64,000 bases of DNA from Gracilariopsis chorda (taxonomy: Eukaryota > Rhodophyta > Florideophyceae > Gracilariales > Gracilariaceae). The notes beneath the pieces are model-generated. The model was not told the DNA's origin. It was given only the letters and a program-made list of their open reading frames with translations, and made no database searches. Positions 1 through 64,000 of this stretch are shown piece after piece. Position numbers and translations under genes: made by a program. The DNA lies in contig NBIV01000273.1 in the NCBI GenBank assembly GCA_003194525.1, positions 1 through 64,000 of the forward strand. The letters are read 5' to 3'. Position 1 is the stretch's first letter. Every line of letters begins with the position of its first letter.

Positions 1-2880
1 GCATTTCATCGACGAAGTATGTCCGCACGGAATGCCGCTTCCCAACACAAGGATAGGTCGTCTGTACTACAGCAATTGGATGACTTATCACCTCAACCTC
101 CTCTACAGTCCGGCATGCAAAAAGGTAGTCACTATCAATCCTGGAGCGGGAATAAACCTGACCTTGGTTACCTCTTCTCAAACCTCGAGTGGCCCAGTCA
201 GCTACTACTAGCTCGTGTGAAGCTGTGCATACTTCGTGGCTCAAGAAGCAAAACGTTTTTTCCGTAGTACACATCAACCTCATTCGAACGGTTGCAAGCA
301 AACATTCCAGAAAAGTAACATGTCGATCTATGCTCACTATATTGAGAGAATCCGTGATATGTCCATGGGCGCAGTATCATCGTCTTGCTGTCCCGCAAAC
401 GACCCCAAACGCGTATTGAGTCATTTTTGCGTACAAGGTTACCAGCTTCAGCTCGTGATATGCCCAATTTCGAAATATAATAACGGACAAGGAGATCTCT
501 TAAACCCGGTATGTTAGTTTTTCTTCGTTGGTTATGGATGTATGACATGAAGGCCCTAGGAGAGAGAATTGGGTTTGTCCACTTTCGGTACTACTTGGTG
601 AAGAAATACTTGTGAGGGGAGAGATCCAATTGTTGTTTGACATCAGTTTCTTCAATATGGGGGATCTGAATTCCATATCGAAGGCTATACAAAGAGGCTG
701 CAACATGATACTTGATCTTCTCCCTCGCCGATTGGGCAAAGAGATGCTTTGCATGCGTGATTCTGTTCACGTATCCGACAAAGTTTTCAGTCGTCCATTG
801 CCCTAGAAGCGAGATAGGACCACAATCTCTAATATTCTGAGCAAGGTGTAGTAACAAATGATATACATACTTGCAGAGATGAACTCGGTCGGGTGTTTTC
901 TTGTAATACAGATCCACAAAATGTCTGTAGAATCTCTCGGCCAAGACCCAATCTGATCGACATCTTCTTCACTGTGTCTCCACTGGCACGTGAGCCGTAC
1001 AAGCTGAACGAAGTACTTCCATCCACTCAATACTTGGGCGGGTACCCAGCCGTCCAGCACTACAAGACTTGTTGAGGTCGTGAATAACTTCCATTCGGAT
1101 GCTTTCCAGAGTCCTCTTTTGTCTAGACCTCGTGGCGCCCGCAATAGTATGAGCCAAACCCCTTCCTACAAGCTCTCAGATTATCGTTCACAGCTTCATA
1201 CACCTTTCGCGAGGATAGGTATGCAAGTTCTTACATGGCGACCAGAGTCATTGCACCAAATTGAAACAACATCTTTTAGCAACATTCTCAAACAACAAGT
1301 GCATGATATCGATAGGAAAAGATCGGAATGCACGCATAGTATTCAGTTCTAATAGAGGTGTAGGGTGGGTGGAAGAGAATCCGTTTTGTTTGAGATGATA
1401 TTCAAGTTCTCGTTTTGGAATTTTGAACTCCATCTCTTTGAACCAGTTATAGGCCTCCATGACCTCACTATGAGTTCGGAGAGGAAGGCATGAAGGATCC
1501 CATAAAACTCGATCTACAATCCTTCTCTTTGCGTTAGATTGGTCATGGCCGGAAAACACCGGTGGAAAGTAACAATGGTGAACATGAATGCCTCTGATGA
1601 GGCAAAAACGACAAGGAACAAGCCATTAGGGCCTTTTCAGATGAGTAAAGCTTTTTCATGGCAGGTAAGTCTGCCAAAGCAAACAGCAGATGCACTCTAA
1701 CTATCCTCCGTTCGCCGTTCCACAGTTTTGCATTCCGTCCATACAGCGATAAACTCTGAATCTCCGTGATAAATGGACGGAGAAAGCTCGTGAGGTCCTT
1801 TGGTTCATTAGGGCCAGGGATGAGAAGCAAAGGCAGTAGTCGTCTTGCCTTGAACCTAATACTCGGCGGAAGGTTTAGAATAACACAAAGAGCTATCCAG
1901 TAGGTGTAGTTATCCGACTTGAAAGGCTGCACACCATCCGCAGATAGAGCAAGAATATATCATACTTCACCATCTCTAGACCTCCTCTCTGTGAAACAAT
2001 ATCCTGGAAAATGCGACCTGAGAAGAAGTCGCTATACACTCCCTCCTCCTTTTCAAGGACACCACGCCAAAAATAACTGAAAAGGAGCGGCCCCTCCACC
2101 GGACTCTGAAGCAACATCTCGATACGTTCCCACACCAAGATGTACTCAAACAGACCAGCTGCGGTACTGAAATTGTCGTTACAGTATGAGCATTCTAGAA
2201 CCGATCCATCTGATGTTTTCTCCAGAGCTTTGTGGAATTTGGTACAAGCTGGGTGCTCTGTTGTACATAGTCCAGAATTACGCAGTAGTGCTTTGCGTAC
2301 ACCCGAGAATGACTTATATGGGCGCTGAGAGCTATCAGATACCGAGATGTCTTTGATAAGATCAGTCATGAAGGCATCGTCTGCTGAGTGCTTGATGCCA
2401 AGTCCAAGCACATTAGCGTGCTTTTCCATGAACAGAGCAAACCTTCTATCCAAGCACATAACATGTCTGTTGCTTCCAAGCGAATCAGAAGAAACTTCGT
2501 TCGCTGTGATTTGAACATGATCGATGACTCGTTCCGCTACGGGTATGAGACAAAGAGAATTCTCTGACTCCGATCTGGTTGAGAGAGTGATAGATACGGT
2601 AATATTCGATTGAGTCGAGTTGGATGAGTACGCTTCCCCATTTTAGATATCGTTTTCATCTACTTCACTAGCGTGAGCGTACAGAGAAGAGAGCTGCAAG
2701 GAGCTAGTGATGGCAGAAGGAAGTGGCAAAAAGATGTCTTCATCATGTTCATTTCCATCAATTCTGTTGTGTGCCACTGCCCGATGTCGCATTGCAGTTT
2801 CTCTAGAAACCAACTTTCCTTTCCCACATTGACATTTGTAGTCGGGATGGCAAATGTATCCTAACATACCCATATCTAGA
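1..2880 (-). mobile_element. decayed Tnp2-type (CACTA/Plavaka-like) DNA transposon, transposase region
   Basis: Reading leftward from 2873, a chain of open pieces (2873-2643, 2459-1893, 1932-1543, 1559-1248, 1144-803, 944-591, 548-198) gives one transposase in order. The N-terminus has a Cys/His finger-like stretch (CHPDYKCQCGKGK, then MRHRAVAH). The centre has the Tnp2 signature LSADGVQPF (first catalytic Asp), then LLPLLLIPGPNEP and FPIDIMHLLFENV, which are typical of Tnp2/Plavaka transposases. The C-terminus has VWGRLRDS. Frames change several times; one clear one-base slip lies just before LSADGVQPF near 1950. The element is therefore dead. It runs past the left edge of the window, and I see no terminal inverted repeat at the right end. 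The family call rests on these motifs. CACTA and Plavaka are related, and I cannot separate them from this fragment. Confidence 0.75.
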
Positions 2881-3721
2881 GTGATTGACTAACAAATTCG
2901 GATTATCTTGCACAGAGATTCCTTGGGATGCAATATGGTAACGGATTCGAAAGAAGGGATCGGATGTGTCGAGCAACATGAAAACAGCCTAACAGATGTG
3001 ACGTCAGAACTAGTGAAAAGGGATTCCTCAAATGTTGCGAAGATGAAAAAAACTTGTTTCCTTGAAAAAGTATCCTTCTTCACTCCGCCCGTTTCGGGTT
3101 GTGCGAAAGAAAATGTGACAGACAGTCATACAGAAAGTATCACGATATCGTCACGTCACGTTTCTCTTCAAAGTATTTTGTAGCACCCAACTCCCACTGT
3201 GCGCTCTATCTTTCCTTTTCTTTGATCGTTTTGTGTTGGTGCTCGTGTTGTGTTGGTGTTTTGTTTCAAACTTTAGCAAGGATTGCCATCTCCTGGCCAA
3301 AAAAAGGAGCTCTTTTGATGCATACAGGTGGTAACGATCTGGGCGGCAACGTGACTTTCCCCATCAATTCTGTCAGGCGTTGTCGCCACACGGTAACACG
3401 CCACGAGCAATCTTAAGTACGCATTCCATGGCCATGCATTCAGATCAACAAAAGTACAATTCACTTCACTGGTGAATATCGTGGCATGTTTGCGCTTGGA
3501 GTCAGTGAACGCGACGGGTATTTCATATTGCACCACCAAACGCAACGCCACAAATGTGCGCACAGCGTGTTTGGGGATATGTGTCCTCAAGAAAACACCA
3601 GATTCAAACCCTTTATCGCTTGTTCATGTGCTGGGTTCTCTTCTCTATCCCAACGAAGTGCGCAGATACTGGAGCACTCACGAAGGACTCACCATCTCAA
3701 TCTTGCACATCAGTACTCATC
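2881..3721. other. spacer with no convincing gene
   Basis: Short open frames exist on both strands (for example 2908-3183 and 3273-3590), but they have no recognisable motif and no support from neighbours. This stretch probably holds the outer end of the transposon on the left and the promoter of the gene starting at 3722. Confidence 0.4.
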
Positions 3722-5436
3722 ATGGTGATGATAGCGAACAAAATCGTTTTCCCGGCCCCTAGTTCCCGAACGTTGGCGAAGGACTCGAGCTCGTTTAGCA
3801 TTGGAAATGAAATCAAGAGGGCAATCGAGTGTCACAACGAAAGCCTTCGAGAAAACGAAGCAGATTATCGTGTGGAGATCCCATTCAAGAGTACTGGCAA
3901 GTATTCTGTAGCTTTCCTGGGCACTGTTGGTCGCTTGCTGCGCTCATCTGATGTATTTTCACAGCATGTAGGCAGAAGAAGCTTTCGTTCCATCAAACAG
4001 GCTACAGGCCAGAACATGTTCCAGAAGGCTGTGAACGGGCTGATTCGCGATATCAACGAGAAGCACAAACTTCTTACGTACACCGAAGGTGATTGGGGAG
4101 CAAAGAAATCCATTGTGCAGAAGCTTCGCAATGAGGTCGCGCACAGAAATAGCAAGAAGAGGGCAAAATTAATGAAAAAGAGGCAGCTTGCTCGGCGTCC
4201 AAGGAATGATTCAGAAGCTATGTTGACAAACAAGCAGACCTTTGAAGAACACAGAGTTCAAAAGCAGCGTTTTGTTTCCCGGACTCCAAATCGTACAGAG
4301 CCAAGTACGAATGTGCCTCGTTCTCGTCATGATGAACATTCTCGGGTCAAGAGAAACCGAAAGCTCAGCCAAAAGGTCGGGAGGAGTGATCACAGAATCC
4401 TTAACAACATTTGTAGTTCTGATGATTGCACTGGTCTTAGTTCGTCCAGTTCGGATGAGATTGACACGAAAAGCAAACCCACGAAGCATCGCAGCTTACG
4501 AAGGAGCCAAAAAGTGGAACGCCGTAAGGAAAGCAGAACTCCTGAAGATAGTGATGATGATATTCAACCAGTTTTCAGAACACACAAATCCTCGCTGGCC
4601 AGTGCAAGGACAAAACGGTTAGAACTCATGCGAAGGGGAGAGAGTTACTTCATCGCTCGGATGGTGAGTTATCTGAGAAATCTGATGACGATGATATTCA
4701 TTCAAATAAGAGTCCATACAGCTCCTCCACGCTGAGGCTGAGCCCCAGACAACAAAATGGCAATGGTAAGAAAAGACTGTTACCTCAGCGCCTTGATGCA
4801 GGCCAGTGTGTGGCTGAAAGCCGTCAGACGTCACATGCCTCTGATGTTGCAGTAGAACCCATTTTGAGGACGAAGACTAAAGCTTCCTTCACGCCACTCA
4901 CCAAACACCCCCAAAGGGTGAGGAAACATAGAACTCTACTTCACTGCGTAGACATTTCATCCCCTCAGGGGGGTGACGAAGTTGATGTGATCGGAAGCAA
5001 GAATACAAAGAACGTTGCGTTGACGAAAAGGAAGCAACTTGCCCTAAAACGTAAGAGGCGCGTTTTGCCTGAAAGTTCTGAAGATGTGCAGAAACAAACT
5101 CACGTCCACAAGAAGCCACGTCTCGAAACCCGTTTCGAGAATATTGACGAAGGTGTGCCAAAGGGATCTCATACCTCTGGGTCTTTGACTGAACGCACTG
5201 CACATATGGATCGTAACAGAATGCGTTCATTGGGCGAGGAAGACAGTAGCAATTGTGATCGAAAGTGCAACGTAGTAGGTTGCAACATGCCAGGGGATGC
5301 GGCTCATAGATGCAATGTGTGCGGAAGAGCTATGCATAACCTTTGTGGTCAACGAGTGCTAGGTGCTGCTCATGTTGAAGGAAAGTTCATCTGCTCTTTT
5401 AGTTGCGTGTCGAGTGCTTTGAAGCAGATAAAGTAG
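3722..5436 (+). CDS. unrecognised basic protein with Cys/His-rich C-terminal domain; one frame change
   Basis: No family was recognised. The open frame continues 5' to 3554, but that part does not look like protein, so I chose the ATG at 3722 (another at 3728). Residues 1-130 form a compact region (contains VEIPFKSTGKYSVAFLGTVG). A long, very basic Ser/Lys/Arg-rich middle with acidic SDDD patches follows. The C-terminus (about 5260-5410) is a probable zinc-binding module, with Cys spaced as CNVVGC, CNVCGRAMHNLC and CSFSC, resembling PHD-like or transposon-type zinc fingers. The reading frame switches near 4600-4620; both sides of the switch are clearly coding in style (DDDIQPVF before, SDGELSEKSDDDD after). 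This means a frameshift, an assembly error or an unusually short intron. It could be a nuclear chromatin protein or an accessory protein of the transposon to its left. Confidence 0.5.
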
Positions 5437-8060
5437 GCCCCAACAGCATGATTTACATCCAGTGTGACGAGGCTCTGGGTCCCAAGGGAATATATAGAGC
5501 ACCGAACCCGCAATGAAGGCTGATTTCGATGTGCTGCGAGCGATGAGGACTGTGCCTTGTGGTTACAGATGGCTATCAGTCATTGCTTAAGGGGTCTCTG
5601 AGCTTGGGCTGAACGATCGAACCGTGATATTAACCACAGAAACTGCAGAGCTTGACGTAAGGCATAACCTACTTCTGACTGGTTCGTCAGAATGTTGTAC
5701 GACTTATCTCTTTGTGGAATAAATAATAACATATGTGACGTTGAGCCAGAGCTTATTCTTGTAGCCCACCTGTCATCTCAAGCCTCCAACACATCTTCAT
5801 TACCATGGTTTTATCTGAAATGAGCACGAGTTCTGGAACTTGTACAGCAGATTTGCAGCCAGAAGTAGCCAAAAACAGGTGAAGAGAATACAATTCGATG
5901 CATCACAAAGCCCAGAAACGTAGCAACAAGAAGCGAGAGCAAGAAAGACGCGCTCTTTCCAAAAGAAGAGGTGAGTGTCGACGAATCTCTGCGCCTGTGT
6001 GTCAACAGATATGTTGCACCGCCTTTTTGCGAAATGGATGTGGTCCGTCCTTGCGAAGGTGGGTAAGGTGCAGATTCACGACGGAAGGAAAGTCGCAAGT
6101 GACTTTGTATGTGAGGCTACGGTCAATGGTGGCAAAGTGATACACCGCAAGACACAATGGGGCTGCTGCTATAGTTGGTGGCCGCGACCGCGTCTGTCGT
6201 TGTGGGGTGGGGGAAGTTCAGCTTCACTGCTAGAGCGCGCTTGCTTGCATGGATGGGTGTCCAGAGAATCGTAACTCAAACGGTCTGCCAATACAGTTGC
6301 TCTTCCATTGTAACGTAGAACGCATTCTCGACAGGCCATAGCAGCAAAAAGAGCAATTTCAGCCGGGGTACCGCGTTGAATCAAACAACATCATGACTTT
6401 GACCGAAGAGTTCATCCGCAGAAACGTTGAGAATATTATCTTGAATCAAACAAAGACATAATAAAAGTGCTTCCAGGCCTATGACACAGCCGTCGCAAGC
6501 GTGCATACGAGGAAGACGTCAAGATTATCGCTTTTGGGTTGCGAAGAGAGTGGATAAGAGAACATGCTAGATGGGCGTAGCGTGTAGTAAGGTGTTGCCA
6601 TAAGTATTGTGAGGCGGTTTTCGTAGTGACTGATTTAGGAGACGAAGGACGATGCGACTTTGTTAGGGGGTTTGCTGCGGATGCACGCATGAGATTGGGT
6701 ATGATGACGAACCCACGAGTGGCATTCCCAAGCTCATCACCGTTTGTGTAAAACTCTTTACGTCAACAGCTCTTGCTTACCGCTTTTTGGCTCTTTTCGG
6801 ATCTGCATCAACACTTGCAGTAACAATTTAAGGAAAAATTCCAAACGTTTCCTTCACATCTGATTGTCCTCTCATATGCAAACATTCAATCTAATCTACA
6901 GCGGACTATACTGCAACAACTGTAATGTGAGCGTGGGTTTGGATCACAAAATGTCAGATTTTGAATTTACAAAAACTATCGAAGCATGCACATGACACAG
7001 ATGACCTACCGCAGTTCGTTGAGAGTTGACCGATAAAAGCTGCACATGTCGCAGTTTCTGAAACTGTTGAAGAAAAATGGCTGGGATTAACCCAGCATTG
7101 ATGTTGTAGAGTATTGACGGCAGTGCCCTGTTTTTCTACAGATTTTTGAACAACAAGTTTAGGATAACCACACCCTTTTTGTACACTTCGAAAAATATCG
7201 TCATGGGGCTCGGCTCTGAAAAATCAAGTTTCCAGCACCACCCGAGCTTCGAACCCGTAACCCCAACGGTCAGCCCAACAGTTTTTTACTGGTCCACGAC
7301 TGCGCTGTGCGCCTCCGCTTCCCACGATGGTTATGTTCTGGGCCTCCGTGGTGGTCTGTATTTATATCAGGTTTTCATAAACAAGTATAGTCCGAGTTTT
7401 CATTCCGATTTCCTAATATCAATCTGTGGGCAGGTAGCTGCATGTTTCGTTAGCTCCTTAGTTCGCTACAACGAGGAGTGCCATTTAAATAATAGAGAGA
7501 TGTATTAAGATCTGGCAACGTTAGATTTCTTTATCGATGAAATTGGAGGTGCTCGAGTGGGCACCGTAACTCTATTTGCCATTTGTGTGCAAGCATCGAG
7601 CACCAAACTCCAGTACGTGCGTGGTTCCTTCACAGGCAGCACTTCGGAAGAGACAAACGTATCTTATTGTACTGAGACCGGTATCGAATGTCTCGATGGC
7701 AGAAGCGCAAGTACCACAGAATCGTCATCAGGAAAGGCGTCGTTAAGCCGCATCAACAGAGCCGCAGAAACAGGGCTAATAGTGACCGCGGTTGTATCTA
7801 TGCGAACGTACACAAAGATACTATAACTCGACTGGCGAACGACTAGTGCGAATGGTCCACAGAAGGAGCGCGCAATGGTGTAAAACGTAGAGGGGTGAGA
7901 ATTCCGGGGGAAGAAGGGTTACTGCCTGGGGAGGACATGAAGCGAGAAGATGTGTAGAACGAGAGAGAGAGTTGTCGTCTTATAGAGGTTCAAGGTGGGG
8001 GCGACATCGGCGCCTTTGAGTACCCATTTAGAGGGTGATCCTTCGTGTCATCAGCCTGCA
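5437..8060. other. gene-poor interval
   Basis: No open frame here has a recognisable domain. Frames at 5811-6098, 5975-6274, 7146-7508 and 7557-7826 are short, isolated and compositionally unremarkable. A stretch near 7231-7310 looks faintly tRNA-like on the minus strand but fails structurally. I see no repeat or terminus. Confidence 0.4.
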
Positions 8061-11000
8061 CTATTCAATGGATGCACCCTCTGTGCGCGTTAGACAAGCC
8101 CCAAGACCTCCCAAGTTTACCATCGAAGCCATCTTGTTCATCTGCGCCAGGTGGAGATCCAAAACCCACTCAATGGGGTCTCCGTGAACCTAATTCTTCG
8201 CACCCGCACTGAAAGGGGCACGTCTTTCTTGATGTCCGGCCATTGACCATGCTTCAGACCCTCGACCTCAGTAATCAGCGTAGCCATAGCATTCTACACC
8301 TCCACAAAAAAGTGGTACTTGTCGGCTTTCAGTGTTGCGATCACGCCCAGCATCCCATCCGTAGTTCGAAAGATCATCGTGTTCACCGCCGCTGGCTCGT
8401 TTTCCGCCAATTGCATCACCAGTGATCCATGTTCGATGCCATTCACTCTCGCTCCCAGGTGGAACTGTCCTACTCTTTCGAGACGCTGCCGTTCACCATC
8501 AGATGTAGCACGAGAGTTTCGCTTGCATGTGTACAAGTGCTTTGAGTGGTGAGCGACAATATACGTGTCGTCGTCCAACATTTCCATCGCCATCACCAAT
8601 ACCACCCCATAATCCCTTGCCAGCTGCTCTACCCGATAGTTATCCCCTAGCTTCTTGCAGGACAGTAGAGCCACTGACCTCACAACGTCTCCAACAAGTA
8701 CAAAGTCCCCACGCAGTTTCATTCGATACGCCAGAATATGTCCCCGATGTCTGTCCAGCTGTTGAATACTTAGCATACAGTCTTTTCGTTCAGAAACCGA
8801 GGGCAGCCGCACCTCCGGACCCACACGGATAATCAACATTCCGTTATGCGAATTCATGTTGTACACAGCGCCGTGACACTTTTGTTCCGCTACCAGAACC
8901 GCCTTGCCTTCGATGATCCGGAAAATCAGTACCCGCCCACTATTCGGATCCTCTTCGGTTGGCAAATCGAATTCTGTTCCAACGACCAGGAATTGTTCGT
9001 TCTTGTCAATTACGCTTTCAGTGAAAGTAGTAGCAAGAATCGAATTTCCGTTCTCCATAGGTTTTAGCTTATACTTGGACAATGTATCGTACCTTGAATC
9101 ATCGATGATTCGCACATATCCTTCCAATACGTCATCACCGACATCTTCAATGGCTTGTGTCTCTGTGGTCACGCCAAAGCATTTTGCCATTTCCATATGA
9201 GTAATCTGACGTGGTTGCTCACCTAATGGTATTGAGGTAATATGTAGTTTTTGGATCTCATCCACCTCACCCAGGTGCAGTCCGTTTTCTGTAGCAATTG
9301 CCAACGAGTCCGGGAAAGCTTCGGTGTCAAATCCACAAACTCGGGTAAGCTCTTGAAGGTTCACGTTAGACACTAGCAGTTTCCCACCCCCAGTGGCAGA
9401 GTAGACTACTGTTGGTCGGTCGCTTGCTGCAAATACATGATTTGCCCCACCGCTCCTGAAGATGCTCAGCTGGGCAGGCTGGGTACCTATACTCAGTTTT
9501 CTTCGCTCTGGATCTATGTAAACCGGCATTGATGATGAATCCAATTCCTCAGAAGATGCTGCGGCCATCGCTATTTCGCCGTTCACCGAGTAGGTCAGAA
9601 GGAACCCGTCCCAAAGGTCAACAAGCAGATAATGCTGAACTTCAAGGGACGCTAAGAGAACTGAACGAACGATGACATCGCCACCCAGTTCTATACTTTC
9701 AAGGGCTCGTAAAGATGGAAGAGTGACCAAATTCACTACCGAACTTTCATTCACTTCAGCCCATAGTCCAACTACAGCCAGATATGCCGCACCCCTGCTT
9801 TCCGTAGAATCTTCAATATCTGTCATTTGATTTGTTGATTGCAAGAAATTGCAATTCAAACAAGAAACCTCTCTGTCCATCTTTGTCTGTGTAACTTCCA
9901 CTAGAGTCTTGTTATCTGGCTCAACCTTCAGGAGAATAAGATACCCACCAGTTGTGGCGAAAAGAAGCTGATGGATATTCTTGGACGCAATTGAAATCCG
10001 CATATTTGGGGGAGGAACCCAGCTGTAGGTCGGCTGAGACGTCATTGTTCTATAATCAGTGAAATGAACACCTTTTGCTGTAACTTGAACGATGATAACA
10101 CCCTTCATGATTGCCGCATACAGTGTAGGTGTATCCTCGTCTAAGCCTGGTAAACTTGCCGGAGCCATTTCATCCGCGCTAATAATTCCTATTGTCCTGA
10201 TGGCAGAAGTGAAGGTTTGGAGGAGGTAAGAGTCATATCTGTCAACGATATGTCTCTATAAGGATCACATGTCTTTAATACCCGGCAGGTCCTCTGATGC
10301 GTGTTCCGACTTGCTTATTCCGTTTCCGATGAACTGTAAAGAACCGCCTTTCCCTGCTCCAGAGCATGTCCCAACTTGTCTTTGACCGTGAGGCAAATAG
10401 CCCATGCCTCCAACAATGCAAAAGTCTAGAATAGGACCGAGATGAGGGTATGTTTGCACAAGTTCGACGTCAGTACCGTTCTCCTTATTTCGTTCACGAC
10501 CGAGATGGACGAGATTTGAATCACCTTTCTTTGCCCTAATAAAGGCAAAAGCACTGTCACGGTTGGAGATGCAACAAGGTACACTGGTTTCCCCAAGACG
10601 TTCCATCTTGATTCGCCTAACTACTTTGTTCTGATCTGTCACTAGAAGAAGAACACTGCGTTCTCCCTTATGATCCCCGAAAAGATATTGTGTGCCTTGG
10701 GCATCAACCCTTCCCACAACAGTGATAATTGTTTTTTTCAAATTATTGCGCCGTATAATCTCCGTTTGTGTTCATGTAGGTGACAAGATCATCACCAAAG
10801 ACCATCATCACCAAAGACCAAAGCACCGCATATGGGTTCTGAAACAGCAAATAGTTTTTTAGATGTAACATCAAGCTTGCCTTTTTTCGATGTGGTAGGC
10901 GCGATATCTTGGTCGCTCATCCGAGTGACGTAGTTCGCATTTCACGATTACCGTTTCCCCGCCAACACAAAATGGCGATTGTGAGATTCTATCAGCAGTG

Positions 11001-11498
11001 CAAGGAGACCATGTCGAGGACGCTTTTTTCCGTGAGGCGGACTTTAAACGCCGTCTTATGTGCATCGTGCTCAGTCAGGGCTACTTTGCGTAATCGCTTG
11101 TACTGATACGTTGCGATGCATTTTGCCTTCGAGTCAACAATGCTAACGCGCTCGAATATGGAATTGGACACGAAGTGGTCTTCCATATCGCCGGAGGACA
11201 CGACATGACAGCGCGACTCGGCAGCATTCCATCGCAAAACGCAGAGCTTGTATTTGTCGGTGATGACGACGAGGTGATCTTGATTCTCTCGGGTCATACG
11301 CATAAGATGCATTACGGAAGTAGTGCCATAAATCGGTAGCTCGATAGTGCAAGCAAGACCTTCTCTAGTGATGGTGTATACCTGAATATAGTTGACCTTC
11401 GAGCCGATAAGGTTGCGCTGATCTGGGGCTAGAAAGCTTCCGACAGCGGTGTGCGAGACCCGCGACGGCTTATGGGCGGTTACGACGTAGTTGTACAT
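8061..11498 (-). pseudogene. DDB1: DDB1 pseudogene (damaged-DNA-binding protein 1, CUL4 adaptor)
   Basis: Colinear with the whole of DDB1, the triple beta-propeller adaptor of CUL4 ubiquitin ligases, in an intronless layout (about 3.4 kb for a 1,140-residue family). The N-terminus MYNYVVTAHKP starts at 11498. Then come GTQYLFGDHKGE, LGETS, LGPILDF, TCSGAGKGGSLQ and DLPGIK (10265-10741), and propellers B and C (8294-10168). The C-terminal helix region HGDPIEWVLD persists to 8061. It is broken: a frame change near 10990; a perfect 16-bp tandem duplication at 10788-10819; TGA at 10265-10267 where the family has Trp; TAG at 10256-10258; TAG at 8294-8296, probably replacing a Gln; and another frame change near 8190. 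The rest is well conserved, so decay looks recent. It is head-to-head with the BLTP1-like gene, not a retrocopy with a poly(A) tail. Confidence 0.88.
10788..10819. repeat. 16-bp perfect tandem duplication inside DDB1 pseudogene
   Basis: Two back-to-back identical copies of atcatcaccaaagacc. Sixteen is not a multiple of three. The duplication shifts the DDB1 frame, and removing it conceptually joins FGDD to the following family-like segment. It is a simple slippage-type lesion. Confidence 0.9.
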
Positions 11499-12336
11499 TC
11501 TGGGCACGGGTTGAAGCAAGAACCGAGCGGAGGATTGGGAACGAGATGGGGAAGGAAAACAGCAGAGCACAACGGCTCAGGGCCAGCGCGGGCCAGCGCG
11601 GGCTCCTGTCGGACTAGAAGATCTCGACACCGCGCTCTTCTGCAGCAAGACGTCGGAGAGAGGCGATGCAAAGAAGCGGCGGCGTTGAAGCGAGACGGTG
11701 ATGGAGGAAAAGTGCGCCAAAAAGGCCGGGGCTGTGGAAACTTCGGAAAGTTTCCACTCTGACTTGTTCAGGCAGATGCCGTTGGTACGACGGTACAGTA
11801 ACTGTACAAAATTGGTAAACTACCGACGGTAGCGTTCCTGGAGTAGGAACCTATTTCGCTGCATCTTCTGTGCTTTGGCGCTATGGATCAACGCTCCCCG
11901 CGAAAAGTAGGGGTGATCGGCTACCACGAGCTACTGCGGCTACTAGAAATGTTAATCCAAACTTCGAAATGCGAGATTCGGCTGCCGTTCTGCTCTTCAC
12001 GGCGCATGCGCACAGCTCCACTGCGCAGTGACGTGATGGCGCAGCACTTCTGTTGTCGGTCATCGTTTCGGTTCGGATGCTGTGCTCCGCCTCGCGGGCC
12101 GTTGCTAACCCTTTCACACTTCCGCTCCGTCCGCTGCCCACCGTCTCCCCAAGTCGCCAGCATTCGTCACTACAACGTCTTTCTTCTGGTCCATGTCGTC
12201 TTCTGCCCATGACTTGCGGCCCTTTTCACTCCAGCACCCGCCTTTATTGACCTCCCAGAAGCCTCCGCCACTTTTCTGCCTCCCCCTTCTCTTGCGCTCT
12301 GCATCCCTCTGAAACACACAATCCACCACTTTCAGT
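11499..12336. promoter_or_regulatory. shared upstream region of the divergent DDB1 and BLTP1-like genes
   Basis: About 840 bp separate the two head-to-head starts at 11498 (minus) and 12337 (plus), so both promoters should lie here. It includes a 10-bp unit ggccagcgcg twice in tandem at 11581-11600. Open frames on both strands (11881-12212) are of similar length and have no recognisable domain, so I read them as chance. I see no TATA element I would defend. Confidence 0.45.
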
Positions 12337-15300
12337 ATGGGCGCCGAAACGGCGTCCATGTCTGCGTCCGCAGACAACTCTTCTCTTTCTCTTTCATTCC
12401 GCTCGTGCTTGCCTTTGTGCTATGGATTATCATCGTTGCCATTATCCTCCCTCGCTTCTTGGGTCGCATCGTGTCCTTCTTCATCAATCGCGCGCGAGGC
12501 AACACACTTCGGATCGTTGTACATTCGATTTACATCTACCCGTTTGCTGGTCACGCCGTTGCTCATTCAGTGCGCTACACGGTGCCAAACGGTACCATTG
12601 CGGTAAAGCAGTTAATACTCCAGATACTATGGTGGCGAAAATCACCCAGAGTCAACTTCAACCAACTTCTAACCGTCGAGCAACCAGCCACGCTCGATCG
12701 CGTGGCGCACGCCCAACAAGAAATTGAGAAGGAAAACGCCGCCTTCTTTCTTAAACGTCCGTTGTATCGCTTGAGAAGATGGTGGCGTCGAGTCACCGCT
12801 TCTCCGAATCAAGATGTGTCCGATGAACCCACCCCTCTTATCTCCGTCGTTTGCGTCGGCCTTCGTACTCGCATGGTTAACTATCAATCCAACTACAACC
12901 TCGTTAAGCGCGTACTCCACATGTCTGGAAATGAGTCTACACTTGACAGCCTTGTCAATTACGGTGTGCGATCGAGAGACACTCCTAACCCTGATTCCGA
13001 CGCTACTGTCCCCGCCCGTTCCAGTTCGTCTTCAAGGCCTGACGAATCATCCTCTGCCTCGTCGTTTTCGTCTGTACAATCAGTGGATGAGAAGCCTTTT
13101 GTGGAGCGCCTCCTCGAGCGTACGTCGTTAAGAATCACGCACGGTGCCTTTTATTTTTGCGACATGAGTGAGTCCCCTCTCGTTCGAATCTCGGTCAAGT
13201 CAGCAAAGTTACGCTATATGTACGGTCCACCGGCATGTTCTATAGATAAGTGCCGAAAACGCATTCGCATGCGGACATCTGGTCTGAAAATCTCCGTTTC
13301 TGATGAAACCTCTGTGAAGAGTGTCACTGAAACGTCTAATGCGACAAGAGGCTCGGCACAGAACCTTAATGGTACCGAACCCCTCGTGAAAAAGGAGGAT
13401 ACTACGAACCGCTTGATACAGCGCGTTTTAGATCACGGGTATAGAGGTATTAGTGAATCCCTGTCTGAAACAGGCACAGTTCGCGAACACTCGCATAAGC
13501 AGTCGGTAGACCAAAATCCTCCGCGGACCGGGAACAGACGAATTCCGCTACCCACATTCCAGAAGAAGGGATGGCGATTTAAACCAACTGTCCGGCGAAC
13601 TAGACCGTTACCATGCTCTGAGGTACTGAAAGCTGAAACGGCCATCATTGACTACGTATTTGACGAACCGGGTGTCGAATCTGCTCGTCCAGAAGAAGTG
13701 GTAGGACGAGATGATCATAATGGGGAACAAACAAGCATGGATGTGCGTGAGGATTCAAATTCCAATACGCCGCCAGTGTGCCGTGTGTCAGTGTTGCCGA
13801 GAGGTACGTCGCTTTCGTACAATGCACAAGCGAAAGCAGACATTGAGAAGGTTGTTGAAAGGCTTCAACCGCCGTTTTACGATCTAGATCCACTGGAAAA
13901 GAGACTATACACCAAAGAAGGTAAACGGGAAGCAACCGGGATTCAGATTGCCATTGACGCCTCTCCGAAGATTTCGAAAGAGAATCAACTACCTTTGATT
14001 GCTATACCATTTGATGCGAGGGAAAACACGTAGAAGGCTCTTAAAATTACCGGCATCAGACAGTGGAGTTCGTCAGACAAGAATGGAAAAAAAGGAGAAC
14101 GGGACAAGGAGCCATGCTTTCCTATGCCAAGCAAGTTGCTGTTACATGCCAAAAAGATTTCGCTTCGAGCAGAAATACCCTACGAATATGGTGCGTCTCA
14201 GAAAACAGTTATAACCATGAAAGATATGGAAGCTCGAGTGGAAGGAGTAGTTAATATGCCAATCAGCCGTTCACAGCTGACTACCATCACAAAAGTAGTG
14301 CACACTCCAAGGATCTGGAATGAAGTACATGCTGTTTCCTTCGATATTGTTATGTCGCAAATGGAGCTTAACTACTTTCCCGACACCCTTCGCATCATTG
14401 ATGATATTGGCGCCTACTCTAGAGAACATAGTAAGAAACCGGAAAACGTTCGTTACTTTGTTCCTTACCGGGAAATTGTAAAGATTCGTGCCGAAAAAGA
14501 CTACTGTGTGGTTCTAGCATGCAGCCACGATAACACGTGGAAGGACATCCAGAACGTGTTTCAGATCAGTATAGACAGATCAAAGTGTGCGGAACGAGTT
14601 GCGCGTTTACCCCTACCCCAGTTGCAGCATCGTCATATCGTGATGATTCTTCCGAGACTCATTGGACGTTATCGTTTCCAAATACAACAGGAAAGATCTC
14701 TGTCGACGTACTAGGGACCCCAGGTTCTCTGAGAAAAAGTCAAAATAAGTCTGAAACCACAGAAGGCACTGATACCAGTGACGACTTTCTCCGATAGGGT
14801 CGCACCTCGTCCCTTGCGCAGCGTATGCTGAGTCAGCTTGAAACGCTTTTAACTCAACACGGAAGCACCTCTCTCCAACCTATCTCGCAGAAAAAACACC
14901 ACGGTTGTGGAGCGTGTGTTCTTGGCGGCTGGGGAAACGTCTGAACTGTCTCGAAAGCTGATTACAAGCGAGAGTAAGTTCTCCTTGGATAGTCCAAGGC
15001 ATGCCTTTCTCCACGCTGCAAACAAGAGTGAAATGCACTTCAACACGTCCAGCTTGGTTGTAGTCTTGAACCCGCATCACACGACACATGTTTTAAACCT
15101 AAGTAAGAACTACAGTTCTGGAAAACCTCACACAATATCTTCAAGAGAAAAAACCAAGACGGATGATGTACGCAAAGAAATCGCGACTCGCGTATTGGGT
15201 AAAGGCCGGTATCGAAACTTGTCTGAATGTCTTACTATGGGTTTGAGCACGGGTCTAATGACACGTTCAGCAGCATCTGGGAACGCTGAAGATGATACAT

Positions 15301-18300
15301 TTGAACTGATTATATGTATTGATTCACTTCTTGTGCGCATATACGATCTCCCACACTCGATTTCTCCATTCTCAACTGCATCTGACCGTGTCTGCTCACT
15401 TGAATGCCACAAATCTGAAGGTGCTTTGCGCTCAAATCTGTTGACTTCAGAATTAACATGGCATCCAGATAGAAGGAATGACCAGATATCAATTTTTAGT
15501 GGCTACCTTCCATATCCTGCATCATCTGTGAAGGCAACTGACGCTCTTTGCTTCCTGAAATGACCATCGATCTAATAACGCCGTGGGGTGACAAACTTGC
15601 ACCATGGGTAGATGAGGCTACCATGAAGGCTCAGGTCTCGCATGCGAGTGAGTTAGGCATAGAACATCCATCAAACCACTTCGAAAAAACAGGAGTTATG
15701 AGAAAAGTGGGTGAGATCAAAAGAATCTCGTTGGATATTCTTCTGGAGTCCACACCGTCTATCTGGTCTTCCAGTATCTCATCGCTACAACAGGGGCACG
15801 TGATTTCACTTTTCGACAAACTACGACATTATGCACTGCAATGGGCAGGGCACGGAGTACATTCAATTCGTGCGAGAGCATTGGATAAAACAGGGGGTAC
15901 AGATATTGACGAAGAGTGGTGGTGTTTTCTATCCAACGCAAACAAAGCATCAATTTTGGATACAAAATCAACAGCGGGCGAGAACCAAAGTATTCGTACC
16001 GAGAACATATATGTATCTCTTTTCAAGCCTCTTGACGACAATTTGTCTCCAGAATGCTTAGAAGTTGCAAACGACATTATAATGAGAATGCATGAAAGTT
16101 TTTCATACTACAAAAAGAATCCCCGAATCAGTGAAAAGAATCGAAGGGTGAATCAATATGTAGATGAAATACTAGACTTATGGGAGCGATACGAATCTAT
16201 AGAGCTTCATCAAATAGAGAGCTTCGCTCTTCCAGATTACCTCACTCGGAATACAAGAGGGTTCGAGAGTGAGCAATTGAATTTGAAGTTACTCCCACCT
16301 GCAGTTATGGGCTTGACAGATCTTGAAGGATTCTCCAATGTTCGCACAAGCGGGAGTACCTTGATCATTTCTGTTCCGTTCGGTTTGCATTTTATGCATT
16401 CAACACAGTTCGAAATTGAACCGGGTCAGTCGACAAAGAGTTTGAAGCCATCACGCCCCTCACCATTCTACTCACCAACTGACAATGTGTTCGCGAAGAA
16501 CATCTCACACGCTTCTATTCCCGCCATTTCTGTTCTATGTCACAGGCACGGCTTGGACGCAACTGACGTTGGTCTGCTAAAAGACCTCATCATCATCTTT
16601 CTAGATCAGCTTTCTGCCAGAGACCGAAGCCATTACTCACAGGACAACATGTGGTACCGTCCGAGAGCAGAACGCCGTGTTTTAGTTGGCAAACTTTCTT
16701 CTATCCAACTCGGGTCTCAGTTCTCTTTCAATGTATTCCGCGTTTGGAAAGGTGGCGTCAGTCTTTATGCTACTGATGAGAACCTTAGCTTTGAGATATA
16801 CATTATTAACAAAGCTTCGGACGGAAGTGATGGAAAACATATGTGATAAATTGGTATCAACTCCACTTAATGTCTTCTTTTAGCAGGACTCCTCTGACAT
16901 ATATCTAGCTTTCACTGACGCCGAAGAAATCGCAACAAAACTTAAGAACCCCCAAGAAAGCCGCATCAAGCTTCTGCATCATGAAGAAGTCAAATCTTTT
17001 GGAATGGACTCTGAGAATACGTGACGTATCGGTCAAAGCAGGTCAATGGATTTTACATTCAGAAACATATCTGTGAGACTCAGTGGACATGAGATACTGC
17101 ATATTACTATCTTTCTCTGTAAGAGCGGTTCTTGTGCAGCCTCGTCAAATTCTGGAGCGCAACGCGGTGATGAAACAATTGTGAAAGCAGCTTTTGGTGT
17201 AACAACAATCTTCATGACAGATAGTATTGCAGCTGATGCTCTAAGAGTGGTATCCGAAGTTGCCTCATTTGTAGGAAGAACTACGACGCTCTTCCCAATG
17301 CTCAAACAAGACATCGAAGAGAAAGCTGATGCTGGAGGGAGTTCTTTCACGTTTTCTTCTTCGGTTCCTGACAAGGGCGAGGATGTCAACGGCCAGTTGA
17401 GATCTGCCACACGACGGCCATCTGAGTACTACAGAGCGTCTGGAGACCATCACAGGAAACAGGGTTATGATCGTACAGTGACGCTTAGCCCCTATGCATA
17501 CACGTCCACCGTTAGAAATATGTCAAGCCCCCGTTGGTCTGTTAGACAATCGAAACACAATTTGATGAGCTTGGACAAAGCAGTGCCCAGTTCGGACTCA
17601 GGAACAGGTGCTTTCCGACGTGTGCCATCTACACCATCGCCTACGTTTCGAATTCCTAATCGTTACGGATCACAACAAATTGAACGCACAGACAAACCGA
17701 TCAACAGTTCGCGATCAAGACAATATCGTGGGGCTAGGGAATATATGTCCCATTTTCTGTCTGATATTACGGCTAATACCAGTGCATCTCCCCGACAAGA
17801 GCACACAGACAGTGCTGAAACAACAGATTATCAAGTTGTTGCAGTCATTACTGCAGGGGAAACAGGTCCACCACGAAAGCGCGCGAAACGTATGATCCCG
17901 AAGACGATTGTACCGCCGGCATTCAGAGCAACATCGAAGGTACCCAATGCAGTACCTGACAAGAGAAATCCGTTCTCTATTGCTGCTAGAGAAGAGTTTT
18001 GAGGGGTAAGTTTCCCAGATCGAAAGGGAAGAGAACAAACTGTATCGTCTAAGAACGGACGCCGATCACAGCTTGTTCGTCCTGGTGGGCATGGGCACAG
18101 AAAGCGACTTTGTCTTGTTCTCAAACCCAAACCCATAATTTTCCCAAAGACTTTTCCTACCGTCAGTATGTTTCTATCATTCAAGAAGGTTGAGATGCAA
18201 TACTTCCGGGGAGGAGGTACGTCCAGAAGGAAGCAAGTAAGAACAAAGAACTTGAAGGATGCTGGTGTGCTTTTCGTTATGAATCAAAGCCGGTTGACTC

Positions 18301-19106
18301 TGAAGTCTTCTGCAAATGGAATGTGTTCAGTAGTTCTGACAGCATCTTCATCGGAATTAAGGTCTTCCAATGACCCCAAATGTGTGCTGGCCGGGGCGAT
18401 TTCTCGATTTGGAATGACAGCAAGCATTGCGCAAGGTCCGTTTCCTCACAGTTTACCGAAGCTTATCGCATCTACTCGGATTTCTAAGTTCATAGCTACT
18501 CTTCATGCACGAGACTTGCAAGCAGTCCTTAAGTTTCGTGAAGACTTTAAGGAAGACCTGAAGGGCGTTCTGGCTGTGTTTGTAACAACAAAGCATTCAG
18601 TCTCCGAAATGGCTCGTGCAACCAGATTGATGACACCTACATCAGTTGGTCTGAAAGCTCTATTCTCAACACTGGCTGTTGATTTGCTCTTCGAGGATTC
18701 CAGAGTCGTTCTAACAGGGTTCCATCCGAAGGATACTTCGATGAGTGTAACATACTTGCTTGACGGATTATTCTTCTCAGCTGTCACGTCTGAGGCAGAC
18801 AGCGCTGCTTTACTCCTTGGATTGAGACTATACGGCCACGGACTGCGTTTGGCCGCACAGACAGGGGGCGCCGCAGAAGTGCTGCGACTCCCACGCTTGT
18901 ATGCTCGTGGAGCTGAGTGGAGAGAATCGATTGATTTAGATGCCGGTGATGTTTTATTTCATTATTAGGAACAGTGGGAGAGAGTTAACTTGCTTCATTT
19001 TATTACATTCGTACGCAATTCACTGCAATATTGGGCTCTACAACTGGCCAACCCTTCACATACATTGGCAGTTGAGCTCTTGTGGCATACTCGTAGCATA
19101 TTCTGA
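12337..19106 (+). pseudogene. BLTP1: BLTP1/CSF1-family bridge-like lipid-transfer protein, broken
   Basis: The family (yeast Csf1, animal Tweek/KIAA1109) forms long hydrophobic grooves moving lipid between membranes. The N-terminal hallmark is present: one membrane helix (IPLVLAFVLWIIIVAII) followed by FLGRIVSFFI, then LISVVCVGLRTRMVNYQS, which matches Csf1 where it reads ISVECEGLEIFIYNRT. A later block near 14450-14560 (VPYREIVKIRAEKDYCVVL) matches the Csf1 core. The likely initiator ATG at 12337 is in a different frame from the membrane helix, implying a slip near 12395. Further lesions: in-frame TAG 14031-14033, frame changes near 14600, 14900 and 15548, TGA 17022-17024, TGA 18000-18002, TAG 18966-18968. 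A 41-nt GT-AG interval at 16843-16883 could be a real short intron. Protein-like reading continues to 19106. Known homologues are longer, so the 3' end is missing or displaced by the retroelement. Confidence 0.68.
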
Positions 19107-19147
19107 TAGGTTGTAGTTCTGTTTAAAAATAGTTACATGCTACGAAT

Positions 19148-19416
19148 GGCGTACACCCACTCCTGCTACAAAACTAACTGCACTGGCGTACCGCCCAAAA
19201 GCGTACGCCACTTGCCGATTTCCTCAATACTACCATAATGCTCATTCTGTCACATTGGTACGCCATTTATTGTAAGATAGCACTATGTTTGCACATTGGT
19301 ACGCCATCTGCTGCACTAAAATTTTGCTAGGGATTGCGATTCCGCGTCACCACCTCCGAAGAAATTCGGGCGAGACCGTCGCTGCAGCGCAGACCGCGCT
19401 GACGCGCATGGCGTAC
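19148..19416. repeat. cluster of six GGCGTAC/GTACGCC motifs with a 16-bp direct repeat
   Basis: The 7-mer ggcgtac or its complement occurs at 19148, 19185, 19203 (as gcgtacgc), 19258, 19299 and 19410, in both orientations. Two copies are embedded in an exact 16-bp direct repeat, cacattggtacgccat, at 19251-19266 and 19292-19307. The cluster sits exactly where the BLTP1-like pseudogene ends and the retroelement antisense ORF begins, and the last copy overlaps that ORF's ATG. It could be a protein-binding array, or remains of another element at the junction. Confidence 0.7.
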
Positions 19417-20615
19417 CAACGGCAGAGCCGGGCTCCATTCGATGTACCGGTCCCACCGGAGTTTGGCTTCGACGTTAGCCACTTCCGCACTCGCCGGGAG
19501 ATTGGGTACGGCGACAACCTGTTCCGCTTCGAGACCCTCGCTTGGAGGAATTTCCCCGCAGCGCGGCAAGAAGCCCTCTGTTGGGAGCGGCCGATTATTC
19601 GGGCGGAGTTCAGGTACCTTCCCCGGCAATACCGGTCAACCTTCCTCCAGAACTTCATCCGCTATGAGCGGCGTTGGCGATCCCGATTCGGGTATTTTAT
19701 CCCGTATCAGAACGTGGAGATAGAGCGGATTGCGCCGCCTCACCGACTAGGTCGGTATGTAGCACTCCCCGAGTGGTGGCGCTTCTATGAAGCCTGCCGG
19801 GGGTGCTACATAGAACTCCCGCCGGTACTTACGTACCTCGGTTCGCTGCTCATGCAGGATCCCCGGTCGGGGTTGTGGTCCGTAGTGGTTACGGAGTGGG
19901 CGGCCCGCAGTGCGGCTTATATCCTCAACGAGGCGTACGACCAGTTTCGTCTCTGGTTCCCCCCATCGCGTGTGCGGGCAGCGATCCGCAATTTGGATCT
20001 TCGCATCCCCCTTGGGGGCGAGGCCAACAATGAAAAGGTCCTCCAATTACTTGGGTACATTGACAGCGTTAGCTGGAGTGAGGTCCCGCTGGAGCAAAGC
20101 GGTCGTCTGGATGGCGGCAGCAGTAACACCGGTAATCTGGGACTGGGTAGAAACGCCGCCCTTGCGGGGGATTTTATCTACGTCGACCCCTGGGAGTTCC
20201 GGGAAATTTCCTCCGAGGAGGCGCGCCAGCTTCGCGATGCGCCAGGCATGTGCCGGAAGACCACCCGGTGGGGTACGTTGATTCTGACGACTACTACCGC
20301 GCATACGGCGGGGATGACCCAATGGTCGATAACGAACCGGAAGAACCCGGGGAGATGGACGTAGAGGAAACCGGCGCTAGCGCGGAAGCTTTCCCAGAGG
20401 GGGTATCTCCGGCCGAGCCGGCTGCTGACCCTTTGGCGGCAAGTGCCGGACCTTCTATTCCCAGTGGGGTGACGGCGAATGAAAACGAGATCATCGCACG
20501 TTTTCTCCGGGGTGCCGGTCTGAGCGCTGCCGAGATATCGGGGGAGGTCACCACTATGGCGGACGCGTTGGCCTACCGCCTCGCTGGTGGTTACGACCCG
20601 GGCGACGGCGAATAG
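19408..20615 (+). CDS. antisense ORFs of element 1, facing pol
   Basis: Two overlapping open frames on the strand opposite to gag-pol, in the 3' part of the element. The first is read from ATG 19408 (MAYQRQSRAPFDVPVPPEF; the frame is open from 19285) to 20364. The second runs from 20250 to 20615 (MPEDHPVGYVDSDDYY). The first encodes a Trp/Tyr/Arg-rich globular-looking protein (YVALPEWWRFYEACRGCYIE); the second is acidic and ends in a helical segment (ARFLRGAGLSAAEISGEV). Element 2 has the same two proteins, in the same order and overlap, on its own opposite strand. That is evidence of past selection on protein. No similarity to capsid, envelope or enzyme families was recognised. Antisense ORFs at this position are known in some plant Ty3/gypsy elements; homology to those is not claimed. 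Confidence 0.65.
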
Positions 20616-20996
20616 CGAGCCCCTTTTGTCCAGTTTCCTGGTGTTCCTTCCCTGGCTATGCCAGTTAGTGTAGTGTAGTATGGAGCTTGCTGCTCCACTA
20701 GGTAAACTTTCCCGTCTCGGACGGTGATTTCCAATTAGAATTCCCCGTCTTGGACGGACTTTCCCTTGCTATCCTTTCTGACTGCCCTCCGCTTGCGCGG
20801 CAACGTCACCCGACTTGGGCATTAACCAGCGTGGCTGGGGCTGCAGTTCCCGTTTGACGGTGGTATCGCACGACCTGCGATCGTGGGAGGTGTTCAATTG
20901 GCTCCCACGTATCCCCACTGGGGTCATATCCGTACCAGCGGACGCGGTATTGTAGAATAACATCCAGGTCCCAGGTGTGTCCGACAAGTCGGTCTA

Positions 20997-23900
20997 CTAC
21001 GAACTCTCGTTCGTAGACCTGCCGGCCGTGCCGGGTGGTGGTTTTTCTCCCTTGCGAGGGTTGCCCGCTGTGCGGTATGTTGCCCCCATCCGGGTTGTCG
21101 GCAATGTCTCCGTCGTTGCCGTGCGCTGTCCTAGTGGCCGCTGTTCATGCGGGAAGATATCCCTCAAGAGGGTGTGTGGCGTCACGGTTTTCACCGGCAA
21201 GTCATTCCCCAGAGGGGCGTTGTTGTTCCCTTCATCACCGTAGGCCGAGCGAACCGCCAGTCGGCGGGGGACTTGAACTCCGCGAGTGCGGTCTTCTTCG
21301 CGAAACGCGAGCTTGCGGGGTCTTTGCCGCGTATGCGGGAACGGCGTTTGCGACATCCCCTGCGGGGTCCCGTGAGACACGGTGATTGGTAAGCGTTCCG
21401 CCTCCCTATCAAGTGCACGAGCGCTCTGCACCATACGTTCCGGCGATGGCGTGGTGTCCCCGGCTACTGACGGGTTGCCTGGGGCTAACTCCGGTACACC
21501 GGTATTTTGGTCAAAATTCCCCTTTGGGGGGTACCGGGCAGGTGCCGATGACACCCTTTTCAGGGGAATTGCCGCTAAGCGCGGTGAACCGTCTCCATGA
21601 GGAGGGGCAGCGTCCGGTACGACCGGTTTCGAGCGTGCGATGGCGCGCGTTTTTCCCGAGTTCCTCGGTTCTTCGCCGCAGCGTTGCGGGGATTGGCGCA
21701 AATTATTCCCTGGAGCGGGGGCTTCGATTCCGTTCACGACGGGAGGCGTTTCCGGCGCTTGCGCTCCAGGGCCTGAAGCTTCGACTGCAGCTTGGCTGCC
21801 TTTTTCCCTGACAGTGGTGTGCGTTAGTTGCGCTTCAACCTCCCGTGTAGCACGGTATAATTGCTGCTTTTGCGGGGCCTGCGCGTCTGGCTCTTGTTGC
21901 CCAGCACTGCCCGAGAACGGGGGATTAGTGTCGTGTGACATACTCCGTGCTTCACGGTCAGTGTTCCGTATGTTCCGTGTTTCCCGTTGCGACGGCGATA
22001 TCGTTCCTCGAAAACGAGTGTTCTCTTCCCCCTCCTTAGACGGAGCGGCGGGATAAGGGAAAACATTCCTCGCCTGGCAGGTATAAATTCGCGCCAGTGG
22101 GGCGGGCGTGGTAGGGGCGGGCGCTGAGGGGCCCGAATTACCCGGCTGAGCCGGTGAGTCCGACAGGGTCGGTAGGGCTGAGAGTCCCCGGCTGGGGTGT
22201 GGTAGTACCGTAGGCCTAGTAATCCTGGATGGTTCCGGTGTTGCAGAGTCCGTAGAAACGGGGTTGCCTGGATCCAGGACTATCTCTGACGAGGGAGGAG
22301 GGGCAAGGACAACACGATCACGGGAAATCCGTTCGTGCGTGTCGCCCATCTCTACCACCACAGTGTCGGTGTTTACATAGATGACCTTGAATGGTCCATC
22401 CGCCACAGGCGAGAGTTTATGGCGCTTCTCCCATTCCGGGTTGTAGTACTCCTTCCTGATGAAGACGTAGTTATTCGCCCGAATCGGGGACGGTTTCCCT
22501 CGCAAGCGAGCATCAAAATCTCGCTTGTAAGCGGCTTGGGCCCGTGCCATAGACTTCCGCGCAGCGGGGACCAGCTTGGAAAGCCATTGCTTCCATTGCT
22601 GCCGGTAGATACCCACTGATGGGAAATTGTCCAAGGTAGCTTGGGGTTCCAGCGCCACAGGCGGGGGTGTTCTAGATAGAACCAACTCGAATGGCGAAAC
22701 TCCGGTAGTCCGGTGTACCTGCGTGTTGTACGCGTAGGTTACCGCATCAGCGTACATTTCCCAGTTCTTTGGGTGGTCTGCGACGTAGGAACGTAACGCC
22801 GCGAGTAACGTCCGGTTAAACCGTTCAACTTGCCCATTACACTGGGGGTGGTAGGTATTCGTGAACAATTTCTTGACATCCAGGATGCGACAACCATCCT
22901 GGAAGAACTTGCTCACGAACTGTTTCCCGTTATCGTAGAGCACCTCCACAGGGGGACCGTAGACGAAAATCCAGTGCGTCACCAGAGCCTGGGCCACCGT
23001 GAGAGCGGTTATCCTCCGAAGAGGGACAGTCCGTACCAGCTTAGAAAAGCGGTCGGTAATGACAAGTAGAAACTTGTTTCCACGTTTCGTGGTGAGTTGT
23101 GGTCCGAGAATATCGATCGCCATAAACTCGAGCGGCGCCCTTGCGGGGAATAGTTTCATCTTCTTCGCATTTTTGTGGAGCTTGACGCGATTCTTCGCGC
23201 ATTCGCTACAAAACCGCACGGTTGCCTAGCAATCCACCGCCATGGCGGGCCAATAGAAATCCCTTCGCAGGGTTAGGTAGAGTTTCCTCCCACCTGGGTG
23301 AACTCCAATGGGGGCGTAGTGTGATAGATGTAACACCCGCGACTGCAGGGAATGAGGTACCACAATCTGTGGGCGGGCTTCGACCTTCCTTACGAGGTAG
23401 CCTTTGTCGTTTACCCCGAAAGAGAGATCTTCACCACCGTTAAGACGGGCACGAATCCTCGTACAGAATGGGTCGCCGAATTGTTCCCAGATCATTTCTT
23501 CCGGTGATACCGGTACAAAGTTTCCCGGTAACGGGTTCTCAGATTCATCTCGCGATGCGAGTAGTTCGTCAAAGTCAGTATCCTCGTCCCAGTTTTCTGG
23601 CCCAGCCTCGACGGAACATTCCGGATCATCCGGGTCTATGGCCATGAAACATGGGACTTCATCATCCTCCGTTGGGAGTGCTTCCCCACTTGTGGGTAAC
23701 CGCGAAAGGGCGTCGGCTTGGGTGTTCTGCGCGCCCTTTTTATAAATGACTTGAAAGTCATATTCCGCGAGGCGGAGTCTCCAGCGCATGAGGCGTCCCG
23801 ACGGGTCGGAGATATTCATCAACCACCTCAGTGAGGAATGATTCTTGTACACGGTGAAGGTAACTCCCATAAGGTAGGGGCGCAGAGTGGTCATCGCTCA

Positions 23901-26215
23901 TACGACGGCGAGGCACTCTTTCTCCGATACGGAGTAGTTCCGCTCATGAACATTGAGCGAGCGCGACCAATAACCAATTGGATGTCGTTCCCCCTCGGGG
24001 GTGGTTTGAAAAAGAGCACACCCGACTTGGTAGTCGCTCAAGTCCGTATCTACGGAGTATGGCAGCCCAAGTTTTGGGAGATGTAGGATTGGTGCTGATA
24101 TGACAGCCTCTTTCAAGGAGTTAAAAGCTTCCGATTGCTCGGGCGTAAATGTTCCCAGTTTTGGGGGGTTCCCCTTTCGCAAAAACGCGTTCAGGGGTGC
24201 CGCGGTATCCGAAAAGTTCGGAATAAACCGTTGATAGACGTTGACCAACCCCAAAAAGGAGCGCAGTTCCGTTTGAGTACGGGGCTCTTTCGCCTCAACG
24301 AGGGATCTGACTCGAGCTTTCTCGATCGCTAACCGTCCAGGACGGATAATGTGACCCAGATACTTCACAGTATCTGTGAAAAACTCGCATTTCCTCAACA
24401 TGAGGGTAATTCCCGCATCGCGGAGTACGGTCAGCACGTCTCGGACGTGAGTGAGATGGTTGTCCAACGAGTTGGAGAAGATGATAATACCATCAAGGTA
24501 GACCAGACAACTCCGCCACTTAAAGCGGTTGAGTAGAATATCTACTGCACGCTGAAAGGTGGCGGGGGCGTTGGTTAACCCAAATGGCATCCGCTTGAAG
24601 TGGTACGCTCCTGCGTGGCAGGTGAATGCGGTTTTGTCGCGATCCTCCTGTCTGACAGGTACTTGCCAATATCCCCAATCGGCATCAAGGGCCGTGAACA
24701 CGGTGGCGTCTCCAAGGGAGTCAATGCACTCGTCCATACGAGGGATAGGGTACGTGTCCCTAACGGTCACGGCATTGAGCCGGCGGTAGTCGACACAGAA
24801 CCTCCAGGTTTCGTCGGCCTTTAAAGCCAGTACAACTGGGGATGCCCAGGGTGATTGAGCGGGCTCAATCACACCTGCGCGGAGCATCTTGTCCACTTGG
24901 GACTGCTCCTCTTCCCGAGCTTTCGGACCTGCCCTGTAAGGAGGTTGTGCAACCGGTCGCGCACCGGGGATTAAATCGATCCGGTGTTCCGTTGCATTAA
25001 TCTCGCCAAGCGAGCCATCCCACATTGTGGGGAATTCCCGTAACCTTGTACGGAGTTTGTCGCGGTGCGACTCTGGCACGTGGCTGAAGTCCAGCATTTC
25101 AAGTGCCTTTTCTGGATCAATCTGGTCGTTGCTCGATGGAGCATTGCCCTGTGGAACAGGTGTGGTTCGCAATTCCGAGTTACTCGGTATGTTCGACGCT
25201 GAAGTAGCGGTTTCCTGCCCCTCCTTAGACTTGACGTCTTCGGATGGCGGGGCGAACTCCTCAGAAGAGGTGGTAACTCCGAGTACATCGGCGGCTGTCA
25301 TCTTCGTTGGCAGCATTCCCATAGGATGGGGGGTTACACTCCCAATTATTTGGTGTTTTACCAGATACTGGGGGTGTTTGCCAAGGTTGGCAACCAATAT
25401 CCGGAAAGGAACATCCGGGGAAATGGAGACAATTCCATTAGCCAGCGCCAGCTGAGATTTCTCGTACAACGAGGCGAGGGGTTGAATAACCCGAAGACCG
25501 TGTTGACAGGAATTTACCTGCACCCAGACTTGGGACTCAGCCGGTATAGAAACCGAGGCAGCGACGCGGAGCTTGGTGGACTCGCGGGACGCGGGCGGTG
25601 GTTCCTGCGCAGCAGGGAGCAGAACTTGTTTCCGAGAGGACCGCTTTAGCGGGTGGCGAACAATCGGAACCGACGATCCGTCGTCAAGTTCTACACGCCT
25701 GAGGCGGGGCCTGATTGCGTCGACAAATCTGTCGCAGTATCACATCCCAGTATGACTGGTGCTGCCAATGAACGGCAAACGATGAAGTCCAACTTCACCA
25801 CAGAGGTACCAAGTCTCACGACGAGGTACACTGTGCCCACCGTTTGTAACTGATTGTTGTTCGCTTCCGAAATGTCGGGGACCGCGTCAGAGCTGATACG
25901 AGACCGCACAAGCGGGGGTAAGAATGATTCCACAACAAAGTTGGGGCCTGCACCTGTATCCAGGACGGTGAGAAACTTCACCATAAACTGGGGATCAAGG
26001 CCAAGGTCAGCATAGAACTTATAGTTGCGCTTGGCCAAGACCAAGACCCTACCGGAAATCCGGAGATTTTTACTTCGTATCCACGGGCGACGCAACACAC
26101 CGAGGTGCGCAGAATCCGCGTCAGTGGTGTCTTTCCTCGAGAGGACTTTCACCGGGGAGCGAGGCGAGGACGCCTCGGGCGCCAACCGCCTCTTGTCTGA
26201 GGACGCCTCTCCCAA
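20997..26215 (-). pseudogene. pol: pol region of element 1 (protease, RT, RNase H, integrase)
   Basis: Domains in order on the minus strand: aspartic protease with LDTGAGPNF (about 25690-26215); reverse transcriptase with RRLNAVTVRDTYPIPRMD, FKRMPFGLTNAPATFQ and a YLDG active-site strand; RNase H with VDTDLSDYQVGCALFQ (together about 23900-25523, running on to 23226); a zinc-binding HHCC-type segment; and integrase with APLEFMAIDILGPQ and TYHPQCNGQVERFNR (about 22300-23219). A long Pro/Ser/Thr-rich C-terminal tail runs to 20997. The region is interrupted in about three places, so it is a fossil, although most of the coding sequence is recognisable. The tail is exceptionally hairpin-dense at DNA level. 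Confidence 0.9.
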
Positions 26216-26232
26216 AGGGTAGACTCCCTCAG

Positions 26233-28407
26233 TTAGTTTTCCGCCTTCGGCGGTGGGTTGGTTTCCTCGACAACGAGTCCTTCATCCCGTTGACGGGGGT
26301 TTCTATCCGCATAAGCGGGGGTTGCAACAGATGGTTGCGCGATCTCCCGAATCGGGGTGTATGAAATTTGCCGCGCACGCGGGGTCTGTGGTAGGGCACG
26401 GGAAACGTCCGTTTTAGCACGGAGGTAGGAAGCCGTTGGGACGGAACGTTTCTCCTCTGGAGTGAGGGCCTCATAATTTGTCACTACCTTGGCCATATCC
26501 TTCAGTGAACAAATACACTGAGGTGATGTATGGCCATGGGCATAGCACAGTTGGCAAATGAGAGCCAATACCACGACACGCGGGTTATTATTCCGAGTAT
26601 CGGAGAAGCGAACCACAGGGCGGGTGCCAGTCCATCCAGGCCGTTGATAACGGGATTGACCGTTTGAAAACGGGAGTCGTTGGGGTTGGACCCGACTGTT
26701 ACCACCGTACAAAACGGGGTCTTCCGTTCCCGTATCACGAGTCATCTCTGTCGTTGACGGCAAATCACTGGTGGGTATCGACACACCATCCCCCTGCACT
26801 AAATGCACGGTATCAAATCCCTGTCCAGGGTTCCCATCCGCAGTGAGTGGTAGTGAGGAAGCTTCGCTTTCCAGCAACAACGCCTTGGCGGATTTAGACC
26901 GATTGTTCGGAGTTCTTGCACGAAGTGCATCCCCTTCCGCTCGAGCGCGTTGGACCAGCTCGAGATAGGTGATCCTCCGCTTGTCCTCCCGATAACGGGT
27001 AACTAAACTCCGGATTGCCGGGTCAAGACCATCGATGAACATGGTACTGCGCTCCCCAGCGGGGTATACGTTACCACATTTGTGGAAAGCCTTGTTAAGG
27101 CGCACCGAGTACTCGGTCTCGGTCTCTCCAGCACGCTGGCGTGTATTTCGCAAAGCGAGGATAGCCTGCTGAATAGCAGTGTTTATGGCGTAGGAGCGCA
27201 GAAGATACTGCACAGCCTCCGGCCAGCAAGTAACCCCTCCCTCGGAGGCACGAGAAGATCCTCTGACAGAGTGGTATTGGTCCTCCGCCACTCCCCGTAA
27301 GAAATACGGTAAAGACAAATAGGCTTGTCCCTCATTCATACCGAGCATATCGGCCTCCGCTACAAAGCGGGATAGGAAATCCAGTACTAGGACCGGGTCC
27401 TCTCCATTAAAATACTGTTTGCGGAGCGAGAGCTGCATTCGCTGAATGCATTCTCGCACCTTTCCCGTACCACGGGGCGTACGTCCAAGTGACGAATCTT
27501 CGAGCCGGTAGTACCTGTATGATAAAAGCTTCCGGTAATCCGGGTTTGTCGGTTTCAATTCCCGGAGACCGGGGTGTCTTCTCCCGTTCTGGCGGGTTCG
27601 GATCACACCTTCAGTGGCCGATGACCGCTTCGAGCGGGAGGAGTAGCCTCGCTTCTCGTCCTCCGAGTCGGAGTGCGAGGAGCTCGAGCTAACCGAATGG
27701 TTTCGGGATGAGTCCGACGATGTTGAAGAATCAGAGTCCGAATATCTTCGGTGGTGTTTCCGTAGATGACGGCGTTTCTTCTTCCTAGCAAGCTGGTCGT
27801 TGTGCAATGCCTCGTTTACTGGATCATCCGGGGATGGTTTGTCCATGAAGACGAACTGCTCCAGCGTCTCCAGGCGGGCACCAATCCGATCAAATCGGGC
27901 TTCAACTCCTTTGATGAAGGCGGTGGATTGTCCCCAACTCTCCAACACGGAGTTGACGTCAGACCGTAAAATACGGAGTTCCTTGGCGACCTCCTTTACG
28001 GGGGTTGCCAAGACCACCTCTTGGAGGGATTTTAGTTCCCCTACAAGGGTGTCATGGGTGGTCCACAGGGCGCGGACCTGGGATTCCAGGGACGTCCCCT
28101 GGGGGGTGTTATCGCCTGTTCCACGGGGGCTTGAAGCCGCGACAGCGGAAGCAGGCTGGGGTGCCTGGGGCACTGCGGCAACAGCCGGAGTCGATGCTGC
28201 ATTCCCCTGCGGGGGTGATAACGAGGGCAAAAGGAGGTTCCGGGGTTCCCGGTCGGGGGTATCATTCCGCAATGAAGCGGCGCCAGCACGGCTGGAACTT
28301 GTCCGTATAGGGATACGGGGTACGAACCGAACTTCGGAAGTGTCCGCGTTGTCGCGGGAGCAACTACGCGTAACCACTGGCTCCGCATCGGAGGGATTTC
28401 TCCACAT
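26233..28407 (-). CDS. gag: gag polyprotein of element 1
   Basis: One open frame of 724 codons starting MWRNPSDAEP. It has a Pro/Ala-rich N-terminus, a predicted coiled-coil stretch (roughly residues 105-200), and a Lys/Arg and Ser/Asp-rich low-complexity segment (about 215-290). A retrotransposon-gag-like helical domain follows, containing YFNGEDPVLVLDFLSRF and ending near TYLELVQRA. The zinc knuckle CQLCYAHGHTSPQC (CX2CX4HX4C) supports nucleic-acid binding by the capsid protein. Pol follows at once downstream on the same strand, the usual gag-pol arrangement. It is longer than many Ty3/gypsy gags because of the disordered N-terminus and the Ser/Arg tract. Confidence 0.88.
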   Translation of the reverse strand: MWRNPSDAEPVVTRSCSRDNADTSEVRFVPRIPIRTSSSRAGAASLRNDTPDREPRNLLLPSLSPPQGNAASTPAVAAVPQAPQPASAVAASSPRGTGDNTPQGTSLESQVRALWTTHDTLVGELKSLQEVVLATPVKEVAKELRILRSDVNSVLESWGQSTAFIKGVEARFDRIGARLETLEQFVFMDKPSPDDPVNEALHNDQLARKKKRRHLRKHHRRYSDSDSSTSSDSSRNHSVSSSSSHSDSEDEKRGYSSRSKRSSATEGVIRTRQNGRRHPGLRELKPTNPDYRKLLSYRYYRLEDSSLGRTPRGTGKVRECIQRMQLSLRKQYFNGEDPVLVLDFLSRFVAEADMLGMNEGQAYLSLPYFLRGVAEDQYHSVRGSSRASEGGVTCWPEAVQYLLRSYAINTAIQQAILALRNTRQRAGETETEYSVRLNKAFHKCGNVYPAGERSTMFIDGLDPAIRSLVTRYREDKRRITYLELVQRARAEGDALRARTPNNRSKSAKALLLESEASSLPLTADGNPGQGFDTVHLVQGDGVSIPTSDLPSTTEMTRDTGTEDPVLYGGNSRVQPQRLPFSNGQSRYQRPGWTGTRPVVRFSDTRNNNPRVVVLALICQLCYAHGHTSPQCICSLKDMAKVVTNYEALTPEEKRSVPTASYLRAKTDVSRALPQTPRARQISYTPIREIAQPSVATPAYADRNPRQRDEGLVVEETNPPPKAEN

Positions 28408-28489
28408 GAGAAAATACCGTTACGACGGGAAACGATCACGGAACTTCCGGTGAATGAAAGAAAACCTCGTAAGAGGGAAAACAAAAACC

Positions 28490-28512
28490 GATTCTACGTC
28501 GGGAGACCACTT
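28490..28512 (-). other. candidate primer-binding site of element 1
   Basis: Just inside the LTR, on the minus strand, comes a short leader and then tggtctcccgacgtagaat. The initial TGG is what the CCA end of a tRNA would pair with, and the downstream part faintly resembles the complement of a T-arm. The tRNA species cannot be named from this. Confidence 0.35.
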
Positions 28513-29338
28513 TGTGGTGCAACGCCCCAAAGGGGAGAAACACCGAAAGACGTTTGGGATCTTTCCTCCGTGGAGGTGAACCAAGTTGGGTAGAGCCCCT
28601 CTAGGGGTGGCACGGCGGAGCCGGTTTGTAAGACCGAGGCCACCCTTCGCGACTAGGGCAAGAGGTTTTAGGACAAGAATCGGTATCCGCGAGAGCGGGA
28701 ATGCGTCCTCGCCAGAGGTAGGTTTCCACGTAAGTGGGGGTGTGTGGACGGATGCGCACACGAGGGCCGCGGATAGCGTGAGGTGCTACCCTAAAAAGGG
28801 GAAAAAGGAAGGGCGAAGAGGAGGAAGAGAGGACGAAGTGAGTCGCAAGAGCGACGGGGGCGAACGGCGATGCCGGTAACAATATCCCTATACAGGGCGA
28901 AACACCAATTCAACTGGAATGATATGACTCCCAGTGATGGGTCCCTTCAGATTTGCAAGGGGGTTAGATGTCCCGTGGTTCACGGCGTTTCCCCCCAAGG
29001 AGGAGTAAAGCACGCGCGCAAAAGGTAACAACTAGAGCCAATTCCCCAGGTTGGGGTCCCTTGTTGGGGACGGTTTACTGGTGCGACGGCACTGCGCCGT
29101 CGCACTAAGTACTAGCTTCCAAGAAATGGGTGTGAAAATAATAAATAAAATCAACTAAAATACTCCACATTTCGTGGCAGCATCCACTACTGTGGCCAAC
29201 CCCCAATTGCCCCAAAATCGTGTCCCACGTGTCTATACCCACCATTGTGGGGCGTAGTTCATATACACACTACACAACCGATAATATCGGGAAAACCATC
29301 AAGTACCAGGAATCCCTCCCTGAGAGCGTTGCACTTCA
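28513..29338 (-). repeat. LTR of element 1 (826 bp)
   Basis: Boundaries come from comparison with element 2. Reading on the minus strand, both LTRs begin TGAAGTGCAA/TGAATTGCAA, share blocks such as aattggctctag and taacccccttgc, and end gcaccaca/gcactaca. This gives TG...CA termini. Beyond the inner end the two elements stop resembling each other, as expected for the LTR edge. The two LTRs differ by many substitutions and small length changes, so they descend from old, separate insertions of one family. Confidence 0.8.
29081..29105. other. 10-bp perfect hairpin inside the LTR
   Basis: gtgcgacggc and its exact complement gccgtcgcac flank a 5-nt loop, actgc. It is the longest perfect hairpin noticed in element 1. 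Element 2's LTR has only a degraded version at the matching place. It could be part of the R region or a transcript-end signal. It also fits the general hairpin habit of this element. Confidence 0.7.
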
Positions 29339-29407
29339 ACTCCAACCTTCAGATTCAGACGGGTTTTAAGCACATAGGCACTCTAATTTCCAGTAGAGGA
29401 CAGTCTA

Positions 29408-30819
29408 ATGAGAAGACGCTTACTCGTCTCCGTTAGCTTAAGAGCATTTTTAGGTGCTACGGTACTGGTTCGGCTGTGTTGGCGCTTCAGAAAACGAGAT
29501 ATTGTTGATGTCGCTCGGTTGAGCTGCTCTGCAATGGTTCAAAGTGGTACGTGCTCGCTGTGCAGAGCGAGAGTTTGGCCTTTCTCAAAGTCAGAGAGGT
29601 GGCCTGGTGGTGCCAATGATAATGAAGATGTAACTTGTTTGAGACGTTCACGTTATGCACTCATGTGATGAGAGCATTTGTGAAGAGTCTGGGTGTTCAA
29701 GTATCGTAGTTAACGAATACGGAGCTTTTACTAGATGGATAACAACAATCAATTGGGCGAAGTATGGTGTAGTCGGGGAGTATGCAATGGATGTTGCGTT
29801 TTTATTTTCGCGGACTGTATGCACAATGTTACGAGACAATGAGGATGTGGACGAGTTGATGTGGCTACTGCTCAAGCCACAATGCATTATTAAGCGTTTG
29901 CAAAACGCTGGCATCTACGGCGTGCGCCACGACATAGAGGTCGCACTTAGTGCGTTAGACCACGACAGCAAACATTCCGCAGTAGTTGCTCAATGTCTGC
30001 AGGTGATCGCGAAGGCTGTGCGGATCAGCTCGCTGGCTGTAGCGCCCAATCACTCAGAAGCATCATTCCACCTACATGGCCGACTGCTAGAGTACGCGCA
30101 AAAGCGTCAACTAACAAAGAAGTTCGTCGGCGAAATCGAGAGCGCTGCGGAACGGCCGTGGTTCAAACCGAGTATAAGCTTTCTCACATCGGCAGGGTTT
30201 GGGGCGTTGAAGAAGATCCAGCGTGGATGCTCCTGCGATGTGTTTGGTTTCTGGCGACTGGACACGCGGGCGGTGCGCTGCTACGCGGCGTGACGGATCA
30301 CAGCAAGGACCTTGTCAGCGTGGCCATCAACGACAACAGCGGATATATCTCAGCGTTCTTGGACGGCGCGGTGCGCGCGTGGAATATTAATCCATTCAGC
30401 TTGCACATGCGTGTGTGGAACGCGATCAGAGGCGGCATGCCCGAGATGCCGGCTTGCTGCTGGCTGTGAAATGCAGAGCCGATGAAGCACACATGGCGTG
30501 CAGCTTAACGGATATGGCGTCGAGCGTTACAATGGGGCGCATTGGCGCTGTGCGCGCGGCGTGCCAGAAATGGTACTCTGGCCGTGAATCGGGGTCCAAC
30601 TTACGCGCGATCACTGGATGTGGTGCTGATCATCTGGCACTGCAGGAGGGGATTGAGCTGACGGTGGTGGATGAACGAACGGAGCGCAACGCTTTTCGGC
30701 TGACGGAGAGCGCGGTGCCGTTGGACGGTGGCGCTGGGCGTGTCGCGTTGCAGTGCGCTTGGCGACGACCGCCAGCACTTACGGCCGTTCTGAACAAGCA
30801 TCATCTGCTCATGTTCTGA
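29408..30819 (+). pseudogene. unrecognised host-like gene, frames broken
   Basis: Three successive open pieces in three frames (29655-30293, the 3' part of 29993-30469, and 30415-30819) read as one protein-like sequence. The first is helical (VVAQCLQVIAKAVRIS), the second has AWMLLRCVWFLATGHAGGA, and the third is beta-rich (VKCRADEAHMACSLTDMAS). GC content is high. A weaker piece at 29408-29668 precedes it. No family was recognised. It lies directly beyond the LTR of element 1, on the same strand as the BLTP1-like pseudogene on the other side. It could be that gene's displaced 3' end, but I found no diagnostic motif, so this is only a possibility. Confidence 0.4.
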
Positions 30820-30930
30820 TCGGGTTCTATTGACAGTTTTTTTTTTCTTCTGTAAGCGCATCATTTTAAGCGCCCTATGCCCGACGCCGGTCCACTTTGA
30901 GATGACCCGGCAAACATAGCACCGCCGTCG

Positions 30931-31090
30931 CAAATCCCTGCACCCCGCTTGCCATGGCTTCGCAAAACTCCGCCCCCCTCTCTTGCCACGACTCTGCAAA
31001 TCCCTCCACATCTCTTGCTTCCCTTCCCAAATCCTTGCACCGACCCTTTGCCAGGTCTTCTCAAATCCCTGCACCCTCCCGCATAGCCCA
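30931..31090. repeat. degenerate minisatellite, unit about 32 bp, about 4.5 copies
   Basis: The phrase aaatccctgcacc recurs with variants at about 30932, 30964, 30998, 31029 and 31058. Each copy but the last is followed by a variant of cttgcca and a pyrimidine-rich tail. Spacing is 29-34 bp. An open frame on the minus strand across it is a by-product of the repeat. Confidence 0.7.
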
Positions 31091-31379
31091 CAATTTCCAT
31101 GATCGCAGCCACAAGCCCACTTTCCGTGCCGAATCCATGAACCACCACGGAACAAGACAGGAGCCAACAGCTCAGATTACACTCGGGAGCTGTTCTTTCA
31201 TATTGAAACTTTCTTGCCACGCAATGCAGGCATCACTATTTGAAGCCATTATCTTTTTTTTATCACTTACATGGTAGGGTTGCAAGTTTCTTTAGAGCTG
31301 CAAAACTGGCAGTAAATGATCGTAGCGCTTGCAGCTAATTCGTGTGTGTTTATAGTAGAGAATATTGCTGCCAGTCGTA

Positions 31380-32930
31380 TACAATAAACGAAAGCAAATT
31401 TAAGCATATACCGTTACCACTACGGAAAATAATTACCTTTGACGGTATTGCTGCAATACTGAAAGAGCAATGTTTCAAACGCGAATTTCGGATAAGTAGA
31501 AATTCTTTATATCTTCAGCATTATTTTGAACCATCAATACTAAAGATACCAGCATGAGGGTACGTTATGCTGTTACTACAGGTCTGGGCGATATTTGGCT
31601 TAAAATTACCTTTTGGATGCTACCAGGTGCTAGGTATCTTGAATAGACGATGTGCTTTAGAGTAAGTTTGTCTGTGGTACAACCAATCGAATGTCAAGTA
31701 CCAGCGGAGTAGTCCGTTTGGAAAACCTTTAGCCGGAGCGTGACGAAAGCTCCACCTGAAGTGTGAAAGTAGGGTAACGGAATGAGTCTGGCAGCAAAAA
31801 ACCACTATAAAATCGTCTTTTTTACTACTACTTGCCTACATGAATGAAATTTCAAGTTTTGGAAACATCCCTGGTGGGTTTGAAAAAGAGATTGGTGAAA
31901 TTGGAGGTACAAGATATCCAGGTAGGCTTACCGTAACCAATGAGTAGTGATGGTAGTACGGCTCATATGGGTTAGTAAACTCTGAATAGTCTTACTTAAA
32001 CGAAGTGGTTGACTGTAGAAATCAGTTGGTATCACACTTAGCCAAGAGGTGCTTGCCTTTACCATGCTTGTTGAAGGAGCGCTGCATCCACCTTAAAGGT
32101 GAGCGAGGCTCAAAATCATGTGCACTTGGCTACGTGGAATACGTTGGGGCCAGACCTAGTAGCATGGCCCCACACCACAGTAGCGGAGTGTCACTACCTA
32201 TCTAAAAACATCAAATAAATTAGTAAGCTGATTAGTTAGCGGCTCTAATCCACGTGGCACACTCACCAATGGGTCCAGCGCGCGTTTCACTGTTTATGTG
32301 GTTAGATCTCACTGTATCACAGCGTTTACTGTGTATGAAATATTTGTCGACACATCTCTAGCGCTTATGAAGATTATGAAGCAACCAGGACTACAAACCT
32401 CACTCGAAGAGCTCCACAAGCTCTCTCAGAGCTTTAAGTACTCTTGATCTTCACCATTTTTTTTGTTTGGCTTCATTAAAGCGCTGGACGGAGTTCCAGT
32501 TCTCATTTAAAAGCCTGCACGATACCTTAACCCCGCAGCGTTTTGCTGTCGAAGAATTTTTAATGCCCTTCCTATGCAGGCTTTGGTAGATGGATCTTAA
32601 CGTGTTCTCAGCTATTCAGATTTGTGAGCTCAACAAATGATGCTCTTGCGTATACAATCTCCAGCCGTGGTAAGAGTATGGAGAAAAATGGATTACGTTC
32701 TGAGTTTTGGAGCTTAGGTGATGAGGCATACGTACGTTCAGAAAGCCCTATCACCCCGATACCTCTTTCTCAACTGCTAGGTCCCTATGATTATGGCTTC
32801 AATTTCTATTTATCATCGTTAAGGATTAATGTAGAGCAGGCAGTTGGAATGCTCGTGGCTAGATGACGAATCTTACACAACACGCTCCCATACTCCGTAT
32901 ATATCAGTGCACGCATAATATATTTGTGTA
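31380..32930 (+). mobile_element. PIF/Harbinger-type DNA transposon relic
   Basis: The clearest part is at about 32460-32930. It reads ALDGVPVLI, then NPAAFCCRRIFNALPMQALVDGS (given in two frames), SSTNDALAYTISS, GDEAYVRSE, and LRINVEQAVGMLVAR. These are the characteristic blocks of PIF/Harbinger (DDE_Tnp_4) transposases, including the catalytic Asp contexts VDGS and GDEAY. Upstream, at about 31440-31650, FKREFRISRNSLY and WMLPGARYLE resemble the N-terminal helical region of the same family. In-frame stops and frame changes show it is dead. No terminal inverted repeat or TSD was identified. Confidence 0.65.
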
Positions 32931-33266
32931 TGTAATTGCAAACCTTTGGTTTACAACACTGGGAGCAAAAAGTAGCGCGATTACGGCAGGAAGAAAAGGT
33001 TCAATGCGAGATTGAAATACAGGAGTGCTATGCTTGTTATAAAGAGGAAGATAACATGCAAGTGCTGCAGCACAAAGATGGCAGGTCCTAACGTGTCACG
33101 AAAAGAAAGGAAGAGCTGATATCGATTACTCACCAAAACGACGTCCACTGTCCCTCCCTCTATCGTTTCCCGCAAAACTAAATGGAATAAGAGATTAATG
33201 GCACACCATGGCGGACATATACTCTCACTATGACTGCCCTACATTCGCCCCAGTGCGCGAACAATA
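32931..33266. other. spacer between Harbinger relic and element 2
   Basis: This is AT-rich with no recognisable gene. One plus-strand stretch around 32960-33080 reads as a charged helix (HWEQKVARLRQEEK), possibly left from the Harbinger element's second, DNA-binding protein, but this is weak. It forms the left target flank of element 2. Confidence 0.35.
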
Positions 33267-33271
33267 CCTTC
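33267..33271. repeat. target-site duplication, left copy (ccttc)
   Basis: The five bases immediately before the TGAAGTGCA start of element 2's LTR remnant. An identical ccttc follows the end of the right LTR at 42539-42543. Confidence 0.75.
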
Positions 33272-36200
33272 TGAAGTGCAATGCTCTCAGGGAGAGATTC
33301 TTGGTACTTGGTTGATTTCCCCAATATTTCGGTAATGTAGTCATTGCATGAACTACGGCAAGACACGGGCGGTGGTTCCTGCGCAGCAGGTAGTGGGACT
33401 TGCTTCTACGAGACACGCTTCAGCGGGCGACGGACGATCGGGACTGACGATCCGTCGCCGAGTTCCACATGCCTAAGGCGGGGCCTGCGTCGACAAATCT
33501 GTCGCAGTAATCACATCCCAGTATGAATGTAGCGGCCAATGACCGACAAACAATAGAGTCAAGCTTTACCACAGAGATGCCCAACTGCACGACTAAGTGG
33601 GCGGTACCCACCGTTTTTAACGGGTTGTTGTTCGCATCAGCCACCACTAGTCCCGTTTATGAACGGTCAATCCCATTATCAACGGCCTGGATGGCACGAA
33701 ACCCGCCCTGCGGTACGCTTCTCCGATGCTCGGGATACTAACCGGCGCGTCGCCATCTTGGCCCTGATTGGCGACCTTTGCTACACCCATGGCCATACAT
33801 CCCCTTAGTTTCTTTGAGAACTGAAAGATATGGCCGAGGTGGTGGCAAATTACGAGGCCCTCACTCCAGAGGAGAAACGTTCCGTCCCAACGGCTTCCTA
33901 CATCCGTGCTAAAACGGACTTCTCGCATGCCCTTCCACATGTCCCGCGTACGGGGCTAGCTTCAATTAACCCGAATCGGGAAGTCGCGCAAACGTCCGAC
34001 GCAACCACCGCTTATGCGGATAAAAACCCCGGACCCTGGAGAGAAGCTCTCGCGTTCGAGGATTCTGTACTACCGCCTATGGCGGAAAGCTCCCAGGAAA
34101 ACCAACTGAGGGAGTCTCCCCTGTGGAAGAGGCGTCCTCAGAGATGAGGCTGTTGACGCCCGAGGCGTCGCCGCCTCGCTCCCCCGTGAAAATCCTTTCA
34201 AGGAAGGACATCGCAGACACGGACCCTGCACACCTTTCTGTGCTGCGTCACCCGTGCATACGGAGTAAAAACCCCCGGATACCGGATAGAGTGTTGGTAA
34301 TGGCCAAGCGCAACTAGAAGGTCTATGCTGACCTTGGCCTTGACACCCATTTTATAGTGAGATTTCTAACAGTCCTGGACACAGGTGCAGGCCCCAACTT
34401 CATCGTGGAATCATTGCTACCCCCGCATTTGCAGTCTCTTATGCGTCCCCAAATGGTTCCCGACGTCGCAGATGCGAACAACAACCCATTAAAAACGGTG
34501 GGTACCGTCCACTTAGTCGTGCGGTTGGGCACCTGCGTGGTGAAGCTCAAATCAATTTTTTATCGTTCATTGGCCGCTCCAGTCATACTGGTATGTGACT
34601 ACTACAACAGATTTTTCAACGCATTCAGGCACCGCCTTATGGGTGTGGAACTCAACGAATGATCGTCAGTCCCGATCGTCCGTCGCCCGCTGAAGAGTGC
34701 CTCGCAAAAGCAAGTCCCACTACCTGCTGCGCAGGAACCACCGCCCACGCCTCTCGAGTCCATCAAACTTCGATTCGCAGCGTCGGTTTCTATACCGCCT
34801 GAGTCCCAAGTCTGGGTACAAGTCAATTGCAGTCAACACGGTCTTCGGGTTATTCAACCTCTGTCCTCGTTGTAAAAGAAATACCAGCTCGCGCAGGCGA
34901 AAGTAATTGTTCACGTTACCTCAGATGCTCCTTTCCAGATACTCGTTGCCAGTATTGGCCAACACCTTCAGTATCTGGTAAAGAACCAAGTACTTGGAAG
35001 CGTCACTCGACAACCCCTTGGGATGCTCCCGACGAAGATGACGACCGCCGATGTTCTTGGAATCGCCGCCTCTTCTGAGGAAGCCAACCCCACCACTAAC
35101 GAACTATCGTCAAAGGAGAGGCAGGAAACCGTTTTTTAACGTCAAACACCCCAAATAACTCGGAACCGAACGGCAAACCTGTATCACAGGACAATTTTAT
35201 AGCACGTTCTGACCGAGTGGACCCCATGAGGGCACTCGAAGATATAGACCTCGGCCATGTACCGGAGTCACACCACGACAAACTCCGTACAATGCTACGG
35301 GAATTTTCTACGATGTGAGATGGCTCGGTCGGCAAGATTAATGCTACGGAACACCGGATAGATTTGTTACCGGGTGCACCTCCGATGGCACAAACCCCTT
35401 ACAGGGCAAGACCGAAAGCTCGGGAAGAGCAGCAGTCCCAAGTGGACAAAATGCTCCGCGCAGGTGTGATAGAGCTCACTCAGTCACCCTGTGCATCCCC
35501 AGTTGTACTGGTGTTAAAGTCCGGCAGAACCTGGAGGTTCTGTTTTGACTATCACCGGCTCAATGCCGTGACTGTTAGGCACACCTATTTCATCCCTCGT
35601 ATGGACGAGTGCACCAAATCCCTTCGAGATGGTACCGTGTTCACGGCTTTGGATGCCAATTGGGGTTATTGGAAGGTCCCTGTTAGACAGAAGGATCGCG
35701 ATAATACCGCGTTCACCTGACACGCATGATCGTACCACTTTAAGCGGATGCCGTTTGGTTTGACCAACGCTTCCGCTACCTTTCAGCATGCAATAGATAT
35801 TCTATTGAACCGCTTCAAGTGGCGGAGCCGCCTGGTCTACCAGGATAATATTATCATCTTCTCCAATAATTTGGACGACCATCTCACACATGTCAGGGAC
35901 GTTCTGACCGTGCTCCGCCATGCGAAAATTACCCTCAAGTGAGGAAGTGCGAGTTTTCCAGGGATACAGTCAAGTATCTGCGACATATCATCCGTCCGGG
36001 ACAGTTAATAATCAACAAGGCTCGACAAGTCTCTCGTTGAGGCTAAAGAACCCTGCACTCAAACGGAAATCCGCTCCTTCTTAGGGCTGGTCAACGTCTA
36101 CCAACGGTTTATCCCGAACTTTTCGGATATAACGGCACCTTTGAACGCGTTGTTACGCAATGGAAATCCCCCACAATTGGGGCCATTCACGCCCGAGCAA

Positions 36201-39200
36201 TTGGAAGCGTTTAAATCCTTAAAGGAGGCTGTCACGTCAACACCTATCTTATTTTTACCCAAACTGGGACTCCCGTACTCCGTGGAAACGGATTCGAGCG
36301 ACTACGTAGTTGGTTGTGCTCTTTTCCAAACCACCCCAGAGGGGGAGCGAAGGCCAATTGTTTATCGGTCACGCTCGCTCAATGTTAACGATCGGAACTA
36401 CTCTGTCTCGTAGAAAGAGTGTCTCGCCTTTGTGTGGGCGCTTTCCACCCTACGCCCTTATCTTATGGGAGTTCATTTTACCTTATACACGAATCATTCC
36501 TCTTTGAGGTGGTTAATGAACGTATCCGATCCCTCGGGCCGCCTCATGCGCTTAAGACTCCAACTTGCGGAATATGACTTCCAATTTATATATAAAAATG
36601 CTGCGCTAAACACCCAGGCCGACGCTTTGTCCCGTTTATCCACAAATGGGGAACCAATCCGAATGGAGGATGAGGACATTTCATGCTTCATGGCTGAAGA
36701 ACCGGATGTCCCAGAGTGGAAGTTCGAGGAATGGGCAGAAGACTGGAATGAGTATGCTGACTTTGACAACTTACTCGCATCCTGCGAGACCCCTGAGAAC
36801 CCCTTACCGGAACGTTTTGTACCAGTTTTACCGGAGGAATTGATCCGAGAACAATTCAGTGCCCCTTTCTGTATGAGGAATCGTGCCCGTTGAAACGGTG
36901 TTGAAGACCTCCCTTTTGAGTTGAACGATAAACGGTACCTCGTTCGGTTGGACGAAGCTCGCCCACAGATTGTGGTACCTCATCCCCTGCAGTCACGGAT
37001 GTTACATCTCTCGCACTATGCGAAGCTCGTTGGCTACGTAGGTGGGAGGAAGCTCTACCTCAACCTGTGAAGGGCTTTTTACTAGCCCGCCATGGCGGTT
37101 GATTGCTACGCAACTGTGCAATTTTGTACCGAATGCTCGAAGAACCGGGTGAAGCTCCGCAGGAACGCGAAGAAAATGAAGTTATTCCCTGCTAGTGCGC
37201 CACTCGAGTTTATCGCAATCGGTATTCTCAGACCTCTCCTCACTACAAAGAGAGGCAACAAGTTCTTACTTGTCATCACCGATCGCATTTCAAAGCTTGT
37301 CCGGACTGTCTCTCTTCGGAGGATAACCGCTTTCACGATGTCCCAGGCTCTGGTAACGCACTGGACTTTTTCTACGGTCCTCCTGTGGAGGTGCTCTCCG
37401 AGAACGGAGAGCAGTTCGCGTCCAAGTTCTTCCAGAATGTTTGTCGCATTCTGGTCGTGAAGAACTTGTTCACAACTACCTACCATCCCCCAGTGTAATG
37501 GGCACGTCAAATGGTTCAACCGGACGTTGCTGGCCTCTCTCGGTTCCTAAGTTGCTAATCACCCCAAAACTTGGGATTTGTATGCAGATGACTTAACATT
37601 TGCATACAATACGCAAGTTCACCGGACTACCGGAGTGTCACCGTTCGAATTGGTTCTATCTCGTTCACCCCTACTTATGGCGTTAGAATCCCAAGCCATC
37701 TTGAACAATTTCCCATCTATGGGTCGCTACCGCCAGGAATAAAAGCAATGGCTTACTAAACTGGTCCCTGCAGCGTGAAAGTCTATGGAACGCACACAAG
37801 CCCAGTACTAGCGAAATTACGACCCTCGTTTACGAGATAATGCTCCCCGCATACGGGCTAATACCTACGTCTTTGTAGGTAAGGAATATGATAACCCGGA
37901 ACGGGAGAAGCGTCACAAGCTTTCGCCTGTAGCGGATGGACCATTTAAAGTGGTATCCATTAACTCGGACACTATCGTAGTGGAAATGGGCAAGACACAC
38001 GAGCGGATTCCCGCGATCGTTTTGTACCTGCCCCTTCTCCCTCGTCTGAGGTCGTCCTGGAAACAGGGAAACCCGTCTCTATGGACTCAGGAACGCCACA
38101 AACCCCCGAACTAATAGACCGACTACTTTGCCACACCCTACTTGGGGCCTCTCAGATTTACCGACTCTGTCAGAACCCCCGGCTTGGCCATATCGTTCAG
38201 GTCCAAATGGACCTTGCTCTACTCCTAACAATACAGCCCCTTCGGCGCGCATTTACACCCGCCATGCGTGATATCCTACTACTACTCCTCTTTTTCCGTC
38301 TAAGGAGGGGGAGGGGACCTATCGCCGCGCTGGAAATGCATTACCATCGCAACGGGGTTTAAGCCATGGAACACGCAAGGTGGGTGAAGCCTCGCCATCA
38401 CCAACACAGGGTTCCGGAAAGACGTAGCCACACCTTATGATACGGGAGAGTAGACCGACATCACAGTCTGTACCCCTGAATCACGGCAATCCCCTGAATC
38501 AGGATAGCGATATCGTTTCGCAGACCCCTCACCAGGGTGTAGTCGCAGAACCGTTGTCGACGGAATTTCCCGCCATAAAGAATTCCTCAGCAGCACCCAA
38601 ACCGCTTGTAGCGGGAGACGCACGCCTTGGAAAACCAACAACGCTGGAAAGGGAAAAGACCCTCTTGAGGGAGGAAGGAAGGAATGCAGATCTTGCAACT
38701 CAAGTCCCTGGCTCTACAGCGCTGAAGGTGGGAACCGTTCATAACGGGAATGTTGTCCAAATTTCAGAGATAGAAGTGCCGAAGTCTCCGCGCAATGGCG
38801 GTAATATACAGAGCGCCTCGGAAGTATCCGGCGTCGTCGCCAGGGTTAAACTGGTCTTCCCGGATGATGCACCTCCTGAAAAAGACGTCACACCTCAATT
38901 AGAGGCAAAGTCCCCAAACAGGGTGTCCACGGCGCCAGATGTCCCCGCCCCATCAAGGCGTTTGAGGCAACACACCGGAGCACCGGAAGTAACCGCCGGA
39001 TACTGGGTGCCATCACAGCAGTGCAAGGCTCAGCCGGACAGTGTGAAGGCCAAGCCAAGGGAGGCGGAACGCAAGGTGCCGGTTCAGAACCACCTGCCGT
39101 GGGAGTCACGTGAACGCACGGAGATTGTGCGCCACGCACCAATCACCGCGCGACGCGGAAAGCCCCACCAGGGAATGACCTCCACAACTCCGCAAAACCG

Positions 39201-39866
39201 GCAAGATGCCCACAAGCTCGCGTTTCGACCGCACTACCGTCAACATGGGACGGAGAACCCCCGCAAACTAGCGGTACGATCTAACTACCGCGGTACATGA
39301 CAACCGTTCCACGAAGACACCCTCTTGAAGGATATTATTCTGCACTCTGCGCCGCATCCTCCGAGCGAAGCCCGCACGTTGCATCCTGACGCACCTGAGG
39401 GGAAATGTCCCGTGCAATGGGCAAACCCTGACAAGCGAGGTCACCATAACATGGTAAGGCCGCCAAGTATACAAGTAAGAGTTTGTGATTGGCCAAATCG
39501 TCGGGCACACCTATTATCAGGAAGGTATTCTAAGATACCGCGTCCGTTGGTACGGATATGACCGAGGCTGAGACACCATGGAACTCATCGAACAACTCCC
39601 TCGTTCGAAGGTGGTCCGATATCACCGCAGCGCGGATACCGCAAATCCAACTACGTTTTGCAACGCCCAAGAGGGATAAAAATTTCACAAAGTCAGGGAA
39701 GATAAGAATGTAGTAGTACGCCCGCTTTTGTATGGACTCAGTCAAGTACGGGAACGAAAGACAGAACGCCGTTCTAAACGGGAAAGTGTACTCAGAAGCC
39801 TCGCGCTTCTGTGTGATGCTGAGCTACATTAATGGCTAGGCCAGGGAAAGAGACCAGGATACTGTA

Positions 39867-41860
39867 TTAGAGGTTCGACTCCTCCCAATCTCCCAGGGCG
39901 TCACCACCCGCAAGGCGGTAAACTGAGGCATCCACTATCGCAGTGACGTCACCCGAAACCTCGGCAGCGCTTATACCCGCTCCGCGGAGGAAGCGGGCAA
40001 TGAAATCCCTTTCATTGACTGTACCCCCGCTGGGGAGTGAAGGCCCGGCACTCGCCATCAGAGGACTAGGAACCGGAGGCTCCCCCTCGGGAGATTCGTC
40101 TACGACCATGTCGGCAACATCTACTTCCATGTCCCCCGCCTCTTCGGGTACGTTATCGACCATCAGGTCATTCCCACTATACGCGGGGTAGTATTCGTCG
40201 GAATCGACGTACCCTATCTGGTGGTCGTCCGGCATTTGCCGCGGTGTGTCACAGAGTTCCCTTGCCTCCTCGGAGTAAATCTCCAGGAACTTCCAGGGAT
40301 CGAAGTGGATGAAGTCCCCGCAAGGGCGGTGTTTCTACGAGGACCTGGACCACCGGAACCGCCACCGCTGCCGTCAAGCCGACCGCTTTGTTCCAGCGGG
40401 ACCTCGCTCCCGTCAATACTGCCGATCAAAACAAGTAATTGGAGTACTTGGTCAATGTTGGCAATACCCCCAAGGAGGACGCTGAGGTCCACATTGCGAA
40501 TAGCGGCCCGCACACGCAGTTGGACGAACCACAGTATATACTGGTCATAAACCTCAGCGAGGATATACGCCACAGCACACTGGATTACAACTATCGACCA
40601 AAGCCCCGACCGGGGATTCTGAATTAAAAAGGAACTGAGGTACTTGAGTGCCGGCGGAAGCTCAAAGTAGCAGCCCCGGCAGGCCTCATGGAACCTCCAC
40701 CACTCGGGGAGTGCGACGTACCGACCCTGTCGGTGAGGCAGAGCAATCCACCCAATCTCCACGTTTTGATACGGGACAAAGTACCCGAATCGCGAACGCC
40801 AGCGCCGTTCATAACGGATGAAGTTTTGGAGGAAGTTGGGCCAGGAATGCCTGGAAAGGTACTGGAATTCAGCCCGAAGTATCGGTCGTTCTCAACACAG
40901 AGCTTCATGCCGCGAAGCGGGAAAGTTCCTCAACGCGAGGGTTTCAAGGCTGGCCAGGCGCTCATCGTAACCGATTTCAATGCTTGTGCAGAATAGGCTG
41001 ACGTCGAAGCCGAAGCTGTTAGGTACCGGGATTTCGAAAGGCTCACAGCTCTGCCGTTGATATGCAATCCGCAACAGCACCACATGAGGCGCAGTTGCGC
41101 ATTCTCCCGAGTTTCTTCCGATATGGTGCACTAAGAAGGCGATTCGGTTCCGCCAGTTCTACGAAGAGTGGACGAGGCTGGGTAGGTCCCCGGGCAAAGT
41201 ACTGGAACCATACGCGTAGGCCGTAACCGAATTTTTGTTGAGGGCAGCGATGGGATGGATCCACGGCGCAAGCCGGAGCCGAGAGGCGTGACTCCCATTC
41301 ATCGGATCTAACCCTATGAGGGCGTTATAAGAAGTCCAAGTCGCCGTCGGGATCAGTCCGGAAGGAGCCACAGCTGGTGGAAGTTGGAACCCATGCTGGA
41401 ACGCTGCGCCAATGTTGGCTGACTGTACCGGAGTTCGCCCCCTTTGTGGCAAGGGTACTGACTGGAAACGGATTGTGAAGTTCCCGACTGGAGTCGGTCT
41501 TGGAGGCTGGTTTTTGTTGCTCTTGTTCATATTCCCCTTCGAGAGGGTGTTAACCGATTGAGTTGAGCAGGAAGAGAAGGAGCGTGCAATTGTGAGAGGG
41601 TGGTCCACTGCTGTTGCAGGAGGTTGTTTCTCTGAGGCAGAGGTTTGAAACGGTGACCAGGAGGGTTTTGGACTGTTATCACCTATTTTCCGCTGGGATT
41701 CGCCCGCGTCCGCGAATGCTTCCCCGACTAATGAGGGGGATATGAATTGCAATGTCCTCAGGGAGTGATTCCTGGTAGTTGGTTGATTTCCCGAATGTTT
41801 CGGTAATGTAGTCATTGCATGAAATACGACCACTAATAGTGGATTGGACACGTGGGACAA
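39867..41860 (-). pseudogene. antisense ORF region of element 2
   Basis: Minus-strand open pieces match element 1's antisense proteins. MPDDHQIGYVDSDEYY corresponds to MPEDHPVGYVDSDDYY, and YVALPEWWRFHEACRGCYFE to the matching block in element 1. A further N-terminal portion, about 230 codons reaching 41860 and overlapping the LTR edge, has no counterpart in element 1. It is Pro/Ser/Asn-rich (contains PLPQRGRTPVQSANIG). The region is broken in several places. Conservation of two overlapping ORFs in the same order in both copies shows they belong to the element. Confidence 0.7.
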
Positions 41861-42538
41861 GGAAGAGTTAATTGGCGGCTGGCCACAGTAATGGGCATGA
41901 ACTACGAAAGTGGAATAGATTACTCAATTTTATTTATTATTTTTGCACCCATTTCTGGGATTGTTAGTACTTAGTGCGCCGTGGAGTTGCTATTGCACCA
42001 GTAAACCTTCCCCAAAAAGGGACCCCAACCTGGGGAATTGGCTCTAGACCTCACCGCTTTCGCGTGTTCTCTGCTCCTCTTTGGAGGGAAGCACCGTCGC
42101 ATACGGGAAGTCTAACCCCCTTGCCTATCTGAAGGACCCAAGGATTCAGATTTTTATTCCAACTGTCTTGGTGTTCGCCTTGTATAAGGTTTATTTACTA
42201 CCATTCCCGTTAGTCTTTGGCACGACACTCGTGACTCAGCTCCCCCTCATTTTTCCCTTTACGCGGTCGCTTTCCCGCTACCCGCGGCTCGTGTTCGCAC
42301 GTGCCAGTAACATGGAAACCTCACCTCTCTAGAGGAAGACCACCCTCATACACCGCTCCTGCAGATATACGATTATTGCCTCAACCTCCCTGCGTAAATC
42401 GCGACGGGTGGCCTCGGCATTACAACCTGACATATTCGTGCCACTCCTGGGAGGGCTCTACTCGACTGGGCCCACCTCTAACGTGGAAAGGTCCCGAACA
42501 CCTTTCGGTGCCCTCCCGCTTCCGGGCATTGCACTACA
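41743..42538 (+). repeat. 3' LTR of element 2 (796 bp)
   Basis: Starts TGAATTGCAA and ends gcactaca. It is colinear with the 826-bp LTR of element 1 throughout, with many differences. It is followed at once by ccttc, the target duplication. Confidence 0.85.
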
Positions 42539-42543
42539 CCTTC
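42539..42543. repeat. target-site duplication, right copy (ccttc)
   Basis: Matches the five bases before element 2. Ty3/gypsy integrases usually duplicate 4-6 bp. Confidence 0.75.
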
Positions 42544-42879
42544 TCTGCTCCCCCCCGAAAATCCCCTTTCCAATGTCGCACCCCAGCAACTACTGCCCGA
42601 TGAAAACGCTGCTCTCCCGTCTTCTACGGCACCCATGCCTTTGTAGATAACCCCGACCCTGACCACACATTCCCACCCCCTTCCCTGACCATAGAGTCTG
42701 ACTCCATCTTCTCCCACAACCCGGTTCCCGTTGATCCTGATGACCTTGCCAGCCTAAAGGCCACCACCGGGAAGATGGAGGCCGATCGGTCTGCGGAGGA
42801 GAACAGAAGGGAGACGCCTTTGCCCCTGAACAGGACTACTTCCCGTTCAGCGAACGTAGGAGTCATTTTCGAAGGAAAT
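42544..42879. other. right flank of element 2, no gene assigned
   Basis: A plus-strand reading with acidic and polar stretches (PVPVDPDDLASLKATTGKME) runs toward the Sec7 pseudogene. It may be leftover coding sequence from another element or the pseudogene's upstream part. No family was recognised. Confidence 0.3.
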
Positions 42880-43880
42880 GATAGATATATAATTCGCTCT
42901 TGAGAGACACTCAAAACCAAACGTCACGCACCGCATGGTATAACATTGTTAAACGCTAAGCCGAAGCGTGGCATTGAATATCTTGTCAAAAATGAACGTT
43001 TGAAACAAGAACCACCTCGCAGTGGTGGGGATCCTTCACAAAGCTGAAAATCTCGATGCGAAGATGCAACAGTTGGAGAGTGCTTGGCCAATCCAGAACC
43101 TTCAACCTTAGCGCCATGCATTCCTACAGGGCTATGCACTATTTCACGGATGTGACATTCGACAATGCTCTCGGACTGCATCTCAGTGGATTCAGGCTTC
43201 CTGGTGAGGTTCAGAAGATTGATCGCATCATGTTAAAGTATGAGTCACGGTACTGCAAAGGCAATAATACCATATTTTCTAACACTGATGCGGCGTATGT
43301 TCTTACGTGCTCCTCTCTCATGTAACTTACGGATGCGCAAAATGGCACAATCAAGAATAAGATGAACAACAGAGGCGTCAAAGATGGCAGATATGTTGAT
43401 GCAGTGTTTTTGAGCAACTTATACGATCGAATCACGACCACAGAGATTCGTCTCACTTCGACGAAGAAGGACTGTACAGATAGGGATTTCAAAGCTCTCA
43501 ACAATACTTCCAGTACCATGGACCCAGCGCAAACAGCAAAGCAATTCGAAGAGAGTGAGACAAAAGTCCTTTTCGCGGAGAACTGCTGCCCGGCCCAGGA
43601 TCACGCATATAATCCCACGACAAATGTTCATCTTGCTCTGTTGATGTTTGAAACTGCATGGTAGCCATTTTTGGCTGCTAAGTCATTAACCCCGGACGAC
43701 GCGCAGACTGCTGACACAGGTAAAACTGCACTCTGTCACTTCTTCGCTTTTGGAACGTACTAGATGGACTATGAGACTTGGGTGGCGATGTGCGTGCGGT
43801 TGCGGCAGAACCTCTACTTCTTGTTGCTTCGAGAATTCCAAGCTATCTTCCGGATCACGTTTCTCACCTTTTAACGATAT
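42880..43880 (+). pseudogene. BIG-type ARF guanine-nucleotide exchange factor, Sec7 fragment
   Basis: This is the Sec7 catalytic domain of a BIG/ARFGEF protein, which activates ARF GTPases at the trans-Golgi. The pre-Sec7 and start read GITLLNAKPKRGIEYL. Then come LGLHLSGFRLPGEVQKIDRIM (given in parts), FSNTDAAYVLT, NNRGVKDG, and a post-Sec7 piece with an ETAW*PFLAAKSLT block that matches the family's VGWPLLATFSVT. The invariant catalytic Glu-containing FRLPGE motif is intact. Lesions: a frame change around 43010; an in-frame TAA right after the AAYVLTCSSLM block; a missing stretch where the family has a seven-residue segment before NNRG; and a TAG where a Trp is expected (ETAW*). Only about a fifth of a BIG protein is present, and the flanking HEAT-like regions are absent. 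Confidence 0.82.
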
Positions 43881-43885
43881 TATAG

Positions 43886-46800
43886 GAAGCACTACTCGAC
43901 CTTGATGACATAAGTGCGTCAACCATTAGTATTTTTCATTCATTGTCCAAACTCGAAAGCCTTCCCCTTCCCAAGGGATACAACTATGTATGGTTACAGC
44001 CACGGCAGGTAATGGATCTGTCGGAATTTGAAAACGAGGCCGTTGGGGAAGATATAAACGTCTACCTCTCTCAGTCCCCACCAAAAGAAATATCAAGAAG
44101 GATTACCGAGCTTGTTTCGCGCCCTTGGCCTTTCCTACGTCACAGTTCAAGAAACGTTAGAAGAGCTGCACTCAACCTGCTTCAAAGTCTAACGGAAGTT
44201 TTTTCTGACAAAAAGCTTCTGCAATGGATTGAGCCACTATGTGCAGAGGGGTTCACGCACCTCTTCCAAAATGTGCTGCTTGAGACTAAACTTAATATCT
44301 TGACAACTTCAATGAATGTCTGGGATCGCGTGTTAGAACCACTCAACGGGAGGACTCCATTTCTTTTGGTTTTAATACAAAGCCTCAATCCCATGTTAGA
44401 TCTGTGGATGCATGCAACATCTCAAGAGTTGAGAGCGGAAGCAACGTCAGGTCATTACAGCCACAAAACAAAAGTTGGGAATTCCGCAATGGCAAATCGG
44501 AGGAAGACAGCAACGGCCATTGATGCAAAACTGAAGGCCGCGAAGGGGAGCTGAAGCCTTATTACTCAAAAAGTTCAAGATGGGGACTGCACTCCCGCCA
44601 TCGAAGGGCCTTATGATTTTTCTGTCATGCACCAGACGTTTTTCGCTGTCATTGGGCCCTTAGCTGCACAATGGTCATCCGATGAGCTATCCCTTCAGTC
44701 TGTTTTAGGAAAGTATCTACAGAGGAAGACTGCCAGGTCTAAACAACGCGTTTGTAAAAATATGTGAAATATGGGTTCTGACGTCCAAGGATGCCTCGTA
44801 TGTACTACCAGACGAAATAGCTGCATCTTTAGTTATGCTTTTTTAATTTAATGCAAATACGCTGTTCGCCGAAGTGGGTATGGGGGCTGGTCTTCTGTTC
44901 TCGGACACGAAAGCGTTCTTAGAGGCTATTCTAACCATTAAAAACGCTTTTGGGAAGGCAATTTTGAGTGTGAAGGATAACTTTGAAGAGGGTAGGCGCT
45001 ATGTTGGGAAGCTAACTCTCACCCAGCCTGCTTTCAATGCTAAGAAATTGTGGATAGAAATGGACGATTTAGACCCGGGCAATGTATGGAAGGCGATATA
45101 AACGGACTTTAACCTTTCTGAAATGCAGAAACGGTGAATTGAGTCTATTTCGGCTCTCTGAATGCGACTGAGTAAGTCCTGTATGGTCGTGACGAAGATC
45201 TCACCATCTCCACTTCTGTATGCGCCGTAGCAGTCATCGTAGTGGCTATCAGTATTCCAGTGCCTCCTAAAGTTGGCCCCTACATCAAATCGTTGATGGC
45301 TGTATTGCGAAAGGGTTACCATATGCATGTGCAGACTCATGCCACAGACTCAATCGCAAGCCTAGATCTCCGTATAGCTGCAGGTGATATGAGAAAGGCG
45401 ACTGATCTGATGATCAAAACCTGATCAAGTACCTGACAGCAGAACAAGAAACAAAAGAGGAGGAAATTATGGCATCCATGATTTCATCCGCCAGATGCAG
45501 GCGGTCACCGATGGCACTGGTGAAGCGGGGAGCATTGTATGTATTCCGTGCGTTCTGTGTGCAATTCAATGTGCGTTTGTTTTCAACTGTACTCTCATTA
45601 CGGAGTCACATAATTGGTCTTCTGAGCGCATGCCCAACCGAGGAACAGAGTCAAGAAGTGGTAGAAGCGTTAAAAACACTACACGCAGTGGTTTTGCACG
45701 CTACTCAAGACCTCCATTCAACCATCATTGATATAATTTCCCCAATTATCAAGATATGTATATCGCCGCATGAAGATTATGTGTATCACACACTACTATG
45801 TCTAGCCGATGTTTTCGCGCCTATTCCAGGGCAATTAATGCCGATGATCGTGTCAGGCCTTGTTACACTACCCTTTAGGATCCAGAAAGACAGGGATACT
45901 GACAGTCGTTCTCTTCAGGGTGCAGAAAAGGCGCTACGGGTGGATGTTGACTACCTTGGTTCAAACATAATTCCCTACACAGCGTTTCTCATGGTGTCCA
46001 TGAGGACTAGAATAGTTGATAAATATGAGATCGTTCGAAAAGCAAGTGCACGTGTGTTCGGGATGTTGGAACGTCTCATGCCTTTGGAACGAGGCATTCC
46101 AGACGATCCCATGATGAGTGAATCAATGTCTCCAAAACTAGAAGAAGCACAGAGCTTTTTCGGACTCTTATTGGGAATTGCACGTCGCCAACATTATGAA
46201 CTGCCTGTGCCTATTTGTCATGACATATGACTGCGAAAATATCAGCTAAATTGCTTTGACTGGCTAGCCTTCCTTAAAACGTACGGTTTCTACGGTGCTT
46301 TTTGTGATGATATGGGGCTTGCAAAGACCCTTATGAGAGTTTGCATACTCACAGGCCACTATGCTACAAATATGAAGAAATATTAGAATCTTCCATCGCT
46401 ATTCGTTTGTCCGAGCACAATCTTGGCTTACTGGGTACAAGGAGTGGACAAAGTTTTCGGCCATGTTTTACGAAGCGTCATTCACTACGCTGGGCTTCCC
46501 AAAGCACGGGCACGTATACAAAGCCGAAGCTTAGTAAGAGGTGGATCTTTAATAGTAGCAAACTATGACATTCATAGCAATGATTTACGATATTTTGAGC
46601 ATATCCACTGGAGTTAAGTGGTCTTTGACAAAGGCCATGTGATCGAGACTGCAAAAAATAAGGCAACCGACGCATTTCGAATCCTATCCTCAAATCACAG
46701 ATTGATACTCACAGAAACCCCTATCCAGAATTCAGTCATCGAACTTTCGGCTATGTTCGATTTTCTCATGCCTGGTTATCCTGGTAGTCACGAGAGCTTC

Positions 46801-47964
46801 AAGAACACTTATGCAAAACCGATAATGACTGCAAGAGAAGAGAAATGTAGCGAAGCAGATCAGAAGAGAGGTATACCACCAACAGAATCTTTTCATAGGC
46901 AAGTCTTACCGTTTGTCCTACTACGGTTTAAGGAGGATGTATTGGCGGAACTGTCGCCAAAGGTTAAACAAAACTACTACTGCAACATGACACCAGTTCA
47001 GTTGCGCCTGTACGAGGACTTTGCATCAGATGTCTCTAACAATTTCGAAGTCCAGTCGAATTCGAGAGAGAATGGAGCTCTGAAGGAATCCAAAAGTCAC
47101 GTACTCCAAGCACTATCCTATCTTTTTCGTTTATGCAGTCATCCAAAGTTTGCCCATTCTCCGAAACATCCTTGGTATCCCAGGGTTCACGATGCTCTGC
47201 ATCGCCAAGGCCGGTAGATCGATGATATGAAATCAAGTTCGAAGCAACTTGGACTAAGAAATATTCTACAGGAGTGTGGTATTCGCCTAGATGAAACGAA
47301 GTTTAGGGACTCGGGAGAACATCGAGTTTTCATCTCTTCTCAGCTAAAGCAAATGCTGGACGTCGTTGAGAAGGACCTCTTTGGCTTGCATATGCCCAAT
47401 GCGACCTACGTGAGGCTCGACGGTACTGTTGAAGCCAGAAGGAGACAGAGTATTATCACCAGCTTCAATGCTGACCGTACCATTGACTGGGTTTTGATCA
47501 CAAGTCATGTCGGCGGTATCACTCTAAACCTCAGTGGAGCCGATACAGTCATCCTCTTGGAACATGATCGCAGTCCAACTAAAGACCTTCAAGCAATAGA
47601 TCGGGCACAGAGCTTGGGTCAAACGTGGACCACTAATGCATATAGGTTGATTACTCGCGGAATGTTGAAAGAGAAGATTATGAGTATTCAGAAATTCAAG
47701 ACGCATATCGCAAATGCTGTTGTGAATCGAGAGAACTCCAATTTGGAATCCATGATCACGGAAGACTTGCTAGACATGTTCAAGGTACATAATGCTAAGG
47801 CCTCACTAGCCTACGACTCATCTCTTGATATCAATGTTGGAACTGGAAAGGGCACGAAGGCTGCTTTGGCATGGCTTGGGGCACTATGGGAAGAAAAGCA
47901 ATACGAGAATGAGTACAACATGGACATTTTTCTTGCTGAAATGTACACGTCAGGGAAGACGTGA
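43886..47964 (+). pseudogene. BTAF1: MOT1/BTAF1 pseudogene (TBP-removing SNF2 ATPase)
   Basis: MOT1/BTAF1 strips TATA-binding protein from DNA using ATP. HEAT-repeat segments come first (43943-44554, 45469-46200), then the SNF2 ATPase to 47964. Family-specific stretches include YQLNCFDWLAFLKTYGFYG, FDFLMPGYPGS, RQVLPFVLLRFKEDVLAEL, QLRLYEDFA, YVRLDGT, LNLSGADTVILLEHD and the C-terminal EEKQYENEYN. The N-terminal part of the 1,850-residue family is missing or unrecognisable. Decay is advanced: several frame changes and stops, and the ATPase motifs themselves are altered. Walker A reads CDDMGLAKT instead of DDMGLGKT, the DEGH box reads FDKGH, SGTPIQN reads TETPIQN, and DRAHRIGQ reads DRAQSLGQ. 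No intron was seen in the ATPase part. Confidence 0.9.
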
Positions 47965-48605
47965 TCTGTTGATTCGTAGCGTTGGTGGAAAAGTAGGCAC
48001 TTTCTCGAGAAGCGTCCTAACTGATTTCCTGCTGCAACTTTCACGGCGGCTCTTTCGTATATAGAAGACATGAACTGCATCAACTACAAAGGTAGCAGTC
48101 ATACCGTTTACGTTTGTATTTGGTATACGGTAATGGGTTCCATTGAATCTTGATAGCTCAAACAATTTATTTCGTACAGCACTAAGATATAGATTGCAGC
48201 TCGCCTCCACCCAGCGCTGAACGCCTCTCCAACTTTGATGAGTAAAATTATGCTAAGCAGTTATCAAATAAATCTTACCACCAATCGGCTCCAAGAGCCT
48301 CTGAATGAGTCTGTAGGATAACAATAATGAGAGCTACCTTCGAAGTAGTTGCTAGTAAATGTTCATCGAATATAGCTCTGATGGTTTCAAAATTATTTGG
48401 AACTGTTTTTCTATGTTCCGAGTGCCTTACGCGCATTCTCAATACATATTCGGTTGTTCGTCGTCTGCGCTTGCTAGTATCGCATGGCGCTCTGTTCCAA
48501 AAGTTCCATCATCTTCTTTTGGTTTTACAGTTGTTTAAGGATCATATTCTCGTCATTCTCATCTACTTTGCTCGATCTGTCGTACATCATTTGATACCAC
48601 AAAGG
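47965..48605. other. spacer, no gene seen
   Basis: An open frame at 48327-48671 on the plus strand is hydrophobic but has no motif and overlaps the end of the minus-strand gene on its right. I see no repeats or termini. Confidence 0.4.
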
Positions 48606-49538
48606 TTATTTTCGAGCCTCCAAAGCAGATCCGAGACGGTCCAGACCCCTCGAAAGATTGCCAACTTCTGATCGCAAATCGCCACTATCCCTTTGCGATC
48701 GTCGCCTACGCTTTCCGCTCGATTCCTCGCTCTCCAGACCAGTTGGTATGCCCTTTTCGTAAGCTGCATCAACTTCGCCGATTAGCTTAGTGGTCAGATG
48801 CAGAATTTTCGTATCTTCATCTTTGGATCCTAGCGTGCAGACCGTAAAAGGAGCATGAAAAAGTTTAAAATCAGCAGTCAGATCTCCAATAAAAGTATAT
48901 TGCAAAACATCTGGAACTCGAGAACCATCATTCTGAGCAGATGCAGACCATCGCTTGCCCAAAATTTTAAAAAAGCGCTCAACGTGGTTAAACGTGGTTT
49001 TCAGAACCATAGCAGTCAGATAACAAATTGGGTGCTTATTCAAGTTCTTTTCATCATTTTGACCACGAATGTTTTCCTTAGTGTCCAAATTCGCATCATT
49101 GAATCGATGCTCAACCACTGTTCTAAGCGATTCCCTTGTAATACTAACATCCAGCTGCATTTGTGACAGCTCTGTGCCAATTGCGGTAGACAATGCAAAA
49201 CGGGGTCGCCCATCCAGTACGCAAAGTCGAGCAAATTCATTCAAGGTGAATAGAAGATTAGTTCTTTTATCAGTCACATGTTTGCCATTTTGAGCTTGTT
49301 GTCCACGGTTATTGTGGTACAGCCAGTGGTGAGCACAAATTCCGTAAAATAGAACTTTTAGATTGGGCCTAACAGATGGGTTCCAATAGGCGGTGGTCTC
49401 TGTAATATAAGAATGGCGGCCGGGCGAATCCTGTAAGGAAATCCGCAAGCTCCAAGCAGAGAGCGCGTTCCTTGGGCGGAAGATAATCCTGCAGGCGCTG
49501 CTATGGGACGCGCTGGGTATCAGCAGCTTAGAAACCAC
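48606..49538 (-). CDS. hypothetical protein, 310 residues
   Basis: No family was recognised. The open frame begins MVSKLLIPSASHSSACRI. Its middle has a mixed helical/beta region with conserved-looking hydrophobic blocks (LKVLFYGICAHHWLYHN; ICYLTAMVLKTTFNHVERFF). The C-terminus is basic, then coiled-coil-like (GKRRRRSQRDSGDLRSE followed by VGNLSRGLDRLGSALE). It is uninterrupted, unlike nearly every neighbour, so it may be a live gene or a TE-encoded accessory protein. It sits between the MOT1 pseudogene and a third gypsy relic and is convergent with the former. No known motif allows a functional call. Confidence 0.45.
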   Translation of the reverse strand: MVSKLLIPSASHSSACRIIFRPRNALSAWSLRISLQDSPGRHSYITETTAYWNPSVRPNLKVLFYGICAHHWLYHNNRGQQAQNGKHVTDKRTNLLFTLNEFARLCVLDGRPRFALSTAIGTELSQMQLDVSITRESLRTVVEHRFNDANLDTKENIRGQNDEKNLNKHPICYLTAMVLKTTFNHVERFFKILGKRWSASAQNDGSRVPDVLQYTFIGDLTADFKLFHAPFTVCTLGSKDEDTKILHLTTKLIGEVDAAYEKGIPTGLESEESSGKRRRRSQRDSGDLRSEVGNLSRGLDRLGSALEARK

Positions 49539-50403
49539 ACCTAGAGGATGACGTAATGAAGTACCTGAAAGTGAATATCACGAAGTTGAACCAGACAAAC
49601 TAGAACAAGAATCGAGGGTGCTTGGTTTAGTTCCTCGGAGGTGGAGATTCCAGTGGCGTACTATATACAGTGCCGCGAGCTGACCTCGACAGAAACTATC
49701 TACTGCAACCTATAAAAATCTAAGTTAGGATTCTACCTAATTAAATTACATTCTACTGGAACAATTCCTGAGGAGTGGTGTGCCACGTGGCACCAGTTAG
49801 AAAATACAAGTACTCCGTTAGGAACCTTCCGTAACAGCCCATCATTAGGAGCATGCAAAGTACCCACTGTACTACATACCCCCTTTCTTGGATTACACCA
49901 CGTCCTCGAGGTGCATCATGCTTAAGTGTTCTTCTTCCTCGGTGATTCTGAGGGTCCACTCGGGGCGTGCCTTGCAGCGGTGAGTCTTGTTACCTCCATC
50001 GCAGGTGCTATCCTCTCATACACTTTCCTTCCGTGCGGCGTCCATTCGGAACCTCCAATGCAAAGAGTCGGCCCCAACCTCACGCGTATCCACCCGCGTC
50101 CGCTCATACCTCAGTTGTAACTTCTTCTGGTGCTTGGATGCATTTCATCTCCATTCCTCCATTTCCTCGTGTGGACGACTTTCATGTCCTGTAGAAACCC
50201 CTGAACAAGGAGCTATGAATCTGGTCCGCATTATGGAGCAGCCTACATCTCCTTCATTCTCCTAGGCGTCATCCGCACAAACTCCTGGACGGCGTTGCTA
50301 TAGTCCCGCGATTCATGAAGGACATATAAGTGGCGGAACTCCTCTGCAGGTATCTCCCTCCTTTTCTGGTGTTAACACACAACTTTCTCCTGCTCTTCCT
50401 GCT
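49539..50403. other. non-coding stretch, possible LTR of element 3
   Basis: No gene was seen. The position, just beyond the antisense ORF region of element 3, is where that element's 3' LTR would lie if it has the architecture of elements 1 and 2. There is no second copy in the window to compare with, so LTR edges cannot be set. Confidence 0.3.
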
Positions 50404-52216
50404 TTGTTCTTCTTCTTTGGAATGTCTAAAGCTTATAACGATCAATCTTCCACTTCCGTCGATACTCAGGTGTACCACACCTCTACTGGAGCCCCATACC
50501 GGCCTGGAGAGCGTTTCGATCATCACGCCACTCGGGTGTTCGTGCCTTTCTACGATCGGCAGGTCCGCCTACCATGCTCTGTCGGTGAATATATCCATCA
50601 TTTCGCATGATAACTTCAGACGGGGCGCTCTCGTGCAGTTCCCGAAACTCCCTGAAGTGAGGGCAAACGTAACCGTGAGGATTCGTATCGCGCTCATTGG
50701 CTACAAAGTCCGGTGCATGGCTATAACGCTCCGTCAAAGATGGGGTACTGCAATATTCCCTACCTTACGTGTATCGAGGAACACGAAATGCAGTCGCATC
50801 TGCAACTTTTCCTTCAGGAGGAATCCATTCACCATGCGGAGCGTCGTCGTGGCAGCATCTCGGATGGCTGCTCTTCTCTGGCCTTGCTTCCTTATGACCC
50901 TCTGTACGACAGAATCTATTGGTTAAACTGCAGTAGCGTTTGTACCAGCTCTGTGGACGAAACCCGTATCAACAACATCTTTGAATCTTTCTTCGGAGGG
51001 CACAACATGGAGTTCCATGATATGCCTTCAGGTCGGCGTTCTAAATACTACGTCCCAATTTTCAACTCCTGGAGGGAACATTGGGTGTCGCCTCACCTGA
51101 GCGTGTCGACACCCTCGTCTTGCATATCACACCTGCAAGGTACTCGATACCCACGACTTACTGAGAGGTTTCGGTATGTTGATTGCCTCTATGGAGTTCG
51201 CTGTGGGGGCCATTATGGCGTACCTTCAGGTGGCGGAAGAGGATGTCTTCTATTAAACGCGGAGCCACGATGGTGGCCTCTACTGGGAATCGTCATACCA
51301 GCCTACACCAGCTCGTTTACTTCCCCTTTTGGTGGCCATAATACGGTACATCTGCTCCTTGGGTGTCCAATAACTTCTCAGGGGCACCATGTGGAGTGCG
51401 GAAAAGGCGGATGCTCTTCTTGATCACAATCTTCAGGTGGATTGGTGTGAAAGACTCGGGCTCCTGTGGTATCACTATGGGGAAGAAAAGTTCTACCCCA
51501 TCAGGCGAAACCCAAACAGTGACGATGACGTGCGCAAATATGCCGCTTTTCCCCGCCATATTGAAGAGAGGACGCCTAAGGTGCCACGAGTTCAGGTCTC
51601 TGACTACTATCCTAAGGTGGAGAGTCTGTCAATACGCACGCCAGTTCCATCGCCGGTCGGAGGACTAGCTGTCACTCCTGCAGTGAGTGGTGATACTTCT
51701 CCTACTCCTGCGCTTGCTGCTGCAGCTCCCATCAGTGCCAGGCCGGCGTCGGTGGCCATGCTCCCTGCGGTGGGTATGGATGTTTCGCACATGAAGAACG
51801 AAGCAATCCCTTCTTTACCGGTGCGTCGAACGCCTTCGGTTCTTTCGGCTTCTCCATAGCCATCGCCTTCGGTGGCTGAACTTGCTTCTCCTATCGAGGC
51901 CAGTGCGTCTTCTCCTATAGTGGTATCTGCAGCTCTTTTGGTGGTTGCTACTGCAGTCCAGTCAACAGAAGGTGCGATGGCAGTCGTCTTTCAGGAGTTG
52001 GTGCAGGCCTGCCTTGGAACCAGTGCACAAGCTTCTCCCGTTGAGGCTAGGCACGAATGTCGCGGCTGGGTGCTAGAGCTCTGGGAGGTGCGTACTGAGA
52101 GCGATTCCCTGTGGGCGATGCATGACAGTCTGGAGGAATTCATCGACAACCAGACCACTGTGGCAAAGGCGCACTTGGATGTGGAGTATGCGGCGCGCTT
52201 TAGCGGGAACCTCTAG
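50404..52216 (+). pseudogene. antisense ORF region of element 3
   Basis: Plus-strand open pieces (50404-50610, 50713-51423, 51389-51859, 51872-52216) lie opposite pol. The first begins MSKAYNDQSSTSVDTQVY. A Pro/Ala/Ser-rich acidic middle (PVPSPVGGLAVTPAVSG) and a helical tail (WAMHDSLEEFIDNQTTVAK) follow. Layout matches the antisense region of element 1 (globular part, then low-complexity part, then helical end). Sequence similarity to elements 1 and 2 is too weak to assert by eye. The reading is broken in a few places. Confidence 0.45.
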
Positions 52217-53340
52217 GTGGTTGACATAGACTGTACGGATCTACTTAGCAAATTCAATAAAGCCAGCCCTTAGGTGTTCCAGTGGTTACATCTAAGGTTA
52301 GTGTTAAATTGGGTTCATTAGTCCCTATAGGTGCGAAAAGAAACGGCTAGAAACCTGTAGAGTAGTGTGAAAATGTGTGTCTCCTGTAGGTGAAGATAGT
52401 GAAGATAGACCCTTGCTGGTCCTTCCCCCCTTCTCAAATGAAAAAAGTCTACGAAAGTTGCGGTTTCGCTCCAGTGTGGCGTGGTATTGCCTGAGAAAGT
52501 TGTCCGGAATGTGTTCCAGAGCTTCTTCCGTATCACCCACTGAGGTGTAGCAGTACCATTAGACGCGGTACTTGATTCCTGAAGGGATTTGACGGTGCAA
52601 CACGATGTGTCCCACTGCATATACAGTCCCATTCTGCGGTGTGGGAAGTACGTCCGGGTTATCCCAAGCAGTACTTCCTAAAAGAGGGTCATAGTTATTC
52701 ATTGAAGAGATACGCCGGTCTGCCGATAATACCTTAGGTGAGCGCGGAATGACCGGTCTTGTCGCTGGTGTCACCTGCGGTGGAGGATGAGTAATCCGTG
52801 GCCGCTGAGCTCGCTTCCTTGGGAGGGGCTCTGAGATTTTTGTCACCCAGTTTTGTGAGAGGTTATCGTGGAGCCCGCCAACCTCGATGGAGATCGTATC
52901 CTTCTAAGTGACGAGGACTTCGTAGGGCTCTAAGATGTTTCGCGCCAATTTGCTGGTGACGTCTGGTGGTTCTTCTGGCGTCTTCTGGGGTTTATCGGGT
53001 ACAATGTCATCCCATTCCTTCAGGTGCGGGCCTTGCTTCACTTTGAGGTCAACACCCTGCTTGTATCTCCTTTGAGAGACCGTCAGCCTAGCCTTCGCAA
53101 TGCGAGTGCATTTTCATACCACCTGATGGTTGCAATTTTCGATTGGGCTGCCGTGGGAACCTGAGGAGCGTCTGAAGCGTACGCCGTGGCGCGCGCGGGA
53201 ATTAGGGTGCTTGGCTGGATCCATGACAGCACTAGATTGAACGGTGAGGTCCCTGTGTAGCGGTGCACCTGAAGTTTATAGACATACGTCGGTGTTCTCG
53301 TTATGCTAGTTTGGCATTCAAAAAGCAAAGAATTAAAATG
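50404..53340 (-). mobile_element. Ty3/gypsy retrotransposon remnant, element 3
   Basis: The minus strand near 53083-53328 carries the integrase core-to-C-terminus stretch HRYTGTSPFNLVLS, a hallmark of gypsy integrases (compare element 1's HRTTGVSPFELVLS). At 52559-52950 lies the integrase C-terminal module (TISIEVGGLHD, then a Pro-rich tail, PLPRKRAQRP). The rest of pol and gag are not present in the window. Plus-strand ORFs at 50404-52216 face this pol end, as in elements 1 and 2. The sequence differs strongly from elements 1 and 2, so it is another family. It is broken throughout, and its ends are undetermined. Confidence 0.7.
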
Positions 53341-53633
53341 AACGAATAACGACTCTTGAAACCCAATTTTGAATGAATCAAATTTCTCAAAATAATTCCA
53401 TACATAGCACAGAGCTAGCTTGCTTAGGACAAAAGACTAGCAGTATACTACACATTTCCCAGTGTCTTTGGAGGTAAAACTAGCGCTAGAATCCACTAAT
53501 ACCTACCCTCTCAGGTGCACATGGAGTCCAAATCTTACTGCTCCTGAGCGAGTGCCCCTTAAAATAGCAAAATAGAATAGATAGAATAGATAGAATAGAT
53601 ACATACCGTTTACATAACCAAATAGCTTTGGCT
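53341..53633. other. AT-rich spacer with a 9-bp microsatellite
   Basis: No gene was seen. It contains three exact copies of tagaataga at 53573-53599. It may include the right-hand part of element 3. Confidence 0.5.
53573..53599. repeat. 9-bp tandem repeat (tagaataga) x3
   Basis: Three perfect adjacent copies, followed by tacat, a partial variant. Confidence 0.85.
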
Positions 53634-53833
53634 TTCTATCACCCGTTGCTTGACCTGCTCCCTGCATCGCATGCTCTACCCCACGCCCTACAGAAAGACG
53701 CTCTGCATCACGTGCACCACCTCATATACGTGCGCCATAATATTACGCTCCCCACTATCCCACTCCGCCACTCCGCCACCACCCTCCCTTCTCTGTTTCC
53801 AAGCATCCCGTTCTCCGTTCTCCTTCCCCCGCC

Positions 53834-54900
53834 ATGATACCCTGTTGCCATCCCCGTTGCACCTTCTATGGCCGCACCGCGTTCTCTCTCCAGAGTCACC
53901 AACGCAGGTGCCCTCTCCCCATACTTCGTCCCAATCCCCCTCCCCTCTCCTCAACAACCCCCATCTCGAGCAACTCGTCCTCTGCATATCCTCCATCGCT
54001 TCCTCCTTTAGCACAGGCAAAGCCGACGAACTCATCTCCCTTCTCAACCACCCGGACTTCTCCAAGTCAGCCTTCCAGAAATCCATCTCCTTCGCAAAGC
54101 AGTGCCTCGCACTCCAAGAACACCTCGTCAAGGGACGTATCAACTCCACCAGTTTTATCCCTCTCACAATCTCCGACGAGCAGAACTCCTTCTCCGCAAC
54201 TCTCTTCCAAAAAGGCGCCATAGACGTCCTGAAGCAACAACTCGCTCTCGCACACTTCAACAACATCTTCTTACAACGCGTGTCCCAATCTTCACCTTAC
54301 TCTTCTTCAACCCCCACCTTCGCCCATCCTATTGCCGCAGCCTTCGGAAACAAAGTCGTTCCTGTCTTTAAACAGGCCATCACGCAGTGCCACATCAATG
54401 ATATCGTCTGGCACACCCCCGAAACAACCGGTATGGAATCATTCGTCGGTCTCGTCCAGTTATACTCCGATACGTCTGTACCCTCACTCAAAGGCTCCTC
54501 CATCACCTCCTACCCCCTTCACATCACCCTTCTCAACCTCTCCGACGCATTCCACCGAACGTGTGTCTCCCAAAACCACACCCTACTCGGATACCTCCCA
54601 ACTTTCTTCTCCCCCTCTTCCTCCCCCGGCGACGGATACTCCATCCCACATTCGTCCTCCAACATCCCACGCGAAACAAGAATGGCCCTCATTCAGAGCG
54701 CCATCTCCACAGTCTTCCGTTTCGAAGGTATCCACAGCACTACCTTTGCTTCTCTACACCCATTCCTAGCTATTAAACGCGGTTCACCGTCATCGCAACC
54801 TTCATTCTCCAATTCTTCACGATGTAGTTCTCTCACCCTCTCCCACGCCACCCCAAGTATTTTCTCCACCGCAAGCCGAAGATACTCCCCGTACAACTAG
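53834..54900 (+). mobile_element. zinc-finger transposase-like gene, Plavaka-type N-terminal part
   Basis: From the ATG at 53834, a C2HC-like finger is read (CCHPRCTFYGRTAFSLQSHQ), followed by a Ser/Pro linker. The frame then shifts to the long frame that is open from 53650, which carries NNPHLEQLVLCISS and FAHPIAAAFGNKVVP. Near 54460-54600, LYSDTSVPSLKGSSITSYPL, HITLLNLSDAF and HTLLGYLP match the first-Asp region of Plavaka/KDZ-like transposases, where fungal copies read SSDKTQL...YPVYLTIGNLPK...LLAYLP. The C-terminal catalytic half is absent: the frame stops at 54900, 68 bp from the end of a convergent gene. The family assignment is by eye and moderate. The same superfamily lies at the left edge of the window. 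Confidence 0.5.
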
Positions 54901-54967
54901 AAATTAACAACTGCCTTCTTCCTCCACGCCCCATATCTTTGTCCATTGCTGTCAAAACAAATCCGAT

Positions 54968-57041
54968 TCACGCATCCAAACGAGCCAAATGCATCACTGT
55001 CCCATCATGGTACTCCATCTTTCCCTCCCTTTCCGTCCCCACCTCATATCCCATTAATTCTTCCAACACTTCCACGGCAGCCCCGTTCTTGAAGTACATG
55101 TCCTCTTCACTAAACTCCCTCAGCCGACCAGCAACCTGATATCCAGAATACGTAACACCCTCGATTGTTCTCATCCTCCAAGAACATAAACTACCGCTCT
55201 TCGCCTCCCCATCCCCCTTGAACTTCGTCTTTGCTTCCTCTAACTGCTTCTTCAACTCAATGTCTAGCCCCGTCCCCTCTCGCGGTCTCACCCGTCTGGG
55301 AATCAAGTCATATCCAAGCAACGAAAGCATTTTGTCCGGTGCCGCACGCTTCCGAATCCCAATCACATCACTCAAATTCTGCTTCATACGTTGCCTCAAA
55401 CACCTGTCCGCAACAACCTCCCGCACGCATTGATCCTTCCTACCCGCATCACTAATCGACTGCCATCTCTCCCCCTCAATCTCAATGCCAACCAAGTACT
55501 TCAATTGGTCATTACTTCCTCCTCGCGACGAAGGCGTGTACGACTTCATCTCAGACGCGATCTCAAACGGACAATCGAGGCACAATTTCCTTTTCTCCGA
55601 CGACAAACACACTCCACTCTCTTCCCTTCTCCCATACTTTGCATAGATTATTCCAGTTTCTTTCCACACCCTCCAAAGTAAAACAAACTTCTGATACCTC
55701 CACCTTCGCATAGTACAACAACCTATCATATGATACCCTGGCAAACCCATAAAAACTCTCTTGCACATCAACCACATACTTCCTACTCCCTCTCAAGCAA
55801 TTTTTACCTTCAGATCTCTTTCTCTCCCCTCTTCCCACCTTCATCCATTCCCGTAAGCTACCTATCAATATATTCTTCTCGCTCATCTCTTCTCTCATCC
55901 TCTTGAGTTCCTCTTGCGTCAGCTTCAGCGATATCTTTAGGCTGCAGTGGTCCCCTTTGATCTGTCCGAGTTCTGCCTTCAACATATTGACCCTCTCAAC
56001 TAACGAAGATCAAGAAATCACACCGATGTCGTCATTTCCTGCATCTCCCAAAACATTGACATGCGGGCTTCGCTCGTCAGCAGGTTCACTTGGCGACCGA
56101 TGAACAATTCATTTTCTCTCTCGCATGCCTTCCAGAGTCTGCGGTGTTCTGCTTTCTCTATCACTTTTCAAGTTTTCAGCCATTTGCACCTTTTGCGTCC
56201 GCACGAGTGTGCTTGTACGGTCTCCGCTTTTCGATGCTTCCTGTATTCCATCCGTCGCTCTGACCACTTCTTCCACTTCTCGCGTTTCCTTTAAATTAGA
56301 GCGGCGTCCCACTCCTTCGTTTATCATATCTCTCGTCCATCTCTCCTTCACAATGTGATCCTCTTCGTCCCCATCACTGTGTTCCAAAAAGACATTTACC
56401 TGTCCTACATCTCGGTTTCCACTTGGGGCCCCACGTCTCTTCAGCGCACCTGCCTCTTCTATTTGTTTCCTTCCGGGCATATCTTCATCCTTATTTCGGT
56501 CTTCGACCCACGCATTTCCTTTCAACCCTCCCTGATCTGTTACCTCTTCCGTTCTCCGAACAACCAACCCTTTTTTACCCTCCACTCTACCACCCGACCC
56601 AGGCATAGATCGCTGTCCCCGAACCGAATCTCTCCCGCCTGCTATATGCGCATGGGCATCAGCCTTCAAATTCTCATTCGTCGTGCCCTCACTCGTCGTG
56701 CGCTCGGATCCGACGTTCTTTGCCCCACCTCTTCCCCCTCTCTTCAAAGCACCTTCTCCTGACCTCCTCCCCGATAATCTGCTCCTGGGAACACATGATT
56801 TCGCTTTCGTTCCACTCGCGGGTCGCTCTTCAATAGCATTTCGCCACGTCTTAGCCGCACTCGCCGCACTACCCCTTCCTGGGCCTCGCTTCTTTCCCTT
56901 CGGCGCGATTCTTGGAGTCAAAACTCTTGCGCAAGTGGCTGGTGACGCTCTGGAATGGCGCACGCCGTGTGTTTTCCGGGAAAATCTCGCCACCCGATGC
57001 GCACAGAAATCTTTGCTTTTTGTGAAATCTTGAAAATACAA
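54968..57041 (-). CDS. unrecognised basic protein with coiled coil; frames interrupted
   Basis: No family was recognised. An N-terminal open frame (57041-56109) gives 310 residues rich in Arg, Lys, Gly and Glu, probably disordered and nuclear. A coiled-coil piece follows (55985-55563, KISLKLTQEELKRMREEMSE). The last piece (55777-54968) contains SDVIGIRKRAAPDKMLSLLG, GVTYSGYQVAGRLREF and EVLEELMGYEVG, which looks globular. The first two pieces share a frame but are separated by stops. The second and third overlap in different frames between 55563 and 55777. Either introns or decay is possible. It is convergent with the transposase-like gene on its left and lies downstream of the methyltransferase-SET gene on the same strand. 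It could be a partner in either unit. Confidence 0.4.
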
Positions 57042-57123
57042 TCCTCAGTGGTACCGAAAATGGACGTTTCTGTGTCACATCTATACCGTTTTGTATCTTC
57101 TATCCCTACTGAAAAGTAATATT

Positions 57124-57138
57124 GTCCTAAGTTAGGAC
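57124..57138. promoter_or_regulatory. 15-nt palindrome between two minus-strand genes
   Basis: gtcctaagttaggac is a perfect 7-bp inverted repeat around one central base. It lies about 80 bp upstream of the minus-strand gene starting at 57041 and about 70 bp past the end of the methyltransferase-SET gene. It could bind a dimeric factor. No function is shown. Confidence 0.35.
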
Positions 57139-57206
57139 TACACAACCGTTCACATAATAAACGACATCCTTTAGCCAAGCTGTGGAGAAAGGTTAATAAC
57201 AACAAA

Positions 57207-60200
57207 CTAATCAATGACTGTCGTTCCATCCTCCACATTCAAATGGTTTTGCCAGTCATAAACATCACCGTATCTGGCGAAGAGTTCTTCTCATTGCTCT
57301 ATGTTGGCTGTCACCTCCATCTTAATAAGTTTGTAGTGCGTTATTCCCCCTGGTGTTCGTCCCACTCCCGGTGTCCGTTTCATTCGCACATTAGCCTCCC
57401 TTTTTTTCACGAGGCCATCCACCATGGCATCTAACTGTTTATCCCCTTCGACGTACTTTAGATGGTTGATATACCCCGCAATACAAAAGGGGAAGGAACA
57501 ACCCATAAAATGGGGTTTGCTTGTTTTCCATGCCAATTCGTCAGCTGTTTTCGATGCGGAAGTGATTGGAACTGTTGACCGTAGACTTCTATCTCCACCG
57601 CATACTTCCGGAAGCGATCCTTCGTCACACCCATGACTCCCTCCCCATAGGTCTTGTGCACTTCTTTCCGATTCGAAAGGTCATGATAAACCAACGTTTC
57701 GTAGAAATAACACACTACCTCGCCTGCAGCAATTCGACGACTTGCAAACACTCCAACACCAGCCTTTTCGTGACGAATAGTAGACTTGCCCACTCGCAAC
57801 CCATATTGCACAGCCTCCATTGCCAATAGAGACTTCATGTTCTCCAGTTTCATTATTCCCTGTAGCTCCATCGGCCATCCATACATAACTTTCTTCCTTC
57901 CCAACTTCCCTAGAATTCCACTTTGCCACAAAGTGGAGAGAAAGTCGAGAAGGTGTGGGGGAAGAATTTGGTACGGTGGAAATCCGTCGACAGCCCTCCC
58001 TAACACGGTGTGCCTGCTTCTCCCCATTGGGAATGCAGAGGAAACACAATGGGCCATCTTTCGACGCTCCTGGCTCTTCTCAATATCCGTGTGTCCTTCC
58101 CGTATTATGGAAGCGAAGCGAACAATAGCGGCATGCCTGGCGTGTTCAAAGCAAGCTTTGTCCGGTTCACACCCCACAAACTTCCGATGCTTGGGCAGTT
58201 CCATGCACGCCATCGCTGTCGAGAACGTTCCGGCAAACATGTGGACCACGAGGTCTCCTGGCTGACTGAACCTGCAAATCAGCTCTTTCAACAGTGCCCT
58301 ACACTTCTGTTCCGGTCGCACCCTCTTCCTCGTATACTTCCCATCCGGGGTTTTCACAGAACACATAAGCATCTCACTATTTGATATCGGGGGCACCTGA
58401 TCCATGATTGCATGATACGCTGGGTATCGTGAAGCAACATAATTGAAGTTCTCATATTGGACCATCCGGTGCTGTTGTGCATAAGGAACTCCAGACCGAA
58501 CAGCATGTACAGCGTATTCTGTCGTCTGGTGCAACCGGCAACTTCTTCTCCCAACGTTACCAGTCGTATTACCTAAAGACCGTACGAAATGGAGGGGCTG
58601 TTCGTCGACGACAAAGAAGTAACGCTTCGTATCAGAGTCATCCAGGTAGGTAACTTTCCGTAGCACATCCCGCCACAACGGTACCTGATCCCAATGAGCA
58701 GAACTGTATAATATGTCCACCAGAACGTAGAAGGTTTGACGGCCTCCTCGCTGACCTGCTCATGCCCTTCTCTGTCAGAATATCGTGTTCGCTGTTCTCC
58801 AAACGACGCTCAGAACGAGTCCCATATGGCGGATCGGAAAGCAGGAACTGTACCCTTCCTTCAATAGATATCTCACTTTCGCCAGACTTGTTGTCGTCAA
58901 CTTCGATGAGATTTTCGAACTTGCAGTTGTGGAAACGAAAGTTGTGGGACATCTCCTTCTCACAGTACTTGTAAGCTATCACATCATCCAAAGTCGTAGG
59001 GTACGGTGGTGCACGAATACCCGTGCCTTCGACATCATAGGATACGTTCTGGGACAAAGCTGTTGTCTGCAGTCCTTCAGTGGCCTTTGGTGCAGTACCA
59101 CGTTCTGCAGTACCACTTTCCGCATCCTTTACCCTCTCTATCTCTTCCACTTCTTCCAAGTCACCCTGATCACCACCTTCCACACGCTCAGCACGTTCGT
59201 TCCCACCACCAGCCGTACCAGTTTCTACCAGCTCCATAATGATTTCAACGTCTTCTGCGGGCTCTGTTTTCACAGCTTGATGTACTTTGACATTGCTTCC
59301 ATGCAATTCAATGAACTTCAGAGGCTTTATGGCATTTTGAACCGTAGTGAAAAGAGATTCACTAAAGTTCTCAAACCGCAGAGGGTAAAGTCTCGTTCTC
59401 GTGATGATGAACGTTTTGAGGGGATCCCATTTGCTGGGAGCAGAGATGTCGAACAGTTTCTCTTGTAACACCACATTAGAAAGGTCATCAAGGTATTCTT
59501 TGGCACGAAGGCAAAGCGCTGTATCCACTGGGTTCGGCAGATTCCATGCCCATTTGGTAACGTTTTCTTCTACGGTGGTGACGTTCTTCTCCTCCACAAA
59601 CTGTTTGGAACAATCATTTTGTTGGAAGCCCATGGAGCGTTCTACGATATCGGTGAAGACTACACTGATATAATCGAGTCGAATGTAAGGCAAGATCATA
59701 AACTCAACGTTGGGAAACCCGAGAAATCGGGGGAAACAATCCCAAGCCCTGGTCACCAGCTGCACACCATACCCAACTCTCTGACTCTGGGTCTTGTCCG
59801 ACAAACTCACTTTCGAGAACTTCTTAGCTGCCATGCCCCTTTTCCTTTTTCTACCACTTCCTTTCTTATCCACGGCATTCTGTTGCACCATAGACAACCC
59901 AATGACCATTTGAAAGTCGGTGCAAGGATCCGTGTGGAAAGCGGAAGATTTCTTGGTTGCTCCCAGAACAAGGGACTAGCAAAAGACAGATAGCAACACG
60001 TTACGGGGAATTCCTTTAAGCCCTTCCCTTTTACAATAAACCTTCCAAAAGTCCCTTACACGCCTGCCTTCTTCACGGTCCTTTACGTCCACCACTCTTG
60101 CCATAAGATAGAGTTGACGTGGAGGGCCTCTGAGAGACATGTTACGGAGCTCGGAGTCCGAACACGAGATGTAATCCGGTCCCATGAGAGTGAGAAACAT

Positions 60201-60359
60201 TTTCTCGGCAGAGTCATGAACGTTGCGACGTTCTACCGCGAACTCCACAAAGTCCGTGTGCTTCAAACTTTTCGGCTCATCCACATTTTGCCTCGTCGCT
60301 GCGTAGTCATCACGAACTGCAAGATAAGCATCAATAGGCTCTTCTCCGGTTCCGTGCAT
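57207..60359 (-). pseudogene. DNA amino-methyltransferase fused to a SET domain
   Basis: Starts at ATG 60359 (MHGTGEEPIDAYLAVRDD). A basic, nuclear-signal-like KKGSGRKRKRG follows near 59850. The methyltransferase has DPPYGT at 58824-58835 (motif IV) and, C-terminal to it, GDLVVHMFAGTFSTAMA (58180-58262, SAM motif I) and FVGCEPD. This is the beta-class order of bacterial and phage N6_N4_Mtase enzymes; DPPY favours N6-adenine. A SET domain then follows: GVGVFASRRIAAGE near 57740, YINHLKYVEGD near 57460, and EELFARYGDVYDW near 57250. Reading is interrupted by TAG at 59976-59978, a frame change near 58705, another near 57480 and TGA at 57291-57293 (Gly in other SET domains). All catalytic landmarks survive. 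It is either a young pseudogene or mis-assembled. It is divergent from a ParB-like gene, with a large palindrome 42 bp upstream. Confidence 0.72.
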
Positions 60360-60400
60360 CTTGAATGAACCCGTTTCCTTCGAATTATGTTTCTCTTCGT

Positions 60401-60556
60401 TTTGGGTCGAGGACCGTGGTCCGAGGTGTCATGGTGCTCCATCGCGAAGAAGATGGAGCGCCAGGCATGAATTTTAATTAAACTTTCGCGTCCTGGCGCT
60501 CCATCGTGTTCGCGATGGAGCACCACGACACCTCGGACCATGGTCGTCGACCAAAA
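60401..60556. repeat. nested palindrome, 65-bp arms, 26-nt spacer
   Basis: Arms 60401-60465 and 60492-60556 are inverted copies with about 59 of 65 positions paired. The spacer contains attttaattaaac. Each arm itself folds: gctccatc...gatggagc in the left arm and gctccatcg...cgatggagc in the right, so the unit ctccatc appears four times. It lies in the shared upstream region of the methyltransferase-SET gene (start 42 bp away) and the ParB-like gene. It could be an operator, a parS-like site, a cruciform or a small foldback transposon. No clear target duplication flanks it. Confidence 0.88.
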
Positions 60557-60974
60557 AATTATCAAATTCTTTTTGCAATGCAAGTAATTGGGAGGGGAAT
60601 TGCAGGGATGCTACGTTGACGACAATGGATGTCATGAAAATGATATTCATCTCTTTGGAACCAAGCATACGTGATCACGGAAGCATTCGACGTCAGCGGG
60701 TGCCAAGAAAGCGCAAGCGTGACCTTTGAAGTACTCAGCCATAGATTCGACTGGGAATAAGATAAACGCGCCACCACGGAAACGGACTCCGAGGAAGCCT
60801 GTTTCGCCAAAGAGACGTGTTATCGACATGCCGACCACGCGAGGCAAAGCGAAGAGCCGGGGCGCCACCTGAACTGCCAGCCACCCTGAGCCATCAATTG
60901 GGGGCAATACGGGTCAGGTGCTTAAGGGCGATGCGGAGGTCAATCAGTTCGTACGAGTTGGGAGTAGTGATGCG
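60557..60974. promoter_or_regulatory. upstream region of the ParB-like gene
   Basis: This is the remaining divergent intergenic sequence. A minus-strand open frame (60647-60907, 86 codons, contains GMSITRLFGETGFLGVRFRG) reads somewhat protein-like but has no ATG at its start and no recognised domain. It might be a remnant exon of the methyltransferase gene's 5' side or chance. Confidence 0.35.
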
Positions 60975-63353
60975 ATGGTGAAGGTAGGAGAGGTGAAATT
61001 GCGCGGTGTGTGGGTTGCTGGGTGGCCGGGGACGAGAATCTGTCGTTCACTACACAACCATCCCCTGTCCTCTACGCAGAGACCTGGAGAGGACTTGGTG
61101 GTTATCTTTAAGATAAATATTTCGTCATACCAAGATGAGAAGTACCCTTGTGTTTTTGAGGGTCCCGAGGAACCGCCAGCAACTTTGAAGGAGATGGTTT
61201 CAGCAGGTTTATATGCATGGGACACTGCGATGATGAGTGTCAAAAATGAAGGCGGAGAGGGGAGTAAGTCGGTTCCACTGCAGTCAGGAGCAATTGTGAA
61301 GACTGTCCACAGAAGTACAGCTTCCAGGACCACTGCAGGACAAGTCAAGCGCATTCCCGCTGTTGCTGGTACACCATCAAGCATTTTGGTGACCAAAGCG
61401 CCGGTGAAGAGCCTTGAGAGCGGTGGAGAGGCTCCGGTGAAAACCCGTCAGAGCGGTGGAGGAACATCAGGTGCTCTTGCGGGCGGCTCTGGAAACCGAG
61501 GAGGCCCTGAAGTTGGAGCAAGCTCCGATCATGACGTCATAGAGGTGCCTGTACTCTCCAGGAACGATCTTGATCCGGAGGAGAAGGTTTTATATGATGA
61601 TGGTGATGCTGTTCCTTCGGAGAAGGTGGATAACAGTTTGGGGGTCTTAGACATCAATCGAAATGACCATGACCAGCACAATTGCGTACTCGATATCCAC
61701 AACATTCTATTTCCGAAGAACATGGTTCGTTCGAAGAATGACAAACATCTTCGAGATACTTCGAACAAACTGAGGAAATTCGGATGGCTCCCTTCTCTTG
61801 GGTGGATTGCCGTGGCCCTGTTGGAGGATGTGCCGGCTCGTGACGTTATTGATACGAGTGGGCGTTTGATTGTTCCTGTGGTTTTGGTGGACGGCTTCCA
61901 TCGGGTAATTGTTCTACTGGACCTCGAGCAGGATGGTGTGAGGTGGGCACGGATTACTGCTGGGTTGAACGTCACGCTTTGGGAACGGAACGACGGCCGG
62001 AGAATGACATTGAATGAGTTGTTGTGGCTGGGGAAGAAGTTGAATGATTTGAGCTCCAATGTTCTGGTGATGTCCTGCGCAGATAAGATTCACACTGCTG
62101 TTTCGTTTATTCGTAATGGCGTAGAGCAGGATGGGTATGAGTTGTCGAAGCTTAAACCAAGCCGAATCATGGAGGTGTTGTGGAGCAGTGAGACGAAGGG
62201 GAAAGAAGGGAAGATACGTCATTTCAATCGCCATTCTGCGCTTGCTCTGAAGTTTGCGCGTAATCCCGGTCTGTTAGAGTTCTTCGATGTGGTGTGCCAG
62301 GAGACGCCTCAAATTGGAATCACTCATGTGTCTAGTGATATTCTGCTTGGAATGTCAGGGGATAAGTTTCGTTTTACTATGCAATGTCTACAGGCGCATG
62401 TTCGAGTGAGGTCGGCGGCCACTGTGAAGATGGGACCGTTTGAGGATTTCCGAAAGTACTTCTTCGACTGCGCTTCTAGAACGTATGACATTTGCAGTGA
62501 GCTGGGGAGTTCCATGAAGGAGAGAAGGAATGTACCGGAAGTGATGAATACCACGGTTACCATCTGCGATTCTGACCAGACTGTGTCGAAGTATATCATA
62601 TCTCGTCTGGGAAAGAGGTATACGAAAGGGAAACGCAGTTCACTGGAGTCCAGAGTGAGTAATAAGGTGAAAGAGGTTCGTAGGACGTTGTCCAGCGCTT
62701 TTTCGGGCATGCAGAGACAGGATGCTACTGCTGCTGCTCCCTCTGCGGCCGATGTGGACGTGATCGAGTTGCTTGGTCTGAATGAGGAAGCTGCTAAGGA
62801 GCCTCTGAACGCTGACCAGGAGCCTCGAAGAAGTAAGCAAATCGCAAAGAAGTGTAAAGTGGAGGTCTTGGACGAAGATGAAGGTGAAGAGTCATTTGAT
62901 TTTGAGCCACCGATGAAAAGGCAGAGACCATCGAATCGTAAGCCGACTGCACCTGATGTGAAGCGATTTGGCTTTGGTATCTCGCAGGAGGTGGTGTAGG
63001 TGCTGCATAGTATGGAAAGGAGAGATTTGGAGAGGTGGCTGACATCACAGGAGATCATTGTGCCCGGGTCAAGCGAGGATGAAGCTCAAGAGGACTTTGT
63101 GGATGATGAGGAAGACGAGGCAGAGGAGCAGGAAACCACAGGCAGCTTTGACGATAAGAATCCTGACAAGCCTCCAGCTGGCGTAAGTACGCCAGGAGAG
63201 CTGGCTATGGGAGTGGACATGTGTTGGGTGGACCTGGTATACTCGTTGCCGAGTGAGTGGCCTGGAAGCGCAAAATGCAGTGAAGCATTCCCATCCATGG
63301 ATGCAGAGGATAAATCTGAGGAAGCACCATCGGGCGGAGTGCCTATCACCTGA
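60975..63353 (+). CDS. large protein with ParB-like domain; one in-frame TAG
   Basis: The frame is open from 60918, but the first ATG is 60975, chosen as start. The N-terminal 130 residues resemble no family I know. A Gly/Ser/Thr-rich linker follows. At about 61670-62110 a ParB/sulfiredoxin-like fold is suggested: CVLDIHNILFPKNMVRS (ParB box-I position), LRKFGWLPSLGWIAVALL, then VLVDGFHRVIVLLDL, the counterpart of the ParB box (G-x-x-R in bacterial ParB-like proteins). C-terminal to it is a helical region (62150-62700) and an acidic, Lys/Arg-rich tail. TAG at 62997-62999 is followed in the same frame by 117 acidic codons (SSEDEAQEDFVDDEEDEAE) to 63353. This means a nonsense mutation, readthrough or a separate small gene. 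Otherwise it is intact. It is divergent from the methyltransferase-SET gene. ParB-like proteins are CTPases or nucleases, or help target methyltransferases in phages. Confidence 0.6.
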
Positions 63354-64000
63354 TGACTTCTAAATGGTTCATCATGCTGTATACTGGCGTGCGTCACGCA
63401 ACATACACAAAGAGATGGGTACTACGACACGTGCAGTGCTGGGCGTGAAGATGGGGTCGTGAAAAGGAGGTTGGAGGAGAAGGACGAAAAAAGATTGGAG
63501 GTTAAGAGTCGGTTGAAGAGGAGGCATGGAAAGAGGGAAGAGGGAGAAGAAGGCTAGTGATGTCTAGGAGTGTCGTTGAGGCTGTTAGGAAGACGGAATG
63601 GGTGGTATGGGAATCTGATGTGCGGTGCGTCAGGTGTCTGAGAACGGAAAGAGCTGCCCAGATGAGTTCCTGAGGATGCGTTGAAAGTCAAAATAGGGCA
63701 GTATGAAGTTTGAAATTCAAAAGAAGGAAATAAAAATGTTGGTTTTGGCTGGGTGCTCGAAATGGCGCTGGCCACTGCGCGGCTAGCGCCATTTCAAGAT
63801 CTGTATCTAGCTTTTAGTGGAGAATGAACTTGCTCTAAACTTGAAACTAACGATGCGCAGTGCAGGTGAGGCAAGGCTCTGTAACATATGGAAGTGTGAA
63901 TTCCAAAGAATTTGTTTCTTTTACTTGGCAAGCGCCAGAAACTAGCATAATCTATCATTTTTGTAGTATTTTTGAGCTTTTGCCTAAGAAACTTGCGATC
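63354..64000. other. 3' flank of ParB-like gene
   Basis: No gene was seen; the 63554-63775 minus-strand frame has no motif. A purine-rich stretch (63460-63560) and one hairpin (63759-63795) are present. Confidence 0.4.
63759..63795. terminator. 15-bp-arm hairpin downstream of ParB-like gene
   Basis: gaaatggcgctggcc and ggctagcgccatttc pair over 15 positions with one G-T wobble around a 7-nt loop. It could be a transcript-end structure or a foldback remnant. In a nuclear genome a hairpin is not itself a terminator, so the label is tentative. Confidence 0.4.

Follow-up and report, generated by a model that had tools for sequence, protein, structure and literature searches.

The window analysed here, the first 64,000 nucleotides of contig NBIV01000273.1 of the red alga Gracilariopsis chorda, carries near its end a gene for a DNA methyltransferase joined to a SET domain (MTase-SET), arranged head-to-head with a plus-strand gene bearing a ParB-like motif. 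Both genes lie in a decayed transposon copy of ~10.75 kb with an internal deletion, the features of which are as follows (window coordinates).

53287–64000, no strand: transposon copy from its left end up to the edge of the window; the right terminal repeat reaches contig position 64035 and so overruns the window by 35 bp
53287–53309, plus: left terminal inverted repeat, CGTCGGTGTTCTCG..., with its partner at contig position 64013–64035
53650–55005, plus: remnant of a Plavaka-type transposase gene in several frames, the C-terminal half mostly gone (PF18759 E=0.005, 16.5 bits, under the cut-off)
55508–56969, minus: remnant of an element gene with no assigned function (41% identity; ~729 aa in copy C332)
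57210–60374, minus: MTase-SET fusion gene, in three reading frames in the window copy
57210–57760, minus: SET domain, with a frame break common to copy L042
58139–58845, minus: N6_N4_Mtase domain; FAGT part at 58139–58558, while the DPPY part lies in the frame next to it and has an approximate upper limit
60400–60557, no strand: palindrome in the divergent promoter region, a 158-bp inverted repeat, 86% self-complementary
60756–63453, plus: divergent gene with a ParB-like motif, core 61536–62633; the C-terminal HxD domain of other copies is missing after 63453
63417–63536, plus: what is left of a small gene in the right arm (259 aa in copy C204)

A Plavaka-type transposon family

This copy is dead and has lost internal sequence; the DNA transposon from which it derives is of the Plavaka type, and the MTase-SET and ParB-like genes are its cargo. 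The initial annotation, which had offered the core of an unnamed mobile element as one reading, was right in this respect; beyond its view lay the loss of 3′ sequence from the plus-strand gene, the transposase remnant at 53650–55005 and the two terminal inverted repeats (53287 and 64035). The inverted ends of the element are of the CGTCGGTGTTCTCG type with termini CGTCGG..CCGACG, and the dinucleotide TA flanks the window copy on both sides. Matching 2-bp flanks were present in seven of the ten copies with both ends recovered (TA in five, CT and CG in one each) and unmatched in the other three. The repeated copies with common boundaries that the initial annotation proposed to look for do exist, five copies having the same left boundary and terminal inverted repeats being present. 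In seven additional copies, the stretch examined did not yield a left end.

The genome holds ~100 copies of the element, the full form of which is estimated at 17 kb. Genes that are broken in the window are intact in other copies and encode a 907-aa Plavaka transposase, a 1060-aa N6_N4_Mtase-SET fusion and a divergent 1417-aa protein with ParB-like motifs. The transposase matches PF18759 well above the cut-off of 26.3 bits in copies L043 (E=9.8e-22, 78 bits) and L048 (77.3 bits), and the C(2)C and H(3–4)H motifs that in Plavaka precede the last catalytic E can be recognised by eye in L043:3710–6433 as CPRC and HLLDH followed by an E, a candidate for the catalytic one. Described Plavaka termini are TGT..ACA or CATCA..TGATG, whereas those of the present element are CGTCGG..CCGACG; by its ends it therefore belongs to neither PlavakaA nor PlavakaB and represents an additional lineage that uses a Plavaka transposase.

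Linkage of the cargo to the transposase is evident across the genome. Of 150 PF01555 methyltransferase matches, 71 have a PF18759 match no more than 9 kb away, compared to 3.4 expected under uniform placement, and the neighbours are convergent in 70 of the 71 pairs; these counts are lower bounds, with 150 of 175 methyltransferase candidates and 123 of 133 Plavaka candidates scored and 114 Plavaka rows counted. The remaining 79 methyltransferase matches without a Plavaka match in that range may represent deletion copies, contig ends, incomplete listing or other contexts.

One subfamily, B, is young and recently amplified, with identity of 99% or more in 38 of 40 matches. Among subfamily A copies dN/dS is 0.6–1.5, as in near-neutral decay. 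Between the subfamilies, dN/dS is 0.31 for the transposase part, 0.30 for the minus-strand protein with no assigned function, 0.18 for MTase-SET, and 0.13–0.14 for both the ParB-like core and the HxD domain. The MTase-SET and ParB-like genes have thus been kept by purifying selection in the element.

The MTase-SET fusion and its divergent partner

The MTase-SET gene of the window occupies three frames (60374–58695, 58714–57473 and 57527–57210) and is therefore broken in this copy. The beta-class methyltransferase read from the sequence in the initial annotation was confirmed by a PF01555 match (E=2.5e-9 in window:57458–58720, minus strand), with DPPY in the neighbouring frame. Its joining to a SET domain holds for the family, although not for the window gene as it stands: in copy L047 a single open frame spans both domains (L047:5082–8264, 1060 aa), PF01555 scores 66.8 bits and DPPY precedes FAGT, the beta-class order, and genome-wide 59 of 85 SET matches lie 373–430 bp behind a methyltransferase, compared to none for the control arrangements. 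Fused loci on contigs without a match in the first copy search numbered 26, or 25 once contig C259, which has a subfamily-B match, is set aside. Both domains are annotated in 11 of 18 protein relatives.

The SET match is weak in the window (E=0.0062) and slightly below the 22.4-bit cut-off in L047 (22.0 bits), but exceeds it in relatives P0002 (28.5 bits), P0012 (31.3 bits) and P0013 (40 bits). SET catalytic motifs comprise an Asn-His pair, usually NHS, and a Tyr; the element SET has IND in place of NHS and retains YG near the C-terminus. Compared with solved enzymes, the family profile aligns with SETD8, KMT2C, vSET and EZH2 in its SET part and with DpnA, MboIIA and CcrM in its methyltransferase part, where the closest enzymes are mostly adenine enzymes, a cytosine-N4 enzyme also being present. 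Profile comparison thus places the methyltransferase in a bacterial class, probably with adenine N6 specificity, and the SET domain in the eukaryotic type. The proposal of a captured prokaryotic module is consequently tenable only in part, for the methyltransferase rather than the SET domain; all 80 viral (IMG/VR) loci and all 56 loci on prokaryotic contigs among the matches listed are confined to the methyltransferase part (query residues 484–776 for the viral loci).

The head-to-head arrangement and the shared, palindrome-bearing upstream region were as first described, with an intergenic region at 60360–60917 that contains the 158-bp inverted repeat. One to three copies of the palindrome occur in other A copies, and its arms are conserved in subfamily B: a comparison of the subfamilies gives 74–80% likeness of the arms with a best E of 2e-4, the next match in the intergenic region reaching E=0.48. 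Conserved divergent pairs, which the initial annotation proposed to look for, were likewise found. Among 98 ParB-like places in the genome (118 rows, with 20 continuation fragments excluded), 65 are near a methyltransferase and all 65 are divergent from it; the other 33 may be deletion copies, contig ends, incomplete listing or other contexts. Even among the 27 places at 28–38% identity (a lower block of 28 minus one row of 70% identity), a methyltransferase is in range in 16, and divergent in all 16.

The protein encoded by the plus-strand gene had been called ParB-like. A ParB-type motif is present, but no ParB profile matched and the fold is not established. The ORF at 60918–62999 contains a VDGFHR-type motif, of the DGxHR type that we take to be a ParB motif and that occurs in 3 of 553 ORFs, all three belonging to this gene. 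In relative P0014, a ParB-like N-terminus is fused to MTase-SET (PHROG 1033, E=2.1e-5). The gene had no ParB match in PHROGs, NCBIfam or Pfam, and ParB_N (PF02195) had no match in the genome at E<=0.1. Twenty bacterial loci yielded 14 ParB domains, the rest having no ORF or no motif; together with the N-termini of P0014 and P0018 these made up a comparison set. With a custom ParB profile, the three ORFs of the gene ranked 24, 48 and 51 among 157 listed (E 26–47). Alignment to the set with hhalign gave the expected register with a score of 14.9, compared to 17.8 for the best of 100 shuffles, and against the bacterial domains alone the real score (11.7) was below that of the reversed control (15.3). 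Pairwise alignment to P0018 matched the expected motif at no better than E=0.028, and alignment to P0014 fell in a different region. The P0014 N-terminus had no tblastn match in phages and plasmids at E<=0.1, and the plus-strand protein had none in protein databases at E<=0.001, with the best 7991 candidates scored, nor at E<=1. AlphaFold2 gave a pLDDT of 34.4 for the ParB-like core (alignment of 13 rows) and structure prediction gave 32.9 for the C-terminal HxD domain (10 rows), both too low to support a fold. The HxD domain, in which HTDF and a later H were seen by eye, was also compared as a candidate TET/JBP or other 2OG-Fe(II) dioxygenase; it had no Pfam, NCBIfam or PDB match and only an unnamed PHROG at E=0.39. 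Both identities are thus putative and unproven, being drawn from motifs.

Proposed function and alternatives

The element itself encodes an enzyme in which a DNA-methylating part is fused to one that probably methylates histones, and may in this way place epigenetic marks on its own sequence; that it writes its own chromatin state is plausible. The explanation that we consider likely for the whole is element-borne epigenetic self-marking or anti-silencing by a ParB-like regulator and an MTase-SET writer. The element is mobilised by the transposase that it encodes, with 2-bp duplications of the target on either side. The ParB-like protein would most likely bind the promoter palindromes and could regulate or target the MTase-SET enzyme, which in turn would methylate element DNA, probably at adenine N6, and histones on the element. 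Element copies might thereby keep a permissive or marked chromatin state of their own and evade or tune host silencing. A more far-reaching version, which we regard as doubtful, has the ParB-like protein load at the palindromes and spread or recruit MTase-SET, so that the element receives DNA and histone marks jointly over its length and the HxD domain erases or edits; this would amount to a partition-complex-like self-definition of chromatin across many families of one superfamily.

Two other uses of the same enzyme were weighed, and both appear unlikely. Dam-regulated bacterial transposons provide a model for methylation-timed transposition, in which methylation of its ends or promoter by the element would restrict cutting or transcription to hemimethylated DNA fresh from replication, with the SET part tuning the host locally. 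The joint retention of methyltransferase and transposase, convergent in nearly every pair, and the predominance of adenine enzymes among the closest solved methyltransferases agree with such timing, which by itself leaves the SET and ParB-like parts unexplained. Alternatively, the element could lay silencing marks on itself and so limit its copy number, as with bdelloid N4CMT and SETDB1, where an amino-methyltransferase deposits 4mC at transposons and acts with histone methylation, according to PMC8885841. The recent burst of subfamily B argues against self-restraint, as does the nature of N4CMT, which has a chromodomain and is encoded by the host rather than by a transposon.

Two further readings, in which the locus is no transposon at all, are far less probable. 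A host-domesticated or captured bacterial regulatory module lying merely among repeats would account for the bacterial class of the methyltransferase, but hardly for ~100 copies with common ends, a fixed gene order beside the transposase and near-neutral decay among A copies; a lone captured module was rejected as the main reading because terminal repeats and linkage speak against it. Similarly, several cargo genes and a length of ~17 kb would suit an integrated large DNA virus, and the plus-strand ORF has an SU10 capsid match (PF17236 E=0.058, 13.3 bits), but this is far under the cut-off of 24.1 and absent in the full-length ORF, no further capsid or polymerase match was found among the element ORFs scanned, and none of the listed viral loci extends beyond the methyltransferase part. 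An integrated virus was set aside on the short size, the terminal inverted repeats with 2-bp flanks, the Plavaka transposase and the lack of a capsid or polymerase match above the cut-off.

If self-marking is true, one protein of a DNA transposon would pair a DNA-base writer with a histone writer and be accompanied by a divergent partner gene conserved along with it. The idea that mobile elements set up their own chromatin would become testable, and such elements would be candidates for the origin of 6mA/4mC in eukaryotic genomes.

Comparison with known systems

The initial annotation knew of no described eukaryotic system with these three parts. This holds for the combination, as MTase-SET with a divergent ParB-like gene in a transposon was not found in the open-licence papers searched, but the separate kinds of cargo are already known, since SET, TET/JBP and DNA methyltransferase genes have each been described in transposons. 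Bacterial-type PF01555 methyltransferase is joined to a eukaryotic chromatin domain in bdelloid rotifer N4CMT as it is here, but N4CMT is a host gene outside any transposon, with a chromodomain rather than SET (PMC8885841). DIRS retrotransposons with Dam-like methyltransferases, and dinoflagellate and charophyte retrotransposons with DNMTs, are likewise mobile elements with a DNA methyltransferase, in one case under purifying selection (PMC5890265); they are, however, retrotransposons with other methyltransferase classes, and the term SET domain has no occurrence in the text seen. Oomycete HarbingerS and MuDR elements resemble the present one as DNA transposons with SET genes, but belong to other transposase families, and the passage of PMC12730594 that cites them does not mention a DNA methyltransferase fusion. 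In the red alga Asparagopsis taxiformis, N6_N4_Mtase has expanded to 66 genes (PMC12115072); as here, many PF01555 genes occur in one algal genome, the passages seen offer no explanation, and elements of the present kind may account for such large counts in algae. Fungal Plavaka DNA transposons, some with a TET/JBP dioxygenase (PMC12730594), have in common with this element the PF18759 transposase, terminal inverted repeats, 2–3 bp target duplications and epigenetic enzyme cargo. No TET/JBP match was obtained in the element in the profile searches made; its cargo, unlike theirs, is a writer (DNA MTase-SET) with a ParB-like gene, between ends of CGTCGG..CCGACG.

The gene pair and the transposon that carries it

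The initial annotation described a methyltransferase-SET gene facing a ParB-like gene; its coordinates and parts hold, except that the ParB fold is putative and the genes are broken in this copy. The features of the window copy are as follows.

57210-60374, minus strand: MTase-SET gene, in which a SET domain comes after a beta-class DNA amino-methyltransferase (PF01555, E=2.5e-9)
60400-60557: palindrome between the MTase-SET gene and the plus-strand gene
60756-63453, plus strand: ParB-like gene with a ParB-like motif, head-to-head with MTase-SET

The MTase-SET gene of this copy is broken, since it is spread over three reading frames. In copy L047 (contig C332) a single open frame of 1060 aa spans both domains. 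The window copy has also lost the end of the plus-strand gene that encodes the C-terminal part, along with most genes of the right arm. The plus-strand C-terminal region was matched to residue 1368 or beyond in 11 of 20 listed loci, the window being among the 20 (L022, L023, L024, L026, L029, L032, L035, L037, L038, L039 and L040), and to residue 1158 in L025. Two copies of the window's subfamily (A) have a reading-frame break at the same SET-domain point (L042:5488-5542; window 57473-57527), which is either a lesion that was inherited and spread through trans-mobilisation or a site of recoding. Two other features lie elsewhere in the window.

20997-28407, minus strand: Gypsy-type LTR retrotransposon, with one ORF for the integrase core (20997-23219) and one for reverse transcriptase plus RNase H (23898-25523)
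8294-10168, minus strand: ordinary eukaryotic gene with RSE1/DDB1/CPSF1 propeller and CPSF_A domains

The gene pair belongs to a transposon, as one alternative in the initial annotation (the core of a mobile element) had proposed, with many copies, a common left boundary, inverted-repeat ends and a Plavaka transposase. Searching the genome (91.3 Mb, 1081 contigs) returned at least 101 matches to the MTase-SET part and at least 76 to the plus-strand protein. When 44001-64000 was used as a DNA query, the match started at 53279-53287 in five copies (C336, C211, C212, C184 and C42), giving the shared boundary that had been suggested as a check. The ends matched as inverted repeats at 53282-53309 and 64013-64040, and comparison of copies placed the true element start, CGTCGGTGTTCTCG, at 53287 and 64035. 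Flanking dinucleotides were identical at both ends in 7 of the 10 copies with both ends recovered (TA in the window, C336, C197, C232 and C314; CT in C64; CG in C144) and differed in C286, C211 and C51; in seven more (C13, C27, C48, C187, C6, C69 and C1) the left end was absent from the stretch compared. Between left end and MTase, the window retains a transposase remnant matching PF18759 (Plavaka) below the cut-off (E=0.005), and C144 carries an intact 907-aa transposase ORF (E=9.8e-22). L031, L032 and L034 (C184, C42 and C211) are deletion derivatives that lost the MTase gene and kept the ParB-like gene, the C211 derivative retaining both element ends; they hint at trans-mobilised, non-autonomous copies.

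Subfamily A, to which the window and the majority of other copies belong, is old: protein identity is mostly 80-93%, many copies contain stops, and DNA divergence from the window is 5-9% along most of the length of the loci compared. Subfamily B is young: the C144 gene as a DNA query had 40 matches, of which 38 were at least 99% identical. Its intact genes come from different copies.

Intact genes of subfamily B
Transposase, 906-907 aa: L043 (the C144 copy), L048
Protein of about 729 aa
MTase-SET, 1060 aa: L047
Plus-strand protein, 1417 aa: L045
Candidate membrane protein, 413 aa, with several strongly hydrophobic stretches: L045:1537-2778, minus strand
Protein of 259 aa: L045

The full-length form of ~17 kb is a sum of distances in C204 and C332, each copy being incomplete in its contig, rather than an assembled sequence.

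Gene linkage and constraint

The transposase adjoins nearly half of the MTases found: PF18759 lay within 9 kb of 71 of 150 PF01555 places (the best 150 of 175 candidates), against about 3.4 expected under uniform placement. Of these 71 pairs, 70 were convergent. Further convergent Plavaka-MTase loci occur beyond the main match lists at C12:175554-179279, C228:8556-11822 and C330:6997-10670. SET followed a same-strand MTase by 373-430 bp in 59 of 85 SET places and in none under three control arrangements; 25 of the 59 were on contigs lacking a match in the MTase-SET protein search or the subfamily B DNA search. The linkage is ancient. A search with the subfamily B ParB-like core gave 118 matches with identity down to 28%. 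An MTase lay within 9 kb of 65 of the 98 places counted, including 16 of 27 at 28-38% identity. Because all 65 pairs were divergent, including these 16, the arrangement is stable across deeply diverged families of this genome; the conserved divergent pairs that the initial annotation had proposed to look for exist.

Codon substitution patterns indicate that constraint has acted on the cargo. Simple Nei-Gojobori counts between subfamilies gave a dN/dS of 0.18 for MTase-SET (785 codons, copy L042) and 0.13-0.14 for both the ParB-like core and the HxD domain at the C-terminus. The tested stretch of the transposase reached 0.31 and the ~729-aa minus-strand protein 0.30. All these values are rough because dS is about 1 or above in most such pairs. 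Among A copies, three pairs gave 0.6, 0.8 and 1.5 for the ParB-like core, which is what dead copies should show.

Between subfamilies the intergenic sequence has drifted apart, palindromes excepted. The arms of the window palindrome and of the two palindromes in L045, one of them a perfect palindrome of 86 bp, are 74-80% alike over 30-66 bp; the next best intergenic match between subfamilies reached only E=0.48. With at most one mismatch allowed, a 21-base B arm has 106 occurrences in the genome, mostly as inverted pairs among the places listed, and its backward control has none. The number of palindromes ranges from one to three among A copies.

Domain identities and relatives

A motif tentatively suggests ParB for the plus-strand protein. 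Pfam ParB_N had no match anywhere in the genome, and the protein had no ParB match in PHROGs, NCBIfam or Pfam. AlphaFold2 yielded no usable model of the core; profile comparison recovered the expected register with a score not above shuffles, a reversed control scored better against bacterial ParB domains alone, and a ParB profile ranked the gene's ORFs 24th to 51st. By eye, the C-terminal domain (HTDF...H) resembles an iron/2-oxoglutarate oxygenase. The SET domain carries IND in place of the usual NHS. Most of the solved structures closest to the MTase belong to adenine enzymes, and a cytosine-N4 enzyme appears lower in the ranking; its predicted target is therefore more likely N6-adenine, with 4mC possible.

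A search of 5.8 billion proteins yielded 18 relatives of MTase-SET; identity is 94% for P0001 and 21-37% for the other 17 (alignment A1). Both PF01555 and PF00856 appear in the precomputed annotations of 11 of the 18, and scanning six detected SET in all (E<0.002) and PF01555 in five. The sole relative with a named source comes from a Bacteroidota MAG. P0014 has an N-terminal ParB-like domain (PHROG 1033, E=2.1e-5), which supports a functional tie among the putative ParB-like, MTase and SET parts; P0018 resembles it by motif only and lacks DPPY. Among the matches listed, those in viral (80) and prokaryotic (56) loci were confined to the MTase part.

Possible role and known systems

We favour the proposal that the element would mark itself epigenetically to evade or tune silencing, the ParB-like protein acting as a putative regulator or targeting factor. 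That methylation would instead time transposition seems unlikely, and self-restraint of the element is about equally improbable.

The portion of PMC12115072 consulted counts 66 N6_N4_Mtase genes for Asparagopsis, where three other red algae have 4-6, and offers no explanation; transposon cargo is a candidate one. The open-licence literature, in the parts covered, describes no Plavaka element whose cargo includes a DNA methyltransferase, a SET gene or a ParB-like gene. According to PMC12730594 (2025), fungal Plavaka elements make target duplications of 2 or 2-3 bp, with which the 2-bp flanks here agree, whereas neither of the two termini sets reported there matches our ends. Parallels are found in the TET/JBP-bearing Plavaka and other fungal transposons of PMC12730594, the SET-bearing HarbingerS and MuDR cited therein, and retrotransposons with DNA methyltransferases (PMC5890265).
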